Below are positions 1 through 49,205 of a stretch of DNA of 49,205 nt, piece by piece; the first letter of the stretch is position 1; each line of letters opens with the position of its first letter. The notes below the pieces were generated by a model. That model had not been told where the DNA came from and ran no database searches. It saw nothing but the letters and a program-made list of their open reading frames with translations. The translations under genes were made by a program, and so were the position numbers. The stretch is from a virus, in the IMG/VR virus record IMGVR_UViG_3300032213_002257, positions 1-49,205 of that record; one strand, given 5' to 3'.

Positions 1-123
1 ACGTCGACACTTTCATGAAGGCCAAGGCAATGGTTGACCAGCTCGTTGCCGCTGCGCGTGAAATCAAACCGCGCGGAGCAGTCAAAAAAGCCACTTATCA
101 ACGCCTGCAGGACGCACTCGCCA
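1..123. repeat. Terminal direct repeat, left copy (circular permutation)
   Basis: Bases 1-123 are identical to 49083-49205. Because a gene reads without interruption through the junction, this is best explained as assembly overlap of a circular or terminally redundant molecule, not as a biological long terminal repeat. The unique length is 49,082 bp. Confidence 0.95.
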
Positions 124-149
124 ATTTCAGGGAAGGGGGTGCAGCGTGA
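1..149 (+). CDS. C-terminal part of membrane-anchored coiled-coil protein (wraps round contig end)
   Basis: This is the last third of the gene that begins at 48638 and runs off the right end of the contig. The first 123 bases repeat the contig end, and the reading frame continues through the join to a TGA at 147-149. The full protein is 197 aa. The tail here is basic and ends in a Gly-Ala stretch. The TGA overlaps the GTG start of the next gene (GTGA at 146-149), which suggests translational coupling. Function unknown; see the entry at 48638. Confidence 0.85.
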   Translation, partial: VDTFMKAKAMVDQLVAAAREIKPRGAVKKATYQRLQDALANFREGGAA

Positions 150-670
150 GTACGCATACACCGGCACCTTGGGTCACTGACCCTGTGGATGGCGTATTCA
201 GTAAGCGAGGCAATTGGATGATAGCGCAAATGGCGTCTGGATTGCCCAACAATGCGGATGCGGCAAACGCGGCCCGTATTGTCGCCTGCGTGAACTACTG
301 CGAAGGCGCAACCAACCAGGAACTCGAGCACAGCTCCTACGAAAAAACCAAAGCAAACCTGATGAGTGCATACAGCCTTATCGGCCAGTACCGTGCACAG
401 CGTGACGCACTGGTGAAAGCCGCGCTAAAGGCTCAAAACGCATTGAAGCTCACGGCAATGATTGACAGGACCAGTACGAGTGATGATGCCGCAAATGCGC
501 TGACAGAGGCCTTATCCACAGTCAAGCGCCACAACCACGAACCCGACCCGATGATGCAGCAGCGTGACGAGCTGCTCGCAGCCATCGGAAAACTCAAACC
601 CGGATACAGCGCCGAGGAGTTCGCAGAGCTCGCAGCCGTGTATCAGAAGGTGAAAGGGGGTGCGCTGTGA
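146..670 (+). CDS. Hypothetical phage protein with TPxPW and ANAARIVACVN motifs
   Basis: 174 aa, GTG start coupled to the previous stop by a GTGA overlap. Near the N-terminus it has His-Thr-Pro-Ala-Pro-Trp, and at about residues 38-51 the block ANAARIVACVNYC, followed by a long helical region. Both motifs recur in the protein at 3510-3947 (TPEPW and AANAARIVACVNAC), so the two are paralogues. I recognise this arrangement from small accessory proteins in many phages, but no function is established. The gene sits in a run of small overlapping genes that continues to 2055. Confidence 0.8.
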   Translation: MSTHTPAPWVTDPVDGVFSKRGNWMIAQMASGLPNNADAANAARIVACVNYCEGATNQELEHSSYEKTKANLMSAYSLIGQYRAQRDALVKAALKAQNALKLTAMIDRTSTSDDAANALTEALSTVKRHNHEPDPMMQQRDELLAAIGKLKPGYSAEEFAELAAVYQKVKGGAL

Positions 671-981
671 AGGTACCAACACTAAGCCGCTGGCAATGGC
701 TGTACCTGCAGCTCATTGTCATGATGTGCGTCATGATGGCCGTGTCATTCCTGCCCGAGCATTTTCACGAGTTCTTTGGCGATTGGAAGTGCGCAGGCTC
801 AGGAGATTTCATTGAAAAGCATTGGAGATACGAACGCTGCAATTATGCTGACAGGAACTACCACCTACCAACTTGGCACTGGGGGTGGAGGCACTGGCTA
901 CTCACTCTGTTCGGCGTAGTGTTCTGCATTGTCAATGTAGCGCGCCTCATCGCGTTTTGGGAAAGGAGGCCAAACGTATGA
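667..981 (+). CDS. Small two-helix membrane protein, hypothetical
   Basis: 104 aa starting at GTG 667, which overlaps the previous stop (GTGA). Residues about 10-28 (YLQLIVMMCVMMAVSFL) and about 78-96 are hydrophobic and probably cross the membrane. The segment between them is rich in Trp, His and Tyr with two cysteines, and by length would form an exposed loop. No family recognised. It ends in ATGA, coupled to the next gene. A role in the cell envelope or in superinfection exclusion is possible, but nothing in the sequence proves it. Confidence 0.75.
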   Translation: MKVPTLSRWQWLYLQLIVMMCVMMAVSFLPEHFHEFFGDWKCAGSGDFIEKHWRYERCNYADRNYHLPTWHWGWRHWLLTLFGVVFCIVNVARLIAFWERRPNV

Positions 982-1157
982 TGGCCTTCCTCGTAACCCT
1001 ATCCATGTGGGTGCAAGGTATGCCCATCAAGTGCGATAAGGTGACCCGCGACAAAGATGGCTTCTACCACCTGCGCTACATCGACCGCAAAACCAAAGAC
1101 ACCTTCGACATCCTATCTGACCAACTAATCTACCGCATCGACGGGTGCGGCTTATAA
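978..1157 (+). CDS. Small hypothetical protein
   Basis: 59 aa. The start at 978 is chosen because ATG 978 overlaps the upstream TGA (ATGA) and a strong AAGGAGG lies about 8 bases before it, which is unusual in this genome. The frame stays open upstream, but that part overlaps gene 667-981 and lacks a start signal. The central DGFYHLRYIDRKT stretch resembles DGVYAIRYIDNGQ in the protein at 4372-4767, so both may carry the same small beta-rich domain. Function unknown. Confidence 0.7.
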   Translation: MMAFLVTLSMWVQGMPIKCDKVTRDKDGFYHLRYIDRKTKDTFDILSDQLIYRIDGCGL

Positions 1158-1166
1158 CTTAAAATC

Positions 1167-1910
1167 ATGAAAGACCAAAAAATACAATCAACAACACAGT
1201 ACACCCTGTTCGGCACCATAGGATCGAACCGCGAGGTGGACAAAAAACACGTCAAGCGCCTGGCCGCTGCTATCTCGGAAAATAACCTGCTGCACCTGAA
1301 TCCGATCATCGTGAATTCAGATATGCAAATCATTGACGGGCAGCACCGCCTGCAGGCGGCAAAAATCCTGAACGTCCCTATTTATTTCGTGACTGACAAC
1401 GGCGTGAACAAAAGCCACATCGCTGCCCTGAATACCAACCAAAAGAACTGGGCGACCATGGACTATGTGAATTACTGGCAGCGCGAAAAGCGCCCAGGAT
1501 TCCGCGAGCTCGCCAAATTCATCAACAAGTCAGGGCTGCCCGTATCAGCAGCAGTGAGCCTGCTCGCCTTCGACCCTGCTGGCGCACTCAAGTCCATGCG
1601 TGAGGGCCGCGTCGATACCGACAACATCGAGATGGCCAACGAAATCATCGATTTCATGCACAGTGTTGCGGACCGTTACGGATACGAGTGGTTCATCTGC
1701 GGGGGTGTGGCCAAGTCGCTGCGCCGTATGTGGGAGCACCCAGAATTCGACAGCGATAAGCTGTGGCTTAAAATTGGCACCCAGCCGCGCGCCGTTGTGC
1801 TGTGCACCAGCGATAAGAAGTACCTCGAGATGTTCGCTGAGATTTACAACTACAAAGCGCAGTACCGCATCGACTTTTTTAGCCGCAGAAAGGAGGACCG
1901 CGGTGAGTAA
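1167..1910 (+). CDS. ParB/Spo0J-like N-terminal domain protein
   Basis: 247 aa. Residues about 25-90 match the ParB/sulfiredoxin-like fold: a helix that sets the register (KHVKRLAAAI), then PIIVN and the diagnostic IIDGQHRLQAA. The GxxR-type box binds nucleotide (CTP in chromosomal ParB proteins; NTPase or nuclease activity is reported for others). The C-terminal 150 residues match nothing I recognise and have no evident DNA-binding HTH. It is followed, with overlap, by a tiny HTH protein at 1903, so the pair could act together as a DNA-binding unit. Partitioning, regulation or nuclease activity are all possible. Confidence 0.8.
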   Translation: MKDQKIQSTTQYTLFGTIGSNREVDKKHVKRLAAAISENNLLHLNPIIVNSDMQIIDGQHRLQAAKILNVPIYFVTDNGVNKSHIAALNTNQKNWATMDYVNYWQREKRPGFRELAKFINKSGLPVSAAVSLLAFDPAGALKSMREGRVDTDNIEMANEIIDFMHSVADRYGYEWFICGGVAKSLRRMWEHPEFDSDKLWLKIGTQPRAVVLCTSDKKYLEMFAEIYNYKAQYRIDFFSRRKEDRGE

Positions 1911-2055
1911 AACATTCATGTCCGTTGCCGAATACGCCAAGAGCATCGGCAAGTGCAGACAGACGGTCCTTTACCGGATCAAACACAACAAACTACCAAA
2001 AGGTTACACAGCGCAGAAAATTGGCAAGGCGTACATCATCACCAAAGGCTCCTGA
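1903..2055 (+). CDS. Small helix-turn-helix DNA-binding protein (excisionase-like)
   Basis: 50 aa. GTG 1903 is chosen because AAAGGAGG lies 7-14 bases upstream and the start overlaps the end of the ParB-like gene. Reading VAEYAKSIGKCRQTVLYRIK gives a MerR/excisionase-type winged helix: VAEYA, a turn, then a recognition helix RQTVLYRI, ending with a short basic wing (KGY...KIGKAYIITK). Such proteins act as excisionases, small repressors or DNA-bending factors. Its stop codon lies inside the stem-loop of the terminator that closes the operon, so terminator and gene end are superimposed. Confidence 0.75.
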   Translation: MSKTFMSVAEYAKSIGKCRQTVLYRIKHNKLPKGYTAQKIGKAYIITKGS

Positions 2056-2074
2056 CGGGGCCTTTGGTTTTTTT
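2042..2074 (+). terminator. Rho-independent terminator ending the 1-2055 gene run
   Basis: Perfect 8-bp stem CCAAAGGC (2042-2049) with GCCTTTGG (2060-2067), a 10-nt loop and seven T (2068-2074). The stem contains the last codons of the small HTH gene, and the stop at 2053-2055 is in the loop. Confidence 0.92.
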
Positions 2075-2087
2075 CACTGTTTCCTGT

Positions 2088-2118
2088 TTTGCAGTCTCAA
2101 AATTGTTTCATAGCTTGC
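2088..2118 (+). promoter_or_regulatory. Promoter of the lysis genes
   Basis: TTTG at 2088-2091, 19-bp spacer, then TAGCTTGC at 2111-2118, close to the Bacteroidota consensus TTTG-N19-TAnnTTTG. The ATG at 2124 is only 5 bases past the box, so the message probably has almost no leader. The 14-mer CATAGCTTGCCACT (2109-2122) recurs exactly at 6227-6240 in front of the gene at 6241. Confidence 0.7.
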
Positions 2119-2123
2119 CACTC

Positions 2124-2423
2124 ATGCAAGACCTCTCACTCCTATGGACAGTTATTGTCACGATAGTAGGTGCCATCATCGGCGGAATCATTCGTTTTTT
2201 CACATACAAAGCCGATCAGGAAAAAGAGCTGTCACAGCTCAAACTTGAAAACGCGGTCATGAAAGAAAAGCTCAGCAGCCTTGAATACGTGACCGACCAC
2301 CTCACCCGAGCTGGCGAGGATATGAAAAAGGAATTCGGCAGCCTCAACAACGTGATGACGCAAATCCTGACCGAACTGAAACACGTGGCCAAAGAAGTCC
2401 AAGAACTAAAAGCCAAGCCATGA
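2124..2423 (+). CDS. Membrane-anchored coiled-coil protein, lysis region
   Basis: 99 aa. The ATG at 2124 directly follows the promoter box; the longer frame upstream crosses the terminator and is rejected. Residues about 5-25 (LLWTVIVTIVGAIIGGIIRFF) form one transmembrane helix, followed by about 65 residues of charged heptad-like helix (KELSQLKLENAVMKEKL). The single anchor plus coiled coil resembles small holin-accessory or antiholin-type proteins and also the inner-membrane subunit of two-part spanins, but a complete one-piece spanin candidate follows at 2662. ATGA overlap with the next gene. Confidence 0.7.
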   Translation: MQDLSLLWTVIVTIVGAIIGGIIRFFTYKADQEKELSQLKLENAVMKEKLSSLEYVTDHLTRAGEDMKKEFGSLNNVMTQILTELKHVAKEVQELKAKP

Positions 2424-2665
2424 AAAACTGGATATCCAGCTCATTCGAGTACAACGGCAAAGCGAGCTCGCGTAAATTGTCCGCCTTCTGGATGATACTG
2501 CTCACCACTTACATGGAGTTTCGGTTCGGTTCCGAGGCTACCGTCATAGAGCTTGTGAGCATCAACCTGCTGGCCGTGCTCGTGCTGCTGGGCATTGTCA
2601 CCATTCACGACATTGCAGCACTCAAAAACGGCTCCAAGGAGCCACCACAGCCCCCAAAATCATGA
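2420..2665 (+). CDS. Putative holin (two transmembrane helices)
   Basis: 81 aa, ATG 2420 overlapping the previous TGA. A short amphipathic N-terminus (MKNWISSSFEYNGKASSRK) is followed by a hydrophobic segment at about 21-40 and a second at about 43-65 (IELVSINLLAVLVLLGIVTI), then a polar proline-rich tail. Size, topology and the place before a spanin-like lipoprotein fit a class II holin that opens the inner membrane. Holins have little sequence conservation, so the call rests on topology and context. The next gene starts in a 4-base overlap. Confidence 0.65.
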   Translation: MKNWISSSFEYNGKASSRKLSAFWMILLTTYMEFRFGSEATVIELVSINLLAVLVLLGIVTIHDIAALKNGSKEPPQPPKS

Positions 2666-3162
2666 GAATATTATTCGCCCTTATCCTTGCCCTGTTCGTG
2701 GCGAGCTGCGGCTCTCTGCGCGTGAATAGCGCGAAGCAGGTGCACACCGTCACCCAGTCCAAGGACAGCACCGGGCGCAAGGTGACCACCATTCGGGAGA
2801 AGGCCGACACGCTGGTGAAGGTGGCAGGCAGCACGGCCAAAGCCTCAAAGCCTGTTTCAAACCTGCAGGACGGCGACAGCCTGGTGCTCGAGACAGACGG
2901 GCAGCGCGTGGTTGTCACCGTTGACGACGGCGGCAACGTGCAAGCCGTGGGCACCATCAAGCCGCGTGAGATTCCCATCAGCATCGACAGGGAAATCAAA
3001 CGCGAGGACGAGACGCACGTGCAAACCGACACCAAGGTGCACGACAATCAGGCTGTAATTGAGAAAAAGCGAGACACCACATACACGTGGCTGGCCGTTC
3101 CAATCGCGCTGCTGTTGCTGGCTTTGCTCGTTTTGCGCTTTGTATTGAAGCGCCTCGGATAA
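2662..3162 (+). CDS. Putative unimolecular spanin (lipoprotein with C-terminal membrane helix)
   Basis: 166 aa. Residues 1-16 (MRILFALILALFVASC) form a lipoprotein signal with lipobox V-A-S-C, so Cys16 should be lipidated and held in the outer membrane. The middle 125 residues are soluble, Val/Thr-rich and probably beta-structured. Residues about 146-163 form a C-terminal transmembrane helix with a basic end (RFVLKRLG). A lipoprotein end plus a C-terminal inner-membrane anchor is the topology of u-spanins such as T1 gp11, which fuse the two membranes after the wall is cut. The holin-like gene lies just upstream, the endolysin far away at 33890. Confidence 0.7.
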   Translation: MRILFALILALFVASCGSLRVNSAKQVHTVTQSKDSTGRKVTTIREKADTLVKVAGSTAKASKPVSNLQDGDSLVLETDGQRVVVTVDDGGNVQAVGTIKPREIPISIDREIKREDETHVQTDTKVHDNQAVIEKKRDTTYTWLAVPIALLLLALLVLRFVLKRLG

Positions 3163-3189
3163 AAAAAACGAAAAAAATTTTGCGTTTTG

Positions 3190-3221
3190 TTTGTCGTTTG
3201 ACAAAAAGGCTTTTATATTTG
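3190..3221 (+). promoter_or_regulatory. Strong Bacteroidota-type promoter with overlapping dyad operator
   Basis: TTTG 3190-3193, 20-bp spacer, TATATTTG 3214-3221; the first gene starts at 3244. A perfect dyad TTTGTC-GTTT-GACAAA (3190-3205) covers the -33 box. The same GTC-N4-GAC core lies exactly 14 bases before TATATTTG in the promoters at 46259 and 46779, so the three are probably controlled together. Confidence 0.85.
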
Positions 3222-3243
3222 CCACATCAAATCAGTACACAAC

Positions 3244-3441
3244 ATGACAAAGACATTCAACGTAACAGTATCAAGCCAGCAGAGCCACATCAAACCAGCA
3301 AACTACCAAGACCAGACCCACAGCCAAGTTTTCGAAATTTGGGCAAGCTACAGCGACAACGAAGCGCCTGAGAACTTGTTCGATGGCAACTATCACGAGC
3401 TGAACAGCAGCTACAATATTTGTGTAGAAGCAGAAGACTAA
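3244..3441 (+). CDS. Small acidic hypothetical protein
   Basis: 65 aa, first gene behind the 3190 promoter with a 22-nt leader. The protein is acidic and rich in Asn, Ser and Tyr, without hydrophobic segments, cysteine motifs or a recognisable fold. As the promoter-proximal gene of an early-type operon it could be a host-takeover or anti-defence protein, but there is no direct evidence. A GC-rich hairpin at 3461-3487 separates it from the next gene. Confidence 0.65.
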   Translation: MTKTFNVTVSSQQSHIKPANYQDQTHSQVFEIWASYSDNEAPENLFDGNYHELNSSYNICVEAED

Positions 3442-3460
3442 ACAGCCATAACTCCTGCCC

Positions 3461-3487
3461 GCCCGCTGAGCCCCTCCGCCAGCGGGC
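3461..3487 (+). other. GC-rich intercistronic hairpin without U tract
   Basis: GCCCGCTG (3461-3468) pairs perfectly with CAGCGGGC (3480-3487) around an 11-nt loop; outer CTGCC/GGCAG (3455-3459, 3491-3495) can extend it. No T run follows, so it is not a classical terminator. It may protect or process the mRNA between the acidic protein and the following genes. Confidence 0.6.
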
Positions 3488-3509
3488 TGCGGCAGTGAGA
3501 AACAACACT

Positions 3510-3947
3510 ATGAGCAAGACTAAACACACACCAGAGCCTTGGGCCGTTTACCCGAATGAGAAGCGGGTTTCTTTTGGACATCAGCATTCGCCACATAATT
3601 TCGTTTCAATAGGCTCGTGTTTCAGCAGGGTTACATACTTGCCAGAGGACGCAGCCAACGCTGCCCGCATCGTGGCCTGCGTGAACGCCTGCGCAGGAAT
3701 CGATAACGAGGTACTGCTGGATGACGGCGTGCGCAAGATGCGCGAGGACCGCGACGAGCTTTTAAAGCAGCTAACCGAAACACAGCAGGACCTCGAGCTT
3801 GCCCAGGCATCAAATAAGCGCCTGCAGCAACAGCGTGCGGAATTCATAACCACGCTGCACAACCTACTCATAAGCGACTACAAAGACCCCGATGCGAGGG
3901 CCAAAGCAATCGAATTGCTCGACCTTCAAGCGAATTGGATAGGATAA
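3510..3947 (+). CDS. Hypothetical phage protein, paralogue of 146-670
   Basis: 145 aa from ATG 3510, preceded by the A/C-rich sequence GAAACAACACT typical of starts in this genome. Residues 7-11 are TPEPW, and about residues 48-62 read DAANAARIVACVNAC; both motifs recur in the protein at 146-670. The second half is strongly helical and charged (KMREDRDELLKQLTETQQDLELAQ), probably a coiled coil. Paralogues in two early operons suggest a conserved accessory function, which remains unknown. Confidence 0.8.
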   Translation: MSKTKHTPEPWAVYPNEKRVSFGHQHSPHNFVSIGSCFSRVTYLPEDAANAARIVACVNACAGIDNEVLLDDGVRKMREDRDELLKQLTETQQDLELAQASNKRLQQQRAEFITTLHNLLISDYKDPDARAKAIELLDLQANWIG

Positions 3948-3974
3948 AACCACTACCATAACCACAACAGTAAT

Positions 3975-4229
3975 ATGAACATCGAAACACTAAACAAAGC
4001 CAACGCGATTGCAAAAGAAATCGAACAAGATGAAAGACGCATCAATGAATTTGAAGAGTTTAAGACACAAACAGACAACATTGAACTCTACAAGCCAAAG
4101 CAGAGCTCAAGACATGGATTTATCTACTTGGACACCTGCAGGGATGAGTGGACCGCCTTCTGTGATGCCGTTATTTCTAAAAAGCAAGCTCGTTTATCAA
4201 AACTCAAAGCCCAATTAGAAAGTCTATGA
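3975..4229 (+). CDS. Small hypothetical coiled-coil protein
   Basis: 84 aa from ATG 3975, behind the start-region motif ACAACAGTAAT. Highly charged helices at both ends (KANAIAKEIEQDERRINEFEEF and SKKQARLSKLKAQLESL) flank a middle with Trp and two Cys. No family recognised. ATGA overlap with the next small gene indicates coupled translation. Confidence 0.65.
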   Translation: MNIETLNKANAIAKEIEQDERRINEFEEFKTQTDNIELYKPKQSSRHGFIYLDTCRDEWTAFCDAVISKKQARLSKLKAQLESL

Positions 4230-4375
4230 ACAAGCCATACCTAGACCAAATTCAACGCAGAGTACTGCGAGAAAAGCCAAATACCTACTATGCAGAAAGA
4301 CTGCGATTCACCCTCGCAACAGCAAGGTTTAAAAGAGAAATTGGTCGGGTTATTAAAAAAATCACAACACTATGA
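4226..4375 (+). CDS. Very small basic hypothetical protein
   Basis: 49 aa. It is supported by exact coupling at both ends: its ATG overlaps the TGA of gene 3975-4229 (ATGA, 4226-4229), and its own TGA overlaps the ATG of gene 4372-4767 (ATGA, 4372-4375). The protein is strongly basic, with 14 Arg or Lys (for example IQRRVLREK and ARFKREIGRVIKK), and probably helical. A nucleic-acid-binding or inhibitor role would fit the charge, but this is inference only. Confidence 0.6.
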   Translation: MNKPYLDQIQRRVLREKPNTYYAERLRFTLATARFKREIGRVIKKITTL

Positions 4376-4767
4376 ATAAGCACATCATCACCACCTACGC
4401 CTGCCTGCTAATCTGCATCTATTTCGGATACCAGGCACCACGCGCTGCCACAGGCGGCGGAACAGCCCTACTGTACGCTATCTCTTGCGCTTTCCTGATT
4501 GTCTGCATGATTTGCGCGGTCAAATACGAAGCCGCGCAGCTATTCAAAAACAAGGTGCCGCGCAGCACCAAATTCAAACCGTTCAACTCGAACGACCCAG
4601 CGACCCACCCAAAGCAAGACGGCGTGTATGCCATCCGCTACATCGACAACGGTCAAATCACCACCGCGGTGAGCTACTGGACCGAGGGTGCGTTTCTGAA
4701 ACTCAAACGAATCCAAGTTGACGGCTGGGCAGGCCCTTATCAATCACCCGACGACGTTTGCGCATGA
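4372..4767 (+). CDS. Membrane protein with C-terminal soluble domain, hypothetical
   Basis: 131 aa. Two hydrophobic segments lie at about residues 5-23 and 31-52 (ALLYAISCAFLIVCMICAV), followed by a soluble domain containing DGVYAIRYIDNGQITTAVSYW and ending AGPYQSPDDVCA. The soluble part resembles the 59-aa protein at 978-1157. Ends in ATGA, coupled to the next gene. Function unknown; an envelope location is likely. Confidence 0.7.
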   Translation: MNKHIITTYACLLICIYFGYQAPRAATGGGTALLYAISCAFLIVCMICAVKYEAAQLFKNKVPRSTKFKPFNSNDPATHPKQDGVYAIRYIDNGQITTAVSYWTEGAFLKLKRIQVDGWAGPYQSPDDVCA

Positions 4768-5069
4768 CACAACTCACACTATTCAACCCACCATCCAAGC
4801 CAGAGCCACGATACCCGTGGCTCTCGGTTTTTCCTGACTTCATGCCCCGTGTTGGTGACATGTGCCAAATGCACGCGGTTATCCTCGAGGGGCAAGGTTA
4901 CTGCTCAGGTGATCCTGTCCGCATTCTCTCAATAGAAGGCGACAGCGTGCGCTGCGTAGTTGAGAACCAACGCGACCCCGATTTCTGGAAAAACGGCACC
5001 GAGTACAACTGCTCACTGTCTGATTTATGGCCCAACGTTCACCACAGGAGTAATGGCAAAGAAAACTGA
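4764..5069 (+). CDS. Hypothetical protein
   Basis: 101 aa. ATG 4764 is preferred because it overlaps the upstream TGA; a TTG six bases earlier is possible. After MTQLTLFNPPSKPEPRYPWLSVFPDF come a likely beta-barrel-like core (GDPVRILSIEGDSVRCVVENQ) and a polar tail. The FNPPSKPEPRYPW segment could be a partner-binding peptide. The end overlaps the HsdM-like gene by 17 bases, so the two are probably made together and may cooperate. No family recognised. Confidence 0.7.
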   Translation: MTQLTLFNPPSKPEPRYPWLSVFPDFMPRVGDMCQMHAVILEGQGYCSGDPVRILSIEGDSVRCVVENQRDPDFWKNGTEYNCSLSDLWPNVHHRSNGKEN

Positions 5070-5832
5070 TTTCCCGTCCGAATTACGCCATTTCGCTGGC
5101 GTTATAAACACTTTTCGCGGTCATCACTATGACTACGACATTTTCCGCGACTTCGTTGACTACGTGGTCGCATGCTTGCTTTGGAACGGCGACCCAAAGC
5201 TCGCGGATGAGCTCAAGAACCGATACCGTGACGACTACCCCCGATTCAATGACCTGTTTGTTGCCCTGGTGCAGACCATGGCGGATCAGACCATTGACGC
5301 ACGATGGTACGACGCACTCGGCACACTCTATGAGGTAATTGCCTCGCGCAACAAATGCAGCTGGATGGGCCAGTTTTTCACACCCTCATCCCTATGCGAT
5401 TTGATGGCCCAAATGCAGGCTGGTGACGTGTCCGACGACGCCAGAACAGCCAACGACCCTGCGTGCGGCTCAGGGCGCACACTGCTTGCCCTGAACGCCA
5501 TCCGTCCGGGCCTGTATTACGTAGCGCAGGACCTTGACCCGATTTGCACAAAAATGGCCGCCATCAATATGGCTTTCCATGGCATCAAAGGCCAAGCTGT
5601 GAACGGCAACAGCCTGCAGCCCGATGAGTTCGTTTTCGGCTATGAGGTGAACCCGCGACTGTACACCATAGGCGGATTGCCTCACCTAGTGCCCATCACG
5701 CGCGAAACGTCATACGTGCACAATCTATGGGAGAAACGCCTTGAGCAACCCAGCACCCCCGAACCACCGAAAACGGAAAAACCTGCCCAAAATCTCGCTG
5801 GACTGCCCGCAACTCAGCTGAGTGTTTTCTGA
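5053..5832 (+). CDS. HsdM-like N6-adenine DNA methyltransferase fold, motif IV not seen
   Basis: 259 aa. ATG 5053 is chosen over the longer frame because AGGAG lies at 5046-5050 and MAKKTDFPSEL is a plausible start. An N-terminal helical region is followed by GQFFTPSSLCDLMAQM, like the conserved FxTP block of type I methyltransferases, and then by motif I, DPACGSGRTLLALN, for SAM binding; AQDLDPICTKMAAINM provides the acidic residue after it. The expected catalytic (N/D)PP(Y/F) does not appear after VNGNSLQPDEF; the region reads FGYEVNPRLYTIGG. The protein may therefore be inactive, regulatory, or use a divergent motif. Last gene before a terminator. Confidence 0.75.
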   Translation: MAKKTDFPSELRHFAGVINTFRGHHYDYDIFRDFVDYVVACLLWNGDPKLADELKNRYRDDYPRFNDLFVALVQTMADQTIDARWYDALGTLYEVIASRNKCSWMGQFFTPSSLCDLMAQMQAGDVSDDARTANDPACGSGRTLLALNAIRPGLYYVAQDLDPICTKMAAINMAFHGIKGQAVNGNSLQPDEFVFGYEVNPRLYTIGGLPHLVPITRETSYVHNLWEKRLEQPSTPEPPKTEKPAQNLAGLPATQLSVF

Positions 5833-5857
5833 CCGAACTCCGCAGCGTTGACATTCC

Positions 5858-5884
5858 GAAAGGCCCCGAAAGGGGCTTTTTTTG
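5858..5884 (+). terminator. Rho-independent terminator after the HsdM-like gene
   Basis: GCCCC (5863-5867), GAAA tetraloop, GGGGC (5872-5876), extended outward by G-T and A-T pairs, then seven T (5877-5883). It closes the operon that starts at 3190 and isolates the origin-like region to its right. Confidence 0.92.
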
Positions 5885-5985
5885 TTACACTGTATACGGT
5901 TTGTTGACACTATTGTTACACCTAGGTTATTGAAAACCAACATTGTAACGGCTGTAACAGAAAAAACGCTGCGAGAGAAAGCAAT

Positions 5986-6042
5986 CACACATGTATGCGT
6001 ATGCACATGCACACGCACGCACACACGCACATACGTATGTAT
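5986..6042. repeat. 57-bp alternating pyrimidine-purine tract (Z-DNA-prone)
   Basis: Every base from 5986 to 6042 alternates pyrimidine and purine, mostly CA/TG and CG steps with a few TA steps. The CA/CG-rich core at 6001-6034 is the part most able to flip to left-handed DNA under negative supercoiling. It directly adjoins the AT-rich repeats. Confidence 0.85.
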
Positions 6043-6109
6043 TATTATTATTATATTTTGTTACATATTTTATTATTATTAAGAGAATCAACGACTTAGG
6101 TTTAACACA

Positions 6110-6187
6110 CCGTCAACAAAATGCCGAAAACCGTCAACAAAACACCCAAAAACCGTAAACAAAATGGTGAATTCCGTCAACAAAATG
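6110..6187 (+). repeat. Four iterons with 21-22 bp period
   Basis: CCGTCAACAAAATG at 6110-6123; CCGTCAACAAAACA at 6131-6144; CCGTAAACAAAATG at 6153-6166; CCGTCAACAAAATG at 6174-6187. Starts are 21, 22 and 21 bp apart, i.e. two helical turns, so bound proteins would sit on one face of the DNA. Confidence 0.85.
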
Positions 6188-6226
6188 AAATTCACGCTTT
6201 CATGGTCGCGATGAATCGGTTTTTTG

Positions 6227-6240
6227 CATAGCTTGCCACT
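6227..6240 (+). promoter_or_regulatory. Probable late promoter box before gene Z
   Basis: CATAGCTTGCCACT is identical to 2109-2122 in front of the lysis genes, and the ATG follows immediately at 6241. No TTTG -33 box is at the expected place, so it may need an activator. The transcript would be nearly leaderless. Confidence 0.5.
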
Positions 6241-6870
6241 ATGATCGTCATCGAAGTGAACAAGACCATAGACCAGCTGCGCGACGCATTCAAAGAATTC
6301 CGTTCGCCGCAGGTTGCTGATGCCATGTCCAAGGCCCTGAACTCAGCTATGCTGAAAGCACGGAAAGCTGGTGCCGAGGAAATCAACAAGGTCTACAACC
6401 TTCGTGACCTCGTGGTCGCAACGTCCAAGATGCAAGGACGCAAAGCAACACCAGGCAATCTGACGGCCACACTCTACGCTGACCGCCTTGGCATCCAGCT
6501 CGCATATTTCGCACCTGCCCAAGCCATAGGGGAAAAGCGCCATATGTCCGTGGAAGTACGCAGAGGACAGCGTGAGACATTACGCAGCGCATTCTACGTG
6601 CACGCCAGAAAAGGGAAGGGCAACGAGATACAAAGCCTCTTTGCCCGTGGTGGCTACAAGGGCAGCAAATTCGAATTCCGTACCAAGCGCCTAGCGAAAT
6701 ACCCTCTGCCAGATACACCCATAGGGCTGCTGCGTACTACATCCCCACTATGCATGCTCAACGACAAGGCTGTGCGTGAGAGAATGGAAACTGTGGGCAT
6801 GCAGCACTTTGAGGACGCACTACAGCGCCAGCTCCGCAAGCTCATCAAGGGCAGGGACACAAGGGGCTAA
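6241..6870 (+). CDS. Putative prophage minor tail protein Z-like
   Basis: 209 aa from ATG 6241. The N-terminal arrangement (ADAMSKALNSAMLKARKAGAEEINKVYNL, then TSKMQGRKATPGNLTATLYADRLGIQLAYFAPA) matches the lambda Z / prophage minor tail Z pattern: a basic helical N-terminus, then beta-rich repeats with FYVHARKGKGNEIQSLFARGG. In lambda, Z is needed to complete the tail tip near the DNA end. Here it is far from the other tail genes, between the origin-like region and the methyltransferase cassette, and the tail is contractile. Its 3' end overlaps the G-rich quadruplex motif. Confidence 0.6.
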   Translation: MIVIEVNKTIDQLRDAFKEFRSPQVADAMSKALNSAMLKARKAGAEEINKVYNLRDLVVATSKMQGRKATPGNLTATLYADRLGIQLAYFAPAQAIGEKRHMSVEVRRGQRETLRSAFYVHARKGKGNEIQSLFARGGYKGSKFEFRTKRLAKYPLPDTPIGLLRTTSPLCMLNDKAVRERMETVGMQHFEDALQRQLRKLIKGRDTRG

Positions 6871-6904
6871 GGGGCAAGGGGGCAAGGCGGGGGGCACACC
6901 CCCC
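6863..6904 (+). other. G-quadruplex motif overlapping a GC hairpin at the end of gene Z
   Basis: Four G runs: 6863-6866, 6871-6874, 6878-6882 and 6889-6894, with loops of 4, 3 and 6 nt. They are near-tandem copies of AAGGGGC. The last run can alternatively pair with CCCCCC (6899-6904) across a CACA loop. The first run lies just before the stop codon of gene Z. Confidence 0.75.
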
Positions 6905-7178
6905 ATCCCGGCGCGGGTCCTTCCCAGAGATCAATATTGCGGTGGCGGGCCAGCGCAGACAAAAACTAGTGGGTCCTTTGGCGTTTTGGGTCAGTTTTTG
7001 GCCCTTCTCAGGCCGTCTAAGGCAGCATCTTTGAAGGCCCGAGACCCCATGCGCAAAAATATTTTCGTTTCAACTACGGCGCTGTTTTTCCGAGGGTTCA
7101 CTCAAAATCTCTGAAAGTTTTTTTGCTTTCTCGGTTTTTTCCCTGAAGTTTGCAAACCGAACCGCAAACCTAACCAGC
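6905..7178. other. Non-coding spacer before the modification cassette
   Basis: No credible gene. It holds pyrimidine-rich T runs (7084-7092, 7119-7127 and 7135-7141) and an inverted repeat GTTTGC (7148-7153) / GCAAAC (7164-7169) just before the ATG at 7179. GAAGTTTG at 7145-7152 is one base from TAnnTTTG and may be the promoter. Being upstream of the terminase genes, this spacer is also a reasonable place for a cos site, but I could not identify one. Confidence 0.5.
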
Positions 7179-7814
7179 ATGGAAATGGCCAAACTCAAAA
7201 TCGAATATCGCAAGAATGCGACCCTCATACCCTATGTCGGCAATGCCCGTGTGCACTCCGCCACTCAGGTGCTGCAGATTGCCAAGAGCATCCAAGAGTT
7301 TGGGTTTGTGAATCCTGTTCTGGTGGACGGGCACAACGTCATTGTTGCTGGCCATGGCCGTGTGATGGCTGCGATGCAGTTGGGCATGGATGAGGTGCCA
7401 GTCATTCAGTTGACGGGCCTCAGCCAGCGCCAGGTGCGTGCACTCATCCTTGCCGACAACAAGATTGCGAGTAACGCAGGCTGGGACATGGGCAAGTTGG
7501 CAGAGGAGATTGCCGCGCTTGCTGATGCTGAGATGCCTTTGGATGTGTTGGGATTCGATGAGCAGGAGCTCGATGCGCTGCTCAAGGATGACCTGAACAT
7601 TCTGCCTGACGCTTGGACACCTCCACACGCGGGCACGTTCACGATTGCGCCTGAGCCTCCTCCTCCACCGCCACCGCTTCCACCCGTGGAACAGGGCGAG
7701 CTGCAGCAGGTAGCACCAACCGCGCCTGAGAGTTTCAGGCAGGTGGATGAGAATATTCACACGGATCACAAGTGCCCCAAGTGCGGCTACGAGTGGTCAG
7801 GAAAGCAGCAGTGA
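7179..7814 (+). CDS. ParB-like nuclease/NTPase domain protein with proline linker and zinc-knuckle end
   Basis: 211 aa. Residues about 10-90 form a ParB/Srx domain: LIPYVGNARVHSATQVLQIAKSI, FGFVNPVLVDGHNVIVAGHGR (the GHGR box), then LADNKIASNAGWD. A low-complexity proline linker follows at about 163-169, then a C-terminal CPKCGYEW single zinc knuckle. In many phages and mobile elements this ParB domain is fused to, or adjacent to, a DNA methyltransferase; here the C5 methyltransferase gene overlaps its stop (GTGA). It may be a targeting or accessory subunit of the modification cassette, but small-terminase-like and regulatory roles are also reported for related proteins. Confidence 0.8.
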   Translation: MEMAKLKIEYRKNATLIPYVGNARVHSATQVLQIAKSIQEFGFVNPVLVDGHNVIVAGHGRVMAAMQLGMDEVPVIQLTGLSQRQVRALILADNKIASNAGWDMGKLAEEIAALADAEMPLDVLGFDEQELDALLKDDLNILPDAWTPPHAGTFTIAPEPPPPPPPLPPVEQGELQQVAPTAPESFRQVDENIHTDHKCPKCGYEWSGKQQ

Positions 7815-8857
7815 AACCCCCGTACCGTGTACCGAGCATGAAGGAAATAACCGAGACCCCGTGGAATGGATTCTGTGCTGTGAGCACATTCAGTGGCGCT
7901 GGTGGCAGCTGCACAGGCTACCGCATGGCAGGGTTTCGGGTTCTGTATGCCAACGAATTTATTGCCGAGGCGCAGCGCACGTACCGCAAAAACCACCCGA
8001 GTTCAGTCTTGGACCCGCGGGACATTCGCAAGGTAGGCGCTGAGGACATTCTGCGGGCTACGGGCAAGAGAGCAGGCGAGATTGACCTGTTCGATGGCTC
8101 GCCACCTTGCAGCTCGTTCAGCACTGCAGGCAGGCGTGAGAAACTATGGGGGCAAGAGAAGCGATACAGCGACACCACCCAGCGGACTGACGACCTGTTT
8201 TTCGAGTACATCCGATTGGTGCGCGAGCTGCAGCCGAGGACCTTCATTGCCGAGAACGTTAGTGGATTAGTGAAGGGCACGGCCAAGGGCTATTTCAAGC
8301 AAATCATTCGGATGATGAAGGACTGCGGCTACAACGTTGAGGCTCAGGTCCTCGATGCCCAGTGGCTTGGCGTACCGCAAACCCGCGAACGGGTGATCTT
8401 CTTTGGCGTGCGCAATGACCTGAACCGAGCTCCACAATTTCCGACACCCCTGCCCTACCGATACACCCTGCGTGATGCGCTGGAAGGTGTGCCCGATGGC
8501 CCCAAGAAGTTCGTCAAGGATGGGTTGCTCACGAAGTGGATGTACGAGCACACACCTGCTGGCAAGTCATTCCAATGGGCAAGCGAACACCATTTGAACA
8601 AACCAGGCGCTTGGCACAGCCATGTGCGCCTGAGCTGGGACAAACCCAGTTATACCGTTTTGCAAAGCAAGGCGCAGAGCTACCACCCTGACGAGTGCAG
8701 GCCGCTGACCATTCCCGAGGTCAAGCGCGTGTGTAGCTTTCCCGATGATTACATCCTGACCGGTAACTGGTCGCAGCAGTGGGAACGCTGCGGGCGTTCG
8801 GTACCGCCAGTGATGATGTTCCACATAGCCAAAGCCGTCGAGAGAACCCTGTCATGA
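7811..8857 (+). CDS. C5-cytosine DNA methyltransferase with Arg in motif X (possible carboxymethyltransferase)
   Basis: 348 aa from GTG 7811, coupled by GTGA. Motif I is FSGAGG (about 27-32); motif IV GSPPC has catalytic Cys100; motif VI is ENV (148-150); motif VIII is QTRERVIFFG (190-199); the target-recognition region is about 200-295; motif IX is RPLTIPEVKRVCSFPDDY; motif X is CGRSVPPVMM. Family members almost always have Asn after the motif X Gly (GNS); here codon CGT gives Arg329. That Asn lies near the transferred methyl group, and a basic residue there could hold a carboxylate. Together with the overlapping CmoA-like gene this suggests carboxy-SAM as cofactor. Ordinary methylation cannot be excluded. 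Confidence 0.9.
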   Translation: MKPPYRVPSMKEITETPWNGFCAVSTFSGAGGSCTGYRMAGFRVLYANEFIAEAQRTYRKNHPSSVLDPRDIRKVGAEDILRATGKRAGEIDLFDGSPPCSSFSTAGRREKLWGQEKRYSDTTQRTDDLFFEYIRLVRELQPRTFIAENVSGLVKGTAKGYFKQIIRMMKDCGYNVEAQVLDAQWLGVPQTRERVIFFGVRNDLNRAPQFPTPLPYRYTLRDALEGVPDGPKKFVKDGLLTKWMYEHTPAGKSFQWASEHHLNKPGAWHSHVRLSWDKPSYTVLQSKAQSYHPDECRPLTIPEVKRVCSFPDDYILTGNWSQQWERCGRSVPPVMMFHIAKAVERTLS

Positions 8858-9516
8858 AGATTCCGAACAACTGGACGTTTGAGAGCACCGAGCTGGCGCG
8901 CAACTTTGACCGCCACGTGCGGGAGCAGCTGCCTTGGTACGACATGGCAACAGGAGCAGTGACCCATATCGCGCGGCACTATGTTCCTGACGGCGGGCTC
9001 GTGTACGACATAGGTGCAAGCACGGGCAATATTGGCCGAGCAATGGCGGGCGTAATCGAGACCCGCGGTGCGCTGCTTATCAGCATCGAACGCAGCGTGG
9101 AGATGGCGGAGCGCTTTTCCGCACCTGGCAAATTGGTGCTGGGCAATGCTTGCGTGTACCCGTTCGATGATTTCGATTTCGCGGTGCTGTTCCTAACCCT
9201 GCAGTTCATGACGCCGCTGCAGCGCAAGGGACTGACCACGAGGCTGTGGAAGCTCCTCAAGCCAGGCGGTGCCATTGTCATCGTTGACAAGGTTGAGATG
9301 GGTGGCGGCTACGTGCAGACGGTGATGCAGCGCATGACCACTGCAGGCAAGCTGTCCACGGGCACACCCGCTGACCAGATTGTGGCCAAGGAGCTCTCTC
9401 TGGCAGGTGTGCAGCGTCCGCTGTCGGATGGGTTTGTTCGCAAGAGTTTTCAGACCGCAACCGAGTTTTTTCGGTTCGGTGAATTTGTTGGGTATCTAAT
9501 CGCAAAGTATGAGTGA
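8854..9516 (+). CDS. CmoA-like SAM-dependent enzyme (candidate carboxy-SAM synthase)
   Basis: 220 aa, ATG 8854 in an ATGA overlap with the C5 methyltransferase. From memory of E. coli CmoA, several blocks align: NWTF with DWTF near the start; PWY (Tyr29) with PGY (Tyr39), both exactly 21 residues before the motif I YD; VYDIGASTG (50-58) with VYDLGCSLG; LTLQFMTPLQR with FTLQFLEPSER; KPGGA; and a C-terminal FFRFGEFVGYLIAK with FQCFNFGSLVALK. CmoA makes carboxy-S-adenosylmethionine from SAM and prephenate, normally for tRNA uridine-34. CmoA Arg199, which contacts the carboxylate from the partner subunit, is not clearly matched (Glu180 or Lys179 region). No CmoB is present in the genome. Confidence 0.75.
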   Translation: MKIPNNWTFESTELARNFDRHVREQLPWYDMATGAVTHIARHYVPDGGLVYDIGASTGNIGRAMAGVIETRGALLISIERSVEMAERFSAPGKLVLGNACVYPFDDFDFAVLFLTLQFMTPLQRKGLTTRLWKLLKPGGAIVIVDKVEMGGGYVQTVMQRMTTAGKLSTGTPADQIVAKELSLAGVQRPLSDGFVRKSFQTATEFFRFGEFVGYLIAKYE

Positions 9517-10051
9517 GTTGATTTCAGTAAGAGAGTTTGCACGTGGCATCGGTTGCAGCGATGTAGCTGTTCACAAGGCAATAAAGACAGGCAAGATAGT
9601 CAGGGGGTATGTCAAGCGTGACGGTCTCCCTGGCAAGATTGATCCAGTAATTGCATCACAGGAATGGGGCAAGCACTTTGACCCGTCCTATGACCGCAAC
9701 CCGAATATCAGAAGCAATTTCGGTGGTGGGGCAGCTCCGCCACCAAGCGATGAAAGGACAACCAAGAGCCTCGCTGAGATTAAGCGGCTCACCGCTGAGG
9801 TGCGCCTGCAGGCTGAGGCAATCGAGCTCAAGCGCAAAAAGGGCGACCTTGTAGACAAAAAAGCCGTTTACACGGCGCTGTTCGCCATGGGCCGCGAGCT
9901 CAAGAACAACATTATGAATATACCGGACAGGTATATTGACGCCATACTGGCAGCACCAACACGAAACGACGCACACACGGTCCTCAACAATGCTTTGATT
10001 GAGGCGCTGGAAACTATGACCGAGATGCAAAACCGAGAAATTACAACCTAA
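9509..10051 (+). CDS. terS: Terminase small subunit, Nu1-like
   Basis: 180 aa, overlapping the CmoA-like gene by 8 bases. An N-terminal winged-helix (ISVREFARGIGCSDVAVHKAIKTGKI) is followed by a Gly/Pro-rich linker (FGGGAAPPPSDERTT) and a helical block (AEIKRLTAEVRLQAEAIELKRKKGDLVD) typical of Nu1-like small terminases, then MGRELKNNIMNIPDRY. It recognises the packaging site and recruits the large subunit. The large subunit lies at 10476, with ssb between. Confidence 0.8.
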   Translation: MSELISVREFARGIGCSDVAVHKAIKTGKIVRGYVKRDGLPGKIDPVIASQEWGKHFDPSYDRNPNIRSNFGGGAAPPPSDERTTKSLAEIKRLTAEVRLQAEAIELKRKKGDLVDKKAVYTALFAMGRELKNNIMNIPDRYIDAILAAPTRNDAHTVLNNALIEALETMTEMQNREITT

Positions 10052-10056
10052 AAAAT

Positions 10057-10476
10057 ATGTTCAACCAAGTAACTTTAGTTGGCCGCATCGGCCAGAAACC
10101 AACTGCCAAGACCACGGGCAACGCAAGCGTGTCCAATTTCGGACTGGCAACCTCACGCAGCTACAAGGACCCACAGGGTAACTGGAAAGAGGACACCCAG
10201 TGGCACACCATCACCTGCTGGAAAGAGCTGGCGGATAAGTCTGCAACCTTTGACAAGGGTGACCTTGTGATGGTTCTGGGCGAGCTCCGATATCGCAAGT
10301 ACCAAGCGCAGGACGGCACCGAAAAGCAGTTGACTGAGATTGTGGCCACCAAGCTGCAGCGCATCAGCAAAAGCGGTGGACCAACACAGACCGCAGCAGA
10401 TCCGACCCAAAACACAGCGACCAACGCAGACCCGTTCGCTGACATCCCAAGCGGGAACGACGACGTGCCATTCTAA
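10057..10476 (+). CDS. ssb: Single-stranded DNA-binding protein
   Basis: 139 aa. An OB-fold SSB opening (MFNQVTLVGRIGQKP), then FGLATSRSYKD, QWHTITCWKELAD and GDLVMVLGELRYRKYQ cover residues 1-107. A disordered Gln/Asn/Thr-rich linker leads to an acidic tip ending DDVPF, the partner-binding tail of bacterial SSBs. It coats single-stranded DNA in replication and RecT recombination. The position between the two terminase genes is odd, since the replication genes are 29 kb away; it would be expressed with the packaging genes. Its last base is the first base of the terL ATG. Confidence 0.93.
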   Translation: MFNQVTLVGRIGQKPTAKTTGNASVSNFGLATSRSYKDPQGNWKEDTQWHTITCWKELADKSATFDKGDLVMVLGELRYRKYQAQDGTEKQLTEIVATKLQRISKSGGPTQTAADPTQNTATNADPFADIPSGNDDVPF

Positions 10477-12335
10477 TGCTCGAGCTCACTGACATATCGC
10501 TACTGCAGGGCTTTCTGGACGGCATCCGTCCTGAACGCCTCATCACGGTGAGTGAGTGGGCAGACAGTTATCGCTACCTGGCACCGGAGGCATCAGCCGA
10601 GCCGGGCAGGTGGCGAACTGACCGCACCCCGTACCTGCGCGAGATTCAGGACCGCCTGAGCTCCTCAGACCCCTGCCAAGAGGTGGTGGTGATGAAGGGC
10701 GCACAGCTGGGGTTCACTGAGTGCGGGAACAACTGGACGGGCTACGTGATGGACGTGTCACCCGGACCGATGCTGATGGTGATGCCGACCGATGGCACGG
10801 TGAAGCGAAACAGCAAAATCCGTATTGCGCCGATGATCGAGAGCACACCGCGTCTGCGCGACAAGGTGGCCACGGCCAAGAGCCGCGACGGCGACAACAC
10901 CACGTTCTCAAAATCATTCCCTGGTGGCGTGCTCATCATGACGGGTGCCAACTCAGCAGTTGGCCTCCGTTCCATGCCAGCTCGTTTTCTGTTCCTCGAT
11001 GAGGTGGACGGATATCCGAACGACCTCGATGGCGAGGGTTCACCGATTGACCTTGCCAAGGCGAGGACGCGCACGTTCGCCAAGAAAAAGGTGTTCATGA
11101 TTTCGACCCCGACCATTGACGGGGCAAGCGCAATTCAGACCGAGTTCGAGGACACGGACCAGCGCTATTTTCACGTGCCCTGCCCTCACTGTGGCGGCAT
11201 GCAAGATTTGAAGTTCGCCAACCTCAAGTGGACGGACAACGACCCGACCACAGCGCAGTACCAGTGCGAGCACTGCTCAGAGCTGATTGACGAACGGCAC
11301 AAGGGCAGGATGCTGGCGCAAGGCGAGTGGATAGTTACCGCACCCGACAACGCGAGCCCTCGCCGCTATGGCTACCACTTGAACTCACTGTACAGCCCAT
11401 TGGGTTGGTACAGCTGGGTGGATGCTGCGCGCGAGTTCCTCGACGCGAACAAATCCAACGACACGAACAAGATGAAAACGTTCGTGAACACCGTGTTGGG
11501 TGAGTGCTACGTCGAGAAGGGCGAGGCCCCTGCGTGGGAGAACCTATACAACCGCCGTGAAACATACAGCACCAACAAGCCACCCAAGGACGTGGTATTC
11601 ATGACCGCAGGGGTGGACGTTCAAAAGGACCGCCTCGAGGTTGAGATTGTCGGCTGGTGCCGCGGCAAGCGCACGTACTCAATCGACTACCGCGTGATCA
11701 TTGGCGAGACCACCACCAAAGCACCTTGGGACAAGTTGGCCGAGATTATTGGCGAGACATGGGAACGCGAAGACGGAGCTCCACTCCGCCTGAACCTGAT
11801 GGCCGTCGATACCGGTTACAATACGAGCTACGTGTACGAGTTCTGCAGGCGCTTCGACTACACCAAGGTAATTCCCGTGAAGGGTTCAGACAGCCTCGGT
11901 GTGATTGTGGCCAACCCTAAAGCGGTGGACACGAGCCGAGGCGGTAAGAAAATCGGACGCATGAAGATTTGGCAGGCAGGTGTATCTGTGGCCAAGTCTG
12001 AGTTGTACGGTTTCCTGAAAGCCGAAAAGGCCGAGGATGGCACAGCTCCTGACGGTTACTGCCATTTTCCGCAGTATGCTCAGGAATATTTCCGAGGCAT
12101 CACGGGCGAGCAACTCCAATTCAAGCTCGTTCGCGGGTTCAAAAAATACGAGTGGGTGAAAAAGTACGAACGCAACGAGCCGTTGGACTGCAGGGTGTAT
12201 GCCCGTATAGCCGCGGCTGTTCTCGGAATGGACCGCTGGAACGCAACGCAATGGGATGCCATGGACTTGGCAGGCCCAACTAAACCCAAAGAAACCAAAC
12301 CAAAGCGCCGCCAAGGGGGCAGCTTCTGGGACTAA
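10476..12335 (+). CDS. terL: Terminase large subunit, lambda gpA type
   Basis: 619 aa. The opening RLITVSEWADSYRYLAPEASAEPGRW is the GpA signature. Walker A-like MKGAQLGFTE (73-82), Walker B FLFLDE (171-176), a zinc-binding pair CPHC (236-239) and CEHC (264-267), and the nuclease entry DVQKDRLEVEIVGW (about 369-382) appear in the usual order. It cuts concatemers and drives DNA into the prohead with ATP. GpA-type terminases generally cut at cos sites, so cohesive ends are likely. Length is typical for the family. Confidence 0.95.
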   Translation: MLELTDISLLQGFLDGIRPERLITVSEWADSYRYLAPEASAEPGRWRTDRTPYLREIQDRLSSSDPCQEVVVMKGAQLGFTECGNNWTGYVMDVSPGPMLMVMPTDGTVKRNSKIRIAPMIESTPRLRDKVATAKSRDGDNTTFSKSFPGGVLIMTGANSAVGLRSMPARFLFLDEVDGYPNDLDGEGSPIDLAKARTRTFAKKKVFMISTPTIDGASAIQTEFEDTDQRYFHVPCPHCGGMQDLKFANLKWTDNDPTTAQYQCEHCSELIDERHKGRMLAQGEWIVTAPDNASPRRYGYHLNSLYSPLGWYSWVDAAREFLDANKSNDTNKMKTFVNTVLGECYVEKGEAPAWENLYNRRETYSTNKPPKDVVFMTAGVDVQKDRLEVEIVGWCRGKRTYSIDYRVIIGETTTKAPWDKLAEIIGETWEREDGAPLRLNLMAVDTGYNTSYVYEFCRRFDYTKVIPVKGSDSLGVIVANPKAVDTSRGGKKIGRMKIWQAGVSVAKSELYGFLKAEKAEDGTAPDGYCHFPQYAQEYFRGITGEQLQFKLVRGFKKYEWVKKYERNEPLDCRVYARIAAAVLGMDRWNATQWDAMDLAGPTKPKETKPKRRQGGSFWD

Positions 12336-12345
12336 TACCAAACCT

Positions 12346-12558
12346 ATGAGCAAAGAAAATCCGTATGAAGTTCCGCCTGGCTATAAAGGCTTTTGGCTGA
12401 ACAAAGTGACATTCATTGTCGTGAAGGAATCGGCCAACGAGGCTGACGTTCGCGAACGTTTCAAAAACCGAAAAGGCCCGAGCTGGGAGTTGGGCTACAT
12501 TGAGCAATATCATGCCTCGCCAAATAAGCCTCACATCAGGATTCGTAGAGCTGACTGA
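12346..12558 (+). CDS. Small hypothetical protein
   Basis: 70 aa from ATG 12346, 10 bases after terL. Rich in Pro, Tyr and basic residues (MSKENPYEVPPGYKGFWLNKVTFIVVKES...). The 3' end overlaps the next gene by 47 bases in a different frame. No family recognised; by position it may belong to head assembly. Confidence 0.6.
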   Translation: MSKENPYEVPPGYKGFWLNKVTFIVVKESANEADVRERFKNRKGPSWELGYIEQYHASPNKPHIRIRRAD

Positions 12559-12778
12559 CGGCAAGACCAAGCGGTTGGTCAAGTTCGAGGGCGCGCTTGT
12601 CATAGGCAATACGGTTTCCGAGGTAAGGCGTGAGTTCAAGTGGTCAAAAACCTTTTTGGGTGCGAAATTTGCCAAGGAACGGAAGCGGGCGGAAGAGTTG
12701 GAAGCTGCGGGCAAAGTAGTGCTGCGTGAAATCAGAATTGACAAGCAGCTAGGTCCGACATTTGTAGATTCAAATTAA
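12512..12778 (+). CDS. Small hypothetical protein in the head region
   Basis: 88 aa from ATG 12512; a TTG at 12500 is possible. It overlaps the previous gene by 47 bases. Beta-type N-terminal half (SGFVELTDGKTKRLVKFEGALVIG), then a basic helix (KFAKERKRAEELEAAGKV). No cysteines or membrane segments. Its end lies inside the promoter region of the gpW-like gene. Function unknown. Confidence 0.6.
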   Translation: MPRQISLTSGFVELTDGKTKRLVKFEGALVIGNTVSEVRREFKWSKTFLGAKFAKERKRAEELEAAGKVVLREIRIDKQLGPTFVDSN

Positions 12779-12791
12779 TTGCATAGATTTG
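12761..12791 (+). promoter_or_regulatory. Internal promoter before the gpW-like and portal genes
   Basis: TTTG 12761-12764, 19-bp spacer, TAGATTTG 12784-12791. The ATG at 12796 is only four bases further on, so the transcript should begin at or next to the start codon. Confidence 0.75.
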
Positions 12792-12795
12792 CCCC

Positions 12796-13002
12796 ATGGC
12801 CTCATACACGCAGGAACAACTATCGGCACTCGAGGCCGCAGTGGCTCAGGGAGTGCTCACTGTCGAATATGGCGACAAGAAAGTGACCTACCGCAGCCTG
12901 AATGAGATGCTTCGCCTCATCGACATGATGCGCAAGGACATCGGGGTTTCATCCAAAAACGGCGGCAAGAAATTCGCGCAATTCGACAAGGGCCTAAATT
13001 AA
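12796..13002 (+). CDS. gpW-like head-tail joining protein
   Basis: 68 aa. ASYTQEQLSALEAAVAQGVLTVEYGDKKVTYRSLNEMLRLIDMM is the typical small alpha/beta gpW layout: an N-terminal helix, a beta hairpin around VEYGDKKVTY, then a second helix. Lambda gpW seals DNA in the filled head and prepares it for tail joining. The place between terminase and portal matches lambda. A promoter box ends four bases before its ATG, so it may be translated without a leader. Confidence 0.8.
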   Translation: MASYTQEQLSALEAAVAQGVLTVEYGDKKVTYRSLNEMLRLIDMMRKDIGVSSKNGGKKFAQFDKGLN

Positions 13003-13007
13003 ACCAC

Positions 13008-14474
13008 ATGAATTTTCTCGACAAAGCAATTGCCTTGGTCAATCCGAAAGCTGCATTCAGGCGGGAGCAGTTCCGCGTTGCAACGGATATACTCAAGGGC
13101 CGAAAATACGAAGCGGCTGCCAAGGGTCGCAGAACTGCCAGCTGGGCGTGGACCGATGGCAGCGCAAACACTGAGACGGCTCAAGCACTCGGAATCCTGA
13201 GAGCTCGAGCTCGTGACCTTGGACGCAACAACCCATACGCCAAGAAGGCCATTCAGGTCATTGTTTCCAACACCGTGGGCACGGGCATCGTGCCAGGTGT
13301 TCAGAGCAAAGCCAAAGGCCGCGTGACCATGGCCAGGGAGCTGTGGCGCAAGTGGGCTGAAACCACAGAGTGCGACTTTGACGGCCAGCACAATTTCTAC
13401 GGGCTGCAGCGCCTTGCGATGCGCACCGTGGCCGAGAGTGGCGAGGTGCTAATTCTGCGCCGCAGGAAAACAGGCGGCACACTTCCGATCCAACTGCAGG
13501 TGCTTGAGCCTGATTTTCTCGACAGCTCGAGAGACATCAAGAGCCTGAGCAATGGTGGATGGATCACTCAGGGTGTTGAGTACAATAAAGCGGGCAAGCG
13601 TGTCGGCTATTGGTTGTACAAGAGCCACCCCGGCGAGGGCTTTGCTCATGACAGCAAGATGGTACCCGCTGATGAGGTTCTGCACATTTATGACGTGCAG
13701 CGAGCTGGACAGGTTCGAGGCGTTCCTTTTGGGGTGTCTGCGATGCTCCGCCTCAAGGACTTTGATGAGTACGAAGACGCCGAGTTGGTGCGCCAGAAAA
13801 TATCGGCTTGCCTTGGCATTTTCGTTGAGGACGCTGACCCAGCGAATCCTGGCACTGATGCAGGGGATGAGCTGCTCGAGAGAGTTGAGCCTGGAATGAT
13901 TCAGCACTTGCCACCGGGCAAGCGCATGACCTTTGTGTCACCGCCAACTACACAGAACTACGACAATTATTCACGGAAAATCCTGCAGGCAGTGGCAGCA
14001 GGCTATGGCATAACATACGAGGCAATGACGGGCGACCTAAACAACGTCAACTTTTCCTCTGGACGCATGGGCTGGCTGGAAATGCACAGGCAGCTCTCTG
14101 ATTGGCAATACAACATGCTCATTCCGATGCTTTGCGAACGAGTATGGAATTGGTTCCTCGATGCGTCCGTCATTGCCACCCCTCTCACTGCAGGCGACCT
14201 CACCGTGACGTGGACACCTCCGCGCCGTGAGATGATTGACCCGCTGAAAGAAACCAACGCAATCAACCTGCAAATCCGCAATGCACTGCGCACTTGGCCA
14301 GAGGCTGTGCGCGAACAGGGCTATGACCCTGAGGAGGTGCTGCGTGAAATGAAGGAATGGAACGATAAGTTCGATGAGGCTGGTGTTATTCTGGACTGCG
14401 ATCCTCGCAAGAGCCAAGGAACGCAGTTGAAGGCAATTCCAGAACAAAATACAGAAAATCCGCAAAATCAATAA
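13008..14474 (+). CDS. Portal protein, lambda gpB family
   Basis: 488 aa. Family features: ARARDLGRNNPYAKKAIQVIVSNTVGTGIVP (residues about 65-95), ELWRKWAETTECDFDGQHNFYGLQRLAMRTVAESGEVLI, QVLEPDFLD, a QVRGVPFGVSAMLRLKDFDEYEDAELVRQKISACLGIFV segment, and YGITYEAMTGDLNNVNFSSGRMGWLEMHRQ. It forms the dodecameric channel at the head vertex through which TerL pumps DNA. Typical length and order for lambda-like head modules. Confidence 0.95.
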   Translation: MNFLDKAIALVNPKAAFRREQFRVATDILKGRKYEAAAKGRRTASWAWTDGSANTETAQALGILRARARDLGRNNPYAKKAIQVIVSNTVGTGIVPGVQSKAKGRVTMARELWRKWAETTECDFDGQHNFYGLQRLAMRTVAESGEVLILRRRKTGGTLPIQLQVLEPDFLDSSRDIKSLSNGGWITQGVEYNKAGKRVGYWLYKSHPGEGFAHDSKMVPADEVLHIYDVQRAGQVRGVPFGVSAMLRLKDFDEYEDAELVRQKISACLGIFVEDADPANPGTDAGDELLERVEPGMIQHLPPGKRMTFVSPPTTQNYDNYSRKILQAVAAGYGITYEAMTGDLNNVNFSSGRMGWLEMHRQLSDWQYNMLIPMLCERVWNWFLDASVIATPLTAGDLTVTWTPPRREMIDPLKETNAINLQIRNALRTWPEAVREQGYDPEEVLREMKEWNDKFDEAGVILDCDPRKSQGTQLKAIPEQNTENPQNQ

Positions 14475-14481
14475 AAAATAA

Positions 14482-14489
14482 TATATTTG
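14482..14489 (+). promoter_or_regulatory. TATATTTG box before the capsid gene
   Basis: TATATTTG ends five bases before ATG 14495. No TTTG is seen at -33. It could be a late promoter that needs an activator and gives a leaderless message. Confidence 0.55.
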
Positions 14490-14494
14490 TCGCG

Positions 14495-16498
14495 ATGGCA
14501 GAGAACAAAATGAAAATGGACGCGATGCTCACGAGAGCAGTAGGTCCATCAAACGTAAATGCGGAAGCCCGCACTGCTGATGTAGTGTTCGCAACCGACA
14601 CGCCTGTGCGCACCTATTCATGGAGCCTGGGCGGTGAGTTCGAGGAGGTGCTTTCCTTTGACCCTGCTCACGTCCGCATGGACCGCCTGAAAAACGGTGC
14701 TCCTGTGCTGGATAATCACAACCGCTGGGGCGGAACAACCTCAGTGCTTGGTGTTGTCGAGAGCCCTACACTTGAGGCGAACCAAGGCCGCGCAACGCTG
14801 AGATTCAGCAAGCGCGAATCTGTTGACCCGATTTTCCAAGACGTAGTGGACGGCATCCTCAAAGGCGTGTCCGTTGGCTATCGTGTTTACAAATACGAGG
14901 ACATGAACCCCGAACGCAAAGCGGGTGAAATGCCACGTTACCGCGCAATTGACTGGGAGCCGATGGAAATCAGTCTTGCACCAGTACAGGCGGACTACAA
15001 ATCCTCTGTAAGAAACGAGAACGCCGAGACCATTGAGGTTGAAGTAATCTCAACCCGCGCTGCAGCTCCTGCAGCAGACCCGAAACCTGAAAACCAAAAC
15101 CGAAATTCAAATAATACCATGTCTGACAAACACAACGAAGGCAGCGAAGAGCAAAATCGCGCTGCTAACCCGGTAAACGTGGACGAGGTACGCAACGCGG
15201 CCATTCAGGCTGAACGCAAGCGTGCTGCCGATATTCGCGATGCCGTAAGAAAAGCAAAGCTCGGTGACGAGTTCGCCACTGAGCTGATTGACAAAGGCAC
15301 CTCAATCGAGGCTGCCCGCGAAGCAATCATCGAGAAATTTGCCGCTGCCGACGTAAACGAAGGCCAGCGTAACATCACCGTAGGTGCTGACGAAGCCGAC
15401 AAACGTCGCGACGCCATCACTGACGCCTTGGTATTGCGTGCAATGCCCGAGGCTTCCACCAACACCACAATCATGCCTGCTGAACGTGTTTCTGCAGCGC
15501 GTGAATTCCGTGGCATGACCATGTTGGAGATTGCTCGCGAAAGCCTCGAAAGAGCTGGCGTGAGTACCCGCGGCATGGACAAGATGGAAATGGTGGGCCG
15601 TGCTTTCACGCAGACCCAGTCTGATTTCCCTGTGTTGCTGGAAGGTACTAACCGCCGTGTGCTGTTGGCTGCCTACGCAACGGTTGCAGACACCTGGCGC
15701 AGATTCTGTGCTGTTGGTTCTGTTGGTGACTTCCGTGAGTACAAGCGTCTGCGCATGGGCTCCATCACCAACTTGGACGCCTTGGGTGAGGGCAGCGAGT
15801 TCAAGCAGAAGAAAATCACTGACGCTGATTACGAAAAAATCAGCATCGGGACCAAGGGCAATATCATTGCTGTGACTCGTCAGATGATCATCAATGATGA
15901 CTTGGCTGGTTTGACCCGCTTGGCGACTATGCTTGGCCGTGCTGCAGCTCGCAGCATTGAGGCGGACGTGTACGCTTTGTTGCTCAGCAACAGCGGAAAC
16001 GGTCCTAACATGGTGGACGGCAACCCATTGTTCCATGCAAGCCACGGCAACATCGGAACTCCTGCAGCTTTGTCTGTTTCCAGCATAGACGCTGACCGCG
16101 TGTTGATGGCGCAGCAGAAGGAAAAAGACGGCAACGATTTCTTGGGCCTTACCCCAAGCATCCTCGTTCTGCCTATCGGCCTTGGCGGCGCGGCTCGTGT
16201 AATCAACGGGTCACAGTACGACACTGAGGTGTCGAACAAGTTCCAAGTTCCAAACAAGGTGAACGGCTTGTACCGTGAAATCGTGGACACCCCACGCTTG
16301 ACCGGAACTACTCGCTACTCATTCGCAGATCCTATGGTGGAGCCTGTGCTTGAGGTTGCGTTCTTGGACGGCCAGCAGGCTCCGTACTTGGAAAGCCAAA
16401 ACGGCTGGAACATCGACGGAACTGAGTGGAAGGTTCGTCTTGACTACGGCGTTAGCGCAGTAGGCTACCGTGGTATTGTGAAGAATGCTGGTGCGTAA
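14495..16498 (+). CDS. Prohead protease / major capsid protein fusion
   Basis: 667 aa. The first 180 residues look like an HK97-type prohead protease: VLDNHNRWG with His75 and GVSVGY with Ser126 as catalytic pair, then YRAIDWEPMEISLAPVQADY. A charged, disordered linker with a helical scaffold-like segment (about 185-285) leads to a Mu gpT-type HK97-fold capsid domain (for example TRQMIINDDLAGLTRLATMLGRAAARSIEADVYALL and VNGLYREIVDTPRLTG). Met209 at 15119, behind an AAATAATACC start region, could give a separate 459-aa scaffold/capsid product in excess over the full protein. Confidence 0.9.
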   Translation: MAENKMKMDAMLTRAVGPSNVNAEARTADVVFATDTPVRTYSWSLGGEFEEVLSFDPAHVRMDRLKNGAPVLDNHNRWGGTTSVLGVVESPTLEANQGRATLRFSKRESVDPIFQDVVDGILKGVSVGYRVYKYEDMNPERKAGEMPRYRAIDWEPMEISLAPVQADYKSSVRNENAETIEVEVISTRAAAPAADPKPENQNRNSNNTMSDKHNEGSEEQNRAANPVNVDEVRNAAIQAERKRAADIRDAVRKAKLGDEFATELIDKGTSIEAAREAIIEKFAAADVNEGQRNITVGADEADKRRDAITDALVLRAMPEASTNTTIMPAERVSAAREFRGMTMLEIARESLERAGVSTRGMDKMEMVGRAFTQTQSDFPVLLEGTNRRVLLAAYATVADTWRRFCAVGSVGDFREYKRLRMGSITNLDALGEGSEFKQKKITDADYEKISIGTKGNIIAVTRQMIINDDLAGLTRLATMLGRAAARSIEADVYALLLSNSGNGPNMVDGNPLFHASHGNIGTPAALSVSSIDADRVLMAQQKEKDGNDFLGLTPSILVLPIGLGGAARVINGSQYDTEVSNKFQVPNKVNGLYREIVDTPRLTGTTRYSFADPMVEPVLEVAFLDGQQAPYLESQNGWNIDGTEWKVRLDYGVSAVGYRGIVKNAGA

Positions 16499-16527
16499 TT
16501 CCTGACCACGAAATAGAGATTCAAAAC

Positions 16528-16550
16528 GGGGCCAGCTAAACACTGGCCCC
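16528..16550 (+). other. Hairpin after the capsid gene, no U tract
   Basis: GGGGCCAG (16528-16535) pairs perfectly with CTGGCCCC (16543-16550), loop CTAAACA. It is followed by ATTGTAAAAC, not a T run. Likely an mRNA 3'-end stabiliser or partial terminator that separates capsid from downstream expression. Confidence 0.65.
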
Positions 16551-16581
16551 ATTGTAAAACCCCGAAATAAGTAAAACCAAA

Positions 16582-16914
16582 ATGGCAAATAATTTCATCC
16601 AAGACGGCGACGTTCTCGACATCGTCGTTTCAGCTACCACTACCAGTGGTACACCTGTTTTGCGCGGTACTCGCTTGACCATCCCACTCAAGAGTGGCGT
16701 TTCAGGCGACACTATTGCGCACGCTGTTGAAGGCGTGTTCGAAATCACTAAAGCAACCGGCGCAGGCACAGGCTTGACTGTCGGAGCAATTGCTTACTGG
16801 GACGACACCGCAAAGAAGGTGACTGGCTCCGCAAGCGGAAACACCGCTATCGGATGGGCTGTTGAAGATGCTGGCACTGCTGTGGCCACTGCAAAAGTGA
16901 AGCTGTACTGCTAA
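16582..16914 (+). CDS. Capsid cement/decoration protein (DUF2190-like)
   Basis: 110 aa. IQDGDVLDIVVSATTTSGTPVLRGTRLTIPL, then HAVEGVFEITKATGAGTGLTVGAIAYWDDTAKKVT and NTAIGWAVEDAG follow the DUF2190 pattern of small beta-barrel cement proteins that bind the capsid surface and stabilise the expanded head. It directly follows the capsid gene, separated by a hairpin, as expected for a protein made in similar amounts. Confidence 0.85.
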   Translation: MANNFIQDGDVLDIVVSATTTSGTPVLRGTRLTIPLKSGVSGDTIAHAVEGVFEITKATGAGTGLTVGAIAYWDDTAKKVTGSASGNTAIGWAVEDAGTAVATAKVKLYC

Positions 16915-16921
16915 GCCTTCC

Positions 16922-17260
16922 ATGACCAACCTGTTCGACAACATTCAACGAGCTGCCTGGGGTATCGTGTCCAATAACATGGGTTACGATGCGTCTTGGC
17001 AGCCCGTTGATGGGTCGGACGTGCAGACGGCAAGGGTGCTCCTGAAAGAGCCGACTGCAGAATACGAGCTGGGCGGAATCGACTATACCCCGATGACGTT
17101 CATTATGGAGTACCAGCGGCCTGACTTTGCCGCGATGTTCGACAGCGTTGCTGGCGGAATCATCGAAACAGTCACCGTCGATGGACAGGCCTACTATGTG
17201 CGGCACGTGTCTGCCATCAATGACGGAAAGACCTACAAAGCCGTACTGCAAAGAGCATGA
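16922..17260 (+). CDS. Head-tail joining protein (gpFII-like)
   Basis: 112 aa. The opening MTNLFDNIQRAAWGIVSNNMGYDASW and core ELGGIDYTPMTFIMEYQRPDF...VTVDGQAYYVRHVSAINDGKTYKAVLQR match the small beta-barrel head-tail connector group related to lambda FII. It completes the neck between head and tail. ATGA overlap with the tail terminator gene. Confidence 0.75.
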   Translation: MTNLFDNIQRAAWGIVSNNMGYDASWQPVDGSDVQTARVLLKEPTAEYELGGIDYTPMTFIMEYQRPDFAAMFDSVAGGIIETVTVDGQAYYVRHVSAINDGKTYKAVLQRA

Positions 17261-17772
17261 GCATAAGCTACGAGAAAATAGAGGATTCGATTGTTCAACG
17301 GCTGAAACCGTTTGAAGCAATGCCTAATTTTGAGGTCATGGCTATGCCTGAGAACCAGGCAGAAGCGACCAAGCCACTGCTCAATGGCCGTGTCACCGTC
17401 ATGTATGACGGGAGCAGATATGAGCCAAACGGTTCCGGTATGACGCTGATGACCATGGACGTCGGTCTCGCGGTTCAACAGGAAACCGTCCACATCAAGA
17501 CAGCAATACAGTCACGCAAATTGCGTGGACCGTTTGGAATATATGACCTCATCAGAATTGTGCGAAATGCACTGGCTGGATTCGAGCCTGCGGGCGGCGA
17601 CCAGTTGAAGCAAATCAACACACAGTTCTCGAGGTTTGAGGAGAACACTTGGGAGTATGTCATCACATGGGGCACCAACGTTATCAATGTGCCTGATGAG
17701 CCAGTTACAGATGACCCACTTATCACATCAATTACACTTGACCAGAATTTCCCAATAGCAACAGCAGAATGA
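17257..17772 (+). CDS. Tail terminator-like protein (Mu gp37 family)
   Basis: 171 aa. YEKIEDSIVQRLKPF opens an alpha/beta domain with GRVTVMYDGSRYEPN and a sequence RKLRGPFGIYDLIRIVRNALAGFEPAG characteristic of Gp37-like proteins of Mu-type phages, which cap the tail tube. It ends with a flexible acidic tail. Overlaps both neighbours by four bases. Confidence 0.75.
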   Translation: MSISYEKIEDSIVQRLKPFEAMPNFEVMAMPENQAEATKPLLNGRVTVMYDGSRYEPNGSGMTLMTMDVGLAVQQETVHIKTAIQSRKLRGPFGIYDLIRIVRNALAGFEPAGGDQLKQINTQFSRFEENTWEYVITWGTNVINVPDEPVTDDPLITSITLDQNFPIATAE

Positions 17773-18122
17773 GCAACGAGGCAGTTTATACAGGCGAGGA
17801 CATGGAGCTCATACTTGAGTTTCACGACATCAATTTCGCGGACTTACAGGACGTTATTGTGGGTGTTGTGATTGGCAAGGAGCTCAAAAAGACCTGCAAG
17901 AAAAGCAGCGGCACCGATGCCCTCAAAGTGGTGGCCGTGAGTGGTCAGCCTACTCAGTGCAAGTTCCGTCTGTTTCGCAGCGAAACCAAAACGTGGGCAA
18001 GCGGTCCAATGACCGTTGAGGTGACACAAGTGTTTGCGGATGCAGGTTTCCCTGACGGGAAGCACACGCCGTACAAGATAATCGCACCGATGTTCGAGAA
18101 CCTTTTCACCAAGAACAGCTAA
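17769..18122 (+). CDS. Structural hypothetical protein
   Basis: 117 aa. A beta-rich protein beginning AVYTGEDMELILEFHDINFADLQDVIVGVVIGKELKKTC, similar in style to BppU-like or fibre N-terminal domains that contain a ligand-binding Ig-like strand order, but I cannot assign it. It is the first gene of a block of adhesin-like genes between the tail terminator and the sheath, and touches the next gene by one base. Confidence 0.6.
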   Translation: MSNEAVYTGEDMELILEFHDINFADLQDVIVGVVIGKELKKTCKKSSGTDALKVVAVSGQPTQCKFRLFRSETKTWASGPMTVEVTQVFADAGFPDGKHTPYKIIAPMFENLFTKNS

Positions 18123-18574
18123 TGCCGGGAAAAGTTACCCTCATAATGAACAGCTCGCGCATGCAAGAGACCATCATTGCGGAACGCAAGATGCTTTTGG
18201 CTATGCCTGGCGTTCCCGGTCCTGCGGGTGATCCTGGTGCGCGCGTGAAATACGCGGCGGGTCAGGCTACGAGCTCGGGCAGGCTTTTGACCGCGCTTAG
18301 CAATCAGGCTGTGTACTTCGACCCATCGGGCAACTTTGAGCCTGCAGGCATTGCACTGAACGCCGCAATTCAAGGCGACGAGGTGACAGTTATACTGAAT
18401 GGCCCGATTGAGATTTCAGGCTGGGGATTGACCCCTGGTGCTGCATACTTTGCAGGCCCGAACGGAACACTACTCAGCGACCCTGCACAATGCGTCGGCA
18501 GGGTTCAGCAAATCGGCGTGGCCGAGGACGCAAATACCCTTATCATCAACATCCAACCAGCAATAATCCTATAA
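18122..18574 (+). CDS. Fibre-like structural protein with short collagen-type stretch
   Basis: 150 aa. Residues about 29-40 read GVPGPAGDPGA, a short Gly-X-Y collagen-like segment, then a beta-rich C-terminal domain with QAVYFDPSGNFEPAGIALNAAIQGDEVTVILNG and GAAYFAGPNGTLLSDPAQC. That pattern recurs in small phage head-fibre and capsid-surface proteins, which form trimers. Start codon ATG 18122 overlaps the preceding stop by one base. Confidence 0.65.
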   Translation: MPGKVTLIMNSSRMQETIIAERKMLLAMPGVPGPAGDPGARVKYAAGQATSSGRLLTALSNQAVYFDPSGNFEPAGIALNAAIQGDEVTVILNGPIEISGWGLTPGAAYFAGPNGTLLSDPAQCVGRVQQIGVAEDANTLIINIQPAIIL

Positions 18575-18578
18575 AACC

Positions 18579-19085
18579 ATGGCAAAATATGTAGCCCTAA
18601 TTGCCGGAAAGCTCAAAGAGGTATCCGGTCTATCCACCAGCGCAGGCGCAGGTGACGCAGGTAAAATCCCACAGCTCGACGGCGCAGGCCGTTTGGATAG
18701 CAGCATGATGCCTGTTGGATTCGGCGCGGAAACCAAGACCATCGTGGCGAGTGAAAACCTTGCTGCTGGTGACTTCGTGAACGTGCACGTTTCAGCAGGT
18801 TTGAAAGTGCGCAAAGCGGACGCATCAGGCGGACCTGCAAAAAAGGCCCACGGATTTGTGCTTGCCGCTGTGACAAGCGGGCAGAACGCGACCGTGTACT
18901 ACGGCAACATCAACAACGCTGTGTCAGGCTTCACCGCGGGTGATGAGTTGTTTTTGAGTGCCACCCCTGGCGTTGCTACTGCAACCCCTCCAAGCACTGC
19001 TGGACATATCGTGCAGCGTATCGGTGTTGCAACTGCTACCACCGAAATCCTTGTCGAGTTCGGTCAAGAAGTAGAAATCGCGTAA
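18579..19085 (+). CDS. Fibre/decoration-like structural protein
   Basis: 168 aa. It starts AKYVALIAGKLKEVSGLSTSAGAGDAGKIPQLDGAGRLDSSMMPVGFG, a common trimeric fibre entry, followed by a barrel domain (NLAAGDFVNVHVSAGLKVRKADA and AVSGFTAGDELFLSATPGVAT) like that of the previous gene. The repetition suggests that the two arose by duplication. Probably exposed on head or tail; receptor unknown. Confidence 0.65.
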   Translation: MAKYVALIAGKLKEVSGLSTSAGAGDAGKIPQLDGAGRLDSSMMPVGFGAETKTIVASENLAAGDFVNVHVSAGLKVRKADASGGPAKKAHGFVLAAVTSGQNATVYYGNINNAVSGFTAGDELFLSATPGVATATPPSTAGHIVQRIGVATATTEILVEFGQEVEIA

Positions 19086-19094
19086 CGCAGTCAA

Positions 19095-19844
19095 ATGCCT
19101 GAACGTAAACCCCTCGTCCTTGTCAATGGTCGCATTCGAGAGATTGCGGCCACTGATACCATTCCTGCAGCGAATGCCCCAGCGGGTGGTTCTACTGTTG
19201 CCGTTTTTGTGGACCAAACCCCTGACAACGGTACATATGGGCTGCTTGGTGGTTCCGTGAACGGCACCAATACGGTGTTCACGGTTTCGCAGGGTTCGTA
19301 CCTATCAGGCACACTGCAGGTGTACGTGAACGGTCAGCTGCAGACGCAGGGTGCAACGAACGACTTTCAAGAGACAACGCCAAACAGCGGAACATTCACG
19401 TTCGTGTCTGCTCCGATCAATGGTGAGATAATAACTGCCATCTATCAGAAGGCAGTTGTAAGCCTTGCGGGCGGAAACCTATCGGGTGCGCTTAACGAGT
19501 TTGAAGGTACTCCAATAGCATCGGCTGCCACTACCGACATTGGTGCAGCTGGCGGCAACTTCGTCATCATCACAGGCAGCGCGACAATCACCGCTTTGGG
19601 CACGGCTCAGGCTGGCTCGAGAAGGCTGCTGCGATTCACAGGGCAACCCACACTCACACACAACGCAACCAGTTTAATTCTACCAGGCGCACTTAACTTC
19701 GTGCCGAATGTGGAGGACTTGGTTGAATTCACAAGTGAAGGCTCGGGCAACTGGCGCATGACGGGCTATTTCCCGACGCTGCAGAGCCCACCATCATTTT
19801 ACGGACAACTCATGGCCAGAATGGCCGGAAACATAATGTTTTAG
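19095..19844 (+). CDS. Tail or head fibre-like protein
   Basis: 249 aa. An N-terminal segment RKPLVLVNGRIREIAATDTIPAAN resembles the VNGxI entry of phage fibres; the middle (NTVFTVSQGSYLSGTLQVYVNGQLQ) is a beta-sandwich-like repeat also found in phage receptor-binding modules, and the end (FVPNVEDLVEFTSEGSGNWRMTGYF) is a typical fibre shaft. No enzymatic motif. It lies in the adhesin block. Confidence 0.65.
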   Translation: MPERKPLVLVNGRIREIAATDTIPAANAPAGGSTVAVFVDQTPDNGTYGLLGGSVNGTNTVFTVSQGSYLSGTLQVYVNGQLQTQGATNDFQETTPNSGTFTFVSAPINGEIITAIYQKAVVSLAGGNLSGALNEFEGTPIASAATTDIGAAGGNFVIITGSATITALGTAQAGSRRLLRFTGQPTLTHNATSLILPGALNFVPNVEDLVEFTSEGSGNWRMTGYFPTLQSPPSFYGQLMARMAGNIMF

Positions 19845-19846
19845 AC

Positions 19847-20308
19847 ATGCCAGCAAATACCAACCCAATATTTACAAAGACCCCAAACGTGGGCAGGGTA
19901 TCAATCCCGACCACGAACGCGCTTGCCGCTTCAAACGGTGCCTCATCTGGTACCGGTGCATCAATGATGTACAAGGTTTTCACAGCGGGAGCCGATGGAA
20001 GTTTCATTGAACGCATACGTTTTATTCCAGTTGCTTCTGCAGCTGGTGTGACCAGTGTTGCAACTACCCTCAGAGCCTTTTTGAGCACTGTGGCAAACCC
20101 TGGCGCGACAACCGCAGCCGATACCTTTCTCATTGGCGAGGTTTCTGCAGCAGCTCAGTCTGCATCGAACAGCACCAACTCCACGAACTATGTGGATATG
20201 GTGTTGAACATGGCTATCCCTGCGGGAACATTTATCCACGTTGCTCAGCACGTGGCCCAAACAACTAACCAAAACTGGAACGCCGTAGGAATCGGCGGCG
20301 ACTACTAA
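19847..20308 (+). CDS. Structural protein, adhesin block
   Basis: 153 aa, Ala/Thr/Asn-rich without charged patches. The sequence (TNPIFTKTPNVGRVSIPTTNALAASNG and FIERIRFIPVASAAGVTSVATTLRAFL) looks like an all-beta virion protein; similar small proteins occur next to fibres in myoviruses. It touches the glycine-rich adhesin gene by one base. Function not known. Confidence 0.6.
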   Translation: MPANTNPIFTKTPNVGRVSIPTTNALAASNGASSGTGASMMYKVFTAGADGSFIERIRFIPVASAAGVTSVATTLRAFLSTVANPGATTAADTFLIGEVSAAAQSASNSTNSTNYVDMVLNMAIPAGTFIHVAQHVAQTTNQNWNAVGIGGDY

Positions 20309-21246
20309 TGCAGGGCCTCGTACACTTACCTAATCTGAACACAGGTGGCGTTGCCATATTCCTGAACAGTGGTCAGGTGAACGGCCAAGGCTATCAGATA
20401 TGGCGCAAGCCGAAAGGCGCGACATGGGTTTCCTTTGTCGTTGTCGGAGGCGGTGGTGGCGGAGGCGGTGGCTTCTCGCGTACCGCTGGCTCAGCTGGTG
20501 GCGGCGGAGGTGGTGGAGCATGCTCAGGCATAGCTCGTTTCGCTTGCCCTGCTGCCTTGCTGCCTGACGAGCTCTACATCCAAGTAGGCGCAGGCGGAAT
20601 AGGTGGCGCAGCTGGTGCAGCAGGCGCAGCAGGAACCAACAGCTTTGTGCTGCTTGGCCGCACTGCGGTGCTGCCCAACATCCTCGTCTACAGCGGTGTG
20701 AACGCACCAGGCGGTGGTGGTGGTGGCACAGGTGCTGCAGCAGGTACTGCTGGAACCGTTCCAACCATAGCAGTGACGCAGCCCACCAACACGTGGGGCG
20801 AGTGGTTCGCATCTGTGGGCCTTGTTGGCGTTGTGGGCGGTGCTCAGACTGGCGCAGTAGGAACATCAGTGACGGCGTGGGCAGCATTGCCATTGTCGCC
20901 AGGCGCAGGCGGGGCAGGTTGCACAACGACTGACTTTGCAGGCGGTGCCCAAACGGCCACTGCGCTGCTCGATGTTCAGAACCAACTGTATGTGCCCAGC
21001 ACGGCTGGCGTACTTGCACCGGGCGGAACAGCTGCGGGTGCAAGTGTCGATGGCAGCCCAGGAATCAAACGCATTGCCCCGTTCTACAACTCAGGCGGAG
21101 CTGGTGGCGGTAGCAACAACGCAGGCCAAGGTGGCCAAGGTGGCGCAGGTGGCTACGGCTGCGGAGGCGGTGGCGGTGGCGCAGGTGTAACAGGTGGCCG
21201 CGGTGGAAACGGCGGCGATGGAATCGTAATCATAAGCTGTATTTAA
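20308..21246 (+). CDS. Glycine-rich adhesin-like protein
   Basis: 312 aa with about a third glycine. A short beta start (YQIWRKPKGATWVSFVVVGGGGG) leads to many poly-Gly runs, including GGGGGGGGG and AGGGGGGGA, separated by hydrophobic loops, and the end reads GRGGNGGDGIVIISCI, the usual close of glycine-rich phage and bacterial surface domains. Such runs can pack as polyglycine type II sandwiches, as in T-even gp38-type adhesins, with the loops between them contacting the receptor. Probably the main or an accessory receptor-binding protein; the length of G runs may vary by slippage. Confidence 0.7.
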   Translation: MQGLVHLPNLNTGGVAIFLNSGQVNGQGYQIWRKPKGATWVSFVVVGGGGGGGGGFSRTAGSAGGGGGGGACSGIARFACPAALLPDELYIQVGAGGIGGAAGAAGAAGTNSFVLLGRTAVLPNILVYSGVNAPGGGGGGTGAAAGTAGTVPTIAVTQPTNTWGEWFASVGLVGVVGGAQTGAVGTSVTAWAALPLSPGAGGAGCTTTDFAGGAQTATALLDVQNQLYVPSTAGVLAPGGTAAGASVDGSPGIKRIAPFYNSGGAGGGSNNAGQGGQGGAGGYGCGGGGGGAGVTGGRGGNGGDGIVIISCI

Positions 21247-21247
21247 A

Positions 21248-21958
21248 ATGCCAAGGACCCAACTACAACCATATCAAGTGAATTCCAGCGGCGGCGGTGG
21301 CGTTGACTGGAAGAAGACCCGTATAATCATCACGGACTTTATAAACACGTCCATTGATCCGGGGTGGGCTACTCGTAACTCAGGAACAGGCTCAGGCGTT
21401 GCATTCGGTGCAACACCACGTGACGGTATTGTTGGCCTCGCATTGGCGAGCACAGGAACCGACACGAACGGCTTTGCGGGTGTGTCCACTATCGACAACC
21501 TGACGCAGATTTCGCCCGTAGATGGTGACTTCACCATCGTGGGCAAATTCATCACGCCAACCACGCTGAGCAACGCAACCGACCGATACGCTATTTTCTG
21601 CGGCATCAACGAGAGCAACGCGGGCCTCGGTGCCGACCACCTCGTGATGCAGTACTCCGACAACATCAACTCTGGAAAATTCCAAGTGGTGATGAGCATC
21701 GGAGGTGTAAATCGTGCCACAATTGACACGGGAATTACCGTTGCAGCGGACACCGTTTACAACGTAGCAATAGTGGTTACAGGTTCAACGCAGGCCATCG
21801 AGGTGTTCGTGAACGGTGTATCAGTTGGAACCGCAACTCCGTCCGCGACATTTGGAACAGGCAACCGAGTGTCTCCAATTCACACAATCGCAAAACAAGC
21901 GGGAACGTCCAACCGTGTACTCGGCATGGACCGTTTCGGCATTATCTTCGCAGCATGA
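21248..21958 (+). CDS. Lectin-like beta-sandwich structural protein
   Basis: 236 aa. After a polar Gly-rich start, residues about 60-230 look like a concanavalin A-like sandwich: GDFTIVGKFITPTTLSNATDRYAIFCGI, KFQVVMSIGGVNRATIDTGITVAADTVYNVAIVVTGSTQAIEVFVNGVSVG and a final GMDRFGIIFAA strand. This is the laminin-G/LamG-like pattern used for glycan binding. Next to the glycine-rich adhesin it may add a second sugar-binding site. No catalytic residues evident. Confidence 0.65.
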   Translation: MPRTQLQPYQVNSSGGGGVDWKKTRIIITDFINTSIDPGWATRNSGTGSGVAFGATPRDGIVGLALASTGTDTNGFAGVSTIDNLTQISPVDGDFTIVGKFITPTTLSNATDRYAIFCGINESNAGLGADHLVMQYSDNINSGKFQVVMSIGGVNRATIDTGITVAADTVYNVAIVVTGSTQAIEVFVNGVSVGTATPSATFGTGNRVSPIHTIAKQAGTSNRVLGMDRFGIIFAA

Positions 21959-22233
21959 TAAATATACAAGAAATAGACATGGTGTTAGCTAAGGCAAACG
22001 CCATCAAAATCGAGCCGCTAATGAATTTCGGTTCGCCCGGTGAGGTATGGGTACTTGCCACTCTTTGGAATGGTGAGCTCCCAATCATCAATTGGCCCGG
22101 TGACGGTGGCCGCAAGGAAAACATCATCGGTGCCAAGTACCTGTTGCCGTCGAACGTTGTGAATGCAGGCCTGGCTGACCCGACCGCAATCGAGGATTAT
22201 GTTCTGACGAACATGGGCCTCACCCGCGTGTAG
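21955..22233 (+). CDS. Hypothetical protein, adhesin block
   Basis: 92 aa, ATGA overlap with the lectin-like gene. Contains FGSPGEVWVLATLWNGELPIINWPGDGGRKENIIGAKYLLPSN, a compact alpha/beta protein without known motif. Tight coupling suggests a partner or chaperone of the preceding adhesin, by analogy with fibre-assembly genes; this is inference. Confidence 0.6.
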   Translation: MINIQEIDMVLAKANAIKIEPLMNFGSPGEVWVLATLWNGELPIINWPGDGGRKENIIGAKYLLPSNVVNAGLADPTAIEDYVLTNMGLTRV

Positions 22234-22248
22234 TTTCAAAAAAAATCA

Positions 22249-22256
22249 TATATTTG
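22249..22256 (+). promoter_or_regulatory. TATATTTG box before the sheath operon
   Basis: TATATTTG followed by eight bases and ATG 22265, in a short A-rich gap. No -33 TTTG. It probably starts a late transcript for sheath and tube. Confidence 0.55.
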
Positions 22257-22264
22257 ACCCTGAA

Positions 22265-22453
22265 ATGGCAAAGCAAAAATTCCTCTATACTCACGAAACC
22301 CCCTCGGCGTTCACGCTGAACGGTGACGGTGACTATCACCTGCACCAAGGGCACGAGTACGAACTGCCAGCAGACAATGCTCACATTGTTTCGTTGGTTG
22401 AACAGGGCTATCTCGAGCCTTCCAAACCCGCAAAAACCAAAACTGAAAAATAA
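22265..22453 (+). CDS. Small hypothetical protein before the sheath gene
   Basis: 62 aa. KFLYTHETPSAFTLNGDGDYHLHQGHEYELPADNAHIVSLVEQGYLEP forms a short beta/helix unit found before tail sheath genes in several Mu-like phages (the DUF2635-like position, although similarity is not clear). Ends in a Lys-rich tail. Probably a virion assembly protein. Confidence 0.6.
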   Translation: MAKQKFLYTHETPSAFTLNGDGDYHLHQGHEYELPADNAHIVSLVEQGYLEPSKPAKTKTEK

Positions 22454-22456
22454 ATC

Positions 22457-23875
22457 ATGGCAGCTAATTACTTGCACGGCGTTGAAACCATCGAGCTGAA
22501 AAAGGGACCCGTTCCTGTTCAGGTCGTGAAATCCGCCGTTATCGGCCTCGTGGGCATTGCCCCATCAGGCAGCCGCAACACACCCATCCTTGTGCAGAGT
22601 GCACAGGACGCAGCGCAGTTCGGAGCAGAGCTGCCAGGGTTCACTATTCCGCAGGCGCTTTCAGCTATTTTCGCGCAGGGTGCTGGCACCGTTATCGTGG
22701 TGAACACGCTTTCAGACGCAGACAACCTCGTTGCTGTGACCGCTGAAACCAAGACCATCACCAGCGGTAAGGCGAAACTCACCTACGCCCCTGTGAAGGA
22801 CCTTGTTATCAAGAACAACGCGGGTGACACCACCTTCGTGAAGGACACCGACTATGCGATTGATGATTTCGGAAACCTTACGGTTCTGAATTTCAGCACG
22901 ATTGCAGAAGGGTCTACCATCAAGGCGGACTACAAACGCCTCGACACCACCACAGTGACCAACAACCAAATTATCGGTACCATCAGCAACACTGACGTGT
23001 ACACTGGTATGCAGTGCTGGGATCTGTCGTTCAACCTGTTCGGTTTGAATCCTAAGATTCTCATCGCGCCTGGTTACAGCAGCATCAACGCAATCGCTAC
23101 CGCGATGTTGACCAAGTGCGACAAGTTCCGTGCTCACGCGCTGTTGGATGCACCTGCAGGTACCACCGTTGCCAACGCTATCGCTGGCCGTGGTCCATCA
23201 GGTTCAATCAACTTCTACACCAGCAACAAGCGTGCTGTGCTTTGCTATCCTATGCTCAAGGCCTACGACGCAGCTACAGACGCGAATCAGAACAGGCCTT
23301 ACAGCTCGTTCCTTGCGGGTGTAATTGCAGCCACCGACAACACGGACGGCTACTGGTACAGCCCATCAAATCGCGAGATTAAGGGCATTGTGGGCGTTGA
23401 ACGCACCATCAGCTGGGCAATCAACGACGCGCAGACCAATGCGAATTTGCTGAACGAAAAAGGCATCACCACTGTTGCTATGGGCTACGGCACAGGCATC
23501 AGAACTTGGGGCAACCGTTCTGCAGCGTTCCCGACCAGCACAGCGCCGAGCAACTTCATTGCTGTTCAGCGTACCGCTGACGTGTTGCACGAGAGCCTCG
23601 AGCTCGCAATGTTGCAGTTCATTGACCAGCCTATCACCAACGCGGTGATTGATAGCATTAAAGAGACAGTGAACGCATTCATGCGCACACTTATCGGTCG
23701 TGGTGCTTTGGTGGACGGTTCTTGCACGTTTGATCCTGCAAAGAACACTCCAACAAAAATCGCTGCTGGTCAGTTAACATTTGACCTGAATTTCATGCCT
23801 CCAACGCCTGCAGAACGCATTACGTTCGAGAGCTTTATTGACATCAACTTGTTGAAGACCCTCACCGCCGCATAA
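22457..23875 (+). CDS. FI: Contractile tail sheath protein
   Basis: 472 aa. Typical sheath start YLHGVETIELKKGPVPVQVVKSAVIGLVGIAPSG, then SAIFAQGAGTVIVVNTL, an inserted beta domain (about 100-170), and the conserved C-terminal half: KILIAPGYSS, KFRAHALLDAP, GYWYSPSNREIKGIVGVERTISWAIND, NFIAVQRTADVLHESLELAMLQFIDQPIT and RITFESFIDINLL. Sheath contraction pushes the tube through the envelope. Presence of a sheath defines the particle as a myovirus. Its stop codon sits inside a 9-bp hairpin. Confidence 0.95.
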   Translation: MAANYLHGVETIELKKGPVPVQVVKSAVIGLVGIAPSGSRNTPILVQSAQDAAQFGAELPGFTIPQALSAIFAQGAGTVIVVNTLSDADNLVAVTAETKTITSGKAKLTYAPVKDLVIKNNAGDTTFVKDTDYAIDDFGNLTVLNFSTIAEGSTIKADYKRLDTTTVTNNQIIGTISNTDVYTGMQCWDLSFNLFGLNPKILIAPGYSSINAIATAMLTKCDKFRAHALLDAPAGTTVANAIAGRGPSGSINFYTSNKRAVLCYPMLKAYDAATDANQNRPYSSFLAGVIAATDNTDGYWYSPSNREIKGIVGVERTISWAINDAQTNANLLNEKGITTVAMGYGTGIRTWGNRSAAFPTSTAPSNFIAVQRTADVLHESLELAMLQFIDQPITNAVIDSIKETVNAFMRTLIGRGALVDGSCTFDPAKNTPTKIAAGQLTFDLNFMPPTPAERITFESFIDINLLKTLTAA

Positions 23876-23884
23876 GCGGTGAGG
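23860..23884 (+). other. Hairpin spanning the sheath stop codon
   Basis: CCTCACCGC (23860-23868) and GCGGTGAGG (23876-23884) form a perfect 9-bp stem; the loop CGCATAA holds the TAA stop. No T run follows. It may mark an mRNA end or slow decay. Confidence 0.65.
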
Positions 23885-23917
23885 CCTTCGACCAATAAGA
23901 ACAAGGAGAATTAAAAA

Positions 23918-24439
23918 ATGGCAAATACATTAATCAATCGCGTGACCAACGCAGCCGTTCACCTCGATGGTAGAAGCCTGTTGGGCCGTTGTGAGGAAGT
24001 TTCTATCCCCACCATCAAGAATATCATGGCCGAGCACAAAACGCTGGGCATGAATGGCAAGTTTGAAATGCCTGCTGGCATCGACAAGATGGAAGCGCGT
24101 TTCAAATGGAACAGCTACTACCCTGACGTGTTGGGCAAGGCCTACAACCCAACCAAGGCGGTGAGTGTTCAGGTGCGTTCCAGCGTGTCCACATGGGCAA
24201 GCACTGGAAAGGTGGCTGAAGCTCCGTTGGTTGTTCACCTGCAGGGTACTTTCAAAGATGCTCCGACCGGAGCTTTCAAGCAGCACGACAACGTGGAGCT
24301 AGAGAGCTTGATGAACGTCACCTACATCAAGGTGGTTCAGAACGGCGTTGAGCTCGTTGAGGTGGATGTTCTTGCGAACATTCACAAGGTGAACGGCGTG
24401 GACATCCTTGCTGATTACCGCGCAAATCTCGGAATCTAA
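23918..24439 (+). CDS. FII: Tail tube protein, P2 FII-like
   Basis: 173 aa, with AAGGAG 12 bases before ATG. LINRVTNAAVHLDGRSLLGRCEEVSIPTIKNIMAEHKTLGMNGKFEMPAGIDKMEARFKWNSYYPD is the P2 FII tube pattern; the end ELVEVDVLANIHKVNGVDILADYRANLGI matches its C-terminal strand pair. It polymerises to the inner tube. Followed by a hairpin and, unusually, a tRNA gene. Confidence 0.9.
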   Translation: MANTLINRVTNAAVHLDGRSLLGRCEEVSIPTIKNIMAEHKTLGMNGKFEMPAGIDKMEARFKWNSYYPDVLGKAYNPTKAVSVQVRSSVSTWASTGKVAEAPLVVHLQGTFKDAPTGAFKQHDNVELESLMNVTYIKVVQNGVELVEVDVLANIHKVNGVDILADYRANLGI

Positions 24440-24445
24440 ATCGCC

Positions 24446-24467
24446 TGGGGGCAGCGACATGCCCCCA
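24446..24467 (+). other. Hairpin between tube gene and tRNA
   Basis: TGGGGGCA (24446-24453) pairs perfectly with TGCCCCCA (24460-24467), loop GCGACA. No U tract. Lies five bases before the tRNA and may serve as an end for the tube mRNA or guide tRNA processing. Confidence 0.7.
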
Positions 24468-24471
24468 CAGA

Positions 24472-24546
24472 TGCGAGATGGAGCAGTGGTAGCTCGTATG
24501 ACTCATGATCATAAGGTCGCCGGTTCGAGTCCGGCTCTCGCACCCA
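24472..24546 (+). tRNA. tRNA with CAT anticodon (Met or lysidine-type Ile)
   Basis: 75 nt including encoded CCA. Acceptor TGCGAGA/TCTCGCA (7 bp), D stem GAGC/GCTC, anticodon stem TATGA/TCATA, loop CTCATGA with anticodon CAT, variable AGGTC, T stem GCCGG/CCGGC with loop TTCGAGT, discriminator C, then CCA. The T1-A72 pair argues against an initiator tRNA. Position 37 is G, while nearly all tRNAs reading ANN codons have A37 for t6A. It is placed inside the tail operon between tube and chaperone genes, in the sense strand. Confidence 0.93.
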
Positions 24547-24552
24547 CACAGT

Positions 24553-24849
24553 ATGGAAAACAAAGACAAAACATCAGTAGAGGCCACAGCCACCATGGCA
24601 GACGGAACCAAGACCATCACCCTGAAAAAGTCAGGACGTACCGCAACCATTGCCCCATTCAAGGGCAGACACGTTCGCGAGGCTCAGCGCCGCGCAGGCG
24701 GAGACGGTTCTGATAGTGATGCCATCATCTACCACATCATTTGTACGCTGGTAGAAATCGAAGGGCAGCCGATTCACCTCGAGGACATTGACGAGATGGA
24801 CGGCGGTGACGTTCTGCAGCTCATGGGAGAGCTAGGCGGAAATTTTTAA
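24553..24849 (+). CDS. E: Tail assembly chaperone, P2 gpE-like
   Basis: 98 aa from ATG 24553; the longer frame runs through the tRNA and is rejected. ADGTKTITLKKSGRTATIAPFKGRHVREAQRRAGGDG and the ending DGGDVLQLMGELGGNF are typical for the E/41/14 tail chaperone family. These bind the tape measure while the tube grows. The last sense codons AAT TTT are part of the slippery heptamer A-AAT-TTT (24840-24846) directly before the TAA, giving the -1 product E-E'. Confidence 0.9.
   Translation: MENKDKTSVEATATMADGTKTITLKKSGRTATIAPFKGRHVREAQRRAGGDGSDSDAIIYHIICTLVEIEGQPIHLEDIDEMDGGDVLQLMGELGGNF
24840..24846 (+). promoter_or_regulatory. Programmed -1 frameshift site (A AAT TTT)
   Basis: X-XXY-YYZ heptamer AAATTTT in frame with E, immediately followed by the TAA of the zero frame. 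A -1 slip continues at 24846 as TTA ACC AGC and enters the E' frame without a stop. Confidence 0.8.
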
Positions 24850-25049
24850 CCAGCGGGGAACAGCTCGTGTTTCTCGCACACTTCTCGAATACGCCGCTTC
24901 ACGTGCTCGAGGAGATGCCAGGCGACCAACTGCACTGGTATTACAACGAAGCCGTAAAACTGCACAGAAAACTGAACCCAAAAAGTGAAAGCCCTCGAAA
25001 TAGCACTAATCCTGACGGCCTACGACAAGGCTACCCGCGTCCTCAATGA
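24846..25049 (+). CDS. Frameshift extension E' of the tail chaperone (P2 gpE'-like)
   Basis: 67 codons read after -1 slippage, giving a fused E-E' product of about 165 aa. The core FLAHFSNTPLHVLEEMPGDQLHWYYNEAVKLHRKLN is the GpE' motif (short helix, P-x-x-x-L-x-x-M). A GTG at 24867 could in principle start it alone, but in P2-like phages this part is made by frameshifting. Its end overlaps the tape measure gene by 65 bases. Confidence 0.8.
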   Translation, partial: LTSGEQLVFLAHFSNTPLHVLEEMPGDQLHWYYNEAVKLHRKLNPKSESPRNSTNPDGLRQGYPRPQ

Positions 25050-26940
25050 TGCGGTGTCTAAGCAGGAAAAGCGTCTGAAAGACTTGGCCAAGAGTGGCCG
25101 TGAGGTATTCAGCAAGGGCCTTGCTCAGGCTGGTGCTGGTGTGGCTATGGCCATGCCATTGGTTGAGGCTACCAAGTCAGCCGTGGCGTTCGAGGACGCA
25201 ATGGCAGACGTGGCCAAGGTGATGAACATCACCGTGGGTTCCGCGGACTTCACCAAGATGGGTGAGCAAGCCAAGGACGTGGCGGAAGCCATGGGAATCG
25301 GCGCGACGGAATCAGCCAAGATGATGGCCAACCTCGCAGCCGGTGGCGTTGCAGATGGCGAGCTCAAGCAAGTTGCCATGCTCGCGGGTCAGATGGGTAT
25401 CGCGTTCAACATGTCAGCCGACCAGGCGGGCACGTCGTTTATCAAAATCAAGAACGCACTGAACCAACCAATCGGTGAGACCAAGGTCCTCATGGACCAA
25501 ATAAATATGCTGTCTGACAGCATGGCTTCAGAGGCAAACGAGATAGTCAACTATATGGCCTCGGGCGGTTCGTCCGTGGCTGCCTCATTCAAGATTGCAG
25601 GAGCTGCGTCCGCTGCGTTCGGTTCGACACTTATAAGCGTGGGCAAGAGCTCGAGTGAAGCGGCCACTATTATGGAACGTTTCGCCAAGGGCATCTTCAA
25701 GAACGAGGACATGAAGGCCATCTTTGACCAAGCAGGCGGTGGAGCTGCAGGCCTTATGGCCGTGCTCGATTCAGGGCGGAATTCAAAGGACCCGTTCGAG
25801 TTTTTCAGGAGCTTTGGAGAATACGGCACCGACATCAATATGTTGGCCCAGAACTTCGACCTGCTGAGTGCTGCAGTTCAGAGCACTGGTGATGCTACCA
25901 AGTACACGGACAGCGTACAGAAAGAGTTCAACAACAGAAACAGCACCACAGCGGGTCAGATGCGTAGGCTGAAAGCCGCGTTTGAGGTGCTCGTTATCGA
26001 CATCGGCAATTTCTTTATTCCGATACTGCAGAAGGTTGTCGCATTCATCAAACCGATTGTGACTGCCATACGAGATTGGGCCAAGGAGCATCCCGGTCTG
26101 ACCAAGGGAATTCTCGCGGTCACTGCAGCGATATCAGGAATGATGATTGCCGTGGGCATATTCAATATGATTCGCGGCGCGGTAATGATGCTGAATGTTG
26201 TTCTGCTGATGAACCCGTTCATATTGGTGGCAACTGCTGCAATTGTAGCAGTGACACTCATCTATACCTACTGGGACAAAATCAAAGCGTTCTTTGTGAA
26301 CCTCTGGCAGAACGTGAAGAACATTTTCGCGCGCGTTTGGGAGTGGATAAAGAACCTGCTCGTGATGATGAGCCCTGCCCTGCTTATCTATAAGCACTGG
26401 GACAAAATCACGGCTTGGTTCCGCGACCTATGGGAAAAGGTCAAGCAGGTGTTCGTTGCCATTTGGCAGTGGTTCATCGACCTGCACATCAAGATGGTGG
26501 AAGCGGGCAAGAACCTGATGGAAGGATTGTGGGAAGGCATCAAGGCGATGGCCTACAAGCCTATTGAGGCTGTGAAGGAAATCGGCGCTGCCATCAAAAA
26601 CCAGTTCAAGGACATCCTTGGAATCAAGTCACCCTCGCGGGTGTTCATGGAGTTCGGTGGCCATATCTCAGGCGGTGCAAGCCTTGGTATCAAGAAGGGC
26701 ATCGGCAAGGCACGTGAGGCCACTCAGCAGCTCGCAAGCGCAATAGGCGCACCTGCAGCAGTTCCCGCGGGTGGCTACGGTGGTGGCAGCACCAGCGTGA
26801 ACTACTCGCCAGTGATCAATATCACAGGTACAGGAGCAGGGTCCAAAGACGACCTGATGGCCGTGCTCCGTAAACACCAAACTGAATTAATGAGAATGAT
26901 TGAGGACGCGCAAGCGAGAAAGGCCAGGGCTGCATTCTAA
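24985..26940 (+). CDS. Tail tape measure protein, TP901 type
   Basis: 651 aa from GTG 24985. A conserved N-terminal domain (AFEDAMADVAKVMN, FTKMGEQAKDVAEAMGIGATESAKMMANLAAGGV and GQMGIAFNMSADQAGTSF), then hydrophobic helices at about 375-435 (GILAVTAAISGMMIAVGIFNMIRGAVMMLNVVLL), repeated WDKI...FR/FVNLWQNVK...W units at about 430-510, and the usual C-terminal IKSPSRVFMEFGGHISGGASLGI. It sets tail length (roughly 100 nm at 0.15 nm per residue, a family rule of thumb) and is ejected into the envelope. Confidence 0.93.
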   Translation: MKALEIALILTAYDKATRVLNDAVSKQEKRLKDLAKSGREVFSKGLAQAGAGVAMAMPLVEATKSAVAFEDAMADVAKVMNITVGSADFTKMGEQAKDVAEAMGIGATESAKMMANLAAGGVADGELKQVAMLAGQMGIAFNMSADQAGTSFIKIKNALNQPIGETKVLMDQINMLSDSMASEANEIVNYMASGGSSVAASFKIAGAASAAFGSTLISVGKSSSEAATIMERFAKGIFKNEDMKAIFDQAGGGAAGLMAVLDSGRNSKDPFEFFRSFGEYGTDINMLAQNFDLLSAAVQSTGDATKYTDSVQKEFNNRNSTTAGQMRRLKAAFEVLVIDIGNFFIPILQKVVAFIKPIVTAIRDWAKEHPGLTKGILAVTAAISGMMIAVGIFNMIRGAVMMLNVVLLMNPFILVATAAIVAVTLIYTYWDKIKAFFVNLWQNVKNIFARVWEWIKNLLVMMSPALLIYKHWDKITAWFRDLWEKVKQVFVAIWQWFIDLHIKMVEAGKNLMEGLWEGIKAMAYKPIEAVKEIGAAIKNQFKDILGIKSPSRVFMEFGGHISGGASLGIKKGIGKAREATQQLASAIGAPAAVPAGGYGGGSTSVNYSPVINITGTGAGSKDDLMAVLRKHQTELMRMIEDAQARKARAAF

Positions 26941-27797
26941 TGTACGCGCAACTTGGCAATATAGTATTTGAAGGCCTGTTCGGCTTTGACACGTTCAAGG
27001 GAAAGCGTGCGCAGTCACTTGCGCAACACGCGCTTATTGACGGCAAGCCGAGACTGCAGAAGACAGGCGACCAGCTCGAGGAGATTCAACTCGACATCCA
27101 GCTGCACAGCCGTTTCTGCAATCCTGAATCCGAAATCAGCAGGATTCACCAAGCCTGTGCGGACGGCCTCATCATGACCCTCATCACGGGGGCGGGCGAG
27201 CTCGTTGGCGACTTCACCATTTCCGAGGTTGGGCGTTCCTACAACCACCTTGACCCTCGCGGGCGAATCATCTGGGCGCGTGTGGGCATCAACTTGATTG
27301 AGGTGGCCACTGACAGCTTGGACGTTGCGGCACTTGCTGCCAAAGCATCCGCCTTTGCAATCTCGCGAAATGAGCCTGTTCTCGTGCCCGCTGACAGCGT
27401 TCCGCTGCAGGGCCTTGGTGCTACCGCCATGAACTCACTCAAGGCTGCCAGTGCCCTCGAAACAAGCTCACGGGTGACATTGCAGCGTGCAAGGGTAACG
27501 CCACCGCAGGAGGCCTCTCTGATGGAGCAGGCCAAAAAGGAGCTGCTGGGTGTGCAGTCTGCGTTGATTACATTCGAGACGCAGATGCAGGGCTTGCAGG
27601 ACCAGGTGAACAACATCACCCAAATTCAGAGCAACATCAGCTCCGCCTACAGCTATGCTCAGAGCACCATTGCCGCGTTGGATTCCAACGACCTTGATGG
27701 CGCAATCACCGCCTCGAAAACACTGCAAGGCGGTATGTCTAACCTCACAGGGGCATGCTCAGGCGTGGCCGTGTTGACCGCAATCAGACGCATCTAA
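26940..27797 (+). CDS. U: Tail protein U, P2-like
   Basis: 285 aa, start overlapping the tape measure stop by one base. YAQLGNIVFEGLFGFDTFKGKRAQSLAQHALIDGKPRLQKTGDQLEEIQLDIQLHSRFCNP is the gpU signature; family members are often about 150-160 aa, and here a 120-residue helical extension follows, ending in a heptad-like Gln/Ser-rich region. It acts in the tail completion/baseplate hub region. Confidence 0.88.
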   Translation: MYAQLGNIVFEGLFGFDTFKGKRAQSLAQHALIDGKPRLQKTGDQLEEIQLDIQLHSRFCNPESEISRIHQACADGLIMTLITGAGELVGDFTISEVGRSYNHLDPRGRIIWARVGINLIEVATDSLDVAALAAKASAFAISRNEPVLVPADSVPLQGLGATAMNSLKAASALETSSRVTLQRARVTPPQEASLMEQAKKELLGVQSALITFETQMQGLQDQVNNITQIQSNISSAYSYAQSTIAALDSNDLDGAITASKTLQGGMSNLTGACSGVAVLTAIRRI

Positions 27798-28012
27798 TGG
27801 CAGACTACACCACATACACCACAATCGAGGGCGACCGCTGGGACACCGTGGCTTGGAAAGCCTACGGCGATGCGAACCGATACACCGAGATTGCCGAGGC
27901 GAACCGAGCTGTTCCCCTCACTGATATTTTGCCCGCTGGCTTGACGCTGCGCATTCCTGTGCTCGTGGAGGCGGAGCTGGACACCAATCTGCTGCCACCA
28001 TGGAAAAGATAA
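27797..28012 (+). CDS. X: Tail protein X, P2-like (LysM-type)
   Basis: 71 aa; ATG 27797 overlaps the TAA of U (TAATG), so the 14 upstream codons of the frame are rejected. TTIEGDRWDTVAWKAYGDANRYTEIAEANRAVPLTDILPAGLTLRIPVL is a LysM-like domain, as in P2 X, which binds peptidoglycan or the baseplate hub. The last 13 bases overlap gene D. Confidence 0.9.
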   Translation: MADYTTYTTIEGDRWDTVAWKAYGDANRYTEIAEANRAVPLTDILPAGLTLRIPVLVEAELDTNLLPPWKR

Positions 28013-29076
28013 GGAAGCCAAAAGCAGAGGTCATATACAACGGCAAGGACATTTCCTCTGACCTGTGGCCGTACCTGCTCAGCATTGCCTACACCGATAA
28101 GGTGGAGGGCGAGAGTGACGAAATCGAGATTCAGGTTGAGGACGCCGAGGACCTTTGGAAAGGACCGTGGTACCCCACCAAGGGCGACACGTTGAAAGTG
28201 TCCATCGGTTATGAGGACACGGCCCTCATTGACTGCGGCACGTTCGAAATTGACGAAATTGAACTGAGTGGTCCGCCTGATGTGGTGAGCATCCGCGGCC
28301 TCGCAGCAGGCATCAAAAAGGCCGTGCGTTCCAAGAACTCAAAGGCCTACGAGAACCAAACCCTCAAAGAGATTGCGCAGGCTATCGCGGGCAAGCACGG
28401 CTTTTCCGTTACGGGCACAATCCAAAATATCAAGTTCACCAGGATCACTCAGAACGCTGAGCATGACCTCGCATTCTTGCGCAGGTTGTCCGAGGAGTAC
28501 GGGCACACATTCAGCGTGCGCGACAAGCAGCTGGTGTTCACGCTTATGTACGACCTCGAGAAGGGCAAATCAGTTGTCGAGGTGGACCGCGCTGACCTGA
28601 TTAGTTTCAGCATCAAAGACAAGACATCACAGAGCTACCGCACGGCGGTGGTGAAGTACCACAACCCAACCAACAAAGAGGTGGTTGAATATAAGACCAG
28701 CGGCCACGAGAACGCGGGTGGAAGCTACGAGCCTGAGACGGCTGAGGACGAGCTTATCATCCACACCAAGGCTGAGAACTTGGCACAGGCTGAGGCGAAG
28801 GCCAAAGCCGCGCTGTGGCGTGCGAACTCAAAGCAGCAAGAAGGCGGGTTTACAGTCGAGGGCACAACGCTGCTGCTTGCTGGCAATAACATCGAGCTCA
28901 CGGGGCTGGGCATTCTTTCCGGCAAGTATCACATCATGGAAAGCCGCCACACCATAGACAAGGGCAGCGGCTACATCACGGATGTTCAGGTTAAGCGCGT
29001 TGGATTCGTGGAGAAGGTCAAGGAAAAATCGACCCGCAAGCGGAAAAGTAATGCAAGTTACAGGGTAATTTCATAG
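28000..29076 (+). CDS. D: Baseplate hub protein D, P2-like
   Basis: 358 aa. PKAEVIYNGKDISSDLWPYLLSIAYTDKVEGESDEIEIQVEDAEDLWKG is the family start; LKEIAQAIAGKHGFSVTG and EHDLAFLRRLSEEYGHTFSVRDKQLVF mark the middle domains, and GTTLLLAGNNIELTGLGILSGKYHIMESRHTID the C-terminal barrel. It forms the trimeric hub that connects tube and spike (gp27-like). The C-terminus is basic. Confidence 0.93.
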   Translation: MEKIRKPKAEVIYNGKDISSDLWPYLLSIAYTDKVEGESDEIEIQVEDAEDLWKGPWYPTKGDTLKVSIGYEDTALIDCGTFEIDEIELSGPPDVVSIRGLAAGIKKAVRSKNSKAYENQTLKEIAQAIAGKHGFSVTGTIQNIKFTRITQNAEHDLAFLRRLSEEYGHTFSVRDKQLVFTLMYDLEKGKSVVEVDRADLISFSIKDKTSQSYRTAVVKYHNPTNKEVVEYKTSGHENAGGSYEPETAEDELIIHTKAENLAQAEAKAKAALWRANSKQQEGGFTVEGTTLLLAGNNIELTGLGILSGKYHIMESRHTIDKGSGYITDVQVKRVGFVEKVKEKSTRKRKSNASYRVIS

Positions 29077-29081
29077 ATTTG
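29074..29081 (+). promoter_or_regulatory. TAGATTTG box before the spike gene
   Basis: Overlaps the D stop codon. ATG 29086 follows after AACC, four bases, the same spacing as at 12784 and 31813. No -33 TTTG. Confidence 0.5.
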
Positions 29082-29085
29082 AACC

Positions 29086-29634
29086 ATGCTTAGATTTGGC
29101 ACCATATCCGAGGTTGACTGCGACAAGGGACTTGTTCGCGTCCAGTTCGATGATGCGGACATTGTTTCCGCGTGGCTGCCAATGATTCAGAAGGGCACGA
29201 AGGGCAACCGCTATTTCGCAGTGCCCGACAAGCAGGAACACGTGGCCGTGCTCATGGACGCGCATTCTGAGAACGGCGTGTGCCTAGGCGCTATCTACAG
29301 CAGTGCGGAAGCGCCTGGCAGCGTGAAAGGGGCTGACGTTGCTGGCGTGGTTTTCTCTGACGGCACGGTGGTCAAGTACGACCGCAGTGCGCACAAGATG
29401 ACCATTGAGGTGGCCAGCGGAAACGTCGAGATAAGCGCCACGAAAATGAAGCTCACGGGCGACTTGGAAGTGACGGGCAAAATCAAAGCGACCGACGACA
29501 TTGAGACCAGTGCAGGCAACGTGAAAGCACCTGCGGGCAACGTAATTGCAGGACCGCTGAGCATCGGCCTCACAACTCACAAACATACAGGCGTTACCTC
29601 TGGACCGTCTACCACCGCAACCCCAATACCATAA
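29086..29634 (+). CDS. V: Baseplate spike protein V, P2-like
   Basis: 182 aa. An OB-fold start LRFGTISEVDCDKGLVRVQFDDADIVSAWLPMI and DKQEHVAVLMDAHSENGVCLGAIY leads to a triple beta-helix repeat region (VEISATKMKLTGDLEVTGKIKATDDIETSAGNV) and a C-terminal THKHTG with the His-x-His that binds metal at the spike tip in P2-type spikes. The trimer pierces the outer membrane. First base overlaps none; a promoter box precedes it. Confidence 0.92.
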   Translation: MLRFGTISEVDCDKGLVRVQFDDADIVSAWLPMIQKGTKGNRYFAVPDKQEHVAVLMDAHSENGVCLGAIYSSAEAPGSVKGADVAGVVFSDGTVVKYDRSAHKMTIEVASGNVEISATKMKLTGDLEVTGKIKATDDIETSAGNVKAPAGNVIAGPLSIGLTTHKHTGVTSGPSTTATPIP

Positions 29635-29999
29635 TGGCAATACTCACAGAAATAACCGAGAAGGACTGGGGCCTGAGCATCGAAACTCAGGGCGACGTGG
29701 TGCAGGGCATCAGCGACATCAACCAGTGCATCTACATCATCCTGATGACCGTGAAGGGCACAGACCCGCTGCGGCCTGATTTCGGGTGCGACGTGTTCCA
29801 ATGGCTCGACAAGCCCGTGAACAACGCCATCCCGAACATGGTCAAGGCCGTGGCCGATGCCATCAAGAAGTGGGAGACGCGGGTAATCGTGACAAAGGTT
29901 GCAGCCGTCCTCGATGGCAGCACCGTAAAAATAACAATCGAATGGGAAGGCTTGGGGAGAAATCTCACAGGCTCATTGGACGTAAAATATGGCAACTGA
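29634..29999 (+). CDS. W: Baseplate wedge protein W (gp25-like)
   Basis: 121 aa. GDVVQGISDINQCIYIILMTVKGTDPLRPDFGCDVFQWLDKPVN carries the gp25/gpW signature, including the invariant PxFG-like RPDFGCD loop around the sheath-starting site. It joins the baseplate wedges to the sheath. Overlaps J by 11 bases. Confidence 0.92.
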   Translation: MAILTEITEKDWGLSIETQGDVVQGISDINQCIYIILMTVKGTDPLRPDFGCDVFQWLDKPVNNAIPNMVKAVADAIKKWETRVIVTKVAAVLDGSTVKITIEWEGLGRNLTGSLDVKYGN

Positions 30000-31107
30000 A
30001 CCACAATTCATTGAACGCAACGTTGAGGCCATTGTGGCCGATATGATTGCCTACTACGAGCAGCAAACTGGCAAGACATTGCAGCCAGCGCAGCCTGAGA
30101 GGCTGCTGATAAACACGTTTGCATACCGCGAGGGTTTGGTGCGCCAAGCCATCCAAGATGCGGCTGTGCAGAACCTGGTCGAATTCAGCTCCGCACCCGT
30201 GCTCGAGTACCTCGGGCAGCTTGTTGGCGTGTCACGCCTTGGGGCAACTGCCTCAAGCTGCACACTGCGGTTCTCGATTTCAAACGGCCCTGCGGCGCAG
30301 ACAATGCCTGCGGGAATCCGTGTTGCATCCAACGACGGGCAGGTGGTTTTCCAAACCCTTGAATCAACCAACATCGCACCCAACCAAACCACACCCGTGG
30401 ACTTGGTTGCTGTCTGCTTGACACCGGGCGCACTCGGCAACGGCTACATTGCCAACAGCATCAAGAGCATTCTTGACCCGCTGGGCTATGTGACCGCGGC
30501 CACCAATATCGACACCACTGCAGGTGGTGCGGACCAAGAGAGTGACGACGCACTGCGCGAACGCATCAAGCTCGCACCTGCCTCGTTCTCGAACGCGGGC
30601 AGCATCGGTGCGTACAAGTACCATGCGCGGTCTGCGAGCTCGAGCATCATCGACGTGGCTATCACCAGCCCGACGCCAGGCACGGTGAACATTTATCCGC
30701 TTGTTGCGGGTGGTGTCACAACACCCACCCCGATTCTTGATGCGGTGTCTGCTGCTTGCAATGAGGAGAAAGTCCGTCCGCTGACCGACACCGTTGTGGT
30801 GGCGAGCCCAACGTTTGTTACCTACCCCATTGACGTGGAAATCGAGATTTATGCAGGGCAGGACAGCGCGGCCATCACGGCGGCTGTTGAGGACGCGCTG
30901 CAGGCATTTGCAGACATGCGCCTCGGGCAGCTCGGCAAGGACGTGACCGAGAGCCAAGTGCTGGCAATCGCACATATCCCTGGTGTTTATCGCGCGGTGC
31001 TTGCGCAGGCTATAGGAACAAGCGGAATCCTGACTATCACACCCACTCAGGTGGCCAAACTTACAGGCGGAGTTATCGTATCAGTAACAGGCACAGTGAA
31101 TGGCTAA
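29989..31107 (+). CDS. J: Baseplate wedge protein J (P2-like)
   Basis: 372 aa. QPAQPERLLINTFAYREGLVRQAIQDAAVQNLVEFSSAPVLEYLGQLVGVSRL, GGADQESDDALRERIKLAPASFSNAGSIGAYKYHARSAS and IDVAITSPTPGTVNIYPL follow the gpJ/Mu gp47 family order. It forms the main wedge arm with gpI and carries the tail fibres. Overlaps I by 8 bases. Confidence 0.93.
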   Translation: MATEPQFIERNVEAIVADMIAYYEQQTGKTLQPAQPERLLINTFAYREGLVRQAIQDAAVQNLVEFSSAPVLEYLGQLVGVSRLGATASSCTLRFSISNGPAAQTMPAGIRVASNDGQVVFQTLESTNIAPNQTTPVDLVAVCLTPGALGNGYIANSIKSILDPLGYVTAATNIDTTAGGADQESDDALRERIKLAPASFSNAGSIGAYKYHARSASSSIIDVAITSPTPGTVNIYPLVAGGVTTPTPILDAVSAACNEEKVRPLTDTVVVASPTFVTYPIDVEIEIYAGQDSAAITAAVEDALQAFADMRLGQLGKDVTESQVLAIAHIPGVYRAVLAQAIGTSGILTITPTQVAKLTGGVIVSVTGTVNG

Positions 31108-31798
31108 TATCTTAGCATCAGGCATATCGAACCGCGACCACCTCACCGTATTTAATACGCTGGCTGAGGCGCGTTTTGCTGCGGTTGAAATCGAGAAAGT
31201 GCTCATATACGTCATCGACAACGTGGACGTGGATGCACTGGATAGCCTTGCGGCCCAGTTCGACATGCTCGGCTATAACGGGTGGGCATTGGCCACCACG
31301 GAGCAGCAGAAGCGAGACCTGCTCAAAGGCGCAATCGAGCTGCACCGATACAAGGGCACGCCGTATGCAATCAAGCTCGCGCTGAAAAAGCTCGGCTTTC
31401 CCAACTGCCAAATCATCGAGCACATCGGTGACACCTACGATGGTGAGGTGACGTTCAACGGCACCATCCCGTATTCACTCGGCAACTGGGCGACGTTCCG
31501 AATCATCTATGACCTCGGCAACGACAAAGGCATCAGCGCCACACAGACGGCTGAGCTTGCCAAGGTGGTGGACGCATACAAGAACGTGCGCAGCCACCTT
31601 GTGGACATTCAGTGGCGCGCAGAGCTCGAGGACGAGCTGACGGCCACCGACACGTTCGAGATGAAAATCATCTTCGCGCAGATGACTGACAAGTTCGTTG
31701 ACGCCATCAACTATAACGGCGTTGCCGACTACAACGGCTCAAACACTCACACTAATTACCTAGATCCCCTCGAAGTTACCGAGATAACGGCTCCATAA
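31100..31798 (+). CDS. I: Baseplate/tail protein I (P2-like)
   Basis: 232 aa. PNCQIIEHIGDTYDGEVTFNGTIPYSLGNWATFRIIYDLG and KDLLKGAIELHRYKGTPYAIKLALKKLGF match gpI, which bridges wedge gpJ to the tail fibre. The C-terminal 30 residues are Asn/Thr-rich (NYNGVADYNGSNTHTNYLDP) and may be the fibre-binding tail. Confidence 0.9.
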   Translation: MANILASGISNRDHLTVFNTLAEARFAAVEIEKVLIYVIDNVDVDALDSLAAQFDMLGYNGWALATTEQQKRDLLKGAIELHRYKGTPYAIKLALKKLGFPNCQIIEHIGDTYDGEVTFNGTIPYSLGNWATFRIIYDLGNDKGISATQTAELAKVVDAYKNVRSHLVDIQWRAELEDELTATDTFEMKIIFAQMTDKFVDAINYNGVADYNGSNTHTNYLDPLEVTEITAP

Positions 31799-31812
31799 TC
31801 GAAAAAAAACAA

Positions 31813-31820
31813 TATCTTTG
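31813..31820 (+). promoter_or_regulatory. TATCTTTG box before the fibre genes
   Basis: Four bases (ACGC) separate it from ATG 31825. It lies in a 26-bp A-rich gap after gene I and has no clear -33 element. Confidence 0.5.
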
Positions 31821-31824
31821 ACGC

Positions 31825-32265
31825 ATGAATCTGTTGGAAAACATAAAACTGAAGGGCCATTTCAGCCTGAAAGTATATGACATCCAAGGCAACCTTGTTG
31901 AGGAATACCACAAGGAAAACTTGGTTGTTACCACTGGCAAAACCGCAATGGCTAGGCTGCTCGGCGGCTCAGTTACAGGGCGCAGTGTAACTCAAATCGG
32001 CTTTGGCGAGAACGGCGCTGCTCCCGTTGTTGGAGACACCGCACTCACCAATAGCTACGTCAAAGGCTTTGACGGCGTTAGCTACCCTGATGCGACCAGC
32101 GTTCTGTTCACGTGGAGCCTTGGCTACGCAGAGGGCAACGGCAAGAACATTCAAGAGTTCGGGCTGCTGTGCGCAAACAACGACCTTTTCGCGCGCAGGA
32201 ACCGCGCAGTGATTGCCAAGACAAGCGACCTGCGCTTTGAAGGCACGTGGAAAATCCAATTCTAA
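31825..32265 (+). CDS. Tail fibre-associated structural protein
   Basis: 146 aa. LKGHFSLKVYDIQGNLVEEYHKENLVVTTGKTAMARLLGG and ITQIGFGENG-like stretches give an all-beta protein of the type found between gpI and fibre genes in Mu/P2-like phages; WSLGYAEGNGKNIQEFGLLCANNDLFARRNRAVIAKTSDLRFEGTWKIQF is its conserved-looking end. Probably a fibre adaptor. Specific role unknown. Confidence 0.65.
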   Translation: MNLLENIKLKGHFSLKVYDIQGNLVEEYHKENLVVTTGKTAMARLLGGSVTGRSVTQIGFGENGAAPVVGDTALTNSYVKGFDGVSYPDATSVLFTWSLGYAEGNGKNIQEFGLLCANNDLFARRNRAVIAKTSDLRFEGTWKIQF

Positions 32266-32271
32266 TCGACA

Positions 32272-33453
32272 ATGGCAAACCTTAGCATAACAGCAATCTG
32301 GGACGCGGACGTATACCGCATTGACCAGAACGACCCCGTCCTTGGTTGGGACGGTACCAACAACAATATCGCCAACCTGCAGGCGCAGGCATTGGCAAAC
32401 CGCACAGCATGGTTGAAGCAGCGCGTTGACCTCGGACCTCGCATCACAGGTGCGCCGACATTCAACGCAAGCACCTCGCTTGCTTCGAACGTATTCACGG
32501 GCCAGCTTATCCGCGCAATTACAACCTCAAACGCGGTTGTGTTGACGCTACCTGCTGCAGCATCCGTGACTGAGAACGGAAACATCCTTGTTTCGAACGA
32601 GTACGGCACTGGCTACAACTGGCTGAGTACGACCAACAACTCTGTTGTTTTGGTTCCAAACGCAGCTGACACGCTTGTCGATATCATGACGGGTCGCAGC
32701 TACAGCAACGGCTCGCCATATCCGTTCCTGTTCGAGCCTGGTTGCATTGTGCACTTGCACAGATTGGGCAACACGAGCTGGGCAGTCTACAAGCTTTACG
32801 AATCTGCGCAGACCCCTCCTGGCATCGTGCTCGCATGGACTGCGAACATTCCACCCGTGGGATGGCTCGAGTGCAACGGTGCAAGCCTTCTGCGTGCGCA
32901 GTACCCCGGCTTGTTCTCTGTAATCGGCACCTCGTTCGGTTCGGCAAGCGGAACCACGTTCAATATTCCTGACCTGCGCGGTGAGTTCATCCGTGGTTGG
33001 GATAACGGACGCGGCATTGACTTGGATTCCACGAGCAAGCTGTGCGCTACCACAAGTGGTAGTACGACCATCACGATGGCCAGCACGTTTGGCATCAAGC
33101 TCGGAATGACCATCACGGGCACAGGTATTCCTGTAGGAACCACAGTTGCGAGCATCACCAACAGCACCACGCTTGTGATGACTGCGAATGCGTCTGCGAC
33201 CAACGCCAAGGTTTACCTGACATTCGCGACCACAAGCCGCGCGTTCGGTCTCTTGCAGGGCAGCGCAATCGAGAGCCACGAACACAGAATTGCAAGGCTT
33301 TCGAACATCGTGAACAGCACGAGCCCAACAACTGCGGCTGTTTCTGACTGGGAAGGCGGCGGCGCGGTGCAGTCCACTGACAACGTGGAGCCTGTTGGTA
33401 GCGTTGAAACACGTCCGCGAAACTTAGCACTTATGTACTGCATCAAGTATTGA
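32272..33453 (+). CDS. Tail fibre with phage tail collar domain
   Basis: 393 aa. An N-terminal half with repeated beta motifs precedes a typical tail collar domain at about 190-245: PPVGWLECNGASLLRAQYPGLFSVIGTSFGSASGTTFNIPDLRGEFIRGWDNGRGID. An inserted segment (about 250-330) with TMTSTFGIKLGM-like Ser/Thr-rich repeats separates it from the standard fibre end VETRPRNLALMYCIKY. Probably the main tail fibre. The ATG of the chaperone overlaps its stop (TGATG). Confidence 0.88.
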   Translation: MANLSITAIWDADVYRIDQNDPVLGWDGTNNNIANLQAQALANRTAWLKQRVDLGPRITGAPTFNASTSLASNVFTGQLIRAITTSNAVVLTLPAAASVTENGNILVSNEYGTGYNWLSTTNNSVVLVPNAADTLVDIMTGRSYSNGSPYPFLFEPGCIVHLHRLGNTSWAVYKLYESAQTPPGIVLAWTANIPPVGWLECNGASLLRAQYPGLFSVIGTSFGSASGTTFNIPDLRGEFIRGWDNGRGIDLDSTSKLCATTSGSTTITMASTFGIKLGMTITGTGIPVGTTVASITNSTTLVMTANASATNAKVYLTFATTSRAFGLLQGSAIESHEHRIARLSNIVNSTSPTTAAVSDWEGGGAVQSTDNVEPVGSVETRPRNLALMYCIKY

Positions 33454-33893
33454 TGGAGCCACTGTTGTCCATACAGGTTCACGGTTACAATCGGGAGACT
33501 GGCGCATATGTCGGAACTGTCACTGCGTGGGAAAACCCTGTTGCTCGCGGCACCTATTTGCTGCCTGCGGACAGTACTCAGATTGAGCCGCCTGCCTTTC
33601 AGGATGGCAAGGTTCGTGTATTCAACGGCACAGCATGGGTATATGAGGACGCACCTGCGTCCAGCAGTAGCGGTGCGTCTGAGACACCGGAGCAGATGGC
33701 CTACACGCTGAGGCAGCTCCGGAATAGTCTGCTGGCCGTTACTGACTACACACAGCTGCAGGACGTGCCGATTAGCTCGTCACTGCGTGCTGAGTTCTAC
33801 AATTATCGAGTTCAACTCCGCAACCTGCCACAACAGCCAGGCTGGCCTACGAATGTAGTGTGGCCGGTTGCGCCAACATATCAAAAGTCATGA
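33453..33893 (+). CDS. Tail fibre assembly chaperone-like protein
   Basis: 146 aa from ATG 33453 overlapping the fibre stop. The C-terminal third, RQLRNSLLAVTDYTQLQDVPISSSLRAEFYNYRVQLRNLPQQPGWPTNVVWP, is the phage tail assembly chaperone motif (R-x-x-R-N-x-L-L-x-x-x-D and W/YRxxLR-x-LPxQ-P). The N-terminal part (TAWENPVARGTYLLPADSTQIEPP) binds the fibre tip in related systems. It likely folds or trimerises the fibre at 32272. Confidence 0.83.
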   Translation: MEPLLSIQVHGYNRETGAYVGTVTAWENPVARGTYLLPADSTQIEPPAFQDGKVRVFNGTAWVYEDAPASSSSGASETPEQMAYTLRQLRNSLLAVTDYTQLQDVPISSSLRAEFYNYRVQLRNLPQQPGWPTNVVWPVAPTYQKS

Positions 33894-34384
33894 TAGACAA
33901 AATTTCACTACAAAGAATTGAGCTGATGCACCCCAAGTTGGTGGGCGAGCTCAAACAGATTTACACCGAGATTTGCGAGGCCTTGAAAGGGCGCGCAATC
34001 TGCAGGCTTGCTTACACCCTTCGCACGAATGCGGAGCAGGACGCGCTTTATGCCATTGGCAGGTCCAAGCCTGGCAAGGTTGTTACCAACGCCAAGGGCG
34101 GGCAGTCATACCACAACTATGGGCTGGCTGTTGACATCGTGCTCCTGAAAGACACCAACGGCGATGGCACTTTCGAGACTGCGAGCTGGGAAACCAACGT
34201 GGATTTTGATGGTGACGGCGTGGCCGATTGGGTTGAGGTGGTGCGCATCTTCAAAGAGTTCGGATGGGAGTGGGGCGGTGACTGGAAGTTCAGTGACAAG
34301 CCGCATTTTCAAAAGACACTGGGCAAGAGCATTCGCGAGCTGCAGGTGATGGCCAAGGATGAAAAAGGTTATCCGAAATTTTGA
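33890..34384 (+). CDS. Endolysin, M15 family L-Ala-D-Glu peptidase type
   Basis: 164 aa; ATG 33890 overlaps the previous TGA (ATGA). Zinc ligands: His75 and Asp82 in SYHNYGLAVDIV, and His139 in DKPHFQ. Between them are two Asp/Asn-rich loops, DTNGDG (88-93) and DFDGDGVADW (105-114), resembling the calcium-binding regulatory loop of the T5 endopeptidase. It cleaves the peptide part of the cell wall. No signal sequence, so release depends on the holin at 2420. Confidence 0.88.
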   Translation: MIDKISLQRIELMHPKLVGELKQIYTEICEALKGRAICRLAYTLRTNAEQDALYAIGRSKPGKVVTNAKGGQSYHNYGLAVDIVLLKDTNGDGTFETASWETNVDFDGDGVADWVEVVRIFKEFGWEWGGDWKFSDKPHFQKTLGKSIRELQVMAKDEKGYPKF

Positions 34385-34410
34385 TTTGTCAGTTGCGTGA
34401 TTTATACTTG
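34380..34410 (+). promoter_or_regulatory. Promoter of the structured RNA
   Basis: TTTG 34380-34383 (overlapping the endolysin stop), 19-bp spacer, TATACTTG 34403-34410. TTATACTTGCGCA here (34402-34414) is repeated at 34722-34734 in the next promoter. Confidence 0.75.
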
Positions 34411-34415
34411 CGCAT

Positions 34416-34705
34416 TCGTTCTGAAAAACCCCCGAAAGGGGGCTGGCATGATTCCAGACGTGGAAGCAGGCACAAGCACTGAGGCTTTGGATTAGCTACC
34501 CAAGGGCGATGTGTGTAACCGAAAGGTCAGCCCCCGCATATGATTGTTCTTTGCCCATGAGATAGCTACGGAAGGCAGAGGAATAGGCGCAGGCCGAAAC
34601 CTGCACATTAAAATGATTACGCGGTACGTGGCAGGCGGTACGCTGCAAGCGAAGTGAGTTCACTCGAACAAGATTTTGAAGGCATCGGATTCGATGCCTT
34701 TTGTT
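34416..34705 (+). ncRNA. Predicted structured non-coding RNA, about 290 nt
   Basis: Bounded by a well-formed promoter (34380-34410) and a perfect terminator hairpin (34681-34698 plus T run), with no credible ORF. Helices: CCCCC-GAAA-GGGGG (34429-34442); an alternative, longer pairing of 34438-34447 with 34526-34535 (10 bp, one wobble) that competes with it; ACC-GAAA-GGT (34518-34527); GCAGG/CCTGC (34589-34604); a bulged GCAG...CTGC stem around 34632-34647; and CGA-GTGA/TCAC-TCG near 34650-34666. It does not match tmRNA, RNase P, 6S or group I intron hallmarks I know. It also lies in the 3' UTR of the late operon. Confidence 0.6.
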
Positions 34706-34710
34706 TTTTC
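34681..34710 (+). terminator. Rho-independent terminator of the structured RNA and late operon
   Basis: GGCATCG (34681-34687), loop GATT, CGATGCC (34692-34698), then TTTTGTTTTTT. It is the first clear terminator after the long structural region. Confidence 0.92.
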
Positions 34711-34730
34711 AGTTTTTGTCATTATACTTG
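34700..34730 (+). promoter_or_regulatory. Promoter of the 34763-35618 genes
   Basis: TTTG 34700-34703, inside the T run of the terminator, 19-bp spacer, TATACTTG 34723-34730. Leader of about 27 nt to the CAACAACAGT-ATG start at 34763. Confidence 0.75.
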
Positions 34731-34762
34731 CGCACTTTAGTACCAATCAAAACAACAACAGT

Positions 34763-35005
34763 ATGTCAGAAACACAATCAACCTACAGCGGCCCAGCACA
34801 TCCGGGCTTTCTGTTTGTGCTGGGGGATTCCGTGCGAATTTCCTGCAGCCAAGAGGCGGGTCAAATCGTTGGCCGTGCTCAGTACTTAAACGCCGAAAAC
34901 CAGTACCTAATCCGCTATAAGAAAGCGAACGGCGAAGCCGTCGAGAGATGGTGGGGTGAGAGTGCCCTCGAGCTGAACCAAGACAACGCGGGAGGTGAAT
35001 CGTGA
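34763..35005 (+). CDS. Small hypothetical protein
   Basis: 80 aa from ATG 34763, behind ACAACAACAGT; the longer frame crosses the terminator and promoter and is rejected. GPAHPGFLFVLGDSVRISCSQEAGQIVGRAQYLNAENQYLIRYKKANGEAVERWWGESALE looks like a small SH3-like beta barrel of a type common in phages (often with D-x-V-x-I and Y-x-V-x-x). It ends NAGGES, as does the next gene. Function unknown. Confidence 0.7.
   Translation: MSETQSTYSGPAHPGFLFVLGDSVRISCSQEAGQIVGRAQYLNAENQYLIRYKKANGEAVERWWGESALELNQDNAGGES
34984..35005 (+). repeat. 22-bp gene-junction repeat, copy 1
   Basis: Identical to 35238-35259. Each copy encodes the end NAGGES of one gene, contains GGGAGG as a ribosome-binding site and ends in the GTGA stop/start overlap. 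A duplicated translation-coupling module. Confidence 0.85.
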
Positions 35006-35259
35006 AATTTGCAAGAATAATCGAGCTACCTGACGGCAGGCAAATGCTGCTTGAAAAGGACTTTGATGACGACGACGAGGCACCATTTAAGGTACGAATA
35101 GCTTCGCAGCTTGAAGGTGGTAAGGCGTCAATTGCTTTGGGGTATGTTACTGAAGTTGGCAGAGACAAGTACTTTGAGGATTTCAGCATCGACAACGCCA
35201 AAAGTATGATTGAGAAATTTGACGGGCTTTTCCTTAGCAACGCGGGAGGTGAATCGTGA
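35002..35259 (+). CDS. Small acidic hypothetical protein
   Basis: 85 aa from GTG 35002 (GTGA overlap; GGGAGG 10 bases upstream). KFARIIELPDGRQMLLEKDFDDDDEAPFKVRIAS: a run of five Asp near residue 23, followed by a beta/helix region SKYFEDFSIDNAKSMIEKF-like end. No family recognised. It is coupled to the next gene through the second copy of the 22-bp repeat. Confidence 0.7.
   Translation: MKFARIIELPDGRQMLLEKDFDDDDEAPFKVRIASQLEGGKASIALGYVTEVGRDKYFEDFSIDNAKSMIEKFDGLFLSNAGGES
35238..35259 (+). repeat. 22-bp gene-junction repeat, copy 2
   Basis: Second copy of 34984-35005, again at the end of one gene and the GTG start of the next. Confidence 0.85.
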
Positions 35260-35618
35260 TGGGCGGTGCAGGAAAAGTGGGCAGAATAGCCGCGCTTATG
35301 GCAATGGCCCACTCGATGAATGGTGGTTTGATGGCTGCCCAGACGGAAGTCCGCAAGCAAACCACTGAGGACTTAATGGGTCCGCGAAAGGTACACGCTA
35401 CCAAGCGGAACACTACCCGCAACAAAATGAAACGCGGCGGCCATACCTTCATTTTTGGGCACCCGAATGAATACAAGGAGCCGAAAGTGAGGCGTGTTTT
35501 CGCGAGCAACTCATTTATCTATGGCGGTGTGATTAAGAAGCTCCGCAGCGTGTTGTTCGGGCGCAAGAAAGCCAAAGCCGCAAGGGCCGCCCGCAAGGTC
35601 AGCAGGCCGACATATTAG
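35256..35618 (+). CDS. Small basic hypothetical protein
   Basis: 120 aa from GTG 35256 (or ATG 35259). Met/Ala/Gly-rich N-terminus (GRIAALMAMAHSMNGGLMAAQT), then a strongly basic region: RKVHATKRNTTRNKMKRGGHTF and KKLRSVLFGRKKAKAARAARKVSR. The charge suggests nucleic-acid or membrane-surface binding. No family recognised. Terminator follows at 35671. Confidence 0.65.
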   Translation: MMGGAGKVGRIAALMAMAHSMNGGLMAAQTEVRKQTTEDLMGPRKVHATKRNTTRNKMKRGGHTFIFGHPNEYKEPKVRRVFASNSFIYGGVIKKLRSVLFGRKKAKAARAARKVSRPTY

Positions 35619-35670
35619 AACACAGGGGCCGACATCAATAAGAGCCCAAAAGTGAATAGCAAATTTGCAG

Positions 35671-35704
35671 AGCCCGACATACCTTCACTGTCGGGCTTTT
35701 TTTA
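35671..35704 (+). terminator. Rho-independent terminator after 35256-35618
   Basis: AGCCCGACA (35671-35679) pairs with TGTCGGGCT (35689-35697), loop TACCTTCAC, followed by a run of T. Transcription box TATATTTG begins directly after it. Confidence 0.92.
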
Positions 35705-35790
35705 TATATTTGCATCCACCGCAATCATAAATACAGCCCTTTGGGCATCAAACATGTAAAAGGCCTCGGAAATCCGAGGCCTTTTTTTTC
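35705..35790 (+). ncRNA. Candidate small RNA between two terminators
   Basis: TATATTTG at 35705-35712 lies right after one terminator and about 50 bases before the next (AGGCCTCGG 35761-35769 / CCGAGGCCT 35774-35782, AAAT loop, eight T). It would give a transcript of about 70 nt without coding potential. The -33 box is weak, so expression is uncertain. Confidence 0.4.
35757..35790. terminator. Terminator, probably bidirectional (small RNA + / integrase -)
   Basis: 9-bp GC-rich stem, AAAT loop, eight T on the plus side and AAAA before it, which gives UUUU for minus-strand transcripts. The integrase (minus) stops at 35875, so it may end here. Confidence 0.85.
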
Positions 35791-35791
35791 T

Positions 35792-35876
35792 TACCTTTGC
35801 TCACCCTTTCTCGACAGGGGTCCGAATCGACTTTCAGCCAGGCTGGATTTTATGGGGGCCAGGCCCCCTTTTTTTT
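35792..35876 (+). other. Second promoter-terminator unit, uncertain small transcript
   Basis: TACCTTTG at 35792-35799 matches TAnnTTTG, and GGGGG-CCAGG-CCCCC (35854-35868) followed by eight T ends the unit. About 70 nt, no ORF. The unit touches the integrase stop, so it could instead be part of the attachment region. Confidence 0.4.
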
Positions 35877-37047
35877 ATCCCAACAACCAGAGTTCCCACC
35901 TCTCCAACGCAGCGCGCTTCTCGGGCAGGTAGTCATAGCGGTCATAGTGCTTGCTGCTCACATCACCGCTGCTGTGGTTCTGAATAAGGTCGCGGTCCAC
36001 CTTCGACACACCCGCAAACCCTGACAGCGTTTTCCACGTCCGCCGCAGGTCGCGAGGCGTGAAGTGCTCCGCACCCGTCTGCCTGCAGTAATTGCGCACC
36101 ACGTCACGCAGCGTGCTGTCTTGAACAGGCAGCACCGAATCTCCTGCCCTCGGGAAATACAAACCCACACCGCACCCCTTGCACCACGTGAGCAGCCTCA
36201 GCATGCGAGGCGTTGCCGCAATCACATGGGCGTTGCCTGTCTTGGTCACGGGCCACTCGATGGCACGGGCATCGTAATTGACCATGCTCCGATCTAGTCT
36301 GAGAATCTCCTCGACCCGCTGACCCGTCAGAATGAGCAGCTGCAGGGCGACATAGTTGCGCGGGTCGGTGTTTCGGTTGTCGTGTCGCGTTCCGCCGTTC
36401 CTGAGCCATGACCAGAAGGCGAGCAGCTCGGCTCGTTCGAGCCACCTCTCGCCCACTTTCTTGGGTTCGGTGGGTATGTGGGCGGCTGGATTGGTTTGGA
36501 TGGCGTAGCGGGCTGCTCCTGCAGTCCTGTAATCATTCTGCGCTTTGATGGCCCACCCGTAGGCAGCGCGCATTGCACCGCGCATGTGGTCCGCCATGCT
36601 CGCCTTGCCTGCTGCGTACACAGGGCGCAGCACCTCAACAATGTCCGCGGTCGTGACCTGGTTGGCTTGCTTGGCCGTTCCGATGACCTCGGCCATACGT
36701 TCCAAGGTGCGGCGAATCTCAGGTGCGCTGCGCTTGCCCTGTGCCTCGAGGTGCGCGGTGTAGTCCTCAATCAATGTCGCGAGGCTCGCAGCTTTGGCAG
36801 GCTTGTCGAACGAGGCGGATTTGAAAGCCTCTCGAGCTTGCGCAAGTGACAGCTCAGGGAACGTGCCCAGCTTCACCATGCGCTTGCGGCCCTGCTGCCA
36901 TGTGGAGGCGTACCACTCAGGATGCACACCCGAACGCAGGCACAGCAGCAATCTGCCTGACCCACGTTTGCCGCCGTCTGTCAATTGTTTGTTACCGCCA
37001 GCACGGAGAGCTGCGCGGATGGATGCGTCTGAAAGCATGTTTGCCAC
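35875..37047 (-). CDS. int: Tyrosine-recombinase integrase
   Basis: Minus strand, 390 aa from GTG 37047; ATG 37038 (MLSDASIR) is an alternative. An N-terminal arm-binding domain with WYASTWQQGRKRMVKLGTFPELSLAQAREA, a core-binding domain (about 90-190) and the catalytic domain follow: Arg244 (LTGQRVEE), Lys269 (TKTGNAH), Arg335 in TPRDLRRTW, His358 in QNHSSG and Tyr368 (KHYDRYDY). The usual His of HxxR is Arg332, as seen in many P4-type integrases. It inserts the phage into the host chromosome. It has no obvious promoter in the 37048-37317 gap. Confidence 0.93.
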   Translation of the reverse strand: MANMLSDASIRAALRAGGNKQLTDGGKRGSGRLLLCLRSGVHPEWYASTWQQGRKRMVKLGTFPELSLAQAREAFKSASFDKPAKAASLATLIEDYTAHLEAQGKRSAPEIRRTLERMAEVIGTAKQANQVTTADIVEVLRPVYAAGKASMADHMRGAMRAAYGWAIKAQNDYRTAGAARYAIQTNPAAHIPTEPKKVGERWLERAELLAFWSWLRNGGTRHDNRNTDPRNYVALQLLILTGQRVEEILRLDRSMVNYDARAIEWPVTKTGNAHVIAATPRMLRLLTWCKGCGVGLYFPRAGDSVLPVQDSTLRDVVRNYCRQTGAEHFTPRDLRRTWKTLSGFAGVSKVDRDLIQNHSSGDVSSKHYDRYDYLPEKRAALERWELWLLG

Positions 37048-37317
37048 CGGTATCTGCTGGCGGTATCGGGTTCACTTGACCCGCCAGAAGGTTGCCACGG
37101 TTAGCCCTCGGATGCGCCAATCATTGAATGATTCCAGCGCCTTGACCGTGAACTCACGTGAAGTCCGGTGATGTTAGATTTTGGTAGCGGACCATGCAAG
37201 CGATTTTTTAACGTGTTGAAATTACGCGCTTTTTTCGACCTGTTGCCTGCAATGCTGGCGGTTGTGTCGATGGTATCGACAAAAGAAAAACCCCGGAGGT
37301 TGTCCGGGGTTCGATTC
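37048..37317. other. Non-coding region between integrase and HTH gene (attP candidate area)
   Basis: No convincing gene. Contains a perfect palindrome AATCATT-G-AATGATT (37119-37133), AT-rich stretches at 37201-37236, and an inverted repeat TGTCGAT-GGT-ATCGACA (37265-37281), then the minus-strand terminator at 37286-37309. These are plausible integrase arm or regulator sites. The crossover core cannot be named without a host junction. Confidence 0.5.
37286..37309 (-). terminator. Terminator of the recE-recT-HTH operon (minus strand)
   Basis: On the minus strand, CCCCGGA pairs with TCCGGGG (plus positions 37291-37297 and 37303-37309) and is followed by five T (plus AAAAA 37286-37290). Confidence 0.9.
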
Positions 37318-37530
37318 TCACTTGGTGTAGCCGCTGGTGCTCTGCGCTGTCCGCTTCTTTTCCCACTCCTCGATATCGGTGACGCGGTACAAAATGCGTC
37401 CACCGATTTTGCAGTAGGGTGGTGAGATTCCAGAGCTGCGCCAGTTGGCCAAGGTGCGGACTGTTACTTTACCGCCGTACCGCTTCACCAGGTCCTCGGG
37501 CGTGTAGAACAATTTCGCATCAGTCTGCAT
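37318..37530 (-). CDS. Small HTH protein (MerR/excisionase-like)
   Basis: Minus strand, 70 aa. AKLFYTPEDLVKRYGGKVTVRTLANWRSSGISPPYCKIGGRILYRVTDIEEWEKKR is a helix-turn-helix with a short wing, in the helix_turn_helix_17/excisionase group. Lying between recT and int, it may be the excisionase that directs Int, or a regulator of the minus-strand operon. The terminator is directly after its stop. Confidence 0.82.
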   Translation of the reverse strand: MQTDAKLFYTPEDLVKRYGGKVTVRTLANWRSSGISPPYCKIGGRILYRVTDIEEWEKKRTAQSTSGYTK

Positions 37531-37540
37531 TTGGCCCCTC

Positions 37541-38263
37541 TCAGTCAGGCAAGAAATCTTCGTCTGTGAGCTCCTGCGTTTGAGGTTGAGCCTCTTGCAC
37601 AGGCTGCGTGTCCTCCAACACCGTCTCAGCTCGTTGCTGCAGCTTCTCGTTGAGGTTGGAAACTGCAGGAGCTGGGCCGCTTACGGTCACCTGTCCAATG
37701 TCCTCAATCTCCTCGGTCGTGTGCATACCCATGGTCACACCTGGCTCGAACAATCGGGACCAAAACGCGGCTGCCCTATAGCTCAGCATCAGGTCAGGCA
37801 TAATTGGCCATTTCGAGCCATTTTTGCCATACCAGCCCTCTTTTTTGGCCATCCCAATTGATACAGGTGGGCCTTCCAATATCTCGCCTGTAGCAAGCTC
37901 CTTGGCGTATGCGATGCACGTGCGCGCATCACCTGTGCCGTGGAACTTGTAGCGGATGGGGGTGTACTTGCCCGTGGCGTTAATCATGGCCACGGTGAAC
38001 TTGGAATTGAACGCGGGCCGTCCGTGAATAATGTCGAGGTTCTGCATCACCATAAGTGGCGAGACACCCATACGGTTGGCCATCTCGAGTGCAACGAGGG
38101 TGTTGGCCACGTTGCCTTGGTAGGTTTTCGGTACAATCTCTGACTTGGCGAGTGCCTGAGCCATACGAGTTGCGTTTTCGAATGAGCCTGTGTTTGCGAA
38201 CACAGACGTGTTCTGATTGGTCTGTTGGCCTTGTACGGCCAGTTGGTTGTTTTGATCTGACAT
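37541..38263 (-). CDS. recT: RecT-family single-strand annealing protein
   Basis: Minus strand, 240 aa. FENATRMAQALAKSEIVPKTYQGNVANTLVALEMANRMGVSPLMVMQNLDIIHGRPAFNSKFTVAMIN is the RecT-type core, followed by GEILEGPPVSIGMAKKEGWYGKNGSKWPIMPDLMLSYRAAAFWSRLF. The C-terminal 50 residues are Gln/Glu-rich and disordered, with an acidic end. It pairs the single strands made by the RecE-like nuclease next to it. Confidence 0.9.
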   Translation of the reverse strand: MSDQNNQLAVQGQQTNQNTSVFANTGSFENATRMAQALAKSEIVPKTYQGNVANTLVALEMANRMGVSPLMVMQNLDIIHGRPAFNSKFTVAMINATGKYTPIRYKFHGTGDARTCIAYAKELATGEILEGPPVSIGMAKKEGWYGKNGSKWPIMPDLMLSYRAAAFWSRLFEPGVTMGMHTTEEIEDIGQVTVSGPAPAVSNLNEKLQQRAETVLEDTQPVQEAQPQTQELTDEDFLPD

Positions 38264-38278
38264 GATTTATATGTTGGT

Positions 38279-39079
38279 TTATTGGTTGCGTTTGAATGCC
38301 CAGCCTGGCAGCTGCAGCAGTTGAATCAGGTCGCCATATCCCGGCCACTTTCCCGTCCGAACGCAGGCTGCATATCGGTGGAGTTCTGGCATAAAAGTGT
38401 CACGGCCCAGTGCTATGACGTTGTCGTCGGCGTGATAAATAGCAACTTCATAGGGGTAAGTTGTCTCGACCGCTATGAACACGAACGCCTCTGGCGCATA
38501 ACCTCTGTCAAGCTCGTACCCGTGAGAATAGAACGCAGACTGCACGTGGTATCTGTACTTGACTGCACTGCGACCGAATGCCTCAGCACTCGCGTCCATG
38601 GTTGTCTTGAGGTCCACGATGATGCCGTCAGCGGTTAGGAAGTCCGCGCGCATCTTGCACTTGGCTCCGCTTTCAGGATCATCGAAAAACACGGTCTCCT
38701 CGGCCTTGCCGATTTGGAGCAGCTGGGCGGCTGTCTTGTTGCCGTGGACCTTGTCACGCAGGCGCGTGGCCAGGTCATAGGTCTCTATGTCGATGACAGT
38801 CTTGCCATCGTTGGCAGCAAGCCAAATAGCTTTCTGTTCCTTGCCCTCATTGGTCCGCGCATTGAACGCGGGCATGATGGTGAATTCCTCTTGGAACTTA
38901 TGCGGCTCGAGGATGGCGGTGTGCACAGCACTGCCCGTGAGCAGTGCCTTGGTGGGTTGGTCAGGAACCCTGTTCGGGTCCAGATAGCGAGCCCAGTAAT
39001 GCGCTGGGCTCTGCGCGAAGTAGTCGAGGCCTGACTTACTAATGCGCGATGTGTCTGCGTGGTATTCTCTGTTGTTCAT
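38279..39079 (-). CDS. RecE-like PD-(D/E)XK exonuclease
   Basis: Minus strand, 266 aa. SGLDYFAQSPAHYWARYLDP and LLTGSAVHTAILEP are the family start; the nuclease core is CKMRADFLTADGIIVDLKTT (Asp then Asp-x-Lys), followed by the Gln-containing helix YRYHVQSAFYSHGYE. This is the exodeoxyribonuclease VIII C-terminal group, which digests 5' ends to give RecT its substrate. First gene of the minus operon, expressed from the divergent promoter region at 39080-39187. Confidence 0.9.
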   Translation of the reverse strand: MNNREYHADTSRISKSGLDYFAQSPAHYWARYLDPNRVPDQPTKALLTGSAVHTAILEPHKFQEEFTIMPAFNARTNEGKEQKAIWLAANDGKTVIDIETYDLATRLRDKVHGNKTAAQLLQIGKAEETVFFDDPESGAKCKMRADFLTADGIIVDLKTTMDASAEAFGRSAVKYRYHVQSAFYSHGYELDRGYAPEAFVFIAVETTYPYEVAIYHADDNVIALGRDTFMPELHRYAACVRTGKWPGYGDLIQLLQLPGWAFKRNQ

Positions 39080-39107
39080 CGAATCACCCTGTTGTGTTGG
39101 GCGGGCG

Positions 39108-39115
39108 CAAACTTA
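39108..39115 (-). promoter_or_regulatory. Minus-strand promoter box for recE-recT
   Basis: Reading the minus strand, TAAGTTTG matches TAnnTTTG; its ATG is about 28 bases further. The -33 region is T-rich without a clear TTTG. It faces away from the plus promoter at 39142-39171. Confidence 0.6.
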
Positions 39116-39141
39116 AAAATAATTTTCAAAAAGAAAAATTT

Positions 39142-39171
39142 TTTGTTTCGGTTTTTCTCGCTTTATATTTG
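39142..39171 (+). promoter_or_regulatory. Plus-strand promoter of the replication operon
   Basis: TTTG 39142-39145, 18-bp spacer, TATATTTG 39164-39171. It lacks the GTC-N4-GAC dyad found at the other strong TATATTTG promoters, and may be the control point opposite recE. Starts the 39188 gene after 16 bases. Confidence 0.8.
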
Positions 39172-39187
39172 CGGCTCACAAAACATC

Positions 39188-39409
39188 ATGGAAAATATTG
39201 GAAAGTCATTGAAAGCAAGATGCGCCCTTGCAGGCACTACTCTTAAAGAGGTGTGCAGCCGTGCGGGCGTTACTCCTGCAACGATTCGGAACTGGGCAGA
39301 GGCAGAGCCCAAGAGCCTGAGAACATACAGGGCGGTTGTGAAAGCAATTGAGGAGATAGAACTAGAAAAATCGGCAACAGATGCTGAGCCTGCGACCATA
39401 TCAAAGTAA
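39188..39409 (+). CDS. Small XRE-like HTH regulator
   Basis: 73 aa from ATG 39188. IGKSLKARCALAGTTLKEVCSRAGVTPATIRNWAEAEPKSLRTYRAVVKAIEEIE reads as a five-helix lambda-repressor-like domain (T-x-K-E-V-C-x-x-A-G-V-x-x-x-T-I). With divergent promoters on its left it is the best candidate for a Cro/CI-type switch protein; no full-length CI with an oligomerisation domain was found. It overlaps the helicase gene by 29 bases. Confidence 0.8.
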   Translation: MENIGKSLKARCALAGTTLKEVCSRAGVTPATIRNWAEAEPKSLRTYRAVVKAIEEIELEKSATDAEPATISK

Positions 39410-40799
39410 GGCCGTTGCCGATATTAGGCAGAGCTACGTTGAGGGGCGCAGAGCACCTTTATTGTGCTTGCCTACAGGTGGCGGGAAAACTGTGGTGTTC
39501 AGCCATATTGCTGCAAGTGTTGCAGGACGTGGCAAGCGCGTGATGGTGCTGGTGCACCGTGTGGAACTGCTCAGGCAGACATCCGCTGCACTCGGCAAGA
39601 ACGGCGTGGACCACAGCCTCATCAACCCGCAGTACACACCCGACTACCGCAAGCCTGTGCAGGTGGCCAGCGTTCAGACGTTGGTGAAGCGGTTAAACTT
39701 TTTCGACCGATACCCGCCTGACCTGATTGTGGTGGACGAAGCTCACCACGCCAACGCAGGCAGCTGGCGCAAAATCATTGCCCACTTTCCCAATGCTCGA
39801 GTGCTGGGCGTAACAGCTACACCCTGCAGGGGTGACGGCTCAGGCCTCGGCGTGGAAGCAGGTGGTGTGTTCGATGACCTTATAATTGGGCCACAGGTTC
39901 CCGAGCTCATCGAGGGCGGCTACCTGGTCAAGCCAGTGGTGTATGCGCCACTGAGCCGCTTGGACCTTTCGGGCGTCCGCGTTGTCCGCGGTGACTATGA
40001 CAACAAGGAACTCGCCAAGCGGGTGGATAAGCCAACCATCACTGGCGATGCCGTGGCGCACTATTCCAAGCTGTGTCCTGGTGCTCCTGCGGTGGTGTTC
40101 TGCATCAGCGTTGCGCACGCTGAGCACGTGGCAGCGGAATTCAGAGCCGCAGGCTACCGCGCATATTCTGCTGACGGCTCGATGGACGACGATACCCGCA
40201 AGCGCATCCTCGGAGGCCTTGCAAATGGATCGGTTCAGATTGTCACGAGCTGCGACCTCATAAGCGAGGGCACGGACATCCCTGCCATTGGCTGCGCCAT
40301 ATTGCTCAGACCAACACAGAGCACAGGCCTGTTCATTCAGCAGGTAGGACGTGCGCTGCGTCCATGCGCTGGCAAGGACAGAGCCATCATATTGGACCAC
40401 GTGGGCAATGTGCTCACGCATGGAATGCCCGACCAAGAACGAGAGTGGTCACTCGACGGTGATGCTCGCAAGGGCAAGAAAAAGGGCGATGCACCGCCAC
40501 CAGTGCGAGTGCGCCAGTGCCCTGCTTGCTACTCAGTGCATGAGCCTGCGCCAGCGTGTCCAAGCTGCGGGCATCAGTATGCACCTGAGCCGAACAAGCT
40601 GAACCAAGAGGCAGGCGAGCTGCAGGAGATAACTCCTGAGCAAGCCATCAGAATCAAACGTGAGAAAGCTCGCGAGGTGGCGACAGCTCGCACCCTCGAG
40701 GAGCTCGAGGCGATAGGCCGCAAACGTGGCTACAAACATGGCTGGGCGAAACACATCTGGGCCAGCCGCCAATCTAAGCAACCAACATCAACAGTATGA
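39381..40799 (+). CDS. Superfamily 2 DNA helicase with zinc ribbon
   Basis: 472 aa. SLRPYQSKAVADIRQ (Q-like motif), PTGGGKT (31-37), DEAH (119-122), GVTATPCRGDG, IVTSCDLISEGTDIPAI and QQVGRALRPCAGK mark all helicase motifs. A C-terminal CPACYSVHEPAPACPSCGH forms a zinc ribbon (about 379-396). Related phage helicases travel with VRR-NUC nucleases and DnaQ exonucleases, as here (43088 and 41535). It may remodel recombination or replication forks. Confidence 0.93.
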   Translation: MLSLRPYQSKAVADIRQSYVEGRRAPLLCLPTGGGKTVVFSHIAASVAGRGKRVMVLVHRVELLRQTSAALGKNGVDHSLINPQYTPDYRKPVQVASVQTLVKRLNFFDRYPPDLIVVDEAHHANAGSWRKIIAHFPNARVLGVTATPCRGDGSGLGVEAGGVFDDLIIGPQVPELIEGGYLVKPVVYAPLSRLDLSGVRVVRGDYDNKELAKRVDKPTITGDAVAHYSKLCPGAPAVVFCISVAHAEHVAAEFRAAGYRAYSADGSMDDDTRKRILGGLANGSVQIVTSCDLISEGTDIPAIGCAILLRPTQSTGLFIQQVGRALRPCAGKDRAIILDHVGNVLTHGMPDQEREWSLDGDARKGKKKGDAPPPVRVRQCPACYSVHEPAPACPSCGHQYAPEPNKLNQEAGELQEITPEQAIRIKREKAREVATARTLEELEAIGRKRGYKHGWAKHIWASRQSKQPTSTV

Positions 40800-40999
40800 A
40801 TAATCAATATGTATTGCGGCACAAAATCACTGGAAAGTATTTCCGCCGCCTGAATCAGTTCACGGACAGACCAGAGGACACCGACGACCTAAAGCAAGCA
40901 AGGTTCTACACATCAGAACGCTATGCTGCTTTCGCCAAGACCTTGTTTGCCAATGGCAACGAGTATGAGCCAACAATAATCCCAAAAGCAAGACCATGA
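40796..40999 (+). CDS. Small hypothetical protein
   Basis: 67 aa, ATGA overlap with the helicase stop and behind ATCAACAGT, the recurring start region. YVLRHKITGKYFRRLNQFTDRPEDTDDLKQARFYTSERYAAFAKTLF is a small alpha/beta protein of a type common in phage early operons; no function known. It ends ATGA with the next gene. Confidence 0.7.
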   Translation: MNNQYVLRHKITGKYFRRLNQFTDRPEDTDDLKQARFYTSERYAAFAKTLFANGNEYEPTIIPKARP

Positions 41000-41538
41000 A
41001 AAAATACATCATCAAACAATTGAGGGCCATCGTAGTACGGCACATCAACAACATCTTAGGAGCCATTATGTTGGTTGCGTATGCTTTTATGGGGCACGGC
41101 GTTTTTCTCATAGCAGGGTTTTACTTTCTGCTTATGCATGAAATAGGGCTGATTCTCGACCTCGTCAAAAAGATACCAACGAAGGTTACTGTCGGATTTC
41201 AAATGCAGGACAACAGGCTTGCGACCTTGGAACATGAACGCATGGCGTGGTCGTGGAAAACATTTCCTGATGGCACCGCAAGAGGCGCACTCGAAAAGTG
41301 CCGCGAGGAGCTCATGGAAGTTGAGGTGCTACTGGTCCATGGCTCGCATGACAAAGACGAACTTGCTACCGAATACGCAGACGCACTCATGTGCCTGATG
41401 GATAGCGCACAGCGTGCTGGCCTTTCAGTAGACGAAATTTTGAACGCCTATGCCAAAAAGCATGAAATCAACAAGACCCGCACATGGAAGTCGAACGGCT
41501 CAGGAAATTATTCACACGTAAATACCACGGAGGCATGA
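40996..41538 (+). CDS. Membrane-anchored MazG-like pyrophosphohydrolase (DUF550-like)
   Basis: 180 aa. Two hydrophobic helices (about 20-36 ILGAIMLVAYAFMGHG and 37-53 VFLIAGFYFLLMHEIGL) are fused to a C-terminal domain: ERMAWSWKTFPDGTARGALEKCREELMEVEVLL, DELATEYADALMCLMDSAQRAGLSVDEILNAYAKKHEINKTRTW. The acidic helix pair ExxE...ExxD is the MazG/dNTP pyrophosphohydrolase fold. It would hydrolyse (d)NTPs or alarmones at the membrane, possibly to control the host stringent response. The membrane fusion is unusual. Confidence 0.8.
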   Translation: MKKYIIKQLRAIVVRHINNILGAIMLVAYAFMGHGVFLIAGFYFLLMHEIGLILDLVKKIPTKVTVGFQMQDNRLATLEHERMAWSWKTFPDGTARGALEKCREELMEVEVLLVHGSHDKDELATEYADALMCLMDSAQRAGLSVDEILNAYAKKHEINKTRTWKSNGSGNYSHVNTTEA

Positions 41539-42119
41539 TCCTATTTTTTGACACCGAAACAAACGGCCTACCAAAGAACTACAACGGCAGCCCGACAGAC
41601 TTGGACAACTGGCCGAGAGTTATTCAGCTCGCATGGCAGCTGTATGACCGTGATGGAAACTTGCAGGCCGAGGCTTGTAACTTAATCCGCCCCGACGGTT
41701 GGACAATTCCTGACCAAAAATTCTGGCAGGACAATGGATATTCAACTGAGAAATCCATTGAGCTCGGCATACCAGCAGCAACGGCACTGACTGAATTTGC
41801 TGTTGCAATAGGTCGATGCGAACTGATGGTGGCCCACAACCTTAGTTTTGATTATCCAATCCTGGTAGCTGAGATGATCCGCTATTCGATAGCGGCCACG
41901 CACAAGCCTGAGAAATTCTGCACAATGAAGTCAACCACCAATTTGCTGCAGCTGCCATCACCTCGCGGATTTGGATTCAAGTGGCCAAAGCTCGAGGAGC
42001 TGCACAGGTGGTGTTTCGGCACTGACTTCGAAAATGCCCACGATGCATTGGCAGACGTACGGGCAACGGCCAAATGTTACTTTCACTTAAAAACAAACTC
42101 AATACTCGCATTCTCATGA
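41535..42119 (+). CDS. DnaQ-like 3'-5' exonuclease (DEDDh)
   Basis: 194 aa. ATG 41535 is chosen because it overlaps the upstream TGA and has GGAGG just before it; the longer frame has no such support. Motifs: Exo I FDTETNGLP (Asp6, Glu8), Exo II VAHNLSFDYPIL, Exo III HDALADVRATAKC. Such proteins proofread or act with RecT/helicase systems. No polymerase gene is seen in this genome. ATGA coupled to the next gene. Confidence 0.9.
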   Translation: MILFFDTETNGLPKNYNGSPTDLDNWPRVIQLAWQLYDRDGNLQAEACNLIRPDGWTIPDQKFWQDNGYSTEKSIELGIPAATALTEFAVAIGRCELMVAHNLSFDYPILVAEMIRYSIAATHKPEKFCTMKSTTNLLQLPSPRGFGFKWPKLEELHRWCFGTDFENAHDALADVRATAKCYFHLKTNSILAFS

Positions 42120-42430
42120 AAAAACTCTTTATACCCGCTGCCCTGTTCTTTGCCGGAAAGGCAAGCGCGCAGCTCCAAATGGACAAAATCAGCCACCTCG
42201 CAGTGGGCGGCTGCATTGGTGGATTCAGTTATTCACTGACCCACAAACTCACGCAAAACCGTTGGGCACCAGCCACGGTCGGAATGACACTGGCCTTCGG
42301 AACAGCCGTGGCCAAGGAGATTCGCGACCGCCGTGTGTACGGCTCGCCAATGAATGAGAGCCTCAAGGACGTTGCATTCACCACCCTCGGTGCAGGGCTG
42401 GCATGTCTGACCCTAAGATTCACGTTCTGA
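42116..42430 (+). CDS. Exported or membrane protein, YfiM-like
   Basis: 104 aa from ATG 42116. A signal peptide is evident (KKLFIPAALFFAGKASAQ, cleavage after ASA). Then DKISHLAVGGCIGGFSYSLTHKL and AVAKEIRDRRVYGSPMNESLKDVAFTTLGAGLACLTL carry the D-K-x-x-H...K-E-x-x-D...S-x-x-D pattern of YfiM-type envelope proteins, with glycine-rich helices. Its role in a phage is unknown; superinfection exclusion is possible. Lies oddly among replication genes. Confidence 0.7.
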   Translation: MKKLFIPAALFFAGKASAQLQMDKISHLAVGGCIGGFSYSLTHKLTQNRWAPATVGMTLAFGTAVAKEIRDRRVYGSPMNESLKDVAFTTLGAGLACLTLRFTF

Positions 42431-42606
42431 TGGAATACACCTCAGCAGGATTTGTGCGCATCGTGCAGCAGCTGCGCAGCGCACAGAAAGAGTATTTCGC
42501 CACCCGCAACAAAGAGACACTGAAACACAGCATTGAGCTGGAAAAGCAGGTGGACCATTACGCGGCGCAAATGGAGGTCAAACTCAAAGAAAGGGGGATG
42601 TGGTGA
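42430..42606 (+). CDS. Small helical hypothetical protein
   Basis: 58 aa from ATG 42430, which overlaps the previous TGA (TGATG); ATG 42403 giving 67 aa is possible. FVRIVQQLRSAQKEYFATRNKETLKHSIELEKQVDHYAAQMEVKLKER is one long charged helix or coiled coil. This type of protein is common in Bacteroidota phages and elements, without known function. Overlaps the HD-domain gene by GTGA. Confidence 0.7.
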   Translation: MEYTSAGFVRIVQQLRSAQKEYFATRNKETLKHSIELEKQVDHYAAQMEVKLKERGMW

Positions 42607-43121
42607 CAGACCTATACACCCCCGGAAAGGTGCGCACGTTCAGCGGGTTGTTTATCGACCCGTTGAACCTGCAGCCCGAGGACGTGAATATCACCGACAT
42701 TGCGCACGCCCTGTCACAGATACCAAGGTTCGGTGGCCACTCCCGCATTTTATACTCGGTTGCCCAACACTGCGTATGGGTGGCCAAGGAGCTGCCCGAG
42801 GAGCTGCGTTTGTACGGCCTACTGCATGACGCATCCGAGGCGTACCTGCTGGACATACCCAGCCCACTGAAAGACCGCCTTCCTGAATACATCGTGGCCG
42901 AACGGATGGCCATGGGTGCCGTTGCTAAGGCCTTTGGCCTAGAGGACAACTTTTGGCGGCTACCAGAAGTCAAAGCAGTGGATAAGCGTGCGCTGGAATA
43001 TGAGTGGCGCAACTACGTGAAAGGCTTCCGCATGGCCAAGAAAAACACTGCGGCGAAGTACGAATTTTTAGACACATTCAAAGAGCTATGGGACAAGAGA
43101 CAAATATCCAGCGCCGTATAA
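42603..43121 (+). CDS. HD-domain phosphohydrolase (YfbR-like)
   Basis: 172 aa from GTG 42603 (or 42600). GHSRILYSVAQHCVWVAKELPEELRLYGLLHDASEAYLLDIPSPLKDRLPEYIVAE contains His...HD...D metal ligands of the YfbR/HD nucleotidase family. Expected reaction: removal of phosphate from deoxynucleoside monophosphates, often to balance pools for modified DNA. Ends overlapping the VRR-NUC gene. Confidence 0.88.
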   Translation: MTDLYTPGKVRTFSGLFIDPLNLQPEDVNITDIAHALSQIPRFGGHSRILYSVAQHCVWVAKELPEELRLYGLLHDASEAYLLDIPSPLKDRLPEYIVAERMAMGAVAKAFGLEDNFWRLPEVKAVDKRALEYEWRNYVKGFRMAKKNTAAKYEFLDTFKELWDKRQISSAV

Positions 43122-43435
43122 TGGTTGCACTGTCCAAGCAGGGTGTGACCATATTCCGAAACAACACAGGCGTTGCCGTGTTTCCAGATGGCAGCCGTGT
43201 TGCATACGGATTGTGCCCAGGCAGTTCCGACCTCATCGGATGGAAGCCTGTCACCATCACCGCCGACATGGTGGGCAAGCGCGTGGCCGTGTTCGTGGCC
43301 ATCGAGGTCAAGACACCCAAAGGCCGCTTGTCACCGCAGCAGCGCAACTTTCTCGACATCGTTCACGCATCAGGCGGAATCAGCGGTGTCGCAAAAACAA
43401 CCGAGGATGCGCAAGACATCACGAAAAACACTTAA
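43088..43435 (+). CDS. VRR-NUC domain nuclease
   Basis: 115 aa. ATG 43088 is preferred over 43121 because the helix ETNIQRRIMVALSKQGVTIFRNNTG belongs to the domain. VAIEVKTPKGRLSPQQRNFLDIVHASGGISGVAKT gives the catalytic Glu-x-Lys and the Q-rich helix of the VRR-NUC PD-(D/E)XK group. These single-domain phage proteins usually accompany an SF2 helicase, here at 39381, and may be structure-specific junction nucleases. Confidence 0.9.
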   Translation: MGQETNIQRRIMVALSKQGVTIFRNNTGVAVFPDGSRVAYGLCPGSSDLIGWKPVTITADMVGKRVAVFVAIEVKTPKGRLSPQQRNFLDIVHASGGISGVAKTTEDAQDITKNT

Positions 43436-43468
43436 ACTTGCACCCCCAAAACACCCCACAACAACAGT

Positions 43469-46162
43469 ATGAGGATCGACACAGAATCATTGAAAGCCAA
43501 CACCGATATTGTCACGGTGGTTGGTCGGCACGTACCGCTGAAAAAGAAAGGCAGCGAGTATGTTGGCCTTTGCCCGTTTCACGATGACACGCACGCATCC
43601 CTTCACGTGAACCAAACCAAGCAGGTGTTTCTATGCCCTGCCTGCGGCGTGAACGGTGACAGCATCGACTTTCTCGTGAACCTTGGCCTTACATTCAAAG
43701 AGGCCTGCAACGAGCTCGCAGGCGGAGACATATCCGCACCCAAGCCTATCGAGAAGCGCAAAGCCAAGGAGGTGACCAAGGCGGTTGTCTGGAAGCAGCA
43801 GCAGCCTGACGAACACCCGACCGAGTTCCGACACTACAAGCACGGCAGCCCGTCCAAGGTGTGGCCATACAAAACCGCAACAGGCGAGCTGCTCGGATTC
43901 ATAGCGCGCTTTGACCTGCCCGATGGCACCAAAGAGGTGCTGCCCTATATTTACGCCACGGACGGCGTGCGCAAGGAATGGCGCTGGCAGGGATTTGACC
44001 AGCCGCGGCCATTATATAACCTCGACCAGCTCACAGCCCGACCCGACGCAACTGTGCTCGTGGTTGAAGGTGAGAAAACAGCGGACGCTGCTCAGGCCTT
44101 GCTGCCTGGCTACGTTGTGACCTGCTGGCAGGGTGGCGCTAACGCCATCACCAAAACCAATTGGGAGCCACTGCAGGGCCGCAAGGTCCTCGTGTGGCCA
44201 GACAATGACTACACGCACCGATACGGCAAGAAGCACCCCAAAGCGGGCAAGCTGAAACCGTTCCATGAGCAGCCAGGCAATTATGCCATGCTCGAGATTG
44301 CGGACCTGCTCACCCCGATGGGTGCAGCCGTTCGATGGATCGGAAACCCCGAGGGCACACCGTGCGGGTGGGACGTGGCGGATTCCGACTGGAACACCGA
44401 CCAAGCCAAGGCGCACATCAAAACACACCTGCAGGCGGTGCCACAGAGACCAGAACCAGGATTCGAACCCGAGGAGGAGCTCCCTGCCCCACCACCGCCA
44501 CCACCATTGCCACCGCTACCTGCAGGCGATGCTGTTGATGATGACGTGTATCAGCCGTTCAGGGTGCTGGGCTACAGCAAGGACGGCGAGAGCACGAAGT
44601 ATCATTTTTTCGGCTACATGAGCCAGACGGTCATATCCCTGTCTGCATCGGGCATAAGCAAAAACAACCTGCTGCAGCTCGCGCCGTTGAACTATTGGGA
44701 AGGCCAAGGCCTTTGCAACGGTGGCAAGCTCAAATCAGAGCTGATTGCGAACCGCCTCATTGAGCAGTGCACAACCAAGGGCCATTTCAGCGATAAGAAT
44801 ATCCGAGGCCGCGGCGCATGGGTGGAAACCGATGGCACCGTGGTTCTCCACAACGGTGACCGCCTGGTGGTAAACGGCCAACCATCGGCACTGACCAAGC
44901 ACAAGAGCAAATTCATATATGAAAGCAGCGAGCCCCTCGGATTCAACACCGTGGATGCGCTGTCTGCAACCGAGGCATCCAAACTTATCGACGTGCTCAA
45001 GCTGCTGAATTGGGACCGCGATGTGAACGCCTACCTGCTCGCAGGCTGGTGCGTTGTTGCACCCATCTGCGGAGCACTCTCATGGCGTCCGCACGTGTGG
45101 CTCACAGGGGCCGCAGGAACGGGCAAGAGCTGGGTGTTCAAGAACATTGTGCGCAAGCTCCTTGGTGACACCTGCGTGGCCGTACAAGGCGAGACAACGG
45201 AACCAGGGCTAAGGCAGACACTCGGACACGACGCGCTGCCTGTGGTGTTCGATGAGGCTGAGGGTGAGGACCGCAGAGCTCAGGACCGTATGCAGTCCGT
45301 GCTGGCCCTGATGAGGGCAGCCAGTGCTGACGACGGTGGAATCATGGCCAAGGGTACCGCAGGCGGCTCGGCACGCACCTATCGCATCCGCAGCTGCTTT
45401 GCGTTCGCATCCATAGCCTACCAAGTGGCGCAGCAATCAGACCGCACCCGCGTGACCGTGCTCGGACTTGTCCGCGCGATGGACAGAGAACGCGATGCGC
45501 GCTGGAAAAAGCTGCAGGAGGATTACCACAACCTCATCACTAACGAATGGGTCCGCAGGCTGCAGGCTCGCACCGTTGGCTTGATCCCGGTCATTCTCGA
45601 GAATTCGAGAACATTCTCAACAGCCGCGGCCATGGTCATTGGTGAGCAGCGCGCAGGCGACCAGCTCGGCGCAATGCTGGCGGGTGCATACAGCCTGCAC
45701 AGCGGCAAGCGCATCACCCTCGAGGAGGCAAAGGCGTGGGTTGAGGCTCGCAAGTGGGATGAGGAAAAAGGCCTTGACCGAACCCGAGATGAGTTTGCGT
45801 TGCTCAGCTACCTGCTGGAGCAGACGGTGCAAATAGAGACGCACGGCGGACGCTGGGACAGAACCATTGCGGAGGCCGTGGCCATCGCATTGGGGTATGA
45901 GCAGAGCAGCGACATTACACCTGACGGCGCTATGTCACGCCTGAGGCGCTGCGGGTTCAAGATTGACGGTGATTTCCTTGCCATCAGCAATACATCCGAT
46001 TGGATATTGAAAAAGCTGGACGGCAAGCAGTGGGCGAAAAACCACAATAAGATATTGCTGAGGATTGATAAGTCCAAGGCGCTACCAAGTATGAGATTCG
46101 GGCCTGGCTTGGCAACAAGGGCGGTAGGGGTGCCGCTTGCATTGCTGTTTGAAAATACATAG
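43469..46162 (+). CDS. Primase-helicase, CHC2 zinc finger, Toprim-like and P-loop domains
   Basis: 897 aa, starting behind CACAACAACAGT. CHC2 zinc finger with Cys35, His38, Cys56 and Cys59 (CPFHDD, CPACG); Toprim-like VVEGEKT (198-204) and VWPDND (242-247); a proline-rich hinge at about 339-351; then a DUF927-like helicase part with Walker A GAAGTGKS (547-554) and PVVFDEAEGED, and KLDGKQWAKNHNKIL near the end. It should prime and unwind at the origin. Since no DNA polymerase is encoded, the phage probably uses the host enzyme. Confidence 0.92.
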   Translation: MRIDTESLKANTDIVTVVGRHVPLKKKGSEYVGLCPFHDDTHASLHVNQTKQVFLCPACGVNGDSIDFLVNLGLTFKEACNELAGGDISAPKPIEKRKAKEVTKAVVWKQQQPDEHPTEFRHYKHGSPSKVWPYKTATGELLGFIARFDLPDGTKEVLPYIYATDGVRKEWRWQGFDQPRPLYNLDQLTARPDATVLVVEGEKTADAAQALLPGYVVTCWQGGANAITKTNWEPLQGRKVLVWPDNDYTHRYGKKHPKAGKLKPFHEQPGNYAMLEIADLLTPMGAAVRWIGNPEGTPCGWDVADSDWNTDQAKAHIKTHLQAVPQRPEPGFEPEEELPAPPPPPPLPPLPAGDAVDDDVYQPFRVLGYSKDGESTKYHFFGYMSQTVISLSASGISKNNLLQLAPLNYWEGQGLCNGGKLKSELIANRLIEQCTTKGHFSDKNIRGRGAWVETDGTVVLHNGDRLVVNGQPSALTKHKSKFIYESSEPLGFNTVDALSATEASKLIDVLKLLNWDRDVNAYLLAGWCVVAPICGALSWRPHVWLTGAAGTGKSWVFKNIVRKLLGDTCVAVQGETTEPGLRQTLGHDALPVVFDEAEGEDRRAQDRMQSVLALMRAASADDGGIMAKGTAGGSARTYRIRSCFAFASIAYQVAQQSDRTRVTVLGLVRAMDRERDARWKKLQEDYHNLITNEWVRRLQARTVGLIPVILENSRTFSTAAAMVIGEQRAGDQLGAMLAGAYSLHSGKRITLEEAKAWVEARKWDEEKGLDRTRDEFALLSYLLEQTVQIETHGGRWDRTIAEAVAIALGYEQSSDITPDGAMSRLRRCGFKIDGDFLAISNTSDWILKKLDGKQWAKNHNKILLRIDKSKALPSMRFGPGLATRAVGVPLALLFENT

Positions 46163-46194
46163 CTTGCAACAGGTCTGACTTATCTACTGTTGGG

Positions 46195-46228
46195 AAGGGG
46201 CTGCGGGAAACCGTGGCCCTTTCTTTTT
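46195..46228 (+). terminator. Terminator after the primase-helicase gene
   Basis: AAGGGGCTGCGG, GAAA loop, CCGTGGCCCTT with three wobble pairs, then TCTTTTTG. The start is at 46195. Confidence 0.82.
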
Positions 46229-46258
46229 GCCCAAAACGCAAAAATTTTTTCGCTTTCC

Positions 46259-46291
46259 TTTGGTCGTATGACAAAAGTCACTTTATATTTG
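46259..46291 (+). promoter_or_regulatory. Promoter of radC with dyad operator
   Basis: TTTG 46259-46262, 21-bp spacer, TATATTTG 46284-46291, ATG four bases later. Dyad TTTGGTC-GTAT-GACAAAA at 46259-46276, its GAC 14 bases before the box. Confidence 0.85.
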
Positions 46292-46295
46292 CCAC

Positions 46296-46742
46296 ATGTT
46301 AGAAGCAGCAAAAGTAAAAATTGTTTATGTCACCAAGGTGAAAGCAGCCGACAGGCCAAAGATTGAACGCAGCTCAGACGCAGCAGAAATATTCCGCGCG
46401 CACTGGGACACTGAGACTATCGAACTATTTGAAAGCGCCTATGTGATGCTGCTTTCCCGTACAAACCGCGTCCTCGGCGTTGAGCTGATTGGAACAGGCG
46501 GGGCAGGCTCCTGCGTGGTTGATACGGCTCGCGTTTTTCAGTCTGCCATACTTGCCAACGCTGGCGCGATAATCCTCGCACACAATCACCCCAGCGGTTC
46601 GTCAGCTCCATCAGAACACGACCGCATTTTGACAAAGCGATTGGTTGAGGCTGGCAAGCTGCTTTGTATCTCGGTTTTGGACCACGTGATTCTCACACCG
46701 TATGACGGCTATTTCAGTTTTGCGGACGATGGGCTCATTTGA
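46296..46742 (+). CDS. radC: RadC-like JAB-domain protein
   Basis: 148 aa; ATG four bases after the promoter box, so probably leaderless. JAMM motif: Glu46 (ELFESAYVMLLS), His96-x-His98, Ser100 and Asp109 in LAHNHPSGSSAPSEHD. RadC-like proteins on mobile elements are linked to DNA repair or anti-restriction, but the reaction is not settled. Expressed from its own operator-type promoter; no terminator before the next promoter. Confidence 0.92.
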   Translation: MLEAAKVKIVYVTKVKAADRPKIERSSDAAEIFRAHWDTETIELFESAYVMLLSRTNRVLGVELIGTGGAGSCVVDTARVFQSAILANAGAIILAHNHPSGSSAPSEHDRILTKRLVEAGKLLCISVLDHVILTPYDGYFSFADDGLI

Positions 46743-46778
46743 GCTCATCGAAAATAACCGAAAATATTTTTGCTTTTA

Positions 46779-46811
46779 CTTGGTCAAATGACAAAAACAG
46801 TTTTATATTTG
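46779..46811 (+). promoter_or_regulatory. Promoter of the 46831 operon with dyad operator
   Basis: CTTG 46779-46782, 21-bp spacer, TATATTTG 46804-46811. Dyad GGTC-AAAT-GACAAAA, with the GAC 14 bases upstream of the box as in the two related promoters. Confidence 0.82.
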
Positions 46812-46830
46812 CACACACAACAACAACAGT

Positions 46831-47064
46831 ATGACACAGCAAATCATCGAAGCATTCCGCGCATACCTCGTTAAACGCGGCTACACACTGGCAGGAAACA
46901 TCACCTATTCACCATTAGGCCTGCAGGCCGTTGTGGAGGGCGAGGCAAACATTAGACACTTCACACAGGCACTGAGTCACGAGCTCGGAACCGCTGTGAG
47001 ATTAAGCATCGCGGATTTCGACAACGAGGCAATCACAGAGGGTATGTTTGTTTCACCGTTCTGA
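46831..47064 (+). CDS. Small hypothetical protein
   Basis: 77 aa from ATG 46831, behind CAACAACAACAGT. QQIIEAFRAYLVKRGYTLAGNITYSPLGLQAVVEGEANIRHFTQALSHELGTAVRLSIADF is a compact alpha/beta protein. It is the first gene of the operon that runs through the contig join to 2055. No function recognised. Confidence 0.7.
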   Translation: MTQQIIEAFRAYLVKRGYTLAGNITYSPLGLQAVVEGEANIRHFTQALSHELGTAVRLSIADFDNEAITEGMFVSPF

Positions 47065-47070
47065 CCAGCC

Positions 47071-48636
47071 ATGATTCAGGAGGCTTTATTTTCAGACAAG
47101 GAAGGTTCCGGGTACATCTCGGATTCCTTCCATGAGATTGCAGCTATATGCAGCCCACACGCTGAGCCGATTGCCTTTGGCGATACTGAGCTGCTGCCCA
47201 GCTGCGAAACAGACCTCGAGGGGTTTTATAACAGACCTCTCATGTACGTTGGTCACATGAGCTGCAATGACGGCAGTATATTTCTGCCTGACGGCGCAAT
47301 AGAGATGGTTTTTTATGCTGGCGAGCATGAGGGCAAGCACTATTTCAAATCAGTGTACTGGATTACACGCGACCGCTTTTACATACAGTACCAACCAAGC
47401 GGTGGCCGCGACTACAACCGCGTGAAAGGCCACTGGGATTTCAACCGCAAACCAAACAAAAAGACCCAAACAACAGATATGACAGACAAAAGAAAAACCA
47501 AAGACACTGCTCCCGCCGAGGCGGTCGAGCAAACCAACGTCCCAGCCGTGGTGATTCCCACTGGCGAGGATTACATCAACCAAGCCGTGCAGGATTTGCA
47601 GGTAGTCGAAGGCAAGGAGCTAATCGACAAGCAGATTGAGGCACTCAAAGAGCAGTACCTCGGCCTGACGGTTTCCGACCTGAACGACCGCCCTGCGTAT
47701 GTGGCACTGGCGGACGGTGGCAAGCTTGCCAAAAGGCTGCGCCTTGCAGTGGATGCCAAGCGCAAGGAGCTGAACGAGTTCCCATTGAAATTCCAGCGCG
47801 CAGTGAACGCCGAGGCGAAGCGCATCACGGAGCTACTTGCACCAATTGAGCAGCACTGCCTTGCTGAGGTTGCCAAATTCGAGCAGGCCGAGGCTGAGGC
47901 AAAGAAAGCCGAGCAGGCGCGCAAGCACAAGGAGCTAATCGAATCAGGCTGGGTGTACAACGGCACGTTTTACGTGTGCGGCCCCATCAGCATGACCCTC
48001 GAACAGGTTATGCGCATGAACGAGGACCAGTGGGCCAAGGCTATCAAGCACGGGCAGGACGAGGTTGCACGTCAGGAGGCCGAGAAAGCTCGCATCAAAG
48101 CCGAACAGGACCGCATCCGCAAAGAGGCTGAGGACATCGAGGCCGAGAAAGAGCAGCTGCGCAAGGAACGCATGGAAGCGCGCGCCGAGATTCTCATGGC
48201 TGCCGGATTCAGTCTGAACAGCACAGGCGCGGCATACGTACACACAGAGTTCAAGAACCTGTTCATCGGCGTGGAGGTTGTGGTCAACACAACCCTGCAG
48301 GAATTCAGGGACCGCTTGAACGAGTTGAAGGCGGACGTTCAGCGCAAGAAAGATGAGCTGGCTGCGAAGCCTGAGCCAGTGGCCACCACCGTAGCCGCTG
48401 AGGTATTCCCTGACGTTACCCAGCCGATTGAGGACGTAACCGCACCCGCCACATTCGACACCGAGGTTGACCCGTTCGGTCATATCGCCATCGAGGCAGC
48501 TGCAGAGCAGCGTTTGTCTGCTGAGTACATCGACGGGTACGAACATTGCCGCCAGCAGGTTCTCGCCATTTTCAATGACGGCGTACAACGCAAGCGCAGC
48601 GAATTCATTTCATTAATCACCAATTTACAACCATAA
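47071..48636 (+). CDS. Large coiled-coil protein (DUF1351-like), possibly two translated parts
   Basis: 521 aa. The first 136 residues form a separate domain (NDGSIFLPDGAIEMVFYAGEHEGKHYFKSVYWITRDRFYIQYQP). From Met137 at 47479, preceded by AAACAACAGAT, a typical start region here, comes a 385-aa unit: LTVSDLNDRPAYVALADGGKLAKRLRLAVDAKRKEL..., a long Glu/Lys/Arg/Ala coiled coil (about 260-390), and a polar C-terminus. DUF1351-like proteins often lie near recombination genes. Either the frame is a fusion or two products are made from it. Confidence 0.75.
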   Translation: MIQEALFSDKEGSGYISDSFHEIAAICSPHAEPIAFGDTELLPSCETDLEGFYNRPLMYVGHMSCNDGSIFLPDGAIEMVFYAGEHEGKHYFKSVYWITRDRFYIQYQPSGGRDYNRVKGHWDFNRKPNKKTQTTDMTDKRKTKDTAPAEAVEQTNVPAVVIPTGEDYINQAVQDLQVVEGKELIDKQIEALKEQYLGLTVSDLNDRPAYVALADGGKLAKRLRLAVDAKRKELNEFPLKFQRAVNAEAKRITELLAPIEQHCLAEVAKFEQAEAEAKKAEQARKHKELIESGWVYNGTFYVCGPISMTLEQVMRMNEDQWAKAIKHGQDEVARQEAEKARIKAEQDRIRKEAEDIEAEKEQLRKERMEARAEILMAAGFSLNSTGAAYVHTEFKNLFIGVEVVVNTTLQEFRDRLNELKADVQRKKDELAAKPEPVATTVAAEVFPDVTQPIEDVTAPATFDTEVDPFGHIAIEAAAEQRLSAEYIDGYEHCRQQVLAIFNDGVQRKRSEFISLITNLQP

Positions 48637-48637
48637 C

Positions 48638-49205
48638 ATGGAACCATTAATTTCATTTGCGGGGTGGCTGCTCGTTGTAGCATTTGCCCTATTCTTTGCG
48701 GGGCAGTACCTACAAACCCGCGAAAAACTTGTGCTTGAGAAAAAAGACCGCATCGACCTCAAAGAGGCATTCACTGGGTTGCAGCGACAGTACCAGGAGG
48801 TATGCCTCGACCGTGACCGCCTCGAGGCGAATGCGCGCCAAATAGCGCAGGACCGCGACAAGGCCTATGACAGGGTTGAGGAGCTGACAGAGCATAACAC
48901 TCAGCAATGGATTGAATCTAAGGCGGCAAGCGCACAGCTTGAAGCTATCCAGCTTATTATTCAAAAGCACGGTTACGTGTGGGACACAACAATTACCAGC
49001 AGTGCGAACGTTGAAAAATACCTTGGTATTGTCTTTCGCGACTTAAAGTCCGAACAACAAGCGCGAGGTGAGTTCAAAAAGAACGTCGACACTTTCATGA
49101 AGGCCAAGGCAATGGTTGACCAGCTCGTTGCCGCTGCGCGTGAAATCAAACCGCGCGGAGCAGTCAAAAAAGCCACTTATCAACGCCTGCAGGACGCACT
49201 CGCCA
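48638..49205 (+). CDS. Membrane-anchored coiled-coil protein, N-terminal part (continues at 1-149)
   Basis: From ATG 48638 the frame is open to the contig end and continues at base 1 (197 aa in all). Residues about 4-24 (LISFAGWLLVVAFALFFAGQYL) form an N-terminal membrane helix; the remainder is mostly charged helix (EKLVLEKKDRIDLKEAFTGLQRQYQE and DRDKAYDRVEELTEHN). Similar N-anchored coiled coils in phages have no proven role. It starts two bases after the previous TAA. Confidence 0.85.
   Translation, partial: MEPLISFAGWLLVVAFALFFAGQYLQTREKLVLEKKDRIDLKEAFTGLQRQYQEVCLDRDRLEANARQIAQDRDKAYDRVEELTEHNTQQWIESKAASAQLEAIQLIIQKHGYVWDTTITSSANVEKYLGIVFRDLKSEQQARGEFKKNVDTFMKAKAMVDQLVAAAREIKPRGAVKKATYQRLQDALA
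49083..49205. repeat. Terminal direct repeat, right copy
   Basis: Identical to 1-123; see the left copy. It shows that the molecule was closed or permuted. Confidence 0.95.

Follow-up and report, generated by a model that had tools for sequence, protein, structure and literature searches.

A very probable iteron-type replication origin, with the phage's own primase-helicase as candidate initiator, in a myovirus genome and its distant relatives

Where does the copying of a phage genome start, and which protein opens it? A located origin or a named initiator is rare for phages outside a few model systems. The window (the whole stretch of DNA analysed, 49,205 bases) raises this question at one non-coding gap, positions 5885-6240, which separates the early genes from the late genes. 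An exact 123-bp direct terminal repeat (1-123 and 49083-49205 of the 49,205-base record) indicates that the record is the full map of a circular genome of 49,082 bp. Its gene content is that of a myovirus, including an integrase, RecE/RecT-like proteins, an SF2 helicase, a primase-helicase and a late block extending from 6241 to ~34 kb. TAnnTTTG, a Bacteroidota promoter element, has 11 matches in the 4.1 kb of intergenic gaps against ~1.5 expected (shuffle mean), which points to a Bacteroidota-like host; judged from promoter elements alone, the host is probably a member of this phylum. Elements of the TTTATATTTGC type, typical of Bacteroidota promoters, are seen at 39080-39380, 46163-46295, 46743-46830 and 35619-35874 of the window.

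The initial annotation had described the gap as a classical layout for replication initiation, with four phased repeats next to an AT-rich tract and a tract of strict alternation, and on recheck its list of elements was correct in nearly every detail (Table 1). The right-arm iterons are 12-14 bp long and phased, with four copies at spacings of 21, 22 and 21 bp; in shuffles of the gap any 12-mer has at most two copies, compared with the four observed. The exact 9-mer GTCAACAAA occurs four times in the whole 49 kb, always in the gap. One of these occurrences is the reversed core that had been noted at 5900-5908, an exact copy lying within a left-arm iteron. The GTTACAC/TGTAAC elements were located at 5884-5890, 5915-5921, 5944-5949 and 5953-5958, and the alternating tract is exactly 57 bp, a length reached by none of 300 shuffles. 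Several features had been missed, namely a second set of three outward-pointing iteron-like repeats on the left side (~20 and 11 bp apart), a further iteron-like element, TTTTGTTACAT, within the AT tract (6056-6066), a conserved box joining the AT tract to the right-arm iterons, and an inverted copy of this box. Multiple phased direct repeats in non-coding DNA and an adjacent AT-rich unwinding element, two marks of an iteron origin, are both present in the gap. An Rfam search of the gap gave no match.

Table 1. Features of the gap and related genes (window coordinates unless stated).
Feature	Position	Strand	Basis or remark
Terminator-like hairpin GCCCC-GAAA-GGGGC, then T7	5863-5883	+	Closes early operon; from sequence by eye; absent from the terminator-scan list
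Left-arm iteron-like repeat GTGTAACAAAA	5880-5890	-	Sequence
Left-arm iteron GTGTCAACAAACC	5898-5910	-	Contains the reversed core of the initial annotation
Left-arm iteron-like repeat GTGTAACAAT	5912-5921	-	Sequence
Weaker inverted box copy TTTCAATAACCTAGGTGT	5918-5935	-	Leave-one-out matrix 12.5 vs shuffle 95th percentile 9.5
Two TGTAAC elements	5944-5958	.	Sequence
Strictly alternating purine/pyrimidine tract, Z-DNA-prone, 57 bp	5986-6042	.	
AT-rich tract, presumed DNA unwinding element	6040-6083	.	95% A+T in best 40 bp
Conserved box AGAATCAACGACTTAGG	6084-6100	+	Core 6086-6098 equals IHF consensus WATCARNNNNTTR
Degenerate first iteron GGTTTAACAC	6099-6108	+	Alignment: position of first iteron in relatives
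Iteron 1 CCGTCAACAAAATG	6110-6123	+	
Iteron 2 CCGTCAACAAAACA	6131-6144	+	
Iteron 3 CCGTAAACAAAATG	6153-6166	+	
Iteron 4 CCGTCAACAAAATG	6174-6187	+	
First late gene, neck / tail-completion, phrog_27	6241-6870	+	Marks equivalent gap in relatives
SF2 helicase gene	39381-40799		
Primase-helicase, proposed initiator: CHC2 zinc finger and TOPRIM primase fused to Cch/SaPI-Rep-like AAA+ helicase, variable C-terminal domain	43469-46162	+	
C-terminal domain of primase-helicase	residues ~770-897		
521-aa protein gene	47071-48636		Without Pfam or PHROG match

Relatives were gathered using the primase-helicase as bait, and they keep an equivalent gap before the neck gene or its positional counterpart. The same gap carries the same order of elements with a different iteron sequence: TGTAAACA in L002 and L188 (primases ~52% and ~51% identical), and GTTACG iterons in three Bordetella phages (~43% identical), where AAAAGAATCATAGACTTAGGCGGTTACG stands beside the AT tract compared with TTAAGAGAATCAACGACTTAGG in the window. 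The window's own iteron, GTCAACAA, is found in L266, an extension of L127 (~52% identical), and Pseudomonas phage ZRG1 has at least eight GCTAACG-type repeats around an AT tract in the same gap. In the ZRG1 record this gap spans 25467-26028, and the DUF6371 primase gene spans 18121-21012. More distant loci (L219, L166, L132, L160, L130, L141 and others) also show left iterons, AT tract and right iterons, several of them together with the alternating tract and the box, and the inner iteron of the AT tract is shared by L002, L188, L266, L219 and L166. The iteron counts in this origin set are not independent evidence, since the set was chosen partly by iteron content. Overall, dozens of viruses that are only distantly related have this layout, for which there seems to be no earlier description, and this comparative evidence strongly favours the reading of the gap as a site of replication initiation. 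A DNA-level search of the gap in phage records found no relatives, and a search of viral contigs with the neck protein gave no match.

Two further repeat arrays were seen among the relatives. In L266 a second cluster, of eight GATACAAA repeats (7864-8104), lies just upstream of the iteron origin and may represent an additional origin element or an array of operators. At the contig end of L187, a close relative, 16472-16693 holds at least eight tandem copies of a 27-28-bp unit, AGAAAATATTTTAACACTTTTTTTTCTC.

The core of the conserved box (6086-6098) matches the IHF consensus exactly. IHF sites prefer an AT tract on their 5' side, and the box has its AT tract on that side. The exact consensus is present in 12 of 31 origins, against 1.2 expected. 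A box matrix built from nine sites, with the nine seed-supplying origins scored leave-one-out, recovered the box in 16 of the 31 at p<=0.05 (P ~2e-13). In most cases the first iteron follows the box without a break, and in L132 both arms carry the box, as mirror images. When 2.9 million viral contigs were scanned blind for the box together with an iteron, a single locus matched, L272, and a protein of the same primase family is encoded in that record (E 6.7e-249). Scanning for the box only (AGAATCANNGACTTAG) gave matches that, among those listed, were mostly expected by chance. With a longer box as the only query, 47 stretches matched, and L272 alone among them carries a full-length primase-family member, so the box is shared beyond this origin system. 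It is not diagnostic by itself, since it also occurs outside such origins.

Box-only matches fell just after tRNA 3'-end fragments in 5 of 43 distinct cases (L273, L281, L290, L293 and L296), the arrangement of prophage attachment sites, which suggests an IHF-type site beside the integration core; an ARAGORN search found no whole tRNA adjacent to the box, where only such 3'-end fragments stand. Mirror-image boxes with GGGGATT repeats are present in L308 (4250-4600) and L316, both phage contigs without a detected primase-family member, and these are perhaps the origin of another replication system that shares the bending site. That its matches adjoin tRNA fragments and GGGGATT repeats fits a general DNA-bending site better than a private initiator site.

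Neither the box nor the alternating tract served as a criterion when the origin set was selected. Alternating runs of at least 16 were seen in 13 of 32 origins, whereas 46 other non-coding gaps had none (Fisher P ~1.6e-6); among random stretches of the same length from the same loci, 0.85% had such a run. Most origins with a run of this kind have it on the primase side, between the AT tract and the left iteron arm; in ~10 of the 13 the run lies just 5' of the AT tract or merges into it, with L199 and L200 differing and L190 overlapping. The sequences themselves are dissimilar, being CA/TG-rich in the window, CG/TG-rich in L130 and TA-rich in L190. It is conceivable, though on balance doubtful, that the tract is a functional part of the origin, Z-DNA-forming or topological, in which alternation is selected and sequence is unconserved, and that it governs where or when the origin opens. 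To our knowledge no described phage origin has an alternating tract, and such tracts go unmentioned in the portions surveyed of a limited body of phage-origin papers.

The position of repeat clusters relative to the primase gene was compared across 96 non-redundant primase loci. In 18 of the 96, a significant cluster is centred 50-700 bp past the primase stop codon, against 1.2 expected from the rate elsewhere in the same loci (Poisson P ~1e-15, an optimistic value because the loci share ancestry). Clusters that are not adjacent tend to lie further downstream. The window is of this kind, its origin lying ~8.7 kb from the primase stop, with the remainder of the early operon in between. Roughly half of the primase-family loci lack a clear repeat cluster, in part owing to the fragmentary state of the contigs. 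On the pattern across these loci, repeat clusters are linked to the primase gene, not to late genes.

One alternative is that a phage transcription regulator uses the repeats as operators to turn on the late operon from 6241. The first late gene begins just after the gap, the 21-22-bp phasing would also suit activator sites, and the late operon needs a promoter somewhere. However, in many relatives the equivalent cluster directly follows the primase gene, and two outward arms around an AT tract would be unexpected for an activator. A sigma-70-like promoter was sought in 5750-6300 and none was found; TAnnTTTG is likewise absent from the gap, though common in other gaps of the genome. RcMeacham, our one control, which has a related terminase and no such primase annotated, has neither an AT tract nor comparable iterons ahead of the late genes. 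We consider the operator explanation unlikely.

If the gap is an origin, which protein reads it? The initial annotation had stated that the initiator was not obvious and that no RepA-like protein was present. The latter was borne out for the ORFs covered by the Pfam scan (small ORFs fell outside it), which yielded no RepA, Rep_3, DnaA, lambda-O-like or ParA protein and no winged-helix Rep of the RepA/pi/RepE plasmid kind. The former was not, as the iteron clusters of relatives and a predicted Cch-like fold point to a strong candidate, the primase-helicase. This 897-aa protein has a DnaG-like CHC2 zinc finger and TOPRIM region. Pfam matches only Zn_ribbon_DnaG and DUF6371 in it, and DUF927, of the Cch branch, gives no Pfam match. 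AlphaFold2 models had a mean pLDDT of 89.8 for the whole protein and 90.6 for the helicase plus C-terminal half. For the latter, SCCmec Cch ranked first among the structural matches (5dgk; E 3e-9, TM 0.48-0.50, over nearly the full length), ahead of SaPI5 PriRep1 and poxvirus D5/E5, with sequence identity to Cch of only ~10%. The helicase half is accordingly predicted to fold like SCCmec Cch, a SaPI-Rep-type helicase. SCCmec Cch is related to SaPIbov1 Rep, the C-terminal domain of SaPI Rep reads iterons directly downstream of the rep gene, and the C-terminal domain of Cch2 binds direct repeats (PMC7581432). Iteron similarity among our loci tracks primase relatedness (r ~0.3), and its covariation with the C-terminal domain is weak and not separable from that of the helicase domain (partial r 0.10, p 0.025). 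A candidate initiator encoded by the same replicon and evolutionarily linked to such repeats, a third mark of an iteron origin, is thus found in the primase-helicase.

The origin could instead be opened by another phage protein, e.g. the SF2 helicase or the 521-aa protein, with the primase-helicase only priming and unwinding. Several early proteins of the window have no recognisable domain, which leaves room for such a protein. Against this, the repeat clusters go with the primase gene in the comparison of 96 loci, and the helicase half is predicted to fold like Cch, a helicase of the self-loading type. The 521-aa protein matched L266 alone among the relatives tested (32% identity to its counterpart there). 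We regard another initiator as very unlikely. A parS-like partition centromere for the ParB-like protein at 7179-7814, encoded 1 kb downstream, is hardly credible, as no ParA was found among the scanned ORFs, the protein matches ParB-like nuclease and methyltransferase-associated families with ParB_N below threshold only, ParB-like genes near the terminase also occur in RcMeacham without comparable iterons, and the AT and alternating tracts would be left without a role.

Together, this evidence indicates that the gap is almost certainly the start site of phage DNA copying and that its iterons are probably bound by the phage's own primase-helicase. The whole explanation, an iteron-type replication origin at 5885-6240 opened by that protein, we hold to be highly probable. 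Given the Cch-like fold and the published repeat binding by SaPI Rep and Cch2, the simplest model is that the primase-helicase binds the arms, loads at the AT tract and primes there. It would bind the two outward-pointing iteron arms as two opposed rings, probably through its C-terminal domain, while a host protein of the IHF/HU family would bend the DNA at the box that separates the AT tract from the right arm. Melting of the AT tract would follow, possibly aided by the neighbouring alternating tract absorbing superhelical strain; the helicase would be loaded there, and its own DnaG-like half would prime both strands. The expected outcome, fork direction included, would be theta replication of the circularised genome.

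Cumulative GC skew had been proposed as a check on the location of the origin. Its raw minimum, at 7267 (~7.3 kb), was not significant by third-position and gene-permutation tests, and the Bordetella relatives had no skew minimum agreeing with the window. We rejected skew as origin evidence because, with codon position and gene order taken into account, it favours no one site as the origin.

An origin of this type can be recognised by its anatomy and paired with a probable initiator across phages of Bacteroidota, Bordetella, Pseudomonas and others. For metagenomic phages this gives a rule for finding origins, which is to look in the first long gap after a CHC2/TOPRIM primase-helicase. The many natural iteron/initiator pairs offer material for studying how specificity evolves, and the origin set provides a test case for the action of alternating tracts in origins.

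Among known systems, the likeness to SaPI Rep and SCCmec Cch lies in an iteron origin used with an AAA+ helicase, here the candidate reader, and, for 18 of the 96 primase loci, in repeats placed just after the helicase gene. SaPI iterons also come in two sets flanking an AT-rich region. Unlike SaPI Rep and Cch, the window protein carries a DnaG-type CHC2/TOPRIM primase in the same chain, its origin has an IHF-type box and an alternating tract and lies ~8.7 kb from the gene, and the system belongs to full-size myoviruses. The alpha protein of phage P4 combines a zinc-TOPRIM primase, a ring helicase and a C-terminal origin-binding domain, and P4 ori consists of iterons plus an AT-rich tract, with a second site, crr, also required. 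By analogy, the window system would share with P4 the primase, ring helicase and C-terminal domain in one chain and the pairing of iterons with an AT-rich tract, whereas its helicase subfamily differs from that of alpha by name. The iteron plasmids P1, R6K, pSC101 and RK2 have phased iterons and an AT-rich unwinding element, some with IHF sites, and their initiators are winged-helix Rep proteins that recruit DnaB; in contrast, no winged-helix Rep was found among the scanned ORFs of the window. The minimal replicon of the archaeal plasmid pRN1 comprises a primase-helicase and a required 166-bp region downstream of the replication operon (PMC4234260). pRN1 shares with the window a primase-helicase plus a downstream region, and differs in being archaeal and in its primase superfamily (PMC4234260).
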